DNA of 64,000 nucleotides, from NCBI GenBank assembly GCA_964017185.1, contig OZ024879.1, forward strand, positions 44,337,883 to 44,401,882, given 5' to 3'. Of the stretch, positions 1 through 64,000 are shown piece by piece. Position numbers and translations under genes: made by a program. Source of the DNA: Rugalucina vietnamica (taxonomy: Eukaryota > Mollusca > Bivalvia > Lucinida > Lucinidae). The number at the start of each line of letters is the position of its first letter. The stretch's first letter is position 1. Under the pieces are notes generated by a model. It saw only the letters and a list, made by a program, of their open reading frames with translations, did not search any database and had not been told where the DNA came from.

Positions 1-376
1 GTGGTTATCATGATTTATTCGTTTGTCCTTCATGGTTCATTGACTTGTTGGAGATTCACCACGAGTACCGAACAACTAACTAAATGTTGTGAACCACAGC
101 AGAAGATGAGGGTGAGGTTAGGGTCCGGTTTAAGCCCCCCATTAATTTTATATTACTGATCGTTCCAAGGTTATATTTCTGTTGAGGTTCTAATTGTTTT
201 GTGTTATGTGCTGTTTGATCCTTATGCACGTTTTTAAAGTTTTAGTTAAGTTTCGGTAATTGAGTGGGCGCCTAGTGGGAAATAGCTGCTAACTCGACTT
301 ACGATATGTTTTACGATTAGTTTTTACCCACTCCTTGGATTGTGGAGTGGGAATTTCTTTTTTGTTTGCGCATGAT
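1..376 (+). mobile_element. 3' end of Penelope-like element copy C (window-truncated)
   Basis: Equivalent to 19396-19771. It contains the 3' untranslated part shared with copies at 15240-15706 and 17880-18327. It ends in the hairpin CCCACTCC/GGAGTGGG (331-355), which in other copies reads CCCACCTC/GGAGTGGG. The start of the element lies outside the window. Confidence 0.7.
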
Positions 377-434
377 TCAGTATGAAGGAACTTGTCCCCA
401 TGTTATGCCATTTTATATCTTTAAACTTCACGCG

Positions 435-1320
435 CCGTGATAATCGCAACATAACGTGACATACGTATTAAAACGGGGTCAACACCGTCAAAGACCGTAA
501 CGCACTGTAACAAAACGAAACAAAATGTGTTCCGTAGGAAACGGGACGTGACGTGAGACGCTCAAGATCCAGATCCGTAGCTTACCGGGCTATTCACTAG
601 CTTCACGTTGCACTACGGACCGCCTCTGAGTTTTACTACGTACTGTTACGTACTGTCACGGTGTATTACGTTCAGCACGTTTTATCACGACCCATTACGT
701 TTCTCATTTCCGCCGTGACTGCCGTGGCAGATTTTTAAACTGCCAAAACATTTGCCATGGTGCCCACGGTTATCACGGCCTGCTACGTTTGCCTATCCCT
801 ATCCCATTCTCTGGCGTTGCGTCACGTTTATCCCGGTTTGATCACGGTTGTCTCAAATGTGGCTGCCGTGACCGCCGGGAACATAGTGTAAACGCTACAT
901 TAACAATAGAGAACATACGCTGCACTATGTCTTGAAGAAGGAATAAAATTCCCTGCATTCTTAATCAACTCTGCAGTCGATTGTTGAGGAGCGGGGTTAA
1001 AATTATTTCAAAGGACTTATTCTTTGTATTGCATCATGCTTACGTTTCGTCCGTAGTAGACCTTGACAGAACAAATAAATAAAAAAAATAATTATAATAA
1101 TAAAAGACGTGCTACGCCTTGGTCAAAACGCAACTGACCGCATTAGAACGTAACAGGCCGTAATAGAACGTGGTAATAATCGTGACAGATCGTTGATAAC
1201 CGTAAAGTACCGTAGTGCCTCCGTGACACACCGGCTTATAAGTACCACGGTTTGTTACGGATATCGTAATACAACGTAAGAAGACTTAACAAGACGTGAT
1301 AGATCTTGACAACAGAGAAA
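435..1320. repeat. Degenerate 10-bp CGT-phased repeat region
   Basis: At 1125-1235 the sequence splits into consecutive units of about 10 bp starting CGT or CGC, with consensus near CGTAAYAGAC. A similar plus-oriented block lies at 450-560. A block of opposite orientation (TTACG, TCACG) lies at 625-790. Between them are unrelated sequence and the paired 35-bp motif. There is no long ORF. Copies are at 19830-20715, 39210-40095 and 58604-59489. Confidence 0.6.
861..895 (+). repeat. 35-bp direct repeat, first copy
   Basis: 861-895 and 1365-1399 differ by one base (GTGACC versus GTGTCC) and are 504 bp apart. Both flank parts of the CGT-phased region. Confidence 0.9.
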
Positions 1321-1364
1321 AATATGACCAAAATTCCACGGCACGCTACGTTTCGAGCCAACGG

Positions 1365-1399
1365 GGCTGCCGTGTCCGCCGGGAACATAGTGTAAACGC
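1365..1399 (+). repeat. 35-bp direct repeat, second copy
   Basis: Partner of 861-895, with the core GCCGGGAACATAGTGTAAAC. Confidence 0.9.
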
Positions 1400-1523
1400 A
1401 GCATAAGAAACTTCAGTGACATGACATTAACGGAAGATCATCCGTTCGTTCGCATGGAATCAGAAAACCTAACTTCCCTCTCAGAAAAAAACAGCTGTTT
1501 CTATAGATCCAGACAGAAGTGAC

Positions 1524-1809
1524 ATGAGTTTTTCTGATATCAACGTCACTGTAGAGGATCGTGACACGCTTACTCAAATACTGGAGCAAATAAAAGAATT
1601 ATTACCGGCTGTGACTGCTCATCTTTCAGAACATAGTCGCCTTGACGAATGGGTTGCGCTTTTTCAAACTCATAAAAGCTGGAGATTTTGATGTCGATCA
1701 TATCGCCACCCAGTTGTTCTGTGATGTCGTCAAATTCGCACAAGTCGGATACGTTCATTCAGTGCGTTTCTCTCCAGCGCTAGCGCCTCAGCATGAGACG
1801 TCACGGTGA
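1524..1809 (+). pseudogene. Frameshifted ORF remnant, unknown family
   Basis: 1524-1691 is an ORF of 55 codons beginning Met-Ser-Phe-Ser-Asp, with a Leu-rich amphipathic segment and Asp-Glu-Trp-Val-Ala-Leu-Phe. A one-base shift near 1670 lets the next frame run to 1809, reading Thr-Gln-Leu-Phe-Cys-Asp-Val-Val-Lys-Phe. The two halves look like one protein. I recall LFCDVV-type motifs in repetitive ORFs of marine invertebrates but cannot name the family. Copies are at 20919-21204, 40299-40584 and 59693-59978, all with the same shift. Confidence 0.4.
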
Positions 1810-1819
1810 CACCTCCATC

Positions 1820-1972
1820 TTACAGCTGTAAACTACCCGCCCCACTGGCACCTCCAATTTCATAATCCTCTGTGACTTCTTTTGATGGACCTTCTTCTAT
1901 TTCGACATGAAATGCCCTGTCGACATTATTTTCTGACTCCTCAATAAACGACACGTCTAAAACATTATCCAT
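1820..1972 (-). pseudogene. Short acidic ORF remnant on the opposite strand
   Basis: This is an ORF of 50 codons from ATG at 1972. It is acidic, with many Glu and Asp, and ends at TAA (1820). The same frame continues open for about 30 more codons past this stop, so the TAA may be a mutation. Unit 1 has Asp where units 2-4 have Ala (base 1880). The function is unknown, and it may be part of a decayed transposon. Copies are at 21215-21367, 40595-40747 and 59989-60141. Confidence 0.3.
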
Positions 1973-2483
1973 TGTAAGACCTTAAAATGTCGTCTGTCTC
2001 CAGTTATCCTGTAGTCTTTAACCTGTTACGAAATATCTACCGTCGTTACGAACCTGTTATGAAAAAAACTGAAAGCTATAGCAACATGTACGTTTTAGAA
2101 ACGGGTTTGTTTAGAATGAGACGTTTGATAATCGGGGACGTTCTTTGAATGTATGGTATGAAATACTCTGTCAAATTATGTCAAGTCATAAAAACAACAA
2201 AAAGTTGAAACTGAAAGCAAAAAAAATAGGATTTAAATGAGGATTTTGTAGACAAAATACAGTTTTGTAAACAAAACTTGTATCAGCTGAGAGTACACTG
2301 TCTCATATTACAACCGCATTCAATAAGTTTAAATAATTATTCTGGACAAATCCAAAACTACAAAATATGCTACTTGCATTTTTTCACTGAAAGCGGACAT
2401 AAGCATATTTCGTCCTGAACCTGTAGCGCACTGTCGTCCAGAACCACACTATGTAGTAAAGAACATCCCTAAGCGTGTATATG
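1973..2483. other. No gene or repeat recognised
   Basis: AT-rich sequence with no ORF, splice-like pair or hairpin of note. The same holds for the equivalents in units 2-4. Confidence 0.5.
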
Positions 2484-2760
2484 CATCAGGAAAACATGTC
2501 CGTGCAATGTATACCCCCTAAACCCCACTTTTATATAGCAAAACTGGGGTACGCAGGGGTATACCTATTTTTCTTATGTTTGCTCCAAAACATAGACTGT
2601 GGGTACTCGTTAGAACCGCCTCGGCGAGGCGGTTCTAACGTGTACCCACAATCTATGATTTGAGAAAAAATAAGAAAAATATCAAACATTTTCTGCTGAA
2701 AATTTTCATTTTTTAAAATTTTAAAAATCTCTGTATATTGCATGGGCAAGTTTTCGTAAT
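2484..2760. mobile_element. Foldback element FB1, intact copy
   Basis: 2567-2683 folds into a hairpin of ~58-bp arms. The inner 2608-2640 is a perfect 16+1+16 palindrome with a GC-rich tip, and 2598-2650 pairs with one mismatch. Two relatives lie in the same unit: a copy lacking the palindrome (12434-12712) and an inverted half (14733-14873). Copies are at 21878-22154, 41258-41534 and 60652-60928. Confidence 0.75.
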
Positions 2761-2825
2761 GTATGTTTCTAAGAAAAATTTTGTAGCATATGTTTCTGTT
2801 GATACATTACGGAAACTTATCCATG
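2741..2825. repeat. Inverted repeat with 35-bp spacer
   Basis: CATGGGCAAGTTTTCGTAAT (2741-2760) pairs with ATTACGGAAACTTATCCATG (2806-2825), with two mismatches. It overlaps the end of FB1. Confidence 0.75.
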
Positions 2826-2994
2826 AATACTTTGGAATTTATTTTAATTACATATTAAATATCTATTTATGAACTAAATTTTAATTTTACAAATATTTAC
2901 CTTGCCTATCATAAAATAATGGTTTATTATATTGATTTTTGTAAGGATTTAGCATTTTTGACTTTTAAATTACATCAATTATTGAGTTTTTCTC

Positions 2995-3050
2995 TTGACC
3001 CCGTCAAACCTCAATTTTACTATATATAAGTATAGGTTTGAAGGGGTTAA
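2995..3050. repeat. Inverted repeat
   Basis: TTGACCCCGTCAAACCT (2995-3011) pairs with AGGTTTGAAGGGGTTAA (3034-3050), with two mismatches around an AT-rich 22-base loop. Confidence 0.7.
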
Positions 3051-3371
3051 GTTCCACACGAAGATGTTTCCATGATGCATATAGACAGGCCGACTTTGAC
3101 TGCTGAATCTGCAAAATTGTTGACGTGTTGGCTTTTTTCATGAACCGTCCTCATACACGTCTTAATCATTGCGGCAGTTAGCTTTTGACTTTCAATTTGC
3201 AAAGAAGCAAATTTTAAGAAACATCACTGAGAAGTTTATACTATTTCAAACTCTTGTGTGGACAACACTGACGGTTCTTTGTAAACATACAAAAGGTAAA
3301 TGAATTATTTCAGACATACAATAATCTTAAGATGTTTTGCACCACCTTACTTCTTTGATTTTTATTTATGA
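3051..3371. other. No gene recognised
   Basis: AT-rich sequence between an inverted repeat and SINE 1. The same holds for 3589-3905 after the SINE. Confidence 0.5.
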
Positions 3372-3588
3372 TTTTTGTTTGTCTGTTTGTTTGTGTTGAC
3401 GCTTAACGTCCCAGTCAACAATTTTTCAGTCATGTCGGGACGGAGCCAACGATTCCTGGGTTTAACCAGTACTGCAGGGAGTTTATGTGTCTTGCTCAAG
3501 GACACAACACGGTGACGCCTGTGGGGATCGAACCCAGAGGACCTCTCGATTCGGAGTCCGACGCTCTACCACTACGCCACTGCGCTCC
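3372..3588 (-). mobile_element. tRNA-derived SINE 1 (unit 1)
   Basis: Read on the minus strand, 3588-3511 is tRNA-like. It has an acceptor start GGAGCGC, an A-box-like TGGCGTAGTGG, an anticodon arm resembling tRNA-Arg (loop CTCCGAA, stem partly lost), and a B-box GGTTCGATCCC. A ~110-bp body follows with an internal GTTGACG...CGTCC motif, then a simple ACAA-type tail (3372-3395). The decayed anticodon stem and attached body favour a SINE over a functional tRNA. The V-SINE or Meta-SINE class cannot be fixed by eye. Confidence 0.75.
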
Positions 3589-3905
3589 TTGTTGTCTTAC
3601 ATATTATATCCCTACGTTTTTGAATTAACGCAGTTTAAACTATACTGTAAATACTACTAAACCTGTGACAGGGATAAACCCACTTTAAATCCAATACAGA
3701 AACATTCTGAAAGCCCACATGTCATACGCCAGAGATTAGATTTGAATTTGTTTTTCACCAATCAGCTAAGGAGTATTTTCCATAAAGGGTGTAGCATGTT
3801 TGCTCGAAGGCTTTTATACGACTTTCGTAAAGTGAAAGGGACGCAAGAGTTTTGCATGAATGAAAGAATTCACAAAAAATTAAAGTGATCAGAACTCACT
3901 TGTGA

Positions 3906-3993
3906 ATATTATTTATTTATTTGTTTATTTATTTATTTATTGTGTGTGTGTGTGTGCGTGCGTGTGTGTGTGCGTGCGTGCGTGCGTGTGAAT

Positions 3994-4082
<89 letters not shown>
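3906..4082 (+). repeat. TTTA and TG/CG microsatellite
   Basis: Two TTTA runs alternate with a TG/CG run (3941-3990) and a pure TG run (4029-4082, 54 bases). The TG run is 60 bases in unit 2 (with a TA interruption) and 82 bases in units 3 and 4. Full tracts are at 23300-23482, 42680-42878 and 62074-62271. Confidence 0.95.
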
Positions 4083-4083
<1 letters not shown>

Positions 4084-4260
4084 TATGTCAATTGTATAGA
4101 GCAGTGGCTGTGAAAAGGTTAAGTCTGACAGAAAATGTATAATAATTTTTACAACAATTTGGGTTTCCGACCAGGTACAACACAAACCAGCCTGTACAGT
4201 CACAGAAGAAACCCAGAATCTTGAAAAATTGGGTATAAGTAGAGGAGGAAATGTACTGTC

Positions 4261-4336
4261 CATGTAGCGAAAACAAAGACGCTGATCAGTTTCGCGGTTA
4301 CCGCGAAGCTGATCTGCGTCTTTGTTTTCGCCCATG
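4261..4336. mobile_element. Foldback element FB2
   Basis: A near-complete 76-bp hairpin. Its tip TTCGCGGTTACCGCGAA is perfectly paired, with arms around GCGAAAACAAAGACGC. A half copy of the right arm and its flank recurs at 5033-5100. Copies are at 23661-23736, 43057-43132 and 62450-62525. Confidence 0.8.
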
Positions 4337-4867
4337 CAAATTGTTGGTTTTCTCACGCACAGGCTCATATTTTTTGTCTTATGTTTTCGGTCAGTGTCTT
4401 ACTTACATGTTTTTAAAAGCGGGGGATTTTTACGTAAATGCAAATAAAACATGGACGCACAGTAAAGTGCTGATTATTTAAACCGTCAAACGTACGGATT
4501 TTCTAAGTTAAAAAATAAAAATGTTGAAAGAAAATGATATGTCAACACATTAATTCTAACACACCTCGCCTATATAGCAAATGGTAAAAAAACGTGTTAT
4601 ATTGTGCAACAATTTCACTGGGCGAATAAGCGTGACGTTACTTTGCGGCATTTGTGACGTCAGCTATCCCACAAAGCAGCGTTGGACGGTGAAACGTCGT
4701 TTAAGCGCACAACAAACGTAATAAGTGTGTGCAAATACCAGCATTACAGTCAAATATTTGGCGGGATATCTGCAATGCAATGGCGGAAAGCTGAACGATA
4801 TCGACGGTTTCAGCAACATTTACTCCATTTGTTGTGTGTTAGAATCGAAATAAATCAGCTCAAGTGC

Positions 4868-4998
4868 GTGAATTGTTGAGTAATAATTCACTGTTTGTCG
4901 GTCAGTTGTAAGACGATAAATCACTCGCGCTACGCGCTCGTGATTTGATCTTCTTTACAACTGACCTCCAAACAGTGAATTATTACTCAACAATTCAC
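4868..4998. mobile_element. Foldback element FB3
   Basis: A 131-bp hairpin. The outer 30 bases (GTGAATTGTTGAGTAATAAT and onward) pair perfectly, the inner GGTCAGTTGTAA pairs, and the tip is CTCGCGCTACGCGCTCG. Copies are at 24268-24398, 43665-43795 and 63058-63188. Confidence 0.85.
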
Positions 4999-5109
4999 TG
5001 CTAGAGCTGATCTATTTCTTAATTTAAATTCAAGCTGATCTGCGCCTTTGTTTTCGCCTATGCAGATTGTTGGCTTTCCCATGGGGCGGCTCATATCTTG
5101 TATTTTAGT

Positions 5110-5178
5110 TTTGACGTTTTTGTCGCGACGTCAAACCTTTAATCTATGTTTCCCGTAAAGATAACGTCAGGACGTTAT
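5110..5178. promoter_or_regulatory. CRE-like palindromes
   Basis: ATAACGTCAGGACGTTAT (5161-5178) is a perfect 8+2+8 dyad. TTGACG at 5111-5116 pairs with CGTCAA at 5129-5134. Another TGACGTCA lies at 4654-4661. They are 0.8-1.3 kb upstream of the peptide gene's first coding exon. A promoter role is inference only. Confidence 0.35.
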
Positions 5179-5324
5179 AAATTTGAATTTTGGTAATGCC
5201 AAAACAATATGGCGACGTTCCCGCTGAAGAGCTGTTAGAAGTGAAAGCACTACAGGACTGAAATAAATTGTTGCTGTACTTTCATTTCTTTCTTTTTTCC
5301 TATCAACACCGACACAAGGACTTG

Positions 5325-5345
5325 TTATATATATATATATATATA
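5325..5345 (+). repeat. TA dinucleotide tract
   Basis: A run of TA about 20 bases long in units 1 and 3, and 18 in unit 4 (near 63516). Confidence 0.9.
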
Positions 5346-5349
5346 CTCA

Positions 5350-5929
5350 GAGGATAAAGTTTAGTCAGTAACTTTGACCAGCCCGATTACTATAATGCCC
5401 AGCCGCTTGTCTTAGATGTTCTCCTGCATTAAATTTGCAAAGTCAGTCTCGAAAGAAACTCCACCAGTTGTCAATTTCGACAGAGTAATTGGTCTTTTTC
5501 GTAAAACATCATTTTTGTAATTACCCGATAAATGATCAAATCGGCGCTTTGATTAATAGCGCTTTCTGATAGAGGTTGTATCCAGTGACAAAAATCCGAA
5601 AAAAATCTTTTCAAAATTCAGCCACAGTCTCGAGAAATAACAAGTCAAATATTCATTATTTTTAGATTACCTCCCTTTCATTTAAAACAAGAACGAAAAT
5701 TGGTGTATGCACTGTGGCAAAACCACATGCGATATTTCAATCGTTTTTTGTTGGAAACGTTAGGTTTTATTCACAGTTTTATGACTGGTAATTTTAATCC
5801 CAAACTATCGAGGGGTTTTGATGCTATAGCGATTTAAACTGTCCCAATGGGATTTTACAGGTATTTTCACTGACTAAACTTTTGCCGGTGAGCATATATT
5901 GTCAGTGCAAATTTGTTTTGTAATTTTAG
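5350..5929. other. Upstream region of the peptide gene
   Basis: It ends in the acceptor TTTGTAATTTTAG. A GCCG/GTGAGC donor-like site at 5886-5887 lies only 43 bases before that acceptor, too close for a normal intron. The 5' UTR exon and promoter were not found. Confidence 0.45.
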
Positions 5930-5940
5930 AGCGTCAACAC

Positions 5941-7822
5941 ATGATGAGGGCCTTAATAGTTATAATTATGCTGATTCAAGCTGTGGTACAGATAAGCTAC
6001 GCACAATTTAGTGATTGTGTTCCACCTACAGCCTATATGAGAAGTTACTTTGAGTGTGAATCAAGCTGTCATGATTAGTGAGTATTGCGCGTATACCACA
6101 AACGATGAGATGCAAATCCCGCTAACAAAACGACCGATGCTCATTGATTGTCATGGACACCATAATTTAACTGACTGTTGCTCATTGATTGTCATGGACA
6201 CCATAATTTAAACAAAAGACATTCTTAGATTATTCCATTATGCCATTCTGATTCGAATTACAAACTTGATTTAAACCGCCTTATTGGCTACCTGGTTAAC
6301 CAAAATCTTAAGAGCAATGTTTGATAAAATTACAGTTATAACATACTAGTAATGTCTAAGGTCTTTATATTTTGGCCGTTACGTTAATTCTTACTTAACA
6401 TGTTACTAAAATGTTAAAGTAAGCAATGATAGCACAATCATGACAATGGCGAGATCGTAAAGAAATACACTCCAAATCGGAGGTAAGACAAATAATCCTA
6501 AATTCTTGCATAGATTTCTATGCGCATAGCTGTTGAAGAAGTTTTCGATTGGTCGAAAGCCGTGTTCAAACAGCAAAACCCATGTTCAAATCATGAAATT
6601 CAAGTGCCGTTTGAACATGTAATTTAGCTGACGTCATTGGTCAATGCGACGTGACGTCATGTGTTTTGTAGAAACAAAATGGCCGACGTTGAAGAAGCTC
6701 CGCGGTTTTCGGTGAGTTTTTACGTTGTTAATGTTATTTTCATGAGATTTTAAGTGGATTAGAGTGAAAATGCAAGAATAGCGATCAACCATGATTTGTT
6801 TCAGTGTTCAAACATTCGCTGGATCACTCGGAAGGTGTTTGAACACGCGGCCTGCGGCCTTGTTTTCAAACACCTTCCTCGTGATCCATCGAATGTTTGA
6901 ACACTGAAAACCATGGTTGATCCCTATAGTCACAATATGGTACTTAATCAGCGGTTAGTACTATAATATTATGTTAAAGTGGGAATTTGTTGACATCGTC
7001 CCGACCCATGCAGGTTCTAATATCAAGACACAGCAAGCCTGCAATATATTATATAAATATATTGAATAATGGATGTAAACAACATACAAGGATGACAACG
7101 TTCAATGAATCAATGTACTAGCGTGAAGGCATTTCAACTGACATTTGATGGCTTATACGTATGTCTATTGAATGGTTTGACTTGAACCACTTTTCCTGGG
7201 CAGGCTCAGACATGAGCGGTTAACCAGTATTTAGAAATTTATTATCGGTTAAGATTCATTTTCTTACCAATGTTTATTTGGTCCCATTTAGATAATACTA
7301 GTCTTTGTATCGACTACCATGTTGAAAGTTGCAAAATTTCAGTTATTCGTTTTGGTTCCATGTTGCCAAATCTAAAGGGTCACTGACGAGACTTTAATAG
7401 ACGAAACCGCGGTATGGCCCATGCCCTTTCTCATTAATATGTTCGCTGCTCTTAAAGGATCTCAGTTTTAATTTTTATTTAGATTGTAAGTCAGAAGTGT
7501 AAAAGGTTTGCCTTGAGGCACAAGCAGTCCATTTATTTCTTTATGTCCAAACGGGCGGGGCCCCAAAACGTGATTAGCCCACGCTCTTGTAGTACAAGAT
7601 GTCGGGAGGGGGCAGAGCGGGGTTGTTGGTTGATTTCGGTTCATTTCTTCACAATCCTTTCTTACTTTATTTAAATGTATATGCTTCGTTTATTTCAGTT
7701 GCAGGAAAAACGACCAGCACGGGTGTCGTTGTGGAGAAGCCTCAAATGAAATGTGCCTCACAGATTTTGATAGAAATATCTTTTGTGCTTGTGGGTGTGG
7801 TATGGGCTCATCTGGAAAATAA
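5941..7822 (+). CDS. Secreted ten-cysteine peptide, two coding exons (unit 1)
   Basis: Two exons are inferred: coding 5941-6077 and 7699-7822, joined by a phase-2 intron of 1621 bp. Exon 1 follows an acceptor (AG at 5928-5929) and ends at a GTGAGT donor (6078). Exon 2 follows TATTTCAG (AG at 7697-7698) and ends in TAA. The product is 86 residues. Residues 1-21 form a signal peptide with a hydrophobic core rich in Ile, Leu and Val and a Ser-Tyr-Ala cleavage context. The mature part has ten cysteines (26, 39, 43, 47, 55, 57, 65, 75, 77, 79) spaced C-x12-C-x3-C-x3-C-x7-C-x-C-x7-C-x9-C-x-C-x-C, implying up to five disulfides. By side-chain count the mature peptide is about net -3. The C-terminal Gly-Lys could allow amidation. 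No family is recognised. The CxxxC and CxC spacings resemble mollusc CS-alpha-beta or mytilin-type defence peptides, but the charge does not. An upstream 5' UTR exon is implied by the acceptor but was not located. Confidence 0.82.
6138..6211 (+). repeat. 41-bp tandem duplication in the peptide-gene intron
   Basis: The 33-bp segment from TGCTCATTGATTGTCATGGA repeats after 41 bp (6138 and 6179). Copies are at 25537-25610 and 44934-45007. Confidence 0.9.
6595..6717 (+). promoter_or_regulatory. Twin-CRE promoter-like module with first-exon-like ORF
   Basis: Two perfect TGACGTCA sites (6629-6636, 6652-6659) flank an inverted CCAAT (ATTGG, 6636-6640). Twenty bases later an ATG (6679) opens 11 codons reading Met-Ala-Asp-Val-Glu-Glu-Ala-Pro-Arg-Phe-Ser, directly followed by a GTGAGT donor (6712). 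I recall MADxEE...PRF starts in repetitive recombinase-like genes of molluscs and cnidarians. If correct, this is a detached first exon. Copies are at 25994-26116 and 45391-45513. Confidence 0.45.
6783..6922. mobile_element. Foldback element FB4
   Basis: A 140-bp hairpin from GATCAACCATG to CATGGTTGATC. The inner arms include CAGTGTTCAAACATTCG and GGAAGGTGTTTGAA, with a tip around GGCCTGCGGCC. An acceptor-like TTTGTTTCAG (6795-6804) lies in the left arm. Copies are at 26182-26321 and 45579-45718. Confidence 0.85.
7377..7420 (+). ncRNA. Hammerhead ribozyme A, intronic (unit 1)
   Basis: Type I hammerhead layout. Stem I pairs GGGTCA (7377-7382) with TGGCCC (7415-7420), using one G-U. The core CTGACGA fits CUGANGA. 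Stem II is 7390-7402, with G-C closing, one A-A mismatch and one C-G. Then comes GAAA, a minimal stem III (ACC/GGT around a 2-base loop), and the cleavage triplet GTA with the predicted cut after A7414. It lies in the intron of the peptide gene, 285 bases before exon 2, in the sense direction. The flanks match ribozyme D (CTAGTCTTTGTATCGACTAC upstream, AAAGGATCTCAGTTTTA downstream). The weak stem II may slow cleavage. Confidence 0.75.
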
Positions 7823-7849
7823 TCCTACATGTTTCCCTTACAACACCAA

Positions 7850-7855
7850 ATTAAA
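7850..7855 (+). promoter_or_regulatory. Candidate poly(A) signal ATTAAA
   Basis: This ATTAAA lies 28 bases after the stop codon of the peptide gene. No AATAAA occurs in the next few hundred bases. Copies are at 27249-27254 and 46643-46648. The hexamer is common in AT-rich DNA, so only its position supports the call. Confidence 0.35.
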
Positions 7856-8277
7856 TGGAATATGACTACAGATTTCTCTGAACTTTAGCTGATATAGGAG
7901 TCTTGGTCCGAACATCTACTATAAACTACCTAAAATTGCCGGTCTGATCATCCGCGGTCATACTAGATATTTATGTTTTCAGCAGCTGGTGCTTGTTATC
8001 CATAAGATTTCAGAGTACAGTGCAATCACTTTCACCGCGCCGCTTGAACTCACGTGGCTTTATCATGCGCATATTGCCAACTGGAACAATATTCTTCAAT
8101 ACACATTGGGCATTACCGAAGTGTTACCTGGAAAATTACCTTTGCAAAACGAATTCGGATATTTCCCATACATCGCTATCAGCGATTGCCTTTATTTGAC
8201 ACCTGTGTGACATCGGGTAATATTCTGATATTTCACAGGTAACTTACAAGGTGGAAAAACATTATAAATAACAATTT
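7856..8277. other. Downstream region of the peptide gene
   Basis: A good acceptor (TTATGTTTTCAG, AG at 7980-7981) is followed by 76 open codons to 8209 and a TTTCACAG/GTAACT junction. No protein similarity is recognised. It could be a noncoding or unknown exon. Confidence 0.3.
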
Positions 8278-8760
8278 TGTGGAGTGAGAATTTTTTCTGA
8301 TTGCGCCATTTCCTGATCAATACCTACTTTTACCTTTTGATAATATGGGCAGGCCCAGTGGATGTGGTTTGTGCATGATAATTATAAAGTTTCCGACCAC
8401 TTCATGCGACTAACCGGCAGGACGATTATCAAGAGAAATAGAGGGTTTTACACGAGTGGTCATTTCATATGAAATTTATTAAACGAGCCTTCGGCGAGTT
8501 TAACAAATTTCATATGAAATGAGCACGAGTGTACGATTCGCTTTATCATAGGATTTTTAAAACAGGATTTAATGCCGAAGCCCCCTTTTCAGACTTACAC
8601 CTTTCTGTTGCAAATGGATTTGTTTCTTCTAAAACGTATGCGGTTAATCGTGATTCGGAGTTACTACAATGGCACCGTTTCAAAGTATATCGTAATATTC
8701 GAATGACAAGAAATAAATGGAAAAAAATATTAGCAACCAATATCGAAAGATAACTTACAT
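8278..8760 (+). pseudogene. Penelope-like RT fragment D with foldback (unit 1)
   Basis: 8278-8337 matches the 3' terminal segment of copies A-C (GATTGCGCCATTTCCTGATC). 8560-8650 encodes Ala-Glu-Ala-Pro-Phe-Ser-Asp-Leu-His-Leu and Gly-Phe-Val-Ser-Ser-Lys, matching the region after the YxDD box in copy C. A foldback (8449-8533) interrupts the fragment. There is no start and no complete domain. Copies are at 27677-28159 and 47071-47553. Confidence 0.55.
8449..8533. mobile_element. Foldback element FB5
   Basis: An 85-bp hairpin. Its arms contain TTTCATATGAAATTT on both sides and the tip is GAGCCTTCGGCGAG. The outer TACACGAGTG/CACGAGTGTA pairs partly. It sits beside RT fragment D. Copies are at 27848-27932 and 47242-47326. 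Confidence 0.85.
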
Positions 8761-9054
8761 GTAACCTTTCATTTTCGGGAAAATTGGCGAACCGCCTTTG
8801 ATAACCATGTGTAAAAGAAAGCTTTTTCCATTGTGTTTTGTATAAAAGCCGGGAAACATTGACGTGAACAAGCTGGTTACGTCATTATCCACGATCATTG
8901 AGCGATGGAATGAAACGTGTTTGAATCAAGAGTCAAGTGGCCAAGTTCATTTTAAAAATTTCGTGTTTTATGTTTTTGTAAAATTCTTTTGAAAATTATT
9001 TTGATCCGGATCATCTACAGATCCGCTATGGTTACAACAAGTGAATACGTATCT

Positions 9055-9135
9055 GTTTTTCCCACCTCGGTTTTTGGAGTGGGAATCTTTTTCTGATTGC
9101 GCCTTTCCTGATCTTTGCCTACTTGTACCTTTTTG
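9055..9135 (+). mobile_element. Penelope-like 3' terminal fragment
   Basis: Near-identical to the last ~80 bases of copies A and B, including the CCCACCTCGG...GGAGTGGG hairpin and the TTGCCTACTTGTACCTTTTT end. It may be the 3' end belonging to RT fragment D. Copies are at 28454-28534 and 47848-47928. Confidence 0.65.
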
Positions 9136-9195
9136 TAATGGAAAAGCGTTATTATAAAACATTATCAAGTAATTGCCAGTAAGATGATTATGTAG

Positions 9196-9346
9196 TAATT
9201 ACCCGCTGAGCGACAGGTGGGTATGATATTTTCCTGACCTGTCCAGGCAAAAGCATGCACCGAGAGCCCGAAGGGCTCGAGGTGCATGCTTTTGGCTGGA
9301 CAGGTCAGGAAAATATCATGCCCACCTGTCGCGAAGCGGGTAATTA
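9196..9346. mobile_element. Foldback element FB6, 151-bp near-perfect palindrome
   Basis: Arms of ~74 bases from TAATTACCCGC to GCGGGTAATTA pair with only a few mismatches. They include GACAGGTGGG, ATGATATTTTCCTGACCTGT and CAAAAGCATGCACC. The tip is GAGCCCGAAGGGCTC. It has no ORF. Copies are at 28595-28745 and 47989-48139. Confidence 0.92.
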
Positions 9347-10242
9347 ACTTACCTTATGACCCGACTTGGTGAAATTTTAGTTTCCGCCCGACCTACACAA
9401 CGACAAATCAAACACTGGTTACTTTTTGATCTGTTCGGAGCTTATACGAAATATTACATAAACGAATGACCGAAACATTTTGTCCATTAAAATTTCTTTT
9501 TTCGAGACGTAACTGTTAAACGAACACTGCACGTGCAAAACGAGGAATCTTGTCAACGATCTGTCTTCGCTATTGTCAAAAATAGATCAGAATGGAGTAT
9601 CTTCCCTTGTACGTTTTAAACGTTTTGAAACATATTTTTATTTTGTAATATTCAGCATTTCTTTCTCAAATTTTCTAATCAACAACAGGAATTATCTTTT
9701 ATCAAAACAGATAACAGCTGGGCGAGCAAATAAAAATTATCTCTTCTGTTATATGTAAACCGTAGCACCATTTCGTTTTGAGTTTCAAATAAGTATATAT
9801 AGCGTGTGTAGGATTGTAATGCAGGGTTTGAAACCTACGGACCTAACTTTCTAAAATCCCCATAGTAAGTTAGGGGACCATTGTAAAAATGCCCAGCTGT
9901 ATTTAAGGGATACAGTTGGTCGTTTATGATATACGCAATTCAAAAATGTGTGAAATTGGTTTCTCATTCATTGTTCTTGCACTTTTACAACTAACAATAA
10001 CACACTAACATTATAATACGAGAATCAGAAACCAACTTCCAACTCGAGAAGACACTCATCTCAATGCAGCTGCCCAGTCCGATCATGGCACTGCAATCGA
10101 TATTCATGCGCACTGGGCAAATCCTTAATTCAATACTACTCAAACAAGGATTTCAAAGAAGTTACATTGGGATGGAAGTCCGAGTCGAAATGGCATGGCC
10201 ACGCTTTAGTGGAGCTTTCATCAGCTGTCGGAAAGTAGGAAT
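9347..10242. other. No gene recognised
   Basis: Contains weak inverted repeats at 9843-9874 and 9951-10036. The short ORFs at 9573-9758 and 10064-10270 have no signal peptide, motif or splice support. Confidence 0.5.
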
Positions 10243-10337
10243 GTCACTTTCACCACTTGTCTGGGGGTAAGGACACTTTCCTTACCTCCAAACAGGTATG
10301 AAAGTACTTTCCTTACCTCCAGACAGGTGTGAAAGTA
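10243..10337. repeat. Inverted repeat with tandemly doubled arm
   Basis: The left arm (10243-10273) can pair with either of two 31-bp tandem copies on the right (from 10275 and 10306), which share TTTCCTTACCTCCA and ACAGGT. Two alternative hairpins are possible. Copies are at 29642-29736 and 49036-49130. Confidence 0.75.
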
Positions 10338-10742
10338 TTTTCTATACTACCGTAGACACTGCACGTGCAGTAAGTTATGAAAAATAACTCCCCATGATTA
10401 ACATTGCAGTCATAAGGTAACCTTAAATAAGTAATGGACTTGACCTTAAAAGTACACTCATTACTGCGTGAACTCGCACAATATCTGACTGAACTTGTTT
10501 AACAAGAAGTCGTGTCCGGAAAAAGCCTCTCAACCGAATAATCCATTGAATATGTAACCTGGGGCTAGCTAGAAATCACAGAAGGGTAACTAATTTATCA
10601 TAGTGTCCTTTTGAAAGCACGCATATAGAAAAAAAAAACTGCCCTGTACATGTATCTTGTGAGTACCCCAATGTGTACAAACATGATATTTGCAATGAGC
10701 ACGTTCGCTATAGTACAAATTTGAGCACAAAAACGCCAAGGG

Positions 10743-11124
10743 GCGAATATCGAAAAACGAAAACCGAACTAACTTCTTTTTTTGAATATCGAAAACCGAA
10801 TATCAAACTAACTTATTTTTTTGAATATCGAAAAAGGAATATCAAACTGACTTATTTTTTGAATCTCGAAAAACGAAAAACGAATATCGAATTAACTTAT
10901 TTTTTGAATATCGAAAAACGAAAAACGAATATCGAACTAACTTCTTTTTTTGAATATCGAAAAACGAAAAACGAATATCGAACTAACTTCTTTTTTTGAA
11001 TATCGAAAAAAGAAAAACGAATATCGAACTAACTTATTTTTTTGAATATCGAAAAACGAATACCGAACTAACTTCTTTTTTTTTTTGAATATCGAAAAGC
11101 GAAAAACGAAAATCGAACTAACTT
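10743..11124 (+). repeat. Purine-rich minisatellite, ~30-46 bp period
   Basis: About ten units built from GAATATCGAAAAACG, a second AAAAACGAATATCGAAC block and TAACTTCTTTTTT. Units vary by losing one GAAAAAC block. Reading frames across it are spurious. Copies are at 30142-30523 and 49537-49917, with small internal differences. Confidence 0.93.
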
Positions 11125-11200
11125 CTCAGTGCCGAATGAAATAAAATATAAAAGCTTGATCCTTTGGAAGCAGTAAAAAACGTTCAAAGGGAGGTAGTAT

Positions 11201-11246
11201 GGGCCATATTGCTCAATTTCGGGTACTGAACCCTCATCAGTGACCC
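11201..11246 (-). ncRNA. Hammerhead ribozyme B (unit 1)
   Basis: Read on the minus strand. Stem I pairs GGGTCA with TGGCCC. The core is CTGATGA. Stem II pairs GGGT with ACCC around a 5-base loop. GAAA follows, then stem III ATTG/CAAT with a 2-base loop, and an ATA cleavage triplet with the cut after the A opposite 11207. Stem I continues outward after an asymmetric internal loop (GGGAG with CTCCC), the usual place for loop contacts with stem II. Every core base matches the consensus, so this is the best-formed of the four motifs. It lies about 75 bases from the purine-rich minisatellite. Confidence 0.85.
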
Positions 11247-11644
11247 TGTATCTCCCGGCGACCATAGCCAGATAAATATACTGCAATGTCAAAAATATAC
11301 TGCAATTTCAAAACATTACACAATAGACTACAAGGTAAGTCTAAATCAAAGACACATGCCTAAACGGAGTCAAATGACTAGAACTGTGTTTAGAAGAACA
11401 CTGCTGCACATTCACTTCAAACGATAATCACGGCCGTCACAGTCCAATAATGACAACACCTTTCTGTAATACAGGTGTCATAGTAATGATTGTGTTTATA
11501 ACGACCGTCTTTCACACTCTCGGGCAGATTTACGGAGTACCAATTTATTACTCAATCACACTTCAAAAAAGTCGAAAAGGCTAGCTTATTTTCGAATAAA
11601 CGAAAATTGTGGTCCGACCGAAACCATCTTCGGCCAAAAAAGTG
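11247..11644. other. 5' flank of hammerhead element B, then unassigned
   Basis: On the minus strand, 11345-11247 carries the GTCTTTGATTTAGACT segment shared with element C. The rest shows nothing recognisable. Confidence 0.45.
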
Positions 11645-11662
11645 GTCCGGCCATGGCCGGAC
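11645..11662. repeat. Perfect 18-bp palindrome
   Basis: GTCCGGCCATGGCCGGAC, beside GC-rich sequence 60 bases before SINE 2. Copies are at 31044-31061 and 50438-50455. Confidence 0.9.
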
Positions 11663-11722
11663 GCCGCCGCCGACCTTGCATGAGATGGAAATAAAATATG
11701 GGAGTACTCAATAGAAGTAATT

Positions 11723-11967
11723 GGCGGCCCCGGTGCCCGAGCGGTTCAGAGGGCTGTTTCTGAATCACTCGATCATCTCGCCGCTGTGTCTGGTCTGGGT
11801 TCGAGCCCCGCTCTCGCCACATGTGAGACAAGCCAAGTTCTGCTTGCGGGTGTGTACGGAGGTTTTTCTCAGGGTTCTCCTGTTTTCGCCCACCGACTGA
11901 TTTTTCCGTCTCATATGAGCAGAAATAATCTTGAAAGGGACGTAAAACTGAATCCAAAAAAAATATA
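11723..11967 (+). mobile_element. tRNA-derived SINE 2 (unit 1)
   Basis: The head 11723-11820 resembles a class II (Ser/Leu-type) tRNA, with an A-box-like TGCCCGAGCGGTTC, a long central part and a B-box GGTTCGAGCCCC. It is followed by a ~130-bp body and an A-rich end (AATCCAAAAAAAATATAA). TAATT occurs just before the head and again after the tail as a possible target duplication. Copies are at 31122-31366 and 50516-50760. Confidence 0.78.
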
Positions 11968-12433
11968 ATTAATTGCTATTAACATATTTATTATGTTTTA
12001 AGAATTTAAGATTTTAAATTTTAAAAATTCTAACAATTTATATTACCAAGCAACAGTGTTCACTAAATATATGTTCAAAGTTTAAATTCTGTTTGATGAA
12101 ATCCCACATCTGGAAAATCTCTAGTGCTATATCTGACAGATTTAATGGCCATATCATTTACACATGCTCATTCCTAATGTCTATAAGGTGCTAGAGCTAA
12201 CTGTCTATCCCCTCTAATGAGCTGCTCAAAATTGAGCTACCTAGAGACCCCTGTGTGGCCAAGTGTGTAAGATGTTTTACCTTAAATAAGGAATGGACTA
12301 AAACTTAAAAGTGTATTTACCTTAAAAGTACGTAAACCTTAAAAGAACATTTACGCTAGGTCACTGGTCCCTTAACATGCCTTTGGAAGTCACAATGACC
12401 TAGGTCAATATGTATGCTGATGGAAATTTACTT
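11968..12433. other. No gene recognised
   Basis: AT-rich sequence with a local CCTTAAAAGT-type repetition near 12284-12345. The stretch 13308-13573 is likewise unassigned. Confidence 0.5.
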
Positions 12434-12712
12434 CATCAGGATACAATGTCCGTGAAATGCATTCACCCTTGAACACAATTTAATATAGTAAAACTAGGGC
12501 CGAATTAGCCAAGGTCCGAATTGTCCATAATTCTATAGAGGAATACATATTGTTCTTATTTTTGATCCAAATCATAGATTGTTCTAACGTGTACCCACAA
12601 TATTTTGAGCAAAAATAAGAAAAATAGCAAGATTTTATTTTCTGAAATTTTCAGTTTTTACGACTGAAAATCATCTCTGTATATTGCATGGGCAAGATTT
12701 CGTAATGAATGT
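12434..12712 (+). mobile_element. FB1-related copy lacking the palindrome
   Basis: Colinear with 2484-2765 at both ends (CATCAGG...ATGTCCGTG and CATGGGCAAG...TTTCGTAATG). The hairpin core has been reduced to a single TTCTAACGTGTACC segment. Copies are at 31833-32111 and 51227-51505, where several bases differ from unit 1. Confidence 0.65.
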
Positions 12713-12908
12713 TTTACTATTGATTCCGTCTCTGTCACTAATAAGCGTAAATTTTGCATCTTTGAAACGTAAATTGCTTGTAAACAGCTGTATTTGTATA
12801 TGCTTTCATTCCTCAAATTCTATAGATGTAACAGAAGGTTTTACGTCTAACAAATGCGCAATTGAAGATACCTATGTCTATGTACATGTATCAACTAAAG
12901 AATAATTA

Positions 12909-13065
12909 CTATTATTTTTATTCAAAGTGGACAGTAAATAATGAACCCTTTGTTCATCTTATAACTGATATACTTAATAGTGTTTGGAATCAGAAGATAT
13001 CGACTATTATTTTTATTCAAAGTGGACAGTAAATAATGAACCCTTTGTTCATCTTATAACTGATA
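12909..13065 (+). repeat. 95-bp-period direct duplication
   Basis: Bases 12909-12970 and 13004-13065 are identical 62-bp copies at 95-bp spacing. The second copy's continuation is interrupted by the hammerhead-bearing insertion. Copies are at 32308-32464 and 51702-51858. Confidence 0.9.
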
Positions 13066-13286
13066 CAGTATTTTGATTATTTGGCCCCTTTGGGAATTTT
13101 AGTCTTTGATTTAGACTACACAGATGTAAATTCTTGAAATTGCAGCAAAATGTCTGGCTTTCGCTGCCAGTTTTATAAAGGGTCACTGATGAAGGTTCAT
13201 TACCCGAAATTGTACAATATGACCCATCTTCTAGCTTTGTACTTTTACTGCTTCCAAAGGATCTAACAATTATTTTTATGTAATAT
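13066..13286 (+). mobile_element. Hammerhead-bearing insertion (element C, unit 1)
   Basis: A direct duplication gives its limits. The block ending TATAACTGATA at 12970 is followed 10 bases later by TGTTTGGAATCAGAAGATATC (12981-13001). In the second copy the same block ends at 13065, but the TGTTTGG part resumes only at 13287. The intervening ~221 bp replaces the 10-bp spacer and holds ribozyme C. Marks shared with the other three hammerhead regions are TATTTGGCCCC near the 5' side, a TAGTCTTTG segment, and AAAGGATC about 30-40 bases after stem I. No protein is encoded. Copies are at 32465-32685 and 51859-52079. Confidence 0.65.
13180..13225 (+). ncRNA. Hammerhead ribozyme C (unit 1)
   Basis: Stem I GGGTCA/TGACCC is perfectly paired. 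The core is CTGATGA. Stem II is GGT/ACC with a 5-base loop, but its first position is an A-C mismatch instead of the usual G-C. GAAA follows, then stem III ATTG/CAAT with a 2-base loop, and an ATA triplet with the cut after A at 13219. Outer stem I is extended by GCCAG pairing with CTAGC, with one mismatch. The motif lies inside a ~221-bp insertion (13066-13286). Confidence 0.78.
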
Positions 13287-13573
13287 TGTTTGGAATCAGA
13301 AGATATCCATTTAAAATTTCATAAATTTTCAAAAGCTGAAACTGTTTCATAACAGTTACTATTAAACTTCTCATTTCATCACAAGCCCAGCATTATATTA
13401 TGTTGACTAGTAAAAGAACTAAAAGAAACATAACTGCAATTAGCACATTTTATGTAGCATGCAAAATTAATGGTTTGTAGTCGAAGTCAACAATAATTAT
13501 TTGAAGTCACTTTCAGACGGATCTCTCTTCCTTGTTATAAACCAGTGCTTTAAGGAAGAAATGTGCCTTTTTC

Positions 13574-13637
13574 TTGGAGCTAGTTGGATTCAAATCCACA
13601 ACCTTATAATCCGGAATTTAACACCACTATGCGCCCC
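13574..13637 (-). mobile_element. Decayed tRNA-like SINE head
   Basis: The minus strand starts GGGGCGCATAGTGG, has an anticodon-arm-like CCGGATTATAAGG, and a B-box-like GGATTTGAATCC near its end. The D and acceptor arms pair poorly. Copies are at 32973-33036 and 52367-52430. Confidence 0.5.
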
Positions 13638-13782
13638 TCAAATCAAACATGAACCATATAACCATCAATACATTCATATTTCCCATTCTTTGAATTCCAG
13701 AAGAGCCGTTGATTTGATAAAACAAGTAGCCCAAAGGCAACGATCGCTCACCTGAGAGTCAACAAGTACAGTCACTGGACAA

Positions 13783-13784
<2 letters not shown>

Positions 13785-13835
<51 letters not shown>
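13785..13835 (-). repeat. Poly(T) tract (poly(A) on the minus strand)
   Basis: 51 T in unit 1, and 31 in units 2 (33185-33215) and 3 (52579-52609). On the minus strand it follows the 161-bp array and is preceded by CTTAATAAA. Confidence 0.95.
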
Positions 13836-13837
<2 letters not shown>

Positions 13838-13844
13838 TAAGATC

Positions 13845-14735
13845 TGATAAAAATTCAAGAGATGCTGGAGTGGCCACAACACTAAACATTGATTTTTTCA
13901 AACATTCAAGGGCAGCTAACTCCATAGTCCAGTGTCGAATATGGCTCAAATTTGAACTCATCCAAAATGTTATAGTTATCCTTGTTACTTCCGAGAATGA
14001 AGAAGAGCCGATCAAAATTGAAGGCGCTAGAGTGGCCACAATACAAAATATTGATTTTTCAAACACTAAAGGGAAGCTAACTCCGCAGTCAGAGGTCGGA
14101 TCTGGTCGAAACTCGAACTCATCCGAGATGTTATGGATGTCCTTGCTACTTCCAAGAATAAAGAAGGTCCGAATAAAATAAAGTCACTAGAGTGGCCACA
14201 ACACTAAATATTGATTTTTCACACATTCAAGGGCAGATAACTCTGCAATGAATGGTTGAATCTGGCTGAAATTCGAACTCATCCGAAATGTTATTGCTAT
14301 CCTTGTTACATCGAAGTATGAAGAAGATCTGATCAAAAGTGAAGGCGCTAGAGTGGCCACAACACAAAATAATGATTTTTCAAACACTCAAGGGCAGCTA
14401 ACTCCACAGTCAGAGGTCGGATCTGGCTGAAATTCGAACACATCCGAGATATTATAGTTTTCCTTATTACCGGCAAGAATGAAGAAGATCAGAATAAAAA
14501 TGAAGGCGCTAGAGTGGCCACAACACTAAATATTGATTTTTCAAACACTCAAGGGCAGATAACTCCGCAGTGAGAGGTCGGGTCTGGTCGAAATTCGAAC
14601 TCATCCGAGATGTTATGGATGTTTTTGTTACGTCTAAGAATAAAGAAGATCCGAATAGAAATGAAGGCGCTAGAGTGGCTACAACACTAAATATTGATTT
14701 TTCACAGTCAAGGACAGATAACTCTGCAGTCATCG
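13845..14735. repeat. 161-bp tandem repeat array, about 5.5 copies
   Basis: The motif GAGTGGCCACAA recurs at 13868, 14030, 14190, 14351 and 14512, with GAGTGGCTACAA at 14673, giving spacings of 160-162 bp. Units also share TTGATTTTTC, AAGGGCAG and AACTCATCCGA. The monomer is not a multiple of 3, so the minus-strand ORFs across it are incidental. Copies are at 33225-34115 and 52619-53509. Confidence 0.93.
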
Positions 14736-14873
14736 AGGCGGTCCTTACGAGTACCCACAACCTATGTTTTGGAGCAAAAATAAGAAAAGTAGGTATACCC
14801 TTGCAAACGCCAGTTTTGCTATAGAAAAGTGGGGTTTAAGGGGGTATACGTTTCACGGACATGTTTTCCTGAT
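14733..14873 (-). mobile_element. FB1-related half element, inverted
   Basis: Reverse complement of about 2484-2626, from the hairpin tip CGAGGCGG outward to CATGTTTTCCTGATG. It abuts the end of the 161-bp array. Copies are at 34113-34253 and 53507-53647. Confidence 0.7.
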
Positions 14874-14882
14874 GATCTGTCC

Positions 14883-14960
14883 TTGACCTCTCTCTCTCTC
14901 TCTGTCTGTTGTATCTACATCACCACCAGCTTTATTTGACCTCTCTCTCCACTCTGTCCT
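14883..14960 (+). repeat. CT-rich simple sequence
   Basis: Two short runs of CTCTCT separated by unrelated sequence. Confidence 0.7.
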
Positions 14961-15039
14961 TTTCTTCTCTACCCACTTCCAGTTCTTCCGCCTAGGCAAT
15001 TTTACTCATGAAAACAGAACGAAAAGTATATATGTAGAA

Positions 15040-15706
15040 TCGGTGGATCGGGCGTCAGACTCTATGATGGCCCCGACTTAAAGCTATTCATTTTAGTTGG
15101 TTGGGGCCGGAGCTTCTTGTCTGTGGCTTGGCCCACCGGGGTTCAACTGGTGTTTTTCTTTTGCTCCGGAGTTAGTAGGTTATTCGGCGCCCAGGGATCT
15201 CCATCGTCGGGCAGCTTACTGTGAGTCCTTGTTTTTGATTCATCAGGATGCTTATCATGATTTATTTGTTTGCTCTTGATGATTCATTGACTAGTTAGAG
15301 ATGCACCACGAGGACCGAAGAACTTACTAAATGTTATGAACCACTGCAGAAGCTGAGGGTGAGGTTAGGATCCTGTAAAACCGGTTTAAGCCCGCCAGTA
15401 ACTTTGTGTTACTGATCGTTCCAAGGCGATACTTCTGTGGTGGTTATTTTTGTTTTATGTCTTGGTGTTTAAATTTTTTGTGCTGTTGGCGCCTTATGTA
15501 TGTTTTCATATTTTTAATTAAGTTAAGGTAACTGAGTGGCCACCTATTGGGAAAATAGCTGCTCATTCGGCTTACGATATGTTTCATGGTATAAGTGCCT
15601 GGTTGTTAGTTTGGGTTTTTCCCACCTCGGTTTTTGGAGTGGGAATCTCTTTCTGATTGCGCCTTTTCCTGATCTTTGCCTACTTGTACCTTTTTCTTAA
15701 GGTTTT
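15040..15706 (+). mobile_element. Penelope-like element copy A, 5'-truncated (unit 1)
   Basis: It begins with the end of the RT ORF: the frame around 15050-15215 reads a Gly-Val-Arg-Leu-Tyr-Asp tail and then a hydrophobic stretch to TGA. About 490 bp of 3' untranslated sequence follows, ending in a TTTCCCACCTCGG...GGAGTGGG hairpin and CTTTGCCTACTTGTACCTTTTT. The same 3' sequence follows copies B and C. No RT core remains. Copies are at 34420-35086 and 53814-54480. Confidence 0.65.
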
Positions 15707-16082
15707 AGCGTATGAAAATATTCAAAATATAATCTTGAGGTATCATACTATCCCAACAGTAACCGAAAAATGTTCATTGCTATTATAGTATCTTAGTTTT
15801 ATTTTATTTTTTATTACTGCAGCTGATGTTATGCCGTGTTGCGGCCCTAAAAGTCTCCCCGTACATCATCCATAGTGCAGATCATATTTTTCTTTTTTGT
15901 GCTTTGAGATCAGCGAGGGTAATCTGAGAAATCAGAAAGTTATGATCGGTGTAGATACATTTTCTAACCAACGTTTAAAATATTTGGCCCCATTTGGATT
16001 ATACTAGTCTTTGTATCGACTACCCTGTTGACAGATGCAAATTACAGAAAATTCTCTTTAACTCCATGTTGCCAAATCTAAA

Positions 16083-16123
16083 GGTCTGAAGAGGCTTAAG
16101 TAGCCCAAACAGCGATTTGGCTC
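16083..16123 (+). ncRNA. Hammerhead ribozyme D, decayed (unit 1)
   Basis: Diverged copy. CTGAAGA (16086-16092) still fits CUGANGA, and stem II GGCT/AGCC with a 5-base loop is intact. The invariant GAAA has become CAAA, stem I has lost bases, and stem III with its cleavage site no longer folds. The flanks are homologous to ribozyme A (7302-7480). It is predicted to be inactive. Copies at 35463-35503 and 54857-54897 are also decayed. Confidence 0.65.
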
Positions 16124-16194
16124 ACATTTCTCATTAATTAATATGTTCACTGCTCTCAAAGGATCTCAGTTTTATTTTTGTTTAGTTTCGTCTA

Positions 16195-17200
16195 ATCCAG
16201 AAAGCTTCATGTGAAATTTGGCTTTGATTGACCAGGTATTGAACATTATGGCCATTTACATGTATAAAGCCCGGGGACAGGCAGGCTAAACCCTCAAGGG
16301 CCATTGTTTTTTCGTAAACATCCTTTCTAACCATTTGCCCATTCCAATCAAGATTTCACATTGCACAACATTTTACCAGTTTGTTCAACATGCCAAGTTC
16401 AAGATTTAAGGATTTTTGGGTTCTAAGGAAGAAGAGTTTCAAAAGTTTGTACTATATACAAACATACCTGGTGGCCTTCTTGGTCATATGACCTTTGAAA
16501 AATTCTATATAATTTTGCGTTCCTCTTTCAAAGAAGGCTTCACATGTAATTTGGCGTTGACTGGCCAAGAGGTTTCAGGGGAGATGCTTGAATATTGTTG
16601 TCAATGTATGTAGCTATTGGACAGATAGCCCCAAGGAGCCTTTGTTTTCATAAACATAAATTTTGCCCATTTCCTACATGTTTCTCATAAAATACGTTTG
16701 TAACAGTTTTCTCCATTCAAATGCATAGGCGACCTAAGCTGACATTGGACTTCAATAGATCAAGGCCATCCCAGGGTTATATATACCTTTTTTCCTTTTG
16801 CAAGAAAGCTCCATATAAAATTTAGCTTTCATTGTCCAAGCGGTTGAACAAAAGAAAATATCTGAATATTACACAAATATACATGTATTTAGCCTCGTGA
16901 CAGGGGAAGACTACCCCGTTTGGCCAAGATGTTTTCATAAAGTACCCGTCTGTCCATGCAAGCTTTCTCTATTCACTGACATTTTCTTAGTTTCAAATGC
17001 ATAGGCATCCAAAGTTGACCTTGCCACAAAACAGGTAAACGTCATCCCAGGGTCATGATATATATGCACATTGTAGAGCTTTATTCGCCAATGCTTCATG
17101 ACAGGTTTCATCATCATAGGCCTTCTGGTTCTGGAGAAGAATATTTCTGAATGTTTTTGACGTTTATAGTACTAGCGGCCATCTTGGTCATGAGAAGTAA
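16195..17200. repeat. Degenerate ~300-bp tandem repeats
   Basis: Related segments GAAAGCTTCATGTGAAATTT (16200), GAAGGCTTCACATGTAATTT (16533) and GAAAGCTCCATATAAAATTT (16804) are each followed by a TTTGGC-type, GACCAGG-type and later GTTTTCATAAA segment. Divergence is high. The short ORFs at 16416-16613 and 16935-17117 lie in it and are not supported as genes. Copies are at 35575-36580 and 54969-55974. Confidence 0.55.
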
Positions 17201-17217
17201 ATTATTTATATATACTT

Positions 17218-18327
17218 TTGTTCTCCTTTAGCAAAGATGCTAAATTACCTGTTAATTTTTCTGTTTGTGTCAATGAAGGCCAAGACAACCTTCCTACGAT
17301 GTATTGGTTACGTAAGCTTAAAAAAGACAGTATTGGGCTAGATTTATTGCAAATTCTAGTTCTTGTACTACCACTGAACTTTCAAAGATGTTTACTTTCT
17401 GTCTTACTGCTATCAAATCTCATGTCATAAGATACTGTGAGACGGTGTATGAATAAAAATTTCTGGCGAGTTGCTAAGTAAACTCAAGTGTAGAGGGTTC
17501 CGTGCGACGAGTTTGTCCACATACGATTTTTCTATTCTGTATACCACATTGCCACATAAACTGATTAAAGAAAAACTTCTCGATTTGATAGTCTAAGAGT
17601 GGACCTTCAAAAGAGCATTAAATACTATGGTTCACTTTATTTGGCCTGCAGTGGCAGAATCGATATACACTTTGGTCATGTCAGAATGTATACAATGCCT
17701 TATCCTATCTCCTGGATAATATTTATATTAGGTTCGGTACCAGTTATACAGACAAATTGTTGGAATTCCGATGGTACAAATAATATTGCGCCCCTCTCGT
17801 GGCTGATTTGCAAGATATATTTCATAGATTCTCGGGCAGCTTACTCAGTCTGTGAGTCCTGGTTTTTGATTCATCAGGATGTTTATCATGATTTATTTGT
17901 TTGTTCTTGATGATTCATTGACTAGTTAGAGATTCACCACGAGGACCGAATAACTAACTAAATGTTATGAACCACTGCAGAAGCTGAGGGTGAGGTTATG
18001 GCCATGTAAAACCGGTTTAAGCCCGCCAGTAACTTTGTGTTACTGATCGTTCCAAGTCGATACTTCTGTGGTGGTTCTTTTTGTTTTATGTCTTGGTGTT
18101 TAAAAAATTTTTGTGCTGTTGGCGCCTTATGTATGTTTTCATATTTTTAGTTAAGTTAAGGTAACTGAGTGGCCACCTATTGGGAAAATAGCTGCCCATT
18201 CGGCTTACGATTGTTTCATGGTATAAGTACCTGATTGTTAGTTTGGTTTTTTCCCACCTCGGTTTTTGGAGTGGGAATCTTTTTCTGATTGCGCCTTTTC
18301 CTGATCTTTGCCTACTTGTACCTTCTT
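17218..18327 (+). pseudogene. Penelope-like reverse transcriptase copy B, internally deleted (unit 1)
   Basis: 17260-17815 encodes the N-terminal RT part in broken frames. It reads Asn-Leu-Pro-Thr-Met-Tyr-Trp-Leu then Lys-Leu, resembling the LPKLHK region I recall for this family. Later come Ser-Thr-Tyr-Asp-Phe-like finger/palm motifs and a Cys-Ala-Pro-Leu-Val-Ala-Asp segment near 17790. At about 17830 it jumps to the C-terminal tail and 3' untranslated region, so the catalytic palm is deleted. Several frameshifts and stops remain and no product is expected. The end at 18327 abuts copy C head to tail. Copies are at 36598-37707 and 55992-57101. Confidence 0.7.
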
Positions 18328-19771
18328 AACCACGACAATCAAGCTGATGTTAACGATGCCTTTAACTCATATAAGCCTGACGTCCTTTTTGTGGGACATA
18401 GGCAAACATAATAGCCCCAGATGTGATGCCACAGAACGCGGCGTTCCATCTGGGGCTATTCTGTTTGCTTGGAGGAAGTTCATCGAAAAAGTGAATAAAA
18501 ACAAACTTGATGTCCCCCAAAATGAAAGTGGACTCACCCAAATGATAATGTTGGAAAGTCGATTCGTCAAATATGGGTTAATTCGACTTTTAGGTACCTT
18601 GATGACCTTTTGAACATTGGCAACCCTTATTGTAAAGGCATGGTCAAGCAAATTTATCCCCCTGAACTACAGCTGAATAAAGCCAACACCACAGATACCG
18701 AAGCCCCCTTTTTGGATTGCAAATCGATTTGTTTCTTCTAAAATTTATGATAAACGCGATGACAGTAAATTTTCCGTTTTTGGATGGTGACGTTCCTCGC
18801 CGTGCTTCGTATGGTGTTTACATGTCGCAACTTATTAGCTTTTCTAGAGTCTGCAATAATGTAGCGGATTTCACTGCGTGAAATAAATGTGTAACAGCCA
18901 AAGTTCTCCAGCAGAGCTATCTAAATTTTATCGCAGACACTATGATTTGATTACCAAATTTAATGTTGGGCTCAAGACGCTGTATCGTGAGAGCCTTTCG
19001 GAACCCGAAATTCGTGATGACTTAGTTTACAAATTTAAGAAACTTATAGGAAGGAATGATTTTTATTTTCAGTTAAGAAAAATCATAACACGTTACAGAC
19101 GTATAGGTTATAAATTTAATGTTATGTGACAGTCTGCATGCTTAGCTGTTAACCCAATCATGGTTGATAACTACGCTGCCTTCTTAATTTGCACGCAGGC
19201 GGGTCAGGCGTCAGACTCTAGGATGGCGCCGACATAAAGCTATTCATTTTAGTTGGTTCGGGCCGGAGCTTCTTTTTTTGATGCTTGGCCCACCGGGGTT
19301 CAACTGGTGTTTTTCTTTTTCTCAGGGTTTCAGTAAGTTATTCAGCGCTGGGCAGCTTACTGAATCTGTGGTGTCCTCATTTTTTATTCATCGGGGTGGT
19401 TATCATGATTTATTCGTTTGTCCTTCATGGTTCATTGACTTGTTGGAGATTCACCACGAGTACCGAACAACTAACTAAATGTTGTGAACCACAGCAGAAG
19501 ATGAGGGTGAGGTTAGGGTCCGGTTTAAGCCCCCCATTAATTTTATATTACTGATCGTTCCAAGGTTATATTTCTGTTGAGGTTCTAATTGTTTTGTGTT
19601 ATGTGCTGTTTGATCCTTATGCACGTTTTTAAAGTTTTAGTTAAGTTTCGGTAATTGAGTGGGCGCCTAGTGGGAAATAGCTGCTAACTCGACTTACGAT
19701 ATGTTTTACGATTAGTTTTTACCCACTCCTTGGATTGTGGAGTGGGAATTTCTTTTTTGTTTGCGCATGAT
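18328..19771 (+). pseudogene. Penelope-like reverse transcriptase copy C with nested insertion (unit 1)
   Basis: It encodes the part of RT missing from copy B. After a ~208-bp insertion (18370-18577) the frame reads Phe-Arg-Tyr-Leu-Asp-Asp (18589-18606), the catalytic YxDD box, then Glu-Ala-Pro-Phe-Leu-Asp near 18701. A frame-shifted Gly-Asp-Val-Pro-Arg-Arg segment and an intact 80-codon stretch (18887-19129) with Lys-Phe-Tyr-Arg-Arg-His and Val-Gly-Leu-Lys motifs follow. The C-terminal tail and 3' untranslated region run through the unit boundary to 19771. Frameshifts and stops make it inactive. The family is assigned from recalled bivalve RT proteins. Penelope-like is favoured, but a related non-LTR class is possible. 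Confidence 0.72.
18370..18577. mobile_element. Short palindrome-centred insertion inside RT copy C
   Basis: It separates the Ala-Phe-Asn-Ser codons (to 18369) from Asn-Ser-Thr-Phe-Arg-Tyr-Leu-Asp-Asp (from 18580), which should be adjacent. The flanks TTAACTCA and TTAATTCG look like a decayed 8-bp target duplication. Inside, 18400-18471 folds into a hairpin with ~23-bp arms and a GC-rich tip. Copies are at 37750-37957 and 57144-57351. Confidence 0.55.
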
Positions 19772-22765
19772 TCAGTATGAAGGAACTTGTCCCCATGTTA
19801 TGCCATTTTATATCTTTAAACTTCACGCGCCGTGATAATCGCAACATAACGTGACATACGTATTAAAGCGGGGTCAACACCGTCAAAGACCGTAACGCAC
19901 TGTAACAAAACGAAACAAAATGTGTTCCGTAGGAAACGGGACGTGACGTGAGACGCTCAAGATCCAGATCCGTAGCTTACCGGGCTATTCACTAGCTTCA
20001 CGTTGCACTACGGACCGCCTCTGAGTTTTACTACGTACTGTTACGTACTGTCACGGTGTATTACGTTCAGCACGTTTTATCACGACCCATTACGTTTCTC
20101 ATTTCCGCCGTGACTGCCGTGGCAGATTTTTAAACTGCCAAAACATTTGCCATGGTGCCCACGGTTATCACGGCCTGCTACGTTTGCCTATCCCTATCCC
20201 ATTCTCTGGCGTTGCGTCACGTTTATCCCGGTTTGATCACGGTTGTCTCAAATGTGGCTGCCGTGACCGCCGGGAACATAGTGTAAACGCTACATTAACA
20301 ATAGAGAACATACGCTGCACTATGTCTTGAAGAAGGAATAAAATTCCCTGCATTCTTAATCAACTCTGCAGTCGATTGTTGAGGAGCGGGGTTAAAATTA
20401 TTTCAAAGGACTTATTCTTTGTATTGCATCATGCTTACGTTTCGTCCGTAGTAGACCTTGACAGAACAAATAAATAAAAAAAATAATTATAATAATAAAA
20501 GACGTGCTACGCCTTGGTCAAAACGCAACTGACCGCATTAGAACGTAACAGGCCGTAATAGAACGTGGTAATAATCGTGACAGATCGTTGATAACCGTAA
20601 AGTACCGTAGTGCCTCCGTGACACACCGGCTTATAAGTACCACGGTTTGTTACGGATATCGTAATACAACGTAAGAAGACTTAACAAGACGTGATAGATC
20701 TTGACAACAGAGAAAAATATGACCAAAATTCCACGGCACGCTACGTTTCGAGCCAACGGGGCTGCCGTGTCCGCCGGGAACATAGTGTAAACGCAGCATA
20801 AGAAACTTCAGTGACATGACATTAACGGAAGATCATCCGTTCGTTCGCATGGAATCAGAAAACCTAACTTCCCTCTCAGAAAAAAACAGCTGTTTCTATA
20901 GATCCAGACAGAAGTGACATGAGTTTTTCTGATATCAACGTCACTGTAGAGGATCGTGACACGCTTACTCAAATACTGGAGCAAATAAAAGAATTATTAC
21001 CGGCTGTGACTGCTCATCTTTCAGAACATAGTCGCCTTGACGAATGGGTTGCGCTTTTTCAAACTCATAAAAGCTGGAGATTTTGATGTCGATCATATCG
21101 CCACCCAGTTGTTCTGTGATGTCGTCAAATTCGCACAAGTCGGATACGTTCATTCAGTGCGTTTCTCTCCAGCGCTAGCGCCTCAGCATGAGACGTCACG
21201 GTGACACCTCCATCTTACAGCTGTAAACTACCCGCCCCACTGGCACCTCCAATTTCATAAGCCTCTGTGACTTCTTTTGATGGACCTTCTTCTATTTCGA
21301 CATGAAATGCCCTGTCGACATTATTTTCTGACTCCTCAATAAACGACACGTCTAAAACATTATCCATTGTAAGACCTTAAAATGTCGTCTGTCTCCAGTT
21401 ATCCTGTAGTCTTTAACCTGTTACGAAATATCTACCGTCGTTACGAACCTGTTATGAAAAAAACTGAAAGCTATAGCAACATGTACGTTTTAGAAACGGG
21501 TTTGTTTAGAATGAGACGTTTGATAATCGGGGACGTTCTTTGAATGTATGGTATGAAATACTCTGTCAAATTATGTCAAGTCATAAAAACAACAAAAAGT
21601 TGAAACTGAAAGCAAAAAAATAGGATTTAAATGAGGATTTTGTAGACAAAATACAGTTTTGTAAACAAAACTTGTATCAGCTGAGAGTACACTGTCTCAT
21701 ATTACAACCGCATTCAATAAGTTTAAATAATTATTCTGGACAAATCCAAAACTACAAAATATGCTACTTGCATTTTTTCACTGAAAGCGGACATAAGCAT
21801 ATTTCGTCCTGAACCTGTAGCGCACTGTCGTCCAGAACCACACTATGTAGTAAAGAACATCCCTAAGCGTGTATATGCATCAGGAAAACATGTCCGTGCA
21901 ATGTATACCCCCTAAACCCCACTTTTATATAGCAAAACTGGGGTACGCAGGGGTATACCTATTTTTCTTATGTTTGCTCCAAAACATAGACTGTGGGTAC
22001 TCGTTAGAACCGCCTCGGCGAGGCGGTTCTAACGTGTACCCACAATCTATGATTTGAGAAAAAATAAGAAAAATATCAAACATTTTCTGCTGAAAATTTT
22101 CATTTTTTAAAATTTTAAAAATCTCTGTATATTGCATGGGCAAGTTTTCGTAATGTATGTTTCTAAGAAAAATTTTGTAGCATATGTTTCTGTTGATACA
22201 TTACGGAAACTTATCCATGAATACTTTGGAATTTATTTTAATTACATATTAAATATCTATTTATGAACTAAATTTTAATTTTACAAATATTTACCTTGCC
22301 TATCATAAAATAATGGTTTATTATATTGATTTTTGTAAGGATTTAGCATTTTTGACTTTTAAATTACATCAATTATTGAGTTTTTCTCTTGACCCCGTCA
22401 AACCTCAATTTTACTATATATAAGTATAGGTTTGAAGGGGTTAAGTTCCACACGAAGATGTTTCCATGATGCATATAGACAGGCCGACTTTGACTGCTGA
22501 ATCTGCAAAATTGTTGACGTGTTGGCTTTTTTCATGAACCGTCCTCATACACGTCTTAATCATTGCGGCAGTTAGCTTTTGACTTTCAATTTGCAAAGAA
22601 GCAAATTTTAAGAAACATCACTGAGAAGTTTATACTATTTCAAACTCTTGTGTGGACAACACTGACGGTTCTTTGTAAACATACAAAAGGTAAATGAATT
22701 ATTTCAGACATACAATAATCTTAAGATGTTTTGCACCACCTTACTTCTTTGATTTTTATTTATGA

Positions 22766-22982
22766 TTTTTGTTTGTCTGTTTGTTTGTGTTGACGCTTAA
22801 CGTCCCAGTCAACAATTTTTCAGTCATGTCGGGACGGAGCCAACGATTCCTGGGTTTAACCAGTACTGCAGGGAGTTTATGTGTCTTGCTCAAGGACACA
22901 ACACGGTGACGCCTGTGGGGATCGAACCCAGAGGACCTCTCGATTCGGAGTCCGACGCTCTACCACTACGCCACTGCGCTCC
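22766..22982 (-). mobile_element. tRNA-derived SINE 1 (unit 2)
   Basis: Same as the unit 1 copy. Confidence 0.75.
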
Positions 22983-23427
22983 TTGTTGTCTTACATATTA
23001 TATCCCTACGTTTTTGAATTAACGCAGTTTAAACTATACTGTAAATACTACTAAACCTGTGACAGGGATAAACCCACTTTAAATCCAATACAGAAACATT
23101 CTGAAAGCCCACATGTCATACGCCAGAGATTAGATTTGAATTTGTTTTTCACCAATCAGCTAAGGAGTATTTTCCATAAAGGGTGTAGCATGTTTGCTCG
23201 AAGGCTTTTATACGACTTTCGTAAAGTGAAAGGGACGCAAGAGTTTTGCATGAATGAAAGAATTCACAAAAAATTAAAGTGATCAGAACTCACTTGTGAA
23301 TATTATTTATTTATTTGTTTATTTATTTATTTATTGTGTGTGTGTGTGTGCGTGCGTGTGTGTGTGCGTGCGTGCGTGCGTGTGAATATTATTTATTTAT
23401 TTATTTAATTATTTATTTATTTTGTGT

Positions 23428-23483
<56 letters not shown>

Positions 23484-25339
23484 TATGTCAATTGTATAGA
23501 GCAGTGGCTGTGAAAAGGTTAAGTCTGACAGAAAATGTATAATAATTTTTACAACAATTTGGGTTTCCGACCAGGTACAACACAAACCAGCCTGTACAGT
23601 CACAGAAGAAACCCAGAATCTTGAAAAATTGGGTATAAGTAGAGGAGGAAATGTACTGTCCATGTAGCGAAAACAAAGACGCTGATCAGTTTCGCGGTTA
23701 CCGCGAAGCTGATCTGCGTCTTTGTTTTCGCCCATGCAAATTGTTGGTTTTCTCACGCACAGGCTCATATTTTTTGTCTTATGTTTTCGGTCAGTGTCTT
23801 ACTTACATGTTTTTAAAAGCGGGGGATTTTTACGTAAATGCAAATAAAACATGGACGCACAGTAAAGTGCTGATTATTTAAACCGTCAAACGTACGGATT
23901 TTCTAAGTTAAAAAATAAAAATGTTGAAAGAAAATGATATGTCAACACATTAATTCTAACACACCTCGCCTATATAGCAAATGGTAAAAAAACGTGTTAT
24001 ATTGTGCAACAATTTCACTGGGCGAATAAGCGTGACGTTACTTTGCGGCATTTGTGACGTCAGCTATCCCACAAAGCAGCGTTGGACGGTGAAACGTCGT
24101 TTAAGCGCACAACAAACGTAATAAGTGTGTGCAAATACCAGCATTACAGTCAAATATTTGGCGGGATATCTGCAATGCAATGGCGGAAAGCTGAACGATA
24201 TCGACGGTTTCAGCAACATTTACTCCATTTGTTGTGTGTTAGAATCGAAATAAATCAGCTCAAGTGCGTGAATTGTTGAGTAATAATTCACTGTTTGTCG
24301 GTCAGTTGTAAGACGATAAATCACTCGCGCTACGCGCTCGTGATTTGATCTTCTTTACAACTGACCTCCAAACAGTGAATTATTACTCAACAATTCACTG
24401 CTAGAGCTGATCTATTTCTTAATTTAAATTCAAGCTGATCTGCGCCTTTGTTTTCGCCTATGCAGATTGTTGGCTTTCCCATGGGGCGGCTCATATCTTG
24501 TATTTTAGTTTTGACGTTTTTGCCGCGACGTCAAACCTTTAATCTATGTTTCCCGTAAAGATAACGTCAGGACGTTATAAATTTGAATTTTGGTAATGCC
24601 AAAACAATATGGCGACGTTCCCGCTGAAGAGCTGTTAGAAGTGAAAGCACTACAGGACTGAAATAAATTGTTGCTGTACTTTCATTTCTTTCTTTTTTCC
24701 TATCAACACCGACACAAGGACTTGTTATATATATATATATATATACTCAGAGGATAAAGTTTAGTCAGTAACTTTGACCAGCCCGATTACTATAATGCCC
24801 AGCCGCTTGTCTTAGATGTTCTCCTGCATTAAATTTGCAAAGTCAGTCTCGAAAGAAACTCCACCAGTTGTCAATTTCGACAGAGTAATTGGTCTTTTTC
24901 GTAAAACATCATTTTTGTAATTACCCGATAAATGATCAAATCGGCGCTTTGATTAATAGCGCTTTCTGATAGAGGTTGTATCCAGTGACAAAAATCCGAA
25001 AAAAATCTTTTCAAAATTCAGCCACAGTCTCGAGAAATAACAAGTCAAATATTCATTATTTTTAGATTACCTCCCTTTCATTTAAAACAAGAACGAAAAT
25101 TGGTGTATGCACTGTGGCAAAACCACATGCGATATTTCAATCGTTTTTGTTGGAAACGTTAGGTTTTATTCACAGTTTTATGACTGGTAATTTTAATCCC
25201 AAACTATCGAGGGGTTTTGATGCTATAGCGATTTAAACTGTCCCAATGGGATTTTACAGGTATTTTCACTGACTAAACTTTTGCCGGTGAGCATATATTG
25301 TCAGCGCAAATTTGTTTTGTAATTTTAGAGCGTCAACAC

Positions 25340-27221
25340 ATGATGAGGGCCTTAATAGTTATAATTATGCTGATTCAAGCTGTGGTACAGATAAGCTACG
25401 CACAATTTAGTGATTGTGTTCCACCTACAGCCTATATGAGAAGTTACTTTGAGTGTGAATCAAGCTGTCATGATTAGTGAGTATTGCGCGTATACCACAA
25501 ACGATGAGATGCAAATCCCGCTAACAAAACGACCGATGCTCATTGATTGTCATGGACACCATAATTTAACTGACTGATGCTCATTGATTGTCATGGACAC
25601 CATAATTTAAACAAAAGACATTCTTAGATTATTCCATTATGCCATTCTGATTCGAATTACAAACTTGATTTAAACCGCCTTATTGGCTACCTGGTTAACC
25701 AAAATCTTAAGAGCAATGTTTGATAAAATTACAGTTATAACATACTAGTAATGTCTAAGGTCTTTATATTTTGGCCGTTACGTTAATTCTTACTTAACAT
25801 GTTACTAAAATGTTAAAGTAAGCAATGATAGCACAATCATGACAATGGCGAGATCGTAAAGAAATACACTCCAAATCGGAGGTAAGACAAATAATCCTAA
25901 ATTCTTGCATAGATTTCTATGCGCATAGCTGTTGAAGAAGTTTTCGATTGGTCGAAAGCCGTGTTCAAACAGCAAAACCCATGTTCAAATCATGAAATTC
26001 AAGTGCCGTTTGAACATGTAATTTAGCTGACGTCATTGGTCAATGCGACGTGACGTCATGTGTTTTGTAGAAACAAAATGGCCGACGTTGAAGAAGCTCC
26101 GCGGTTTTCGGTGAGTTTTTACGTTGTTAATGTTATTTTCATGAGATTTTAAGTGGATTAGAGTGAAAATGCAAGAATAGCGATCAACCATGATTTGTTT
26201 CAGTGTTCAAACATTCGCTGGATCACTCGGAAGGTGTTTGAACACGCGGCCTGCGGCCTTGTTTTCAAACACCTTCCTCGTGATCCATCGAATGTTTGAA
26301 CACTGAAAACCATGGTTGATCCCTATAGTCACAATATGGTACTTAATCAGCGGTTAGTACTATAATATTATGTTAAAGTGGGAATTTGTTGACATCGTCC
26401 CGACCCACGCAGGTTCTAATATCAAGACACAGCAAGCCTGCAATATATTATATAAATATATTGAATAATGGATGTAAACAACATACAAGGATGACAACGT
26501 TCAATGAATCAATGTACTAGCGTGAAGGCATTTCAACTGACATTTGATGGCTTATACGTATGTCTATTGAATGGTTTGACTTGAACCACTTTTCCTGGGC
26601 AGGCTCAGACATGAGCGGTTAACCAGTATTTAGAAATTTATTATCGGTTAAGATTCATTTTCTTACCAATGTTTATTTGGTCCCATTTAGATAATACTAG
26701 TCTTTGTATCGACTACCATGTTGAAAGTTGCAAAATTTCAGTTATTCGTTTTGGTTCCATGTTGCCAAATCTAAAGGGTCACTGACGAGACTTTAATAGA
26801 CGAAACCGCGGTATGGCCCATGCCCTTTCTCATTAATATGTTCGCTGCTCTTAAAGGATCTCAGTTTTAATTTTTATTTAGATTGTAAGTCAGAAGTGTA
26901 AAAGGTTTGCCTTGAGGCACAAGCAGTCCATTTATTTCTTTATGTCCAAACGGGCGGGGCCCCAAAACGTGATTAGCCCACGCTCTTGTAGTACAAGATG
27001 TCGGGAGGGGGCAGAGCGGGGTTGTTGGTTGATTTCGGTTCATTTCTTCACAATCCTTTCTTACTTTATTTAAATGTATATGCTTCGTTTATTTCAGTTG
27101 CAGGAAAAACGACCAGCACGGGTGTCGTTGTGGAGAAGCCTCAAATGAAAAGTGCCTCACAGATTTTGATAGAAATATCTTTTGTGCTTGTGGGTGTGGT
27201 ATGGGCTCATCTGGGAAATAA
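25340..27221 (+). CDS. Secreted ten-cysteine peptide, two coding exons (unit 2)
   Basis: Coding exons are 25340-25476 and 27098-27221, with the same GTGAGT donor, TTTCAG acceptor and phase-2 junction as in unit 1. The product is 86 residues. Exon 1 appears identical to that of unit 1. In exon 2, codon 64 is AAG (Lys) instead of ATG (Met), and the codon for Gly85 is GGG instead of GGA, which is silent. All ten cysteines are kept. By side-chain count the mature net charge moves from about -3 to -2. The intron carries the same hammerhead (26776-26819) and foldback (26182-26321) as unit 1. Confidence 0.82.
26776..26819 (+). ncRNA. Hammerhead ribozyme A, intronic (unit 2)
   Basis: Identical by eye to the unit 1 motif: CTGACGA core, GAAA, GTA cleavage triplet and 6-bp stem I. 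It sits in the intron of the unit 2 peptide gene. Confidence 0.75.
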
Positions 27222-27676
27222 TCCTACATGTTTCCCTTACAACACCAAATTAAATGGAATATGACTACAGATTTCTCTGAACTTTAGCTGATATAGGAGT
27301 CTTGGTCCGAACATCTACTATAAACTACCTAAAATTGCCGGTCTGATCATCCGCGGTCATACTAGATATTTATGTTTTCAGCAGCTGGTGCTTGTTATCC
27401 ATAAGATTTCAGAGTACAGTGCAATCACTTTCACCGCGCCGCTTGAACTCACGTGGCTTTATCATGCGCATATTGCCAACTGGAACAATATTCTTCAATA
27501 CACATTGGGCATTACCGAAGTGTTACCTGGAAAATTACCTTTGCAAAACGAATTCGGATATTTCCCATACATCGCTATCAGCGATTGCCTTTATTTGACA
27601 CCTGTGTGACATCGGGCAATATTCTGATATTTCACAGGTAACTTACAAGGTGGAAAAACATTATAAATAACAATTT

Positions 27677-28159
27677 TGTGGAGTGAGAATTTTTTCTGAT
27701 TGCGCCATTTCCTGATCAATACCTACTTTTACCTTTTGATAATATGGGCAGGCCCAGTGGATGTGGTTTGTGCATGATAATTATAAAGTTTCCGACCACT
27801 TCATGCGACTAACCGGCAGGACGATTATCAAGAGAAATAGAGGGTTTTACACGAGTGGTCATTTCATATGAAATTTATTAAACGAGCCTTCGGCGAGTTT
27901 AACAAATTTCATATGAAATGAGCACGAGTGTACGATTCGCTTTATCATAGGATTTTTAAAACAGGATTTAATGCCGAAGCCCCCTTTTCAGACTTACACC
28001 TTTCTGTTGCAAATGGATTTGTTTCTTCTAAAACGTATGCGGTTAATCGTGATTCGGAGTTACTACAATGGCACCGTTTCAAAGTATATCGTAATATTCG
28101 AATGACAAGAAATAAATGGAAAAAAATATTAGCAACCAATATCGAAAGATAACTTACAT
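27677..28159 (+). pseudogene. Penelope-like RT fragment D with foldback (unit 2)
   Basis: Same fragment as in unit 1. Confidence 0.55.
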
Positions 28160-30599
28160 GTAACCTTTCATTTTCGGGAAAATTGGCGAACCGCCTTTGA
28201 TAACCATGTGTAAAAGAAAGCTTTTTCCATTGTGTTTTGTATAAAAGCCGGGAAACATTGACGTGAACAAGCTGGTTACGTCATTATCCACGATCATTGA
28301 GCGATGGAATGAAACGTGTTTGAATCAAGAGTCAAGTGGCCAAGTTCATTTTAAAAATTTCGTGTTTTATGTTTTTGTAAAATTCTTTTGAAAATTATTT
28401 TGATCCGGATCATCTACAGATCCGCTATGGTTACAACAAGTGAATACGTATCTGTTTTTCCCACCTCGGTTTTTGGAGTGGGAATCTTTTTCTGATTGCG
28501 CCTTTCCTGATCTTTGCCTACTTGTACCTTTTTGTAATGGAAAAGCGTTATTATAAAACATTATCAAGTAATTGCCAGTAAGATGATTATGTAGTAATTA
28601 CCCGCTGAGCGACAGGTGGGTATGATATTTTCCTGACCTGTCCAGGCAAAAGCATGCACCGAGAGCCCGAAGGGCTCGAGGTGCATGCTTTTGGCTGGAC
28701 AGGTCAGGAAAATATCATGCCCACCTGTCGCGAAGCGGGTAATTAACTTACCTTATGACCCGACTTGGTGAAATTTTAGTTTCCGCCCGACCTACACAAC
28801 GACAAATCAAACACTGGTTACTTTTTGATCTGTTCGGAGCTTATACGAAATATTACATAAACGAATGACCGAAACATTTTGTCCATTAAAATTTCTTTTT
28901 TCGAGACGTAACTGTTAAACGAACACTGCACGTGCAAAACGAGGAATCTTGTCAACGATCTGTCTTCGCTATTGTCAAAAATAGATCAGAATGGAGTATC
29001 TTCCCTTGTACGTTTTAAACGTTTTGAAACATATTTTTATTTTGTAATATTCAGCATTTCTTTCTCAAATTTTCTAATCAACAACAGGAATTATCTTTTA
29101 TCAAAACAGATAACAGCTGGGCGAGCAAATAAAAATTATCTCTTCTGTTATATGTAAACCGTAGCACCATTTCGTTTTGAGTTTCAAATAAGTATATATA
29201 GCGTGTGTAGGATTGTAATGCAGGGTTTGAAACCTACGGACCTAACTTTCTAAAATCCCCATAGTAAGTTAGGGGACCATTGTAAAAATGCCCAGCTGTA
29301 TTTAAGGGATACAGTTGGTCGTTTATGATATACGCAATTCAAAAATGTGTGAAATTGGTTTCTCATTCATTGTTCTTGCACTTTTACAACTAACAATAAC
29401 ACACTAACATTATAATACGAGAATCAGAAACCAACTTCCAACTCGAGAAGACACTCATCTCAATGCAGCTGCCCAGTCCGATCATGGCACTGCAATCGAT
29501 ATTCATGCGCACTGGGCAAATCCTTAATTCAATACTACTCAAACAAGGATTTCAAAGAAGTTACATTGGGATGGAAGTCCGAGTCGAAATGGCATGGCCA
29601 CGCTTTAGTGGAGCTTTCATCAGCTGTCGGAAAGTAGGAATGTCACTTTCACCACTTGTCTGGGGGTAAGGACACTTTCCTTACCTCCAAACAGGTATGA
29701 AAGTACTTTCCTTACCTCCAGACAGGTGTGAAAGTATTTTCTATACTACCGTAGACACTGCACGTGCAGTAAGTTATGAAAAATAACTCCCCATGATTAA
29801 CATTGCAGTCATAAGGTAACCTTAAATAAGTAATGGACTTGACCTTAAAAGTACACTCATTACTGCGTGAACTCGCACAATATCTGACTGAACTTGTTTA
29901 ACAAGAAGTCGTGTCCGGAAAAAGCCTCTCAACCGAATAATCCATTGAATATGTAACCTGGGGCTAGCTAGAAATCACAGAAGGGTAACTAATTTATCAT
30001 AGTGTCCTTTTGAAAGCACGCATATAGAAAAAAAAAACTGCCCTGTACATGTATCTTGTGAGTACCCCAATGTGTACAAACATGATATTTGCAATGAGCA
30101 CGTTCGCTATAGTACAAATTTGAGCACAAAAACGCCAAGGGGCGAATATCGAAAAACGAAAACCGAACTAACTTCTTTTTTTGAATATCGAAAACCGAAT
30201 ATCAAACTAACTTATTTTTTTGAATATCGAAAAAGGAATATCAAACTGACTTATTTTTTGAATCTCGAAAAACGAAAAACGAATATCGAATTAACTTATT
30301 TTTTGAATATCGAAAAACGAAAAACGAATATCGAACTAACTTCTTTTTTTGAATATCGAAAAACGAAAAACGAATATCGAACTAACTTCTTTTTTTGAAT
30401 ATCGAAAAACGAAAAACGAATATCGAACTAACTTATTTTTTTGAATATCGAAAAACGAATACCGAACTAACTTCTTTTTTTTTTTGAATATCGAAAAGCG
30501 AAAAACGAAAATCGAACTAACTTCTCAGTGCCGAATGAAATAAAATATAAAAGCTTGATCCTTTGGAAGCAGTAAAAAACGTTCAAAGGGAGGTAGTAT

Positions 30600-30645
30600 G
30601 GGCCATATTGCTCAATTTCGGGTACTGAACCCTCATCAGTGACCC
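30600..30645 (-). ncRNA. Hammerhead ribozyme B (unit 2)
   Basis: Same sequence and fold as the unit 1 copy: CTGATGA, 4-bp stem II, GAAA, minimal stem III and extended stem I. Confidence 0.85.
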
Positions 30646-31121
30646 TGTATCTCCCGGCGACCATAGCCAGATAAATATACTGCAATGTCAAAAATATACT
30701 GCAATTTCAAAACATTACACAATAGACTACAAGGTAAGTCTAAATCAAAGACACATGCCTAAACGGAGTCAAATGACTAGAACTGTGTTTAGAAGAACAC
30801 TGCTGCACATTCACTTCAAACGATAATCACGGCCGTCACAGTCCAATAATGACAACACCTTTCTGTAATACAGGTGTCATAGTAATGATTGTGTTTATAA
30901 CGACCGTCTTTCACACTCTCGGGCAGATTTACGGAGTACCAATTTATTACTCAATCACACTTCAAAAAAGTCGAAAAGGCTAGCTTATTTTCGAATAAAC
31001 GAAAATTGTGGTCCGACCGAAACCATCTTCGGTCAAAAAAGTGGTCCGGCCATGGCCGGACGCCGCCGCCGACCTTGCATGAGATGGAAATAAAATATGG
31101 GAGTACTCAATAGAAGTAATT

Positions 31122-31366
31122 GGCGGCCCCGGTGCCCGAGCGGTTCAGAGGGCTGTTTCTGAATCACTCGATCATCTCGCCGCTGTGTCTGGTCTGGGTT
31201 CGAGCCCCGCTCTCGCCACATGTGAGACAAGCCAAGTTCTGCTTGCGGGTGTGTACGGAGGTTTTTCTCAGGGTTCTCCTGTTTTCGCCCACCGACTGAT
31301 TTTTCCGTCTCATATGAGCAGAAATAATCTTGAAAGGGACGTAAAACTGAATCCAAAAAAAATATA
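31122..31366 (+). mobile_element. tRNA-derived SINE 2 (unit 2)
   Basis: Same as the unit 1 copy. Confidence 0.78.
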
Positions 31367-32464
31367 ATTAATTGCTATTAACATATTTATTATGTTTTAA
31401 GAATTTAAGATTTTAAATTTTAAAAATTCTAACAATTTATATTACCAAGCAACAGTGTTCACTAAATATATGTTCAAAGTTTAAATTCTGTTTGATGAAA
31501 TCCCACATCTGGAAAATCTCTAGTGCTATATCTGACAGATTTAATGGCCATATCATTTACACATGCTCATTCCTAATGTCTATAAGGTGCTAGAGCTAAC
31601 TGTCTATCCCCTCTAATGAGCTGCTCAAAATTGAGCTACCTAGAGACCCCTGTGTGGCCAAGTGTGTAAGATGTTTTACCTTAAATAAGGAATGGACTGA
31701 AACTTAAAAGTGTATTTACCTTAAAAGTACGTAAACCTTAAAAGAACATTTACGCTAGGTCACTGGTCCCTTAACATGCCTTTGGAAGTCACAATGACCT
31801 AGGTCAATATGTATGCTAATGGAAATTTACTTCATCAGGATACAATGTCCGTGAAATGCATTCACCCTTGAACACAATTTAATATAGTAAAACTAGGGCC
31901 GAATTAGCCAAGGTCCGAATTGTCCATAATTCTATAGAGGAATACATATTGTTCTTATTTTTTATCCAAAACATAGATTGTTCTAACGTGTACCCCCAAT
32001 ATTTTGAGCAAAAATAAGAAAAATAGCAAGATTTTATTTTCTGAAATTTTCAGTTTTTACGACTGAAAATCATCTCTGTATATTGCATGGGCAAGATTTC
32101 GTAATGAATGTTTTACTATTGATTCCGTCTCTGTCACTAATAAGCGTAAATTTTGCATCTTTGAAACGTAAATTGCTTGTAAACAGCTGTATTTGTATAT
32201 GCTTTCATTCCTCAAATTCTATAGATGTAACAGAAGGTTTTACGTCTAACAAATGCGCAATTGAAGATACCTATGTCTATGTACATGTATCAACTAAAGA
32301 ATAATTACTATTATTTTTATTCAAAGTGGACAGTAAATAATGAACCCTTTGTTCATCTTATAACTGATATACTTAATAGTGTTTGGAATCAGAAGATATC
32401 GACTATTATTTTTATTCAAAGTGGACAGTAAATAATGAACCCTTTGTTCATCTTATAACTGATA

Positions 32465-32685
32465 CAGTATTTTGATTATTTGGCCCCTTTGGGAATTTTA
32501 GTCTTTGATTTAGACTACACAGATGTAAATTCTTGAAATTGCAGCAAAATGTCTGGCTTTCGCTGCCAGTTTTATAAAGGGTCACTGATGAAGGTTCATT
32601 ACCCGAAATTGTACAATATGACCCATCTTCTAGCTTTGTACTTTTACTGCTTCCTAAGGATCTAACAATTATTTTTATGTAATAT
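32465..32685 (+). mobile_element. Hammerhead-bearing insertion (element C, unit 2)
   Basis: Equivalent insertion between the two halves of the duplicated block, with one substitution in the 3' flank of the ribozyme. Confidence 0.63.
32579..32624 (+). ncRNA. Hammerhead ribozyme C (unit 2)
   Basis: Same motif as unit 1. A downstream flank base differs (CTAAGG instead of CAAAGG). Confidence 0.78.
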
Positions 32686-33182
32686 TGTTTGGAATCAGAA
32701 GATATCCATTTAAAATTTCATAAATTTTCAAAAGCTGAAACTGTTTCATAACAGTTACTATTAAACTTCTCATTTCATCACAAGCCCAGCATTATATTAT
32801 GTTGACTAGTAAAAGAACTAAAAGAAACATAACTGCAATTAGCACATTTTATGTAGCATGCAAAATTAATGGTTTGTAGTCGAAGTCAACAATAATTATT
32901 TGAAGTCACTTTCAGACGGATCTCTCTTCCTTGTTATAAACCAGTGCTTTAAGGAAGAAATGTGCCTTTTTCTTGGAGCTAGTTGGATTCAAATCCACAA
33001 CCTTATAATCCGGAATTTAACACCACTATGCGCCCCTCAAATCAAACATGAACCATATAACCATCAATACATTCATATTTCCCATTCTTTGAATTCCAGA
33101 AAGAGCCGTTGATTTGATAAAACAAGTAGCCCAAAGGCAACGATCGCTCACCTGAGAGTCAACAAGTACAGTCACTGGACAA

Positions 33183-33217
<35 letters not shown>

Positions 33218-34419
33218 TAAGATCTGATAAAAATTCAAGAGATGCTGGAGTGGCCACAACACTAAACATTGATTTTTTCAAACATTCAAGGGCAGCTAAC
33301 TCCATAGTCCAGTGTCGAATATGGCTCAAATTTGAACTCATCCAAAATGTTATAGTTATCCTTGTTACTTCCGAGAATGAAGAAGAGCCGATCAAAATTG
33401 AAGGCGCTAGAGTGGCCACAATACAAAATATTGATTTTTCAAACACTAAAGGGAAGCTAACTCCGCAGTCAGAGGTCGGATCTGGTCGAAACTCGAACTC
33501 ATCCGAGATGTTATGGATGTCCTTGCTACTTCCAAGAATAAAGAAGGTCCGAATAAAATAAAGTCACTAGAGTGGCCACAACACTAAATATTGATTTTTC
33601 ACACATTCAAGGGCAGATAACTCTGCAATGAATGGTTGAATCTGGCTGAAATTCGAACTCATCCGAAATGTTATTGCTATCCTTGTTACATCGAAGTATG
33701 AAGAAGATCTGATCAAAAGTGAAGGCGCTAGAGTGGCCACAACACAAAATAATGATTTTTCAAACACTCAAGGGCAGCTAACTCCACAGTCAGAGGTCGG
33801 ATCTGGCTGAAATTCGAACACATCCGAGATATTATAGTTTTCCTTATTACCGGCAAGAATGAAGAAGATCAGAATAAAAATGAAGGCGCTAGAGTGGCCA
33901 CAACACTAAATATTGATTTTTCAAACACTCAAGGGCAGATAACTCCGCAGTGAGAGGTCGGGTCTGGTCGAAATTCGAACTCATCCGAGATGTTATGGAT
34001 GTTTTTGTTACGTCTAAGAATAAAGAAGATCCGAATAGAAATGAAGGCGCTAGAGTGGCTACAACACTAAATATTGATTTTTCACAGTCAAGGACAGATA
34101 ACTCTGCAGTCATCGAGGCGGTCCTTACGAGTACCCACAACCTATGTTTTGGAGCAAAAATAAGAAAAGTAGGTATACCCTTGCAAACGCCAGTTTTGCT
34201 ATAGAAAAGTGGGGTTTAAGGGGGTATACGTTTCACGGACATGTTTTCCTGATGATCTGTCCTTGACCTCTCTCTCTCTCTCTGTCTGTTGTATCTACAT
34301 CACCACCAGCTTTATTTGACCTCTCTCTCCACTCTGTCCTTTTCTTCTCTACCCACTTCCAGTTCTTCCGCCTAGGCAATTTTACTCATGAAAACAGAAC
34401 GAAAAGTATATATGTAGAA

Positions 34420-35086
34420 TCGGTGGATCGGGCGTCAGACTCTATGATGGCCCCGACTTAAAGCTATTCATTTTAGTTGGTTGGGGCCGGAGCTTCTTGT
34501 CTGTGGCTTGGCCCACCGGGGTTCAACTGGTGTTTTTCTTTTGCTCCGGAGTTAGTAGGTTATTCGGCGCCCAGGGATCTCCATCGTCGGGCAGCTTACT
34601 GTGAGTCCTTGTTTTTGATTCATCAGGATGCTTATCATGATTTATTTGTTTGCTCTTGATGATTCATTGACTAGTTAGAGATGCACCACGAGGACCGAAG
34701 AACTTACTAAATGTTATGAACCACTGCAGAAGCTGAGGGTGAGGTTAGGATCCTGTAAAACCGGTTTAAGCCCGCCAGTAACTTTGTGTTACTGATCGTT
34801 CCAAGGCGATACTTCTGTGGTGGTTATTTTTGTTTTATGTCTTGGTGTTTAAATTTTTTGTGCTGTTGGCGCCTTATGTATGTTTTCATATTTTTAATTA
34901 AGTTAAGGTAACTGAGTGGCCACCTATTGGGAAAATAGCTGCTCATTCGGCTTACGATATGTTTCATGGTATAAGTGCCTGGTTGTTAGTTTGGGTTTTT
35001 CCCACCTCGGTTTTTGGAGTGGGAATCTCTTTCTGATTGCGCCTTTTCCTGATCTTTGCCTACTTGTACCTTTTTCTTAAGGTTTT
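34420..35086 (+). mobile_element. Penelope-like element copy A, 5'-truncated (unit 2)
   Basis: Identical by eye to the unit 1 copy. Confidence 0.65.
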
Positions 35087-35462
35087 AGCGTATGAAAATA
35101 TTCAAAATATAATCTTGAGGTATCATACTATCCCAACAGTAACCGAAAAATGTTCATTGCTATTATAGTATCTTAGTTTTATTTTATTTTTTATTACTGC
35201 AGCTGATGTTATGCCGTGTTGCGGCCCTAAAAGTCTCCCCGTACATCATCCATAGTGCAGATCATATTTTTCTTTTTTGTGCTTTGAGATCAGCGAGGGT
35301 AATCTGAGAAATCAGAAAGTTATGATCGGTGTAGATACATTTTCTAACCAACGTTTAAAATATTTGGCCCCATTTGGATTATACTAGTCTTTGTATCGAC
35401 TACCCTGTTGACAGATGCAAATTACAGAAAATTCTCTTTAACTCCATGTTGCCAAATCTAAA

Positions 35463-35503
35463 GGTCTGAAGAGGCTTAAGTAGCCCAAACAGCGATTTGG
35501 CTC
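35463..35503 (+). ncRNA. Hammerhead ribozyme D, decayed (unit 2)
   Basis: Same decayed sequence as unit 1 (CAAA in place of GAAA). Confidence 0.65.
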
Positions 35504-36597
35504 ACATTTCTCATTAATTAATATGTTCACTGCTCTCAAAGGATCTCAGTTTTATTTTTGTTTAGTTTCGTCTAATCCAGAAAGCTTCATGTGAAATTTG
35601 GCTTTGATTGACCAGGTATTGAACATTATGGCCATTTACATGTATAAAGCCCGGGGACAGGCAGGCTAAACCCTCAAGGGCCATTGTTTTTTCGTAAACA
35701 TCCTTTCTAACCATTTGCCCATTCCAATCAAGATTTCACATTGCACAACATTTTACCAGTTTGTTCAACATGCCAAGTTCAAGATTTAAGGATTTTTGGG
35801 TTCTAAGGAAGAAGAGTTTCAAAAGTTTGTACTATATACAAACATACCTGGTGGCCTTCTTGGTCATATGACCTTTGAAAAATTCTATATAATTTTGCGT
35901 TCCTCTTTCAAAGAAGGCTTCACATGTAATTTGGCGTTGACTGGCCAAGAGGTTTCAGGGGAGATGCTTGAATATTGTTGTCAATGTATGTAGCTATTGG
36001 ACAGATAGCCCCAAGGAGCCTTTGTTTTCATAAACATAAATTTTGCCCATTTCCTACATGTTTCTCATAAAATACGTTTGTAACAGTTTTCTCCATTCAA
36101 ATGCATAGGCGACCTAAGCTGACATTGGACTTCAATAGATCAAGGCCATCCCAGGGTTATATATACCTTTTTTCCTTTTGCAAGAAAGCTCCATATAAAA
36201 TTTAGCTTTCATTGTCCAAGCGGTTGAACAAAAGAAAATATCTGAATATTACACAAATATACATGTATTTAGCCTCGTGACAGGGGAAGACTACCCCGTT
36301 TGGCCAAGATGTTTTCATAAAGTACCCGTCTGTCCATGCAAGCTTTCTCTATTCACTGACATTTTCTTAGTTTCAAATGCATAGGCATCCAAAGTTGACC
36401 TTGCCACAAAACAGGTAAACGTCATCCCAGGGTCATGATATATATGCACATTGTAGAGCTTTATTCGCCAATGCTTCATGACAGGTTTCATCATCATAGG
36501 CCTTCTGGTTCTGGAGAAGAATATTTCTGAATGTTTTTGACGTTTATAGTACTAGCGGCCATCTTGGTCATGAGAAGTAAATTATTTATATATACTT

Positions 36598-37707
36598 TTG
36601 TTCTCCTTTAGCAAAGATGCTAAATTACCTGTTAATTTTTCTGTTTGTGTCAATGAAGGCCAAGACAACCTTCCTACGATGTATTGGTTACGTAAGCTTA
36701 AAAAAGACAGTATTGGGCTAGATTTATTGCAAATTCTAGTTCTTGTACTACCACTGAACTTTCAAAGATGTTTACTTTCTGTCTTACTGCTATCAAATCT
36801 CATGTCATAAGATACTGTGAGACGGTGTATGAATAAAAATTTCTGGCGAGTTGCTAAGTAAACTCAAGTGTAGAGGGTTCCGTGCGACGAGTTTGTCCAC
36901 ATACGATTTTTCTATTCTGTATACCACATTGCCACATAAACTGATTAAAGAAAAACTTCTCGATTTGATAGTCTAAGAGTGGACCTTCAAAAGAGCATTA
37001 AATACTATGGTTCACTTTATTTGGCCTGCAGTGGCAGAATCGATATACACTTTGGTCATGTCAGAATGTATACAATGCCTTATCCTATCTCCTGGATAAT
37101 ATTTATATTAGGTTCGGTACCAGTTATACAGACAAATTGTTGGAATTCCGATGGTACAAATAATATTGCGCCCCTCTCGTGGCTGATTTGCAAGATATAT
37201 TTCATAGATTCTCGGGCAGCTTACTCAGTCTGTGAGTCCTGGTTTTTGATTCATCAGGATGTTTATCATGATTTATTTGTTTGTTCTTGATGATTCATTG
37301 ACTAGTTAGAGATTCACCACGAGGACCGAATAACTAACTAAATGTTATGAACCACTGCAGAAGCTGAGGGTGAGGTTATGGCCATGTAAAACCGGTTTAA
37401 GCCCGCCAGTAACTTTGTGTTACTGATCGTTCCAAGTCGATACTTCTGTGGTGGTTCTTTTTGTTTTATGTCTTGGTGTTTAAAAAATTTTTGTGCTGTT
37501 GGCGCCTTATGTATGTTTTCATATTTTTAGTTAAGTTAAGGTAACTGAGTGGCCACCTATTGGGAAAATAGCTGCCCATTCGGCTTACGATTGTTTCATG
37601 GTATAAGTACCTGATTGTTAGTTTGGTTTTTTCCCACCTCGGTTTTTGGAGTGGGAATCTTTTTCTGATTGCGCCTTTTCCTGATCTTTGCCTACTTGTA
37701 CCTTCTT
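36598..37707 (+). pseudogene. Penelope-like reverse transcriptase copy B (unit 2)
   Basis: Same truncated and internally deleted copy as in unit 1. Confidence 0.7.
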
Positions 37708-39151
37708 AACCACGACAATCAAGCTGATGTTAACGATGCCTTTAACTCATATAAGCCTGACGTCCTTTTTGTGGGACATAGGCAAACATAATAGCCCCAG
37801 ATGTGATGCCGCAGAACGCGGCGTTCCATCTGGGGCTATTCTGTTTGCTTGGAGGAAGTTCATCGAAAAAGTGAATAAAAACAAACTTGATGTCCCCCAA
37901 AATGAAAGTGGACTCACCCAAATGATAATGTTGGAAAGTCGATTCGTCAAATATGGGTTAATTCGACTTTTAGGTACCTTGATGACCTTTTGAACATTGG
38001 CAATCCTTATTGTAAAGGCATGGTCAAGCAAATTTATCCCCCTGAACTACAGCTGAATAAAGCCAACACCACAGATACCGAAGCCCCCTTTTTGGATTGC
38101 AAATCGATTTGTTTCTTCTAAAATTTATGATAAACGCGATGACAGTAAATTTTCCGTTTTTGGATGGTGACGTTCCTCGCCGTGCTTCGTATGGTGTTTA
38201 CATGTCGCAACTTATTAGCTTTTCTAGAGTCTGCAATAATGTAGCGGATTTCACTGCGTGAAATAAATGTGTAACAGCCAAAGTTCTCCAGCAGAGCTAT
38301 CTAAATTTTATCGCAGACACTATGATTTGATTACCAAATTTAATGTTGGGCTCAAGACGCTGTATCGTGAGAGCCTTTCGGAACCCGAAATTCGTGATGA
38401 CTTAGTTTACAAATTTAAGAAACTTATAGGAAGGAATGATTTTTATTTTCAGTTAAGAAAAATCATAACACGTTACAGACGTATAGGTTATAAATTTAAT
38501 GTTATGTGACAGTCTGCATGCTTAGCTGTTAACCCAATCATGGTTGATAACTACGCTGCCTTCTTAATTTGCACGCAGGCGGGTCAGGCGTCAGACTCTA
38601 GGATGGCGCCGACATAAAGCTATTCATTTTAGTTGGTTCGGGCCGGAGCTTCTTTTTTTGATGCTTGGCCCACCGGGGTTCAACTGGTGTTTTTCTTTTT
38701 CTCAGGGTTTCAGTAAGTTATTCAGCGCTGGGCAGCTTACTGAATCTGTGGTGTCCTCATTTTTTATTCATCGGGGTGGTTATCATGATTTATTCGTTTG
38801 TCCTTCATGGTTCATTGACTTGTTGGAGATTCACCACGAGTACCGAACAACTAACTAAATGTTGTGAACCACAGCAGAAGATGAGGGTGAGGTTAGGGTC
38901 CGGTTTAAGCCCCCCATTAATTTTATATTACTGATCGTTCCAAGGTTATATTTCTGTTGAGGTTCTAATTGTTTTGTGTTATGTGCTGTTTGATCCTTAT
39001 GCACGTTTTTAAAGTTTTAGTTAAGTTTCGGTAATTGAGTGGGCGCCTAGTGGGAAATAGCTGCTAACTCGACTTACGATATGTTTTACGATTAGTTTTT
39101 ACCCACTCCTTGGATTGTGGAGTGGGAATTTCTTTTTTGTTTGCGCATGAT
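37708..39151 (+). pseudogene. Penelope-like reverse transcriptase copy C with nested insertion (unit 2)
   Basis: Same copy as in unit 1. It has GCCGC instead of GCCAC in the nested hairpin (37809-37813), which restores pairing. The intact 80-codon stretch is at 38267-38509. Confidence 0.72.
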
Positions 39152-42145
39152 TCAGTATGAAGGAACTTGTCCCCATGTTATGCCATTTTATATCTTTAAA
39201 CTTCACGCGCCGTGATAATCGCAACATAACGTGACATACGTATTAAAACGGGGTCAACACCGTCAAAGACCGTAACGCACTGTAACAAAACGAAACAAAA
39301 TGTGTTCCGTAGGAAACGGGACGTGACGTGAGACGCTCAAGATCCAGATCCGTAGCTTACCGGGCTATTCACTAGCTTCACGTTGCACTACGGACCGCCT
39401 CTGAGTTTTACTACGTACTGTTACGTACTGTCACGGTGTATTACGTTCAGCACGTTTTATCACGACCCATTACGTTTCTCATTTCCGCCGTGACTGCCGT
39501 GGCAGATTTTTAAACTGCCAAAACATTTGCCATGGTGCCCACGGTTATCACGGCCTGCTACGTTTGCCTATCCCTATCCCATTCTCTGGCGTTGCGTCAC
39601 GTTTATCCCGGTTTGATCACGGTTGTCTCAAATGTGGCTGCCGTGACCGCCGGGAACATAGTGTAAACGCTACATTAACAATAGAGAACATACGCTGCAC
39701 TATGTCTTGAAGAAGGAATAAAATTCCCTGCATTCTTAATCAACTCTGCAGTCGATTGTTGAGGAGCGGGGTTAAAATTATTTCAAAGGACTTATTCTTT
39801 GTATTGCATCATGCTTACGTTTCGTCCGTAGTAGACCTTGACAGAACAAATAAATAAAAAAAATAATTATAATAATAAAAGACGTGCTACGCCTTGGTCA
39901 AAACGCAACTGACCGCATTAGAACGTAACAGGCCGTAATAGAACGTGGTAATAATCGTGACAGATCGTTGATAACCGTAAAGTACCGTAGTGCCTCCGTG
40001 ACACACCGGCTTATAAGTACCACGGTTTGTTACGGATATCGTAATACAACGTAAGAAGACTTAACAAGACGTGATAGATCTTGACAACAGAGAAAAATAT
40101 GACCAAAATTCCACGGCACGCTACGTTTCGAGCCAACGGGGCTGCCGTGTCCGCCGGGAACATAGTGTAAACGCAGCATAAGAAACTTCAGTGACATGAC
40201 ATTAACGGAAGATCATCCGTTCGTTCGCATGGAATCAGAAAACCTAACTTCCCTCTCAGAAAAAAACAGCTGTTTCTATAGATCCAGACAGAAGTGACAT
40301 GAGTTTTTCTGATATCAACGTCACTGTAGAGGATCGTGACACGCTTACTCAAATACTGGAGCAAATAAAAGAATTATTACCGGCTGTGACTGCTCATCTT
40401 TCAGAACATAGTCGCCTTGACGAATGGGTTGCGCTTTTTCAAACTCATAAAAGCTGGAGATTTTGATGTCGATCATATCGCCACCCAGTTGTTCTGTGAT
40501 GTCGTCAAATTCGCACAAGTCGGATACGTTCATTCAGTGCGTTTCTCTCCAGCGCTAGCGCCTCAGCATGAGACGTCACGGTGACACCTCCATCTTACAG
40601 CTGTAAACTACCCGCCCCACTGGCACCTCCAATTTCATAAGCCTCTGTGACTTCTTTTGATGGACCTTCTTCTATTTCGACATGAAATGCCCTGTCGACA
40701 TTATTTTCTGACTCCTCAATAAACGACACGTCTAAAACATTATCCATTGTAAGACCTTAAAATGTCGTCTGTCTCCAGTTATCCTGTAGTCTTTAACCTG
40801 TTACGAAATATCTACCGTCGTTACGAACCTGTTATGAAAAAAACTGAAAGCTATAGCAACATGTACGTTTTAGAAACGGGTTTGTTTAGAATGAGACGTT
40901 TGATAATCGGGGACGTTCTTTGAATGTATGGTATGAAATACTCTGTCAAATTATGTCAAGTCATAAAAACAACAAAAAGTTGAAACTGAAAGCAAAAAAA
41001 TAGGATTTAAATGAGGATTTTGTAGACAAAATACAGTTTTGTAAACAAAACTTGTATCAGCTGAGAGTACACTGTCTCATATTACAACCGCATTCAATAA
41101 GTTTAAATAATTATTCTGGACAAATCCAAAACTACAAAATATGCTACTTGCATTTTTTCACTGAAAGCGGACATAAGCATATTTCGTCCTGAACCTGTAG
41201 CGCACTGTCGTCCAGAACCACACTATGTAGTAAAGAACATCCCTAAGCGTGTATATGCATCAGGAAAACATGTCCGTGCAATGTATACCCCCTAAACCCC
41301 ACTTTTATATAGCAAAACTGGGGTACGCAGGGGTATACCTATTTTTCTTATGTTTGCTCCAAAACATAGACTGTGGGTACTCGTTAGAACCGCCTCGGCG
41401 AGGCGGTTCTAACGTGTACCCACAATCTATGATTTGAGAAAAAATAAGAAAAATATCAAACATTTTCTGCTGAAAATTTTCATTTTTTAAAATTTTAAAA
41501 ATCTCTGTATATTGCATGGGCAAGTTTTCGTAATGTATGTTTCTAAGAAAAATTTTGTAGCATATGTTTCTGTTGATACATTACGGAAACTTATCCATGA
41601 ATACTTTGGAATTTATTTTAATTACATATTAAATATCTATTTATGAACTAAATTTTAATTTTACAAATATTTACCTTGCCTATCATAAAATAATGGTTTA
41701 TTATATTGATTTTTGTAAGGATTTAGCATTTTTGACTTTTAAATTACATCAATTATTGAGTTTTTCTCTTGACCCCGTCAAACCTCAATTTTACTATATA
41801 TAAGTATAGGTTTGAAGGGGTTAAGTTCCACACGAAGATGTTTCCATGATGCATATAGACAGGCCGACTTTGACTGCTGAATCTGCAAAATTGTTGACGT
41901 GTTGGCTTTTTTCATGAACCGTCCTCATACACGTCTTAATCATTGCGGCAGTTAGCTTTTGACTTTCAATTTGCAAAGAAGCAAATTTTAAGAAACATCA
42001 CTGAGAAGTTTATACTATTTCAAACTCTTGTGTGGGCAACACTGACGGTTCTTTGTAAACATACAAAAGGTAAATGAATTATTTCAGACATACAATAATC
42101 TTAAGATGTTTTGCACCACCTTACTTCTTTGATTTTTATTTATGA

Positions 42146-42362
42146 TTTTTGTTTGTCTGTTTGTTTGTGTTGACGCTTAACGTCCCAGTCAACAATTTTT
42201 CAGTCATGTCGGGACGGAGCCAACGATTCCTGGGTTTAACCAGTACTGCAGGGAGTTTATGTGTCTTGCTCAAGGACACAACACGGTGACGCCTGTGGGG
42301 ATCGAACCCAGAGGACCTCTCGATTCGGAGTCCGACGCTCTACCACTACGCCACTGCGCTCC
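42146..42362 (-). mobile_element. tRNA-derived SINE 1 (unit 3)
   Basis: Same as the unit 1 copy. Confidence 0.75.
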
Positions 42363-42794
42363 TTGTTGTCTTACATATTATATCCCTACGTTTTTGAATT
42401 AACGCAGTTTAAACTATACTGTAAATACTACTAAACCTGTGACAGGGATAAACCCACTTTAAATCCAATACAGAAACATTCTGAAAGCCCACATGTCATA
42501 CGCCAGAGATTAGATTTGAATTTGTTTTTCACCAATCAGCTAAGGAGTATTTTCCATAAAGGGTGTAGCATGTTTGCTCGAAGGCTTTTATACGACTTTC
42601 GTAAAGTGAAAGGGACGCAAGAGTTTTGCATGAATGAAAGAATTCACAAAAAATTAAAGTGATCAGAACTCACTTGTGAATATTATTTATTTATTTGTTT
42701 ATTTATTTATTTATTGTGTGTGTGTGTGTGCGTGCGTGTGTGTGTGCGTGCGTGCGTGCGTGTGAATATTATTTATTTATTTATTTATTTATTT

Positions 42795-42879
<85 letters not shown>

Positions 42880-44736
42880 TATGTCAATTGTATAGAGCAG
42901 TGGCTGTGAAAAGGTTAAGTCTGACAGAAAATGTATAATAATTTTTACAACAATTTGGGTTTCCGACCAGGTACAACACAAACCAGCCTGTACAGTCACA
43001 GAAGAAACCCAGAATCTTGAAAAATTGGGTATAAGTAGAGGAGGAAATGTACTGTCCATGTAGCGAAAACAAAGACGCTGATCAGTTTCGCGGTTACCGC
43101 GAAGCTGATCTGCGTCTTTGTTTTCGCCCATGCAAATTGTTGGTTTTCTCACGCACAGGCTCATATTTTTTGTCTTATGTTTTCGGTCAGTGTCTTACTT
43201 ACATGTTTTTAAAAGCGGGGGATTTTTACGTAAATGCAAATAAAACATGGACGCACAGTAAAGTGCTGATTATTTAAACCGTCAAACGTACGGATTTTCT
43301 AAGTTAAAAAATAAAAATGTTGAAAGAAAATGATATGTCAACACATTAATTCTAACACACCTCGCCTATATAGCAAATGGTAAAAAAAACGTGTTATATT
43401 GTGCAACAATTTCACTGGGCGAATAAGCGTGACGTTACTTTGCGGCATTTGTGACGTCAGCTATCCCACAAAGCAGCGTTGGACGGTGAAACGTCGTTTA
43501 AGCGCACAACAAACGTAATAAGTGTGTGCAAATACCAGCATTACAGTCAAATATTTGGCGGGATATCTGCAATGCAATGGCGGAAAGCTGAACGATATCG
43601 ACGGTTTCAGCAACATTTACTCCATTTGTTGTGTGTTAGAATCGAAATAAATCAGCTCAAGTGCGTGAATTGTTGAGTAATAATTCACTGTTTGTCGGTC
43701 AGTTGTAAGACGATAAATCACTCGCGCTACGCGCTCGTGATTTGATCTTCTTTACAACTGACCTCCAAACAGTGAATTATTACTCAACAATTCACTGCTA
43801 GAGCTGATCTATTTCTTAATTTAAATTCAAGCTGATCTGCGCCTTTGTTTTCGCCTATGCAGATTGTTGGCTTTCCCATGGGGCGGCTCATATCTTGTAT
43901 TTTAGTTTTGACGTTTTTGCCGCGACGTCAAACCTTTAATCTATGTTTCCCGTAAAGATAACGTCAGGACGTTATAAATTTGAATTTTGGTAATGCCAAA
44001 ACAATATGGCGACGTTCCCGCTGAAGAGCTGTTAGAAGTGAAAGCACTACAGGACTGAAATAAATTGTTGCTGTACTTTCATTTCTTTCTTTTTTCCTAT
44101 CAACACCGACACAAGGACTTGTTATATATATATATATATATACTCAGAGGATAAAGTTTAGTCAGTAACTTTGACCAGCCCGATTACTATAATGCCCAGC
44201 CGCTTGTCTTAGATGTTCTCCTGCATTAAATTTGCAAAGTCAGTCTCGAAAGAAACTCCACCAGTTGTCAATTTCGACAGAGTAATTGGTCTTTTTCGTA
44301 AAACATCATTTTTGTAATTACCCGATAAATGATCAAATCGGCGCTTTGATTAATAGCGCTTTCTGATAGAGGTTATATCCAGTGACAAAAATCCGAAAAA
44401 AATCTTTTCAAAATTCAGCCACAGTCTCGAGAAATAACAAGTCAAATATTCATTATTTTTAGATTACCTCCCTTTCATTTAAAACAAGAACGAAAATTGG
44501 TGTATGCACTGTGGCAAAACCACATGCGATATTTCAATCGTTTTTGTTGGAAACGTTAGGTTTTATTCACAGTTTTATGACTGGTAATTTTAATCCCAAA
44601 CTGTCGAGGGGTTTTGATGCTATAGCGATTTAAACTGTCCCAATGGGATTTTACAGGTATTTTCACTGACTAAACTTTTGCCGGTGAGCATATATTGTCA
44701 GCGCAAATTTGTTTTGTAATTTTAGAGCGTCAACAC

Positions 44737-46615
44737 ATGATGAGGGCCTTAATAGTTATAATTATGCTGATTCAAGCTGTGGTACAGATAAGCTACGCAC
44801 AATTTAGTGATTGTGTTCCACCTACAGCCTATATGAGAAGTTACTTTGAGTGTGAATCAAGCTGTCATGATTAGTGAGTATTGCGCGTATACCACAAACG
44901 ATGAGATGCAAATCCCGCTAACAAAACGACCGATGCTCATTGATTGTCATGGACACCATAATTTAACTGACTGATGCTCATTGATTGTCATGGACACCAT
45001 AATTTAAACAAAAGACATTCTTAGATTATTCCATTATGCCATTCTGATTCGAATTACAAACTTGATTTAAACCGCCTTATTGGCTACCTGGTTAACCAAA
45101 ATCTTAAGAACAATGTTTGATAAAATTACAGTTATAACATACTAGTAATGTCTAAGGTCTTTATATTTTGGCCGTTACGTTAATTCTTACTTAACATGTT
45201 ACTAAAATGTTAAAGTAAGCAATGATAGCACAATCATGACAATGGCGAGATCGTAAAGAAATACACTCCAAATCGGAGGTAAGACAAATAATCCGAAATT
45301 CTTGCATAGATTTCTATGCGCATAGCTGTTGAAGAAGTTTTCGATTGGTCGAAAGCCGTGTTCAAACAGCAAAACCCATGTTCAAATCATGAAATTCAAG
45401 TGCCGTTTGAACATGTAATTTAGCTGACGTCATTGGTCAATGCGACGTGACGTCATGTGTTTTGTAGAAACAAAATGGCCGACGTTGAAGAAGCTCCGCG
45501 GTTTTCGGTGAGTTTTTACGTTGTTAATGTTATTTTCATGAGATTTTAAGTGGATTAGAGTGAAAATGCAAGAATAGCGATCAACCATGATTTGTTTCAG
45601 TGTTCAAACATTCGCTGGATCACTCGGAAGGTGTTTGAACACGCGGCCTGCGGCCTTGTTTTCAAACACCTTCCTCGTGATCCATCGAATGTTTGAACAC
45701 TGAAAACCATGGTTGATCCCTATAGTCACAATATGGTACTTAATCAGCGGTTAGTACTATAATATTATGTTAAAGTGGGAATTTGTTGACATCGTCCCGA
45801 CCCACGCAGGTTCTAATATCAAGACACAGCAAGCCTGCAATATATTATATAAATATATTGAATAATGGATGTAAACAACATACAAGGATGACAACGTTCA
45901 ATGAATCAATGTACTAGCGTGAAGGCATTTCAACTGACATTTGATGGCTTATACGTATGTCTATTGAATGGTTTGACTTGAACCACTTTTCCTGGGCAGG
46001 CTCAGACATGAGCGGTTAACCAGTATTTAGAAATTTATTATCGGTTAAGATTCATTTTCTTACCAATGTTTATTTGGTCCCATTTAGATAATACTAGTCT
46101 TTGTATCGACTACCATGTTGAAAGTTGCAAAATTTCAGTTATTCGTTTTGGTTCCATGTTGCCAAATCTAAAGGGTCACTGACGAGACTTTAATAGACGA
46201 AACCGCGGTATGGCCCATGCCCTTTCTCATTAATATGTTCGCTGCTCTTAAAGGATCTCAGTTTTAATTTTTATTTAGATTGTAAGTCAGAAGTGTAAAA
46301 GGTTTGCCTTGAGGCACAAGCAGTCCATTTATTTCTTTATGTCCAAACGGGCGGGGCCCCAAAACGTGATTAGCCCACGCTCTTGTAGTACAAGATGTCG
46401 GGAGGGGGCAGAGCGGGGTTGTTGGTTGATTTCGGTTCATTTCTTCACAATCCTTTCTTACTTTATTTAAATGTATATGCTTCGTTTATTTCAGTTGCAG
46501 GAAAAACCAGCACGGGTGTCGTTGTGGAGAAGCCTCAAATGAAAAGTGCCTCACAGATTTTGATAGAAATATCTTTTGTGCTTGTGGGTGTGGTATGGGC
46601 TCATCTGGGAAATAA
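44737..46615 (+). CDS. Secreted ten-cysteine peptide, two coding exons, one-codon deletion (unit 3)
   Basis: Coding exons are 44737-44873 and 46495-46615. The product is 85 residues. Relative to units 1 and 2 it lacks the GAC codon for Asp51, between the fourth and fifth cysteines, so that loop shrinks from seven to six residues. It shares the Lys substitution and silent GGG of unit 2. The deletion is exactly three bases and keeps the frame to the same TAA, which argues that the ORF is under coding constraint. By side-chain count the mature net charge is about -1. The intron hammerhead is at 46173-46216. Confidence 0.82.
46173..46216 (+). ncRNA. Hammerhead ribozyme A, intronic (unit 3)
   Basis: Identical by eye to the unit 1 motif, in the intron of the unit 3 peptide gene. 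Confidence 0.75.
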
Positions 46616-47070
46616 TCCTACATGTTTCCCTTACAACACCAAATTAAATGGAATATGACTACAGATTTCTCTGAACTTTAGCTGAAATAGGAGTCTTGGT
46701 CCGAACATCTACTATAAACTACCTAAAATTGCCGGTCTGATCATCCGCGGTCATACTAGATATTTATGTTTTCAGCAGCTGGTGCTTGTTATCCATAAGA
46801 TTTCAGAGTACAGTGCAATCACTTTCACCGCGCCGCTTGAACTCACGTGGCTTTATCATGCGCATATTGCCAACTGGAACAATATTCTTCAATACACATT
46901 GGGCATTACCGAAGTGTTACCTGGAAAATTACCTTTGCAAAACGAATTCGGATATTTCCCATACATCGCTATCAGCGATTGCCTTTATTTGACACCTGTG
47001 TGACATCGGGCAATATTCTGATATTTCACAGGTAACTTACAAGGTGGAAAAACATTATAAATAACAATTT

Positions 47071-47553
47071 TGTGGAGTGAGAATTTTTTCTGATTGCGCC
47101 ATTTCCTGATCAATACCTACTTTTACCTTTTGATAATATGGGCAGGCCCAGTGGATGTGGTTTGTGCATGATAATTATAAAGTTTCCGACCACTTCATGC
47201 GACTAACCGGCAGGACGATTATCAAGAGAAATAGAGGGTTTTACACGAGTGGTCATTTCATATGAAATTTATTAAACGAGCCTTCGGCGAGTTTAACAAA
47301 TTTCATATGAAATGAGCACGAGTGTACGATTCGCTTTATCATAGGATTTTTAAAACAGGATTTAATGCCGAAGCCCCCTTTTCAGACTTACACCTTTCTG
47401 TTGCAAATGGATTTGTTTCTTCTAAAACGTATGCGGTTAATCGTGATTCGGAGTTACTACAATGGCACCGTTTCAAAGTATATCGTAATATTCGAATGAC
47501 AAGAAATAAATGGAAAAAAATATTAGCAACCAATATCGAAAGATAACTTACAT
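47071..47553 (+). pseudogene. Penelope-like RT fragment D with foldback (unit 3)
   Basis: Same fragment as in unit 1. Confidence 0.55.
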
Positions 47554-49993
47554 GTAACCTTTCATTTTCGGGAAAATTGGCGAACCGCCTTTGATAACCA
47601 TGTGTAAAAGAAAGCTTTTTCCATTGTGTTTTGTATAAAAGCCGGGAAACATTGACGTGAACAAGCTGGTTACGTCATTATCCACGATCATTGAGCGATG
47701 GAATGAAACGTGTTTGAATCAAGAGTCAAGTGGCCAAGTTCATTTTAAAAATTTCGTGTTTTATGTTTTTGTAAAATTCTTTTGAAAATTATTTTGATCC
47801 GGATCATCTACAGATCCGCTATGGTTACAACAAGTGAATACGTATCTGTTTTTCCCACCTCGGTTTTTGGAGTGGGAATCTTTTTCTGATTGCGCCTTTC
47901 CTGATCTTTGCCTACTTGTACCTTTTTGTAATGGAAAAGCGTTATTATAAAACATTATCAAGTAATTGCCAGTAAGATGATTATGTAGTAATTACCCGCT
48001 GAGCGACAGGTGGGTATGATATTTTCCTGACCTGTCCAGGCAAAAGCATGCACCGAGAGCCCGAAGGGCTCGAGGTGCATGCTTTTGGCTGGACAGGTCA
48101 GGAAAATATCATGCCCACCTGTCGCGAAGCGGGTAATTAACTTACCTTATGACCCGACTTGGTGAAATTTTAGTTTCCGCCCGACCTACACAACGACAAA
48201 TCAAACACTGGTTACTTTTTGATCTGTTCGGAGCTTATACGAAATATTACATAAACGAATGACCGAAACATTTTGTCCATTAAAATTTCTTTTTTCGAGA
48301 CGTAACTGTTAAACGAACACTGCACGTGCAAAACGAGGAATCTTGTCAACGATCTGTCTTCGCTATTGTCAAAAATAGATCAGAATGGAGTATCTTCCCT
48401 TGTACGTTTTAAACGTTTTGAAACATATTTTTATTTTGTAATATTCAGCATTTCTTTCTCAAATTTTCTAATCAACAACAGGAATTATCTTTTATCAAAA
48501 CAGATAACAGCTGGGCGAGCAAATAAAAATTATCTCTTCTGTTATATGTAAACCGTAGCACCATTTCGTTTTGAGTTTCAAATAAGTATATATAGCGTGT
48601 GTAGGATTGTAATGCAGGGTTTGAAACCTACGGACCTAACTTTCTAAAATCCCCATAGTAAGTTAGGGGACCATTGTAAAAATGCCCAGCTGTATTTAAG
48701 GGATACAGTTGGTCGTTTATGATATACGCAATTCAAAAATGTGTGAAATTGGTTTCTCATTCATTGTTCTTGCACTTTTACAACTAACAATAACACACTA
48801 ACATTATAATACGAGAATCAGAAACCAACTTCCAACTCGAGAAGACACTCATCTCAATGCAGCTGCCCAGTCCGATCATGGCACTGCAATCGATATTCAT
48901 GCGCACTGGGCAAATCCTTAATTCAATACTACTCAAACAAGGATTTCAAAGAAGTTACATTGGGATGGAAGTCCGAGTCGAAATGGCATGGCCACGCTTT
49001 AGTGGAGCTTTCATCAGCTGTCGGAAAGTAGGAATGTCACTTTCACCACTTGTCTGGGGGTAAGGACACTTTCCTTACCTCCAAACAGGTATGAAAGTAC
49101 TTTCCTTACCTCCAGACAGGTGTGAAAGTATTTTCTATACTACCGTAGACACTGCACGTGCAGTAAGTTATGAAAAATAACTCCCCATGATTAACATTGC
49201 AGTCATAAGGTAACCTTAAATAAGTAATGGACTTGACCTTAAAAGTACACTCATTACTGCGTGAACTCGCACAATATCTGACTGAACTTGTTTAACAAGA
49301 AGTCGTGTCCGGAAAAAGCCTCTCAACCGAATAATCCATTGAATATGTAACCTGGGGCTAGCTAGAAATCACAGAAGGGTAACTAATTTATCATAGTGTC
49401 CTTTTGAAAGCACGCATATAGAAAAAAAAAAACTGCCCTGTACATGTATCTTGTGAGTACCCCAATGTGTACAAACATGATATTTGCAATGAGCACGTTC
49501 GCTATAGTACAAATTTGAGCACAAAAACGCCAAGGGGCGAATATCGAAAAACGAAAACCGAACTAACTTCTTTTTTTGAATATCGAAAACCGAATATCAA
49601 ACTAACTTATTTTTTTGAATATCGAAAAAGGAATATCAAACTGACTTATTTTTTGAATCTCGAAAAACGAAAAACGAATATCGAATTAACTTATTTTTTG
49701 AATATCGAAAAACGAAAAACGAATATCGAACTAACTTCTTTTTTTGAATATCGAAAAACGAAAAACGAATATCGAACTAACTTCTTTTTTTGAATATCGA
49801 AAAACGAAAAACGAATATCGAACTAACTTATTTTTTGAATATTGAAAAACGAATACCGAACTAACTTCTTTTTTTTTTTGAATATCGAAAAGCGAAAAAC
49901 GAAAATCGAACTAACTTCTCAGTGCCGAATGAAATAAAATATAAAAGCTTGATCCTTTGGAAGCAGTAAAAAACGTTCAAAGGGAGGTAGTAT

Positions 49994-50039
49994 GGGCCAT
50001 ATTGCTCAATTTCGGGTACTGAACCCTCATCAGTGACCC
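49994..50039 (-). ncRNA. Hammerhead ribozyme B (unit 3)
   Basis: Same sequence and fold as the unit 1 copy. Confidence 0.85.
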
Positions 50040-50515
50040 TGTATCTCCCGGCGACCATAGCCAGATAAATATACTGCAATGTCAAAAATATACTGCAATT
50101 TCAAAACATTACACAATAGACTACAAGGTAAGTCTAAATCAAAGACACATGCCTAAACGGAGTCAAATGACTAGAACTGTGTTTAGAAGAACACTGCTGC
50201 ACATTCACTTCAAACGATAATCACGGCCGTCACAGTCCAATAATGACAACACCTTTCTGTAATACAGGTGTCATAGTAATGATTGTGTTTATAACGACCG
50301 TCTTTCACACTCTCGGGCAGATTTACGGAGTACCAATTTATTACTCAATCACACTTCAAAAAAGTCGAAAAGGCTAGCTTATTTTCGAATAAACGAAAAT
50401 TGTGGTCCGACCGAAACCATCTTCGGTCAAAAAAGTGGTCCGGCCATGGCCGGACGCCGCCGCCGACCTTGCATGAGATGGAAATAAAATATGGGAGTAC
50501 TCAATAGAAGTAATT

Positions 50516-50760
50516 GGCGGCCCCGGTGCCCGAGCGGTTCAGAGGGCTGTTTCTGAATCACTCGATCATCTCGCCGCTGTGTCTGGTCTGGGTTCGAGCC
50601 CCGCTCTCGCCACATGTGAGACAAGCCAAGTTCTGCTTGCGGGTGTGTACGGAGGTTTTTCTCAGGGTTCTCCTGTTTTCGCCCACCGACTGATTTTTCC
50701 GTCTCATATGAGCAGAAATAATCTTGAAAGGGACGTAAAACTGAATCCAAAAAAAATATA
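50516..50760 (+). mobile_element. tRNA-derived SINE 2 (unit 3)
   Basis: Same as the unit 1 copy. Confidence 0.78.
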
Positions 50761-51858
50761 ATTAATTGCTATTAACATATTTATTATGTTTTAAGAATTT
50801 AAGATTTTAAATTTTAAAAATTCTAACAATTTATATTACCAAGCAACAGTGTTCACTAAATATATGTTCAAAGTTTAAATTCTGTTTGATGAAATCCCAC
50901 ATCTGGAAAATCTCTAGTGCTATATCTGACAGATTTAATGGCCATATCATTTACACATGCTCATTCCTAATGTCTATAAGGTGCTAGAGCTAACTGTCTA
51001 TCCCCTCTAATGAGCTGCTCAAAATTGAGCTACCTAGAGACCCCTGTGTGGCCAAGTGTGTAAGATGTTTTACCTTAAATAAGGAATGGACTGAAACTTA
51101 AAAGTGTATTTACCTTAAAAGTACGTAAACCTTAAAAGAACATTTACGCTAGGTCACTGGTCCCTTAACATGCCTTTGGAAGTCACAATGACCTAGGTCA
51201 ATATGTATGCTAATGGAAATTTACTTCATCAGGATACAATGTCCGTGAAATGCATTCACCCTTGAACACAATTTAATATAGTAAAACTAGGGCCGAATTA
51301 GCCAAGGTCCGAATTGTCCATAATTCTATAGAGGAATACATATTGTTCTTATTTTTTATCCAAAACATAGATTGTTCTAACGTGTACCCCCAATATTTTG
51401 AGCAAAAATAAGAAAAATAGCAAGATTTTATTTTCTGAAATTTTCAGTTTTTACGACTGAAAATCATCTCTGTATATTGCATGGGCAAGATTTCGTAATG
51501 AATGTTTTACTATTGATTCCGTCTCTGTCACTAATAAGCGTAAATTTTGCATCTTTGAAACGTAAATTGCTTGTAAACAGCTGTATTTGTATATGCTTTC
51601 ATTCCTCAAATTCTATAGATGTAACAGAAGGTTTTACGTCTAACAAATGCGCAATTGAAGATACCTATGTCTATGTACATGTATCAACTAAAGAATAATT
51701 ACTATTATTTTTATTCAAAGTGGACAGTAAATAATGAACCCTTTGTTCATCTTATAACTGATATACTTAATAGTGTTTGGAATCAGAAGATATCGACTAT
51801 TATTTTTATTCAAAGTGGACAGTAAATAATGAACCCTTTGTTCATCTTATAACTGATA

Positions 51859-52079
51859 CAGTATTTTGATTATTTGGCCCCTTTGGGAATTTTAGTCTTT
51901 GATTTAGACTACACAGATGTAAATTCTTGAAATTGCAGCAAAATGTCTGGCTTTCGCTGCCAGTTTTATAAAGGGTCACTGATGAAGGTTCATTACCCGA
52001 AATTGTACAATATGACCCATCTTCTAGCTTTGTACTTTTACTGCTTCCTAAGGATCTAACAATTATTTTTATGTAATAT
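51859..52079 (+). mobile_element. Hammerhead-bearing insertion (element C, unit 3)
   Basis: Equivalent insertion, matching unit 2. Confidence 0.63.
51973..52018 (+). ncRNA. Hammerhead ribozyme C (unit 3)
   Basis: Same motif and same flank change as unit 2. Confidence 0.78.
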
Positions 52080-52576
52080 TGTTTGGAATCAGAAGATATC
52101 CATTTAAAATTTCATAAATTTTCAAAAGCTGAAACTGTTTCATAACAGTTACTATTAAACTTCTCATTTCATCACAAGCCCAGCATTATATTATGTTGAC
52201 TAGTAAAAGAACTAAAAGAAACATAACTGCAATTAGCACATTTTATGTAGCATGCAAAATTAATGGTTTGTAGTCGAAGTCAACAATAATTATTTGAAGT
52301 CACTTTCAGACGGATCTCTCTTCCTTGTTATAAACCAGTGCTTTAAGGAAGAAATGTGCCTTTTTCTTGGAGCTAGTTGGATTCAAATCCACAACCTTAT
52401 AATCCGGAATTTAACACCACTATGCGCCCCTCAAATCAAACATGAACCATATAACCATCAATACATTCATATTTCCCATTCTTTGAATTCCAGAAAGAGC
52501 CGTTGATTTGATAAAACAAGTAGCCCAAAGGCAACGATCGCTCACCTGAGAGTCAACAAGTACAGTCACTGGACAA

Positions 52577-52611
<35 letters not shown>

Positions 52612-53813
52612 TAAGATCTGATAAAAATTCAAGAGATGCTGGAGTGGCCACAACACTAAACATTGATTTTTTCAAACATTCAAGGGCAGCTAACTCCATA
52701 GTCCAGTGTCGAATATGGCTCAAATTTGAACTCATCCAAAATGTTATAGTTATCCTTGTTACTTCCGAGAATGAAGAAGAGCCGATCAAAATTGAAGGCG
52801 CTAGAGTGGCCACAATACAAAATATTGATTTTTCAAACACTAAAGGGAAGCTAACTCCGCAGTCAGAGGTCGGATCTGGTCGAAACTCGAACTCATCCGA
52901 GATGTTATGGATGTCCTTGCTACTTCCAAGAATAAAGAAGGTCCGAATAAAATAAAGTCACTAGAGTGGCCACAACACTAAATATTGATTTTTCACACAT
53001 TCAAGGGCAGATAACTCTGCAATGAATGGTTGAATCTGGCTGAAATTCGAACTCATCCGAAATGTTATTGCTATCCTTGTTACATCGAAGTATGAAGAAG
53101 ATCTGATCAAAAGTGAAGGCGCTAGAGTGGCCACAACACAAAATAATGATTTTTCAAACACTCAAGGGCAGCTAACTCCACAGTCAGAGGTCGGATCTGG
53201 CTGAAATTCGAACACATCCGAGATATTATAGTTTTCCTTATTACCGGCAAGAATGAAGAAGATCAGAATAAAAATGAAGGCGCTAGAGTGGCCACAACAC
53301 TAAATATTGATTTTTCAAACACTCAAGGGCAGATAACTCCGCAGTGAGAGGTCGGGTCTGGTCGAAATTCGAACTCATCCGAGATGTTATGGATGTTTTT
53401 GTTACGTCTAAGAATAAAGAAGATCCGAATAGAAATGAAGGCGCTAGAGTGGCTACAACACTAAATATTGATTTTTCACAGTCAAGGACAGATAACTCTG
53501 CAGTCATCGAGGCGGTCCTTACGAGTACCCACAACCTATGTTTTGGAGCAAAAATAAGAAAAGTAGGTATACCCTTGCAAACGCCAGTTTTGCTATAGAA
53601 AAGTGGGGTTTAAGGGGGTATACGTTTCACGGACATGTTTTCCTGATGATCTGTCCTTGACCTCTCTCTCTCTCTCTGTCTGTTGTATCTACATCACCAC
53701 CAGCTTTATTTGACCTCTCTCTCCACTCTGTCCTTTTCTTCTCTACCCACTTCCAGTTCTTCCGCCTAGGCAATTTTACTCATGAAAACAGAACGAAAAG
53801 TATATATGTAGAA

Positions 53814-54480
53814 TCGGTGGATCGGGCGTCAGACTCTATGATGGCCCCGACTTAAAGCTATTCATTTTAGTTGGTTGGGGCCGGAGCTTCTTGTCTGTGG
53901 CTTGGCCCACCGGGGTTCAACTGGTGTTTTTCTTTTGCTCCGGAGTTAGTAGGTTATTCGGCGCCCAGGGATCTCCATCGTCGGGCAGCTTACTGTGAGT
54001 CCTTGTTTTTGATTCATCAGGATGCTTATCATGATTTATTTGTTTGCTCTTGATGATTCATTGACTAGTTAGAGATGCACCACGAGGACCGAAGAACTTA
54101 CTAAATGTTATGAACCACTGCAGAAGCTGAGGGTGAGGTTAGGATCCTGTAAAACCGGTTTAAGCCCGCCAGTAACTTTGTGTTACTGATCGTTCCAAGG
54201 CGATACTTCTGTGGTGGTTATTTTTGTTTTATGTCTTGGTGTTTAAATTTTTTGTGCTGTTGGCGCCTTATGTATGTTTTCATATTTTTAATTAAGTTAA
54301 GGTAACTGAGTGGCCACCTATTGGGAAAATAGCTGCTCATTCGGCTTACGATATGTTTCATGGTATAAGTGCCTGGTTGTTAGTTTGGGTTTTTCCCACC
54401 TCGGTTTTTGGAGTGGGAATCTCTTTCTGATTGCGCCTTTTCCTGATCTTTGCCTACTTGTACCTTTTTCTTAAGGTTTT
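53814..54480 (+). mobile_element. Penelope-like element copy A, 5'-truncated (unit 3)
   Basis: Identical by eye to the unit 1 copy. Confidence 0.65.
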
Positions 54481-54856
54481 AGCGTATGAAAATATTCAAA
54501 ATATAATCTTGAGGTATCATACTATCCCAACAGTAACCGAAAAATGTTCATTGCTATTATAGTATCTTAGTTTTATTTTATTTTTTATTACTGCAGCTGA
54601 TGTTATGCCGTGTTGCGGCCCTAAAAGTCTCCCCGTACATCATCCATAGTGCAGATCATATTTTTCTTTTTTGTGCTTTGAGATCAGCGAGGGTAATCTG
54701 AGAAATCAGAAAGTTATGATCGGTGTAGATACATTTTCTAACCAACGTTTAAAATATTTGGCCCCATTTGGATTATACTAGTCTTTGTATCGACTACCCT
54801 GTTGACAGATGCAAATTACAGAAAATTCTCTTTAACTCCATGTTGCCAAATCTAAA

Positions 54857-54897
54857 GGTCTGAAGAGGCTTAAGTAGCCCAAACAGCGATTTGGCTC
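54857..54897 (+). ncRNA. Hammerhead ribozyme D, decayed (unit 3)
   Basis: Same decayed sequence as unit 1. Confidence 0.65.
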
Positions 54898-55991
54898 ACA
54901 TTTCTCATTAATTAATATGTTCACTGCTCTCAAAGGATCTCAGTTTTATTTTTGTTTAGTTTCGTCTAATCCAGAAAGCTTCATGTGAAATTTGGCTTTG
55001 ATTGACCAGGTATTGAACATTATGGCCATTTACATGTATAAAGCCCGGGGACAGGCAGGCTAAACCCTCAAGGGCCATTGTTTTTTCGTAAACATCCTTT
55101 CTAACCATTTGCCCATTCCAATCAAGATTTCACATTGCACAACATTTTACCAGTTTGTTCAACATGCCAAGTTCAAGATTTAAGGATTTTTGGGTTCTAA
55201 GGAAGAAGAGTTTCAAAAGTTTGTACTATATACAAACATACCTGGTGGCCTTCTTGGTCATATGACCTTTGAAAAATTCTATATAATTTTGCGTTCCTCT
55301 TTCAAAGAAGGCTTCACATGTAATTTGGCGTTGACTGGCCAAGAGGTTTCAGGGGAGATGCTTGAATATTGTTGTCAATGTATGTAGCTATTGGACAGAT
55401 AGCCCCAAGGAGCCTTTGTTTTCATAAACATAAATTTTGCCCATTTCCTACATGTTTCTCATAAAATACGTTTGTAACAGTTTTCTCCATTCAAATGCAT
55501 AGGCGACCTAAGCTGACATTGGACTTCAATAGATCAAGGCCATCCCAGGGTTATATATACCTTTTTTCCTTTTGCAAGAAAGCTCCATATAAAATTTAGC
55601 TTTCATTGTCCAAGCGGTTGAACAAAAGAAAATATCTGAATATTACACAAATATACATGTATTTAGCCTCGTGACAGGGGAAGACTACCCCGTTTGGCCA
55701 AGATGTTTTCATAAAGTACCCGTCTGTCCATGCAAGCTTTCTCTATTCACTGACATTTTCTTAGTTTCAAATGCATAGGCATCCAAAGTTGACCTTGCCA
55801 CAAAACAGGTAAACGTCATCCCAGGGTCATGATATATATGCACATTGTAGAGCTTTATTCGCCAATGCTTCATGACAGGTTTCATCATCATAGGCCTTCT
55901 GGTTCTGGAGAAGAATATTTCTGAATGTTTTTGACGTTTATAGTACTAGCGGCCATCTTGGTCATGAGAAGTAAATTATTTATATATACTT

Positions 55992-57101
55992 TTGTTCTCC
56001 TTTAGCAAAGATGCTAAATTACCTGTTAATTTTTCTGTTTGTGTCAATGAAGGCCAAGACAACCTTCCTACGATGTATTGGTTACGTAAGCTTAAAAAAG
56101 ACAGTATTGGGCTAGATTTATTGCAAATTCTAGTTCTTGTACTACCACTGAACTTTCAAAGATGTTTACTTTCTGTCTTACTGCTATCAAATCTCATGTC
56201 ATAAGATACTGTGAGACGGTGTATGAATAAAAATTTCTGGCGAGTTGCTAAGTAAACTCAAGTGTAGAGGGTTCCGTGCGACGAGTTTGTCCACATACGA
56301 TTTTTCTATTCTGTATACCACATTGCCACATAAACTGATTAAAGAAAAACTTCTCGATTTGATAGTCTAAGAGTGGACCTTCAAAAGAGCATTAAATACT
56401 ATGGTTCACTTTATTTGGCCTGCAGTGGCAGAATCGATATACACTTTGGTCATGTCAGAATGTATACAATGCCTTATCCTATCTCCTGGATAATATTTAT
56501 ATTAGGTTCGGTACCAGTTATACAGACAAATTGTTGGAATTCCGATGGTACAAATAATATTGCGCCCCTCTCGTGGCTGATTTGCAAGATATATTTCATA
56601 GATTCTCGGGCAGCTTACTCAGTCTGTGAGTCCTGGTTTTTGATTCATCAGGATGTTTATCATGATTTATTTGTTTGTTCTTGATGATTCATTGACTAGT
56701 TAGAGATTCACCACGAGGACCGAATAACTAACTAAATGTTATGAACCACTGCAGAAGCTGAGGGTGAGGTTATGGCCATGTAAAACCGGTTTAAGCCCGC
56801 CAGTAACTTTGTGTTACTGATCGTTCCAAGTCGATACTTCTGTGGTGGTTCTTTTTGTTTTATGTCTTGGTGTTTAAAAAATTTTTGTGCTGTTGGCGCC
56901 TTATGTATGTTTTCATATTTTTAGTTAAGTTAAGGTAACTGAGTGGCCACCTATTGGGAAAATAGCTGCCCATTCGGCTTACGATTGTTTCATGGTATAA
57001 GTACCTGATTGTTAGTTTGGTTTTTTCCCACCTCGGTTTTTGGAGTGGGAATCTTTTTCTGATTGCGCCTTTTCCTGATCTTTGCCTACTTGTACCTTCT
57101 T
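55992..57101 (+). pseudogene. Penelope-like reverse transcriptase copy B (unit 3)
   Basis: Same truncated and internally deleted copy as in unit 1. Confidence 0.7.
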
Positions 57102-58545
57102 AACCACGACAATCAAGCTGATGTTAACGATGCCTTTAACTCATATAAGCCTGACGTCCTTTTTGTGGGACATAGGCAAACATAATAGCCCCAGATGTGA
57201 TGCCGCAGAACGCGGCGTTCCATCTGGGGCTATTCTGTTTGCTTGGAGGAAGTTCATCGAAAAAGTGAATAAAAACAAACTTGATGTCCCCCAAAATGAA
57301 AGTGGACTCACCCAAATGATAATGTTGGAAAGTCGATTCGTCAAATATGGGTTAATTCGACTTTTAGGTACCTTGATGACCTTTTGAACATTGGCAATCC
57401 TTATTGTAAAGGCATGGTCAAGCAAATTTATCCCCCTGAACTACAGCTGAATAAAGCCAACACCACAGATACCGAAGCCCCCTTTTTGGATTGCAAATCG
57501 ATTTGTTTCTTCTAAAATTTATGATAAACGCGATGACAGTAAATTTTCCGTTTTTGGATGGTGACGTTCCTCGCCGTGCTTCGTATGGTGTTTACATGTC
57601 GCAACTTATTAGCTTTTCTAGAGTCTGCAATAATGTAGCGGATTTCACTGCGTGAAATAAATGTGTAACAGCCAAAGTTCTCCAGCAGAGCTATCTAAAT
57701 TTTATCGCAGACACTATGATTTGATTACCAAATTTAATGTTGGGCTCAAGACGCTGTATCGTGAGAGCCTTTCGGAACCCGAAATTCGTGATGACTTAGT
57801 TTACAAATTTAAGAAACTTATAGGAAGGAATGATTTTTATTTTCAGTTAAGAAAAATCATAACACGTTACAGACGTATAGGTTATAAATTTAATGTTATG
57901 TGACAGTCTGCATGCTTAGCTGTTAACCCAATCATGGTTGATAACTACGCTGCCTTCTTAATTTGCACGCAGGCGGGTCAGGCGTCAGACTCTAGGATGG
58001 CGCCGACATAAAGCTATTCATTTTAGTTGGTTCGGGCCGGAGCTTCTTTTTTTGATGCTTGGCCCACCGGGGTTCAACTGGTGTTTTTCTTTTTCTCAGG
58101 GTTTCAGTAAGTTATTCAGCGCTGGGCAGCTTACTGAATCTGTGGTGTCCTCATTTTTTATTCATCGGGGTGGTTATCATGATTTATTCGTTTGTCCTTC
58201 ATGGTTCATTGACTTGTTGGAGATTCACCACGAGTACCGAACAACTAACTAAATGTTGTGAACCACAGCAGAAGATGAGGGTGAGGTTAGGGTCCGGTTT
58301 AAGCCCCCCATTAATTTTATATTACTGATCGTTCCAAGGTTATATTTCTGTTGAGGTTCTAATTGTTTTGTGTTATGTGCTGTTTGATCCTTATGCACGT
58401 TTTTAAAGTTTTAGTTAAGTTTCGGTAATTGAGTGGGCGCCTAGTGGGAAATAGCTGCTAACTCGACTTACGATATGTTTTACGATTAGTTTTTACCCAC
58501 TCCTTGGATTGTGGAGTGGGAATTTCTTTTTTGTTTGCGCATGAT
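57102..58545 (+). pseudogene. Penelope-like reverse transcriptase copy C with nested insertion (unit 3)
   Basis: Same as unit 2. The intact 80-codon stretch is at 57661-57903. Confidence 0.72.
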
Positions 58546-61500
58546 TCAGTATGAAGGAACTTGTCCCCATGTTATGCCATTTTATATCTTTAAACTTCAC
58601 GCGCCGTGATAATCGCAACATAACGTGACATACGTATTAAAACGGGGTCAACACCGTCAAAGACCGTAACGCACTGTAACAAAACGAAACAAAATGTGTT
58701 CCGTAGGAAACGGGACGTGACGTGAGACGCTCAAGATCCAGATCCGTAGCTTACCGGGCTATTCACTAGCTTCACGTTGCACTACGGACCGCCTCTGAGT
58801 TTTACTACGTACTGTTACGTACTGTCACGGTGTATTACGTTCAGCACGTTTTATCACGACCCATTACGTTTCTCATTTCCGCCGTGACTGCCGTGGCAGA
58901 TTTTTAAACTGCCAAAACATTTGCCATGGTGCCCACGGTTATCACGGCCTGCTACGTTTGCCTATCCCTATCCCATTCTCTGGCGTTGCGTCACGTTTAT
59001 CCCGGTTTGATCACGGTTGTCTCAAATGTGGCTGCCGTGACCGCCGGGAACATAGTGTAAACGCTACATTAACAATAGAGAACATACGCTGCACTATGTC
59101 TTGAAGAAGGAATAAAATTCCCTGCATTCTTAATCAACTCTGCAGTCGATTGTTGAGGAGCGGGGTTAAAATTATTTCAAAGGACTTATTCTTTGTATTG
59201 CATCATGCTTACGTTTCGTCCGTAGTAGACCTTGACAGAACAAATAAATAAAAAAAATAATTATAATAATAAAAGACGTGCTACGCCTTGGTCAAAACGC
59301 AACTGACCGCATTAGAACGTAACAGGCCGTAATAGAACGTGGTAATAATCGTGACAGATCGTTGATAACCGTAAAGTACCGTAGTGCCTCCGTGACACAC
59401 CGGCTTATAAGTACCACGGTTTGTTACGGATATCGTAATACAACGTAAGAAGACTTAACAAGACGTGATAGATCTTGACAACAGAGAAAAATATGACCAA
59501 AATTCCACGGCACGCTACGTTTCGAGCCAACGGGGCTGCCGTGTCCGCCGGGAACATAGTGTAAACGCAGCATAAGAAACTTCAGTGACATGACATTAAC
59601 GGAAGATCATCCGTTCGTTCGCATGGAATCAGAAAACCTAACTTCCCTCTCAGAAAAAAACAGCTGTTTCTATAGATCCAGACAGAAGTGACATGAGTTT
59701 TTCTGATATCAACGTCACTGTAGAGGATCGTGACACGCTTACTCAAATACTGGAGCAAATAAAAGAATTATTACCGGCTGTGACTGCTCATCTTTCAGAA
59801 CATAGTCGCCTTGACGAATGGGTTGCGCTTTTTCAAACTCATAAAAGCTGGAGATTTTGATGTCGATCATATCGCCACCCAGTTGTTCTGTGATGTCGTC
59901 AAATTCGCACAAGTCGGATACGTTCATTCAGTGCGTTTCTCTCCAGCGCTAGCGCCTCAGCATGAGACGTCACGGTGACACCTCCATCTTACAGCTGTAA
60001 ACTACCCGCCCCACTGGCACCTCCAATTTCATAAGCCTCTGTGACTTCTTTTGATGGACCTTCTTCTATTTCGACATGAAATGCCCTGTCGACATTATTT
60101 TCTGACTCCTCAATAAACGACACGTCTAAAACATTATCCATTGTAAGACCTTAAAATGTCGTCTGTCTCCAGTTATCCTGTAGTCTTTAACCTGTTACGA
60201 AATATCTACCGTCGTTACGAACCTGTTATGAAAAAAACTGAAAGCTATAGCAACATGTACGTTTTAGAAACGGGTTTGTTTAGAATGAGACGTTTGATAA
60301 TCGGGGACGTTCTTTGAATGTATGGTATGAAATACTCTGTCAAATTATGTCAAGTCATAAAAACAACAAAAAGTTGAAACTGAAAGCAAAAAAATAGGAT
60401 TTAAATGAGGATTTTGTAGACAAAATACAGTTTTGTAAACAAAACTTGTATCAGCTGAGAGTACACTGTCTCATATTACAACCGCATTCAATAAGTTTAA
60501 ATAATTATTCTGGACAAATCCAAAACTACAAAATATGCTACTTGCATTTTTTCACTGAAAGCGGACATAAGCATATTTCGTCCTGAACCTGTAGCGCACT
60601 GTCGTCCAGAACCACACTATGTAGTAAAGAACATCCCTAAGCGTGTATATGCATCAGGAAAACATGTCCGTGCAATGTATACCCCCTAAACCCCACTTTT
60701 ATATAGCAAAACTGGGGTACGCAGGGGTATACCTATTTTTCTTATGTTTGCTCCAAAACATAGACTGTGGGTACTCGTTAGAACCGCCTCGGCGAGGCGG
60801 TTCTAACGTGTACCCACAATCTATGATTTGAGAAAAAATAAGAAAAATATCAAACATTTTCTGCTGAAAATTTTCATTTTTTAAAATTTTAAAAATCTCT
60901 GTATATTGCATGGGCAAGTTTTCGTAATGTATGTTTCTAAGAAAAATTTTGTAGCATATGTTTCTGTTGATACATTACGGAAACTTATCCATGAATACTT
61001 TGGAATTTATTTTAATTACATATTAAATATCTATTTATGAACTAAATTTTAATTTTACAAATATTTACCTTGCCTATCATAAAATAATGGTTTATTATAT
61101 TGATTTTTGTAAGGATTTAGCATTTTTGACTTTTAAATTACATCAATTATTGAGTTTTTCTCTTGACCCCGTCAAACCTCAATTTTACTATATATAAGTA
61201 TAGGTTTGAAGGGGTTAAGTTCCACACGAAGATGTTTCCATGATGCATATAGACAGGCCGACTTTGACTGCTGAATCTGCAAAATTGTTGACGTGTTGGC
61301 TTTTTTCATGAACCGTCCTCATACACGTCTTAATCATTGCGGCAGTTAGCTTTTGACTTTCAATTTGCAAAGAAGCAAATTTTAAGAAACATCACTGAGA
61401 AGTTTATACTATTTCAAACTCTTGTGTGGGCAACACTGACGGTTCTTTGTAAACATACAAAAGGTAAATGAATTATTTCAGACATACAATAATCTTAAGA

Positions 61501-62187
61501 TGTTTTGCACCACCTTACTTCTTTGATTTTTATTTATGATTTTTGTTTGTCTGTTTGTTTGTGTTGACGCTTAACGTCCCAGTCAACAATTTTTCAGTCA
61601 TGTCGGGACGGAGCCAACGATTCCTGGGTTTAACCAGTACTGCAGGGAGTTTATGTGTCTTGCTCAAGGACACAACACGGTGACGCCTGTGGGGATCGAA
61701 CCCAGAGGACCTCTCGATTCGGAGTCCGACGCTCTACCACTACGCCACTGCGCTCCTTGTTGTCTTACATATTATATCCCTACGTTTTTGAATTAACGCA
61801 GTTTAAACTATACTGTAAATACTACTAAACCTGTGACAGGGATAAACCCACTTTAAATCCAATACAGAAACATTCTGAAAGCCCACATGTCATACGCCAG
61901 AGATTAGATTTGAATTTGTTTTTCACCAATCAGCTAAGGAGTATTTTCCATAAAGGGTGTAGCATGTTTGCTCGAAGGCTTTTATACGACTTTCGTAAAG
62001 TGAAAGGGACGCAAGAGTTTTGCATGAATGAAAGAATTCACAAAAAATTAAAGTGATCAGAACTCACTTGTGAATATTATTTATTTATTTGTTTATTTAT
62101 TTATTTATTGTGTGTGTGTGTGTGCGTGCGTGTGTGTGTGCGTGCGTGCGTGCGTGTGAATATTATTTATTTATTTATTTATTTATT

Positions 62188-62272
<85 letters not shown>

Positions 62273-64000
62273 TATGTCAATTGTATAGAGCAGTGGCTGT
62301 GAAAAGGTTAAGTCTGACAGAAAATGTATAATAATTTTTACAACAATTTGGGTTTCCGACCAGGTACAACACAAACCAGCCTGTACAGTCACAGAAGAAA
62401 CCCAGAATCTTGAAAAATTGGGTATAAGTAGAGGAGGAAATGTACTGTCCATGTAGCGAAAACAAAGACGCTGATCAGTTTCGCGGTTACCGCGAAGCTG
62501 ATCTGCGTCTTTGTTTTCGCCCATGCAAATTGTTGGTTTTCTCACGCACAGGCTCATATTTTTTGTCTTATGTTTTCGGTCAGTGTCTTACTTACATGTT
62601 TTTAAAAGCGGGGGATTTTTACGTAAATGCAAATAAAACATGGACGCACAGTAAAGTGCTGATTATTTAAACCGTCAAACGTACGGATTTTCTAAGTTAA
62701 AAAATAAAAATGTTGAAAGAAAATGATATGTCAACACATTAATTCTAACACACCTCGCCTATATAGCAAATGGTAAAAAAAACGTGTTATATTGTGCAAC
62801 AATTTCACTGGGCGAATAAGCGTGACGTTACTTTGCGGCATTTGTGACGTCAGCTATCCCACAAAGCAGCGTTGGACGGTGAAACGTCGTTTAAGCGCAC
62901 AACAAACGTAATAAGTGTGTGCAAATACCAGCATTACAGTCAAATATTTGGCGGGATATCTGCAATGCAATGGCGGAAAGCTGAACGATATCGACGGTTT
63001 CAGCAACATTTACTCCATTTGTTGTGTGTTAGAATCGAAATAAATCAGCTCAAGTGCGTGAATTGTTGAGTAATAATTCACTGTTTGTCGGTCAGTTGTA
63101 AGACGATAAATCACTCGCGCTACGCGCTCGTGATTTGATCTTCTTTACAACTGACCTCCAAACAGTGAATTATTACTCAACAATTCACTGCTAGAGCTGA
63201 TCTATTTCTTAATTTAAATTCAAGCTGATCTGCGCCTTTGTTTTCGCCTATGCAGATTGTTGGCTTTCCCATGGGGCGGCTCATATCTTGTATTTTAGTT
63301 TTGACGTTTTTGCCGCGACGTCAAACCTTTAATCTATGTTTCCCGTAAAGATAACGTCAGGACGTTATAAATTTGAATTTTGGTAATGCCAAAACAATAT
63401 GGCGACGTTCCCGCTGAAGAGCTGTTAGAAGTGAAAGCACTACAGGACTGAAATAAATTGTTGCTGTACTTTCATTTCTTTCTTTTTTCCTATCAACACC
63501 GACACAAGGACTTGTTATATATATATATATATACTCAGAGGATAAAGTTTAGTCAGTAACTTTGACCAGCCCGATTACTATAATGCCCAGCCGCTTGTCT
63601 TAGATGTTCTCCTGCATTAAATTTGCAAAGTCAGTCTCGAAAGAAACTCCACCAGTTGTCAATTTCGACAGAGTAATTGGTCTTTTTCGTAAAACATCAT
63701 TTTTGTAATTACCCGATAAATGATCAAATCGGCGCTTTGATTAATAGCGCTTTCTGATAGAGGTTATATCCAGTGACAAAAATCCGAAAAAAATCTTTTC
63801 AAAATTCAGCCACAGTCTCGAGAAATAACAAGTCAAATATTCATTATTTTTAGATTACCTCCCTTTCATTTAAAACAAGAACGAAAATTGGTGTATGCAC
63901 TGTGGCAAAACCACATGCGATATTTCAATCGTTTTTGTTGGAAACGTTAGGTTTTATTCACAGTTTTATGACTGGTAATTTTAATCCCAAACTGTCGAGG
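58170..64000. repeat. Macro-repeat unit 4 (partial, first ~5.8 kb)
   Basis: The fourth unit is cut by the window end about 130 bases before its copy of the peptide-gene start codon would be expected. It repeats all unit features up to the region equivalent to 5813 of unit 1. The TG tract (62190-62271) is 82 bases, as in unit 3, and the TA tract near 63517 is 2 bases shorter. Confidence 0.97.
61540..61756 (-). mobile_element. tRNA-derived SINE 1 (unit 4)
   Basis: Same as the unit 1 copy. Confidence 0.75.

Follow-up and report, generated by a model that had tools for sequence, protein, structure and literature searches.

A putative two-exon gene for a secreted ten-cysteine peptide in a 19.4-kb tandem array of Rugalucina vietnamica

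The DNA of the bivalve Rugalucina vietnamica analysed here (a stretch of 64,000 nucleotides, hereafter the window) raises the question of whether two short exons that simple calling of open reading frames (ORFs) would overlook form a gene and, if they do, what kind of product that gene would make. A sequence-only reading had proposed a secreted peptide with ten cysteines. Our analysis indicates that the locus is probably a real, spliced animal gene of two exons, and self-comparison places it in a tandem array. The nature of its product is a more tentative matter, on which cysteine frameworks, peptide properties and searches of several collections bear to different degrees.

The gene model

When the two exons of Table 1 are joined at the GTGAGT donor and the TTTCAG acceptor, translation yields a single frame of 86 codons that is closed by a TAA at 7820-7822. 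The spliced translation contains the signal-peptide-like start, the ten cysteines and the stop that had been described, with cysteines at residues 26, 39, 43, 47, 55, 57, 65, 75, 77 and 79, all of them past residue 21. The account of why ORF calling fails was likewise borne out. Neither exon gives an ORF of more than 60 codons in its own frame, since the ORF that holds exon 1 (opening with a TTG at 5899) is 59 residues long and no ORF of at least 30 residues reads exon 2 in the peptide frame; a shadow ORF of 88 residues at 7599-7865 covers exon 2 in the wrong frame.

Table 1. Coordinates of the gene model, its copies and the tandem units in the window.
Feature	Position	Strand	Remarks
Exon 1, coding part	5941-6077	+	start codon, signal-peptide-like stretch, cysteines 1-3; ends in phase 2; translation
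Intron GTGAGT...TTTCAG	6078-7698	+	1621 nt, phase 2
Inverted repeat inside intron, mobile-element-like	6778-6927	.	84% self-complementary
Exon 2, coding part	7699-7822	+	seven cysteines and TAA stop; translation
Rival exon start	7705	+	6 nt downstream of 7699; splice score 5.3 vs 3.1
ATTAAA, possible poly(A) signal	7850-7855	+	28 nt past stop; pattern only
Copy 2, exon 1	25340-25476	+	
Copy 2, exon 2	27098-27221	+	M64K and silent change at G85 vs copy 1
Copy 3, exon 1	44737-44873	+	
Copy 3, exon 2	46495-46615	+	M64K, silent G85, 3-bp deletion; 85-residue product
Tandem unit 1	1-19395	.	self-comparison, alignment
Tandem unit 2	19396-38775	.	self-comparison, alignment
Tandem unit 3	38776-58169	.	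self-comparison, alignment
Tandem unit 4, partial	58170-64000	.	window end falls just before exon 1

Splice sites were scored with a generic matrix. By this matrix the donor ranks 68th among 1165 GT dinucleotides of the unit and the acceptor 37th among 947 AG dinucleotides, and three donors inside the intron score above the one at 6077. The higher-scoring acceptor that opens an exon at 7705, absent from the sequence-only reading, counts against the gene model: joining 6077 to 7705 creates a TAG at the junction and truncates the translated product to 45 residues. Downstream, the nearest AATAAA to the gene is found at 8712. A prokaryotic promoter scan, a method not applicable to animals, returned nothing.

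A tandem array and its copies

The window is made of head-to-tail repeats of a 19.4-kb unit: three whole copies of 19,395, 19,380 and 19,394 bases, and a fourth cut short at 5,831 bases. This repetition, and with it the presence of three gene copies in the window, was not part of the sequence-only reading. The first 20 kb matched the next two copies with BLAST identities of 99.75% and 99.61%, and when the whole units were aligned with MAFFT, 31 substitution columns (5 in a microsatellite and 26 outside it) and 10 indels were counted. Unit 1 is the odd one out in 18 of these columns, unit 2 in 2 and unit 3 in 11, counts that include the five microsatellite columns. The substitutions are clustered at 5123-8218, which holds 12 of the 31, and none falls between 13256 and 18431.

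The peptide gene occurs once per whole unit, and all three copies keep the frame and the ten cysteines, an observation that says little because the copies are so alike. The two coding substitutions amount to one replacement and one silent change in the peptide frame, whereas both would be replacements in the shadow frame. An excess of substitutions in the coding sequence, 2 where 0.35 would be expected (P 0.049), was considered and set aside as too weak to use. The 3-bp coding indel is a single event without a good comparison, because all six of the remaining indels, those of the microsatellite and the poly-T left aside, are of 1 bp and five of these six lie beside A or T runs. A tblastn search for diverged paralogues within the unit found the two exons alone, the next best match having an E-value of 0.069. 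A six-frame Pfam scan for a second gene per unit, with stops read as X in 12 stretches covering 1-19792, gave no family at E ≤ 0.05; much of the rest of the unit consists of repeats.

The predicted peptide and its cysteine framework

The gene, one per unit, would encode a precursor of 85-86 residues. Its N-terminus has a hydrophobic core, where hydropathy averaged over 11 residues reaches 3.15, and the -3/-1 rule makes signal peptide cleavage plausible after A21 (S-Y-A, residues 19-21). Removal of about 21 residues by signal peptidase would leave a secreted, acidic mature peptide that is 64-65 residues long and whose ten cysteines are probably paired in five disulfides. The slight acidity that had been noted was confirmed by computed pI values of 5.08, 5.50 and 6.06 and net charges (K+R minus D+E) of -3, -2 and -1 in copies 1, 2 and 3, respectively. 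Counted from the first cysteine, the spacing is x12, x3, x3, x7, x1, x7, x9, x1, x1, and the peptide contains no adjacent cysteines, no KR and no RR.

The earlier statement that this spacing matches no nameable family agrees with the Pfam profile search, in which precursor and mature peptide matched no family at E ≤ 10 and a theromacin control returned Macin with 94.7 bits. A search of a protein collection with the precursor gave no candidate, by a method that needs three shared 5-residue words and detects only fairly close relatives; the theromacin query retrieved leech entries (UniRef, NCBI), so the collection does include animal proteins. The sole NCBIfam match was a bacterial sactipeptide (13.6 bits against a cut-off of 42), and none of four PDB matches at E ≤ 10 was significant. 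A pattern scan gave 33 matches in genome contigs and 10 in viral contigs, none of which was confirmed. Written forms of parts of the spacing were not found in the open-licence literature, where absence does not amount to absence in print, and among the papers listed there for ten-cysteine secreted bivalve peptides no title indicated a family of this sort.

Five known frameworks were fitted to the peptide, namely those of theromacin, two members of the trypsin-inhibitor-like (TIL) family, mytilin and CRP-I. The theromacin spacing gave the best fit, which was equalled by 12 of 5000 random placements and by 109 of 5000 shuffles of loop order (21 and 272 of 20000, respectively, by an earlier measure). 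These odds are flattering, as the test was picked once the data had been seen and was applied to several frameworks. Theromacin (PDB 2LN8, PF14865) is secreted, as the peptide is predicted to be, and likewise has a mature peptide of about 65-75 residues with ten cysteines; the elements C-x3-C ... C-x7-C-x9-C-x1-C are ordered and spaced alike in both. The macin C3-C9 spacing beats most random or shuffled frameworks, but one cysteine is skipped in a test chosen post hoc. The peptide differs in its acidity, in its extra cysteine two residues before C6 and in its last cysteine, which stands two residues after C9 rather than 14. Its coding region is also in two parts, while the macin genes of leeches consist of one exon (PMC12109416). 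Residue kinship to theromacin was not supported, with 43 of 300 cysteine-fixed shuffles scoring as high and an hhalign probability of 2.1%; true macins scored 143.3 and 57.4 against each other in the same residue comparison. Macin (PF14865) was rejected as a family assignment, on the lack of a Pfam match, the absence of C1 and residues that lent no support. A C1-C7 disulfide has been suggested as a defining macin trait (PMC5116183), and the mature peptide, in which the cysteine placed at C2 is the first, lacks it. The peptide may work like a CS-alpha-beta peptide, although macin membership is not supported.

The sequence-only reading had likened the peptide to CS-alpha-beta or mytilin-like peptides. 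The first likeness held weakly, by way of the theromacin spacing only; the CS-alpha-beta motif of C-x3-C, C-x-C and a third pair is present in all three copies as a pattern of cysteines. The mytilin likeness did not hold. Mytilins have C-x3-C-x3-C towards the N-terminus and C-x-C-x-C towards the C-terminus, as the peptide does, but the rest of their array C-X3-C-X3-C-X4-C-X11-C-X-C-X-C-X2-C (x4, x11 and x2; PMC7168163) does not fit, and its fit is equalled by 2680 of 5000 loop shuffles. Mytilins are moreover strongly cationic, unlike a peptide of pI 5.08-6.06, carry an anionic extension at the C-terminus and are encoded in four exons. Mussel CRP-I genes, described in PMC10138031 as a multicopy family with tandem duplicates, make secreted cysteine-rich products. 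Their six-cysteine knottin array C..C..CC..C..C has, however, an adjacent CC and a dibasic propeptide site, neither of which the peptide shows, and CRP-I was rejected with a fit no better than shuffles.

A CS-alpha-beta-like fold is conceivable for the peptide, if somewhat short of probable. One face of a helix would carry Cys39, Cys43 and Cys47 (i, i+4, i+8), and this helix would be tied to the last C-x-C-x-C strand in the CS-alpha-beta manner. A crude hydrophobic-moment test was marginal for the candidate helix (reached by 326 of 10000 shuffles for residues 32-49 and 623 of 10000 for 30-49) and detected no amphipathicity in the candidate strands (8081 and 8351 of 10000). The core C...C-x3-C...C-x-C can be placed by us on the ten-cysteine reference array given in PMC5116183. 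The peptide would then occupy C2 to C10, with C1 absent and one extra cysteine before C6 that falls outside the array. By the pairings published for this array, 26 would pair with 57, 39 with 75, 43 with 77 and 47 with 79, leaving 55-65 for the fifth disulfide. An alternative register preferred by hhalign would place Cys43 and Cys47 on C3 and C4 and alter these pairs.

The likeliest work of such a peptide would be that of a secreted defence (immune effector) molecule, a role to which we give nearly, though not quite, an even chance. The joint claim of a real gene, a secreted product and a defence role is rated somewhat less likely than not. Tandem amplification would raise the dose and let the copies diverge. 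An amplified gene for a secreted peptide would be in keeping with the gene presence/absence variation of mussel antimicrobial peptide families (PMC7653742) and with the tandem duplicates among mussel CRP-I genes (PMC10138031). The acidity of the mature peptide, where the peptides to which it is likened are cationic, counts against the explanation we prefer. It argues against a cationic peptide of the usual membrane-active type, so that the product may be either a target-binding defence peptide or a secreted peptide without a defence function.

The locus might represent a family of secreted peptides that is specific to its lineage and has five disulfides in an undescribed cysteine framework, with one recognisable gene per tandem unit and copies that are already diverging in charge, missed by ORF-based annotation; we regard this as possible rather than probable. 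If expressed, the gene would add a new cysteine framework to the invertebrate secreted cysteine-rich peptides. It would also be a clear example of a tandem array amplified very recently, with copies set apart by the in-frame loss of one codon and by one replacement that alters the charge. The lack of a 60-codon ORF in either exon and the wrong-frame ORF over exon 2 illustrate how such genes escape annotation.

Alternative explanations and other elements of the unit

The exons could be a chance reading frame or parts of a decayed gene, not, or no longer, spliced together, which we consider unlikely. Among 3000 Markov-simulated units, a two-exon model with strong splice sites and at least ten cysteines arose once (1 of 1500 order-2 and 0 of 1500 order-3 units), and one with at least eight cysteines 11 times. 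The signal-like start, the splice signals, a spacing that fits a known array and the retention of frame and cysteines in every whole copy also argue for a gene. Under loose splice criteria, however, models with at least ten and at least eight cysteines appeared in 5 and 34 of 300 simulated units, respectively, the better-scoring acceptor at 7705 leads to a stop, and the protein search returned no homologue. A first run, whose criteria differed a little, gave 0 and 2 of 200, and the simulation criteria were set after the find was seen. The model is beyond chance for one unit; a genome scan covers many windows, and over thousands of them such models would arise by chance. The array, for its part, could be an assembly artefact, the animal carrying one gene copy or two alleles. 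This would leave the gene itself untouched, and our estimate for it, that of something distinctly improbable, lies outside the sum shared by the other alternatives. The BLAST identity of 99.6-99.75% over 20 kb speaks for such an artefact, but each unit has variants of its own (18, 2 and 11 substitution columns, with 5 of the 31 in the microsatellite), and simple mis-joining of two alleles alone cannot yield three distinct head-to-tail copies.

Given a real gene, its product might instead be an acidic secreted signal, a waterborne attractant or a structural or matrix peptide, with copies kept for dose. The negative net charge and low pI of all three copies agree with this proposal, and the best PDB match, though noise, is a ciliate pheromone (E 0.55). 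This match is insignificant and spans only three cysteines' worth of the peptide, and protein, PDB and Pfam searches found no sequence similarity to any such peptide; we regard a non-defence product as fairly unlikely. A TIL protease inhibitor is very improbable. The run C-x3-C-x3-C-x7-C, followed by G-C-x-C, is common to the peptide and the honeybee inhibitor 1CCV, but the two diverge in the second half of the framework, the whole-framework fit is equalled by 2379 of 5000 loop shuffles, 120 of 300 shuffles match the residue score, the hhalign probability is 1.5% and Pfam gave no family.

Several other elements were observed in the repeat unit. An Rfam SECIS_1 match (39 bits against a cut-off of 35) lies at 15056-15123, and again at 34436-34503 and 53830-53897, inside a dispersed repeat. 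The sister copy of this repeat, at 19198-19706, reads AGGA in place of the ATGA that a SECIS core requires. With this sister repeat and no protein family found upstream, a selenoprotein was set aside and the match is probably due to chance. At about 18360-19130 there is what we take, by eye, to be a broken reverse-transcriptase-like reading frame, for which a Pfam scan of the frames was negative. An ORF on the minus strand at 4015-4368, one per unit, is part of a dispersed repeat; a search of the protein collection found 3427 relatives for it, and the 120 of them listed all come from ENA contigs of 0.3-21 Mb. MITE-like inverted repeats with perfect centres, 65-172 bp long, occur at 9196-9346, 4847-5018, 2566-2681, 6778-6927, 8449-8533 and 4267-4331, two of them with sub-threshold matches to microRNA precursors. 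Finally, a minisatellite with units of about 39-46 bp and a tandem repeat of 161/321 bp are located at 10744-11126 and 13839-14732.
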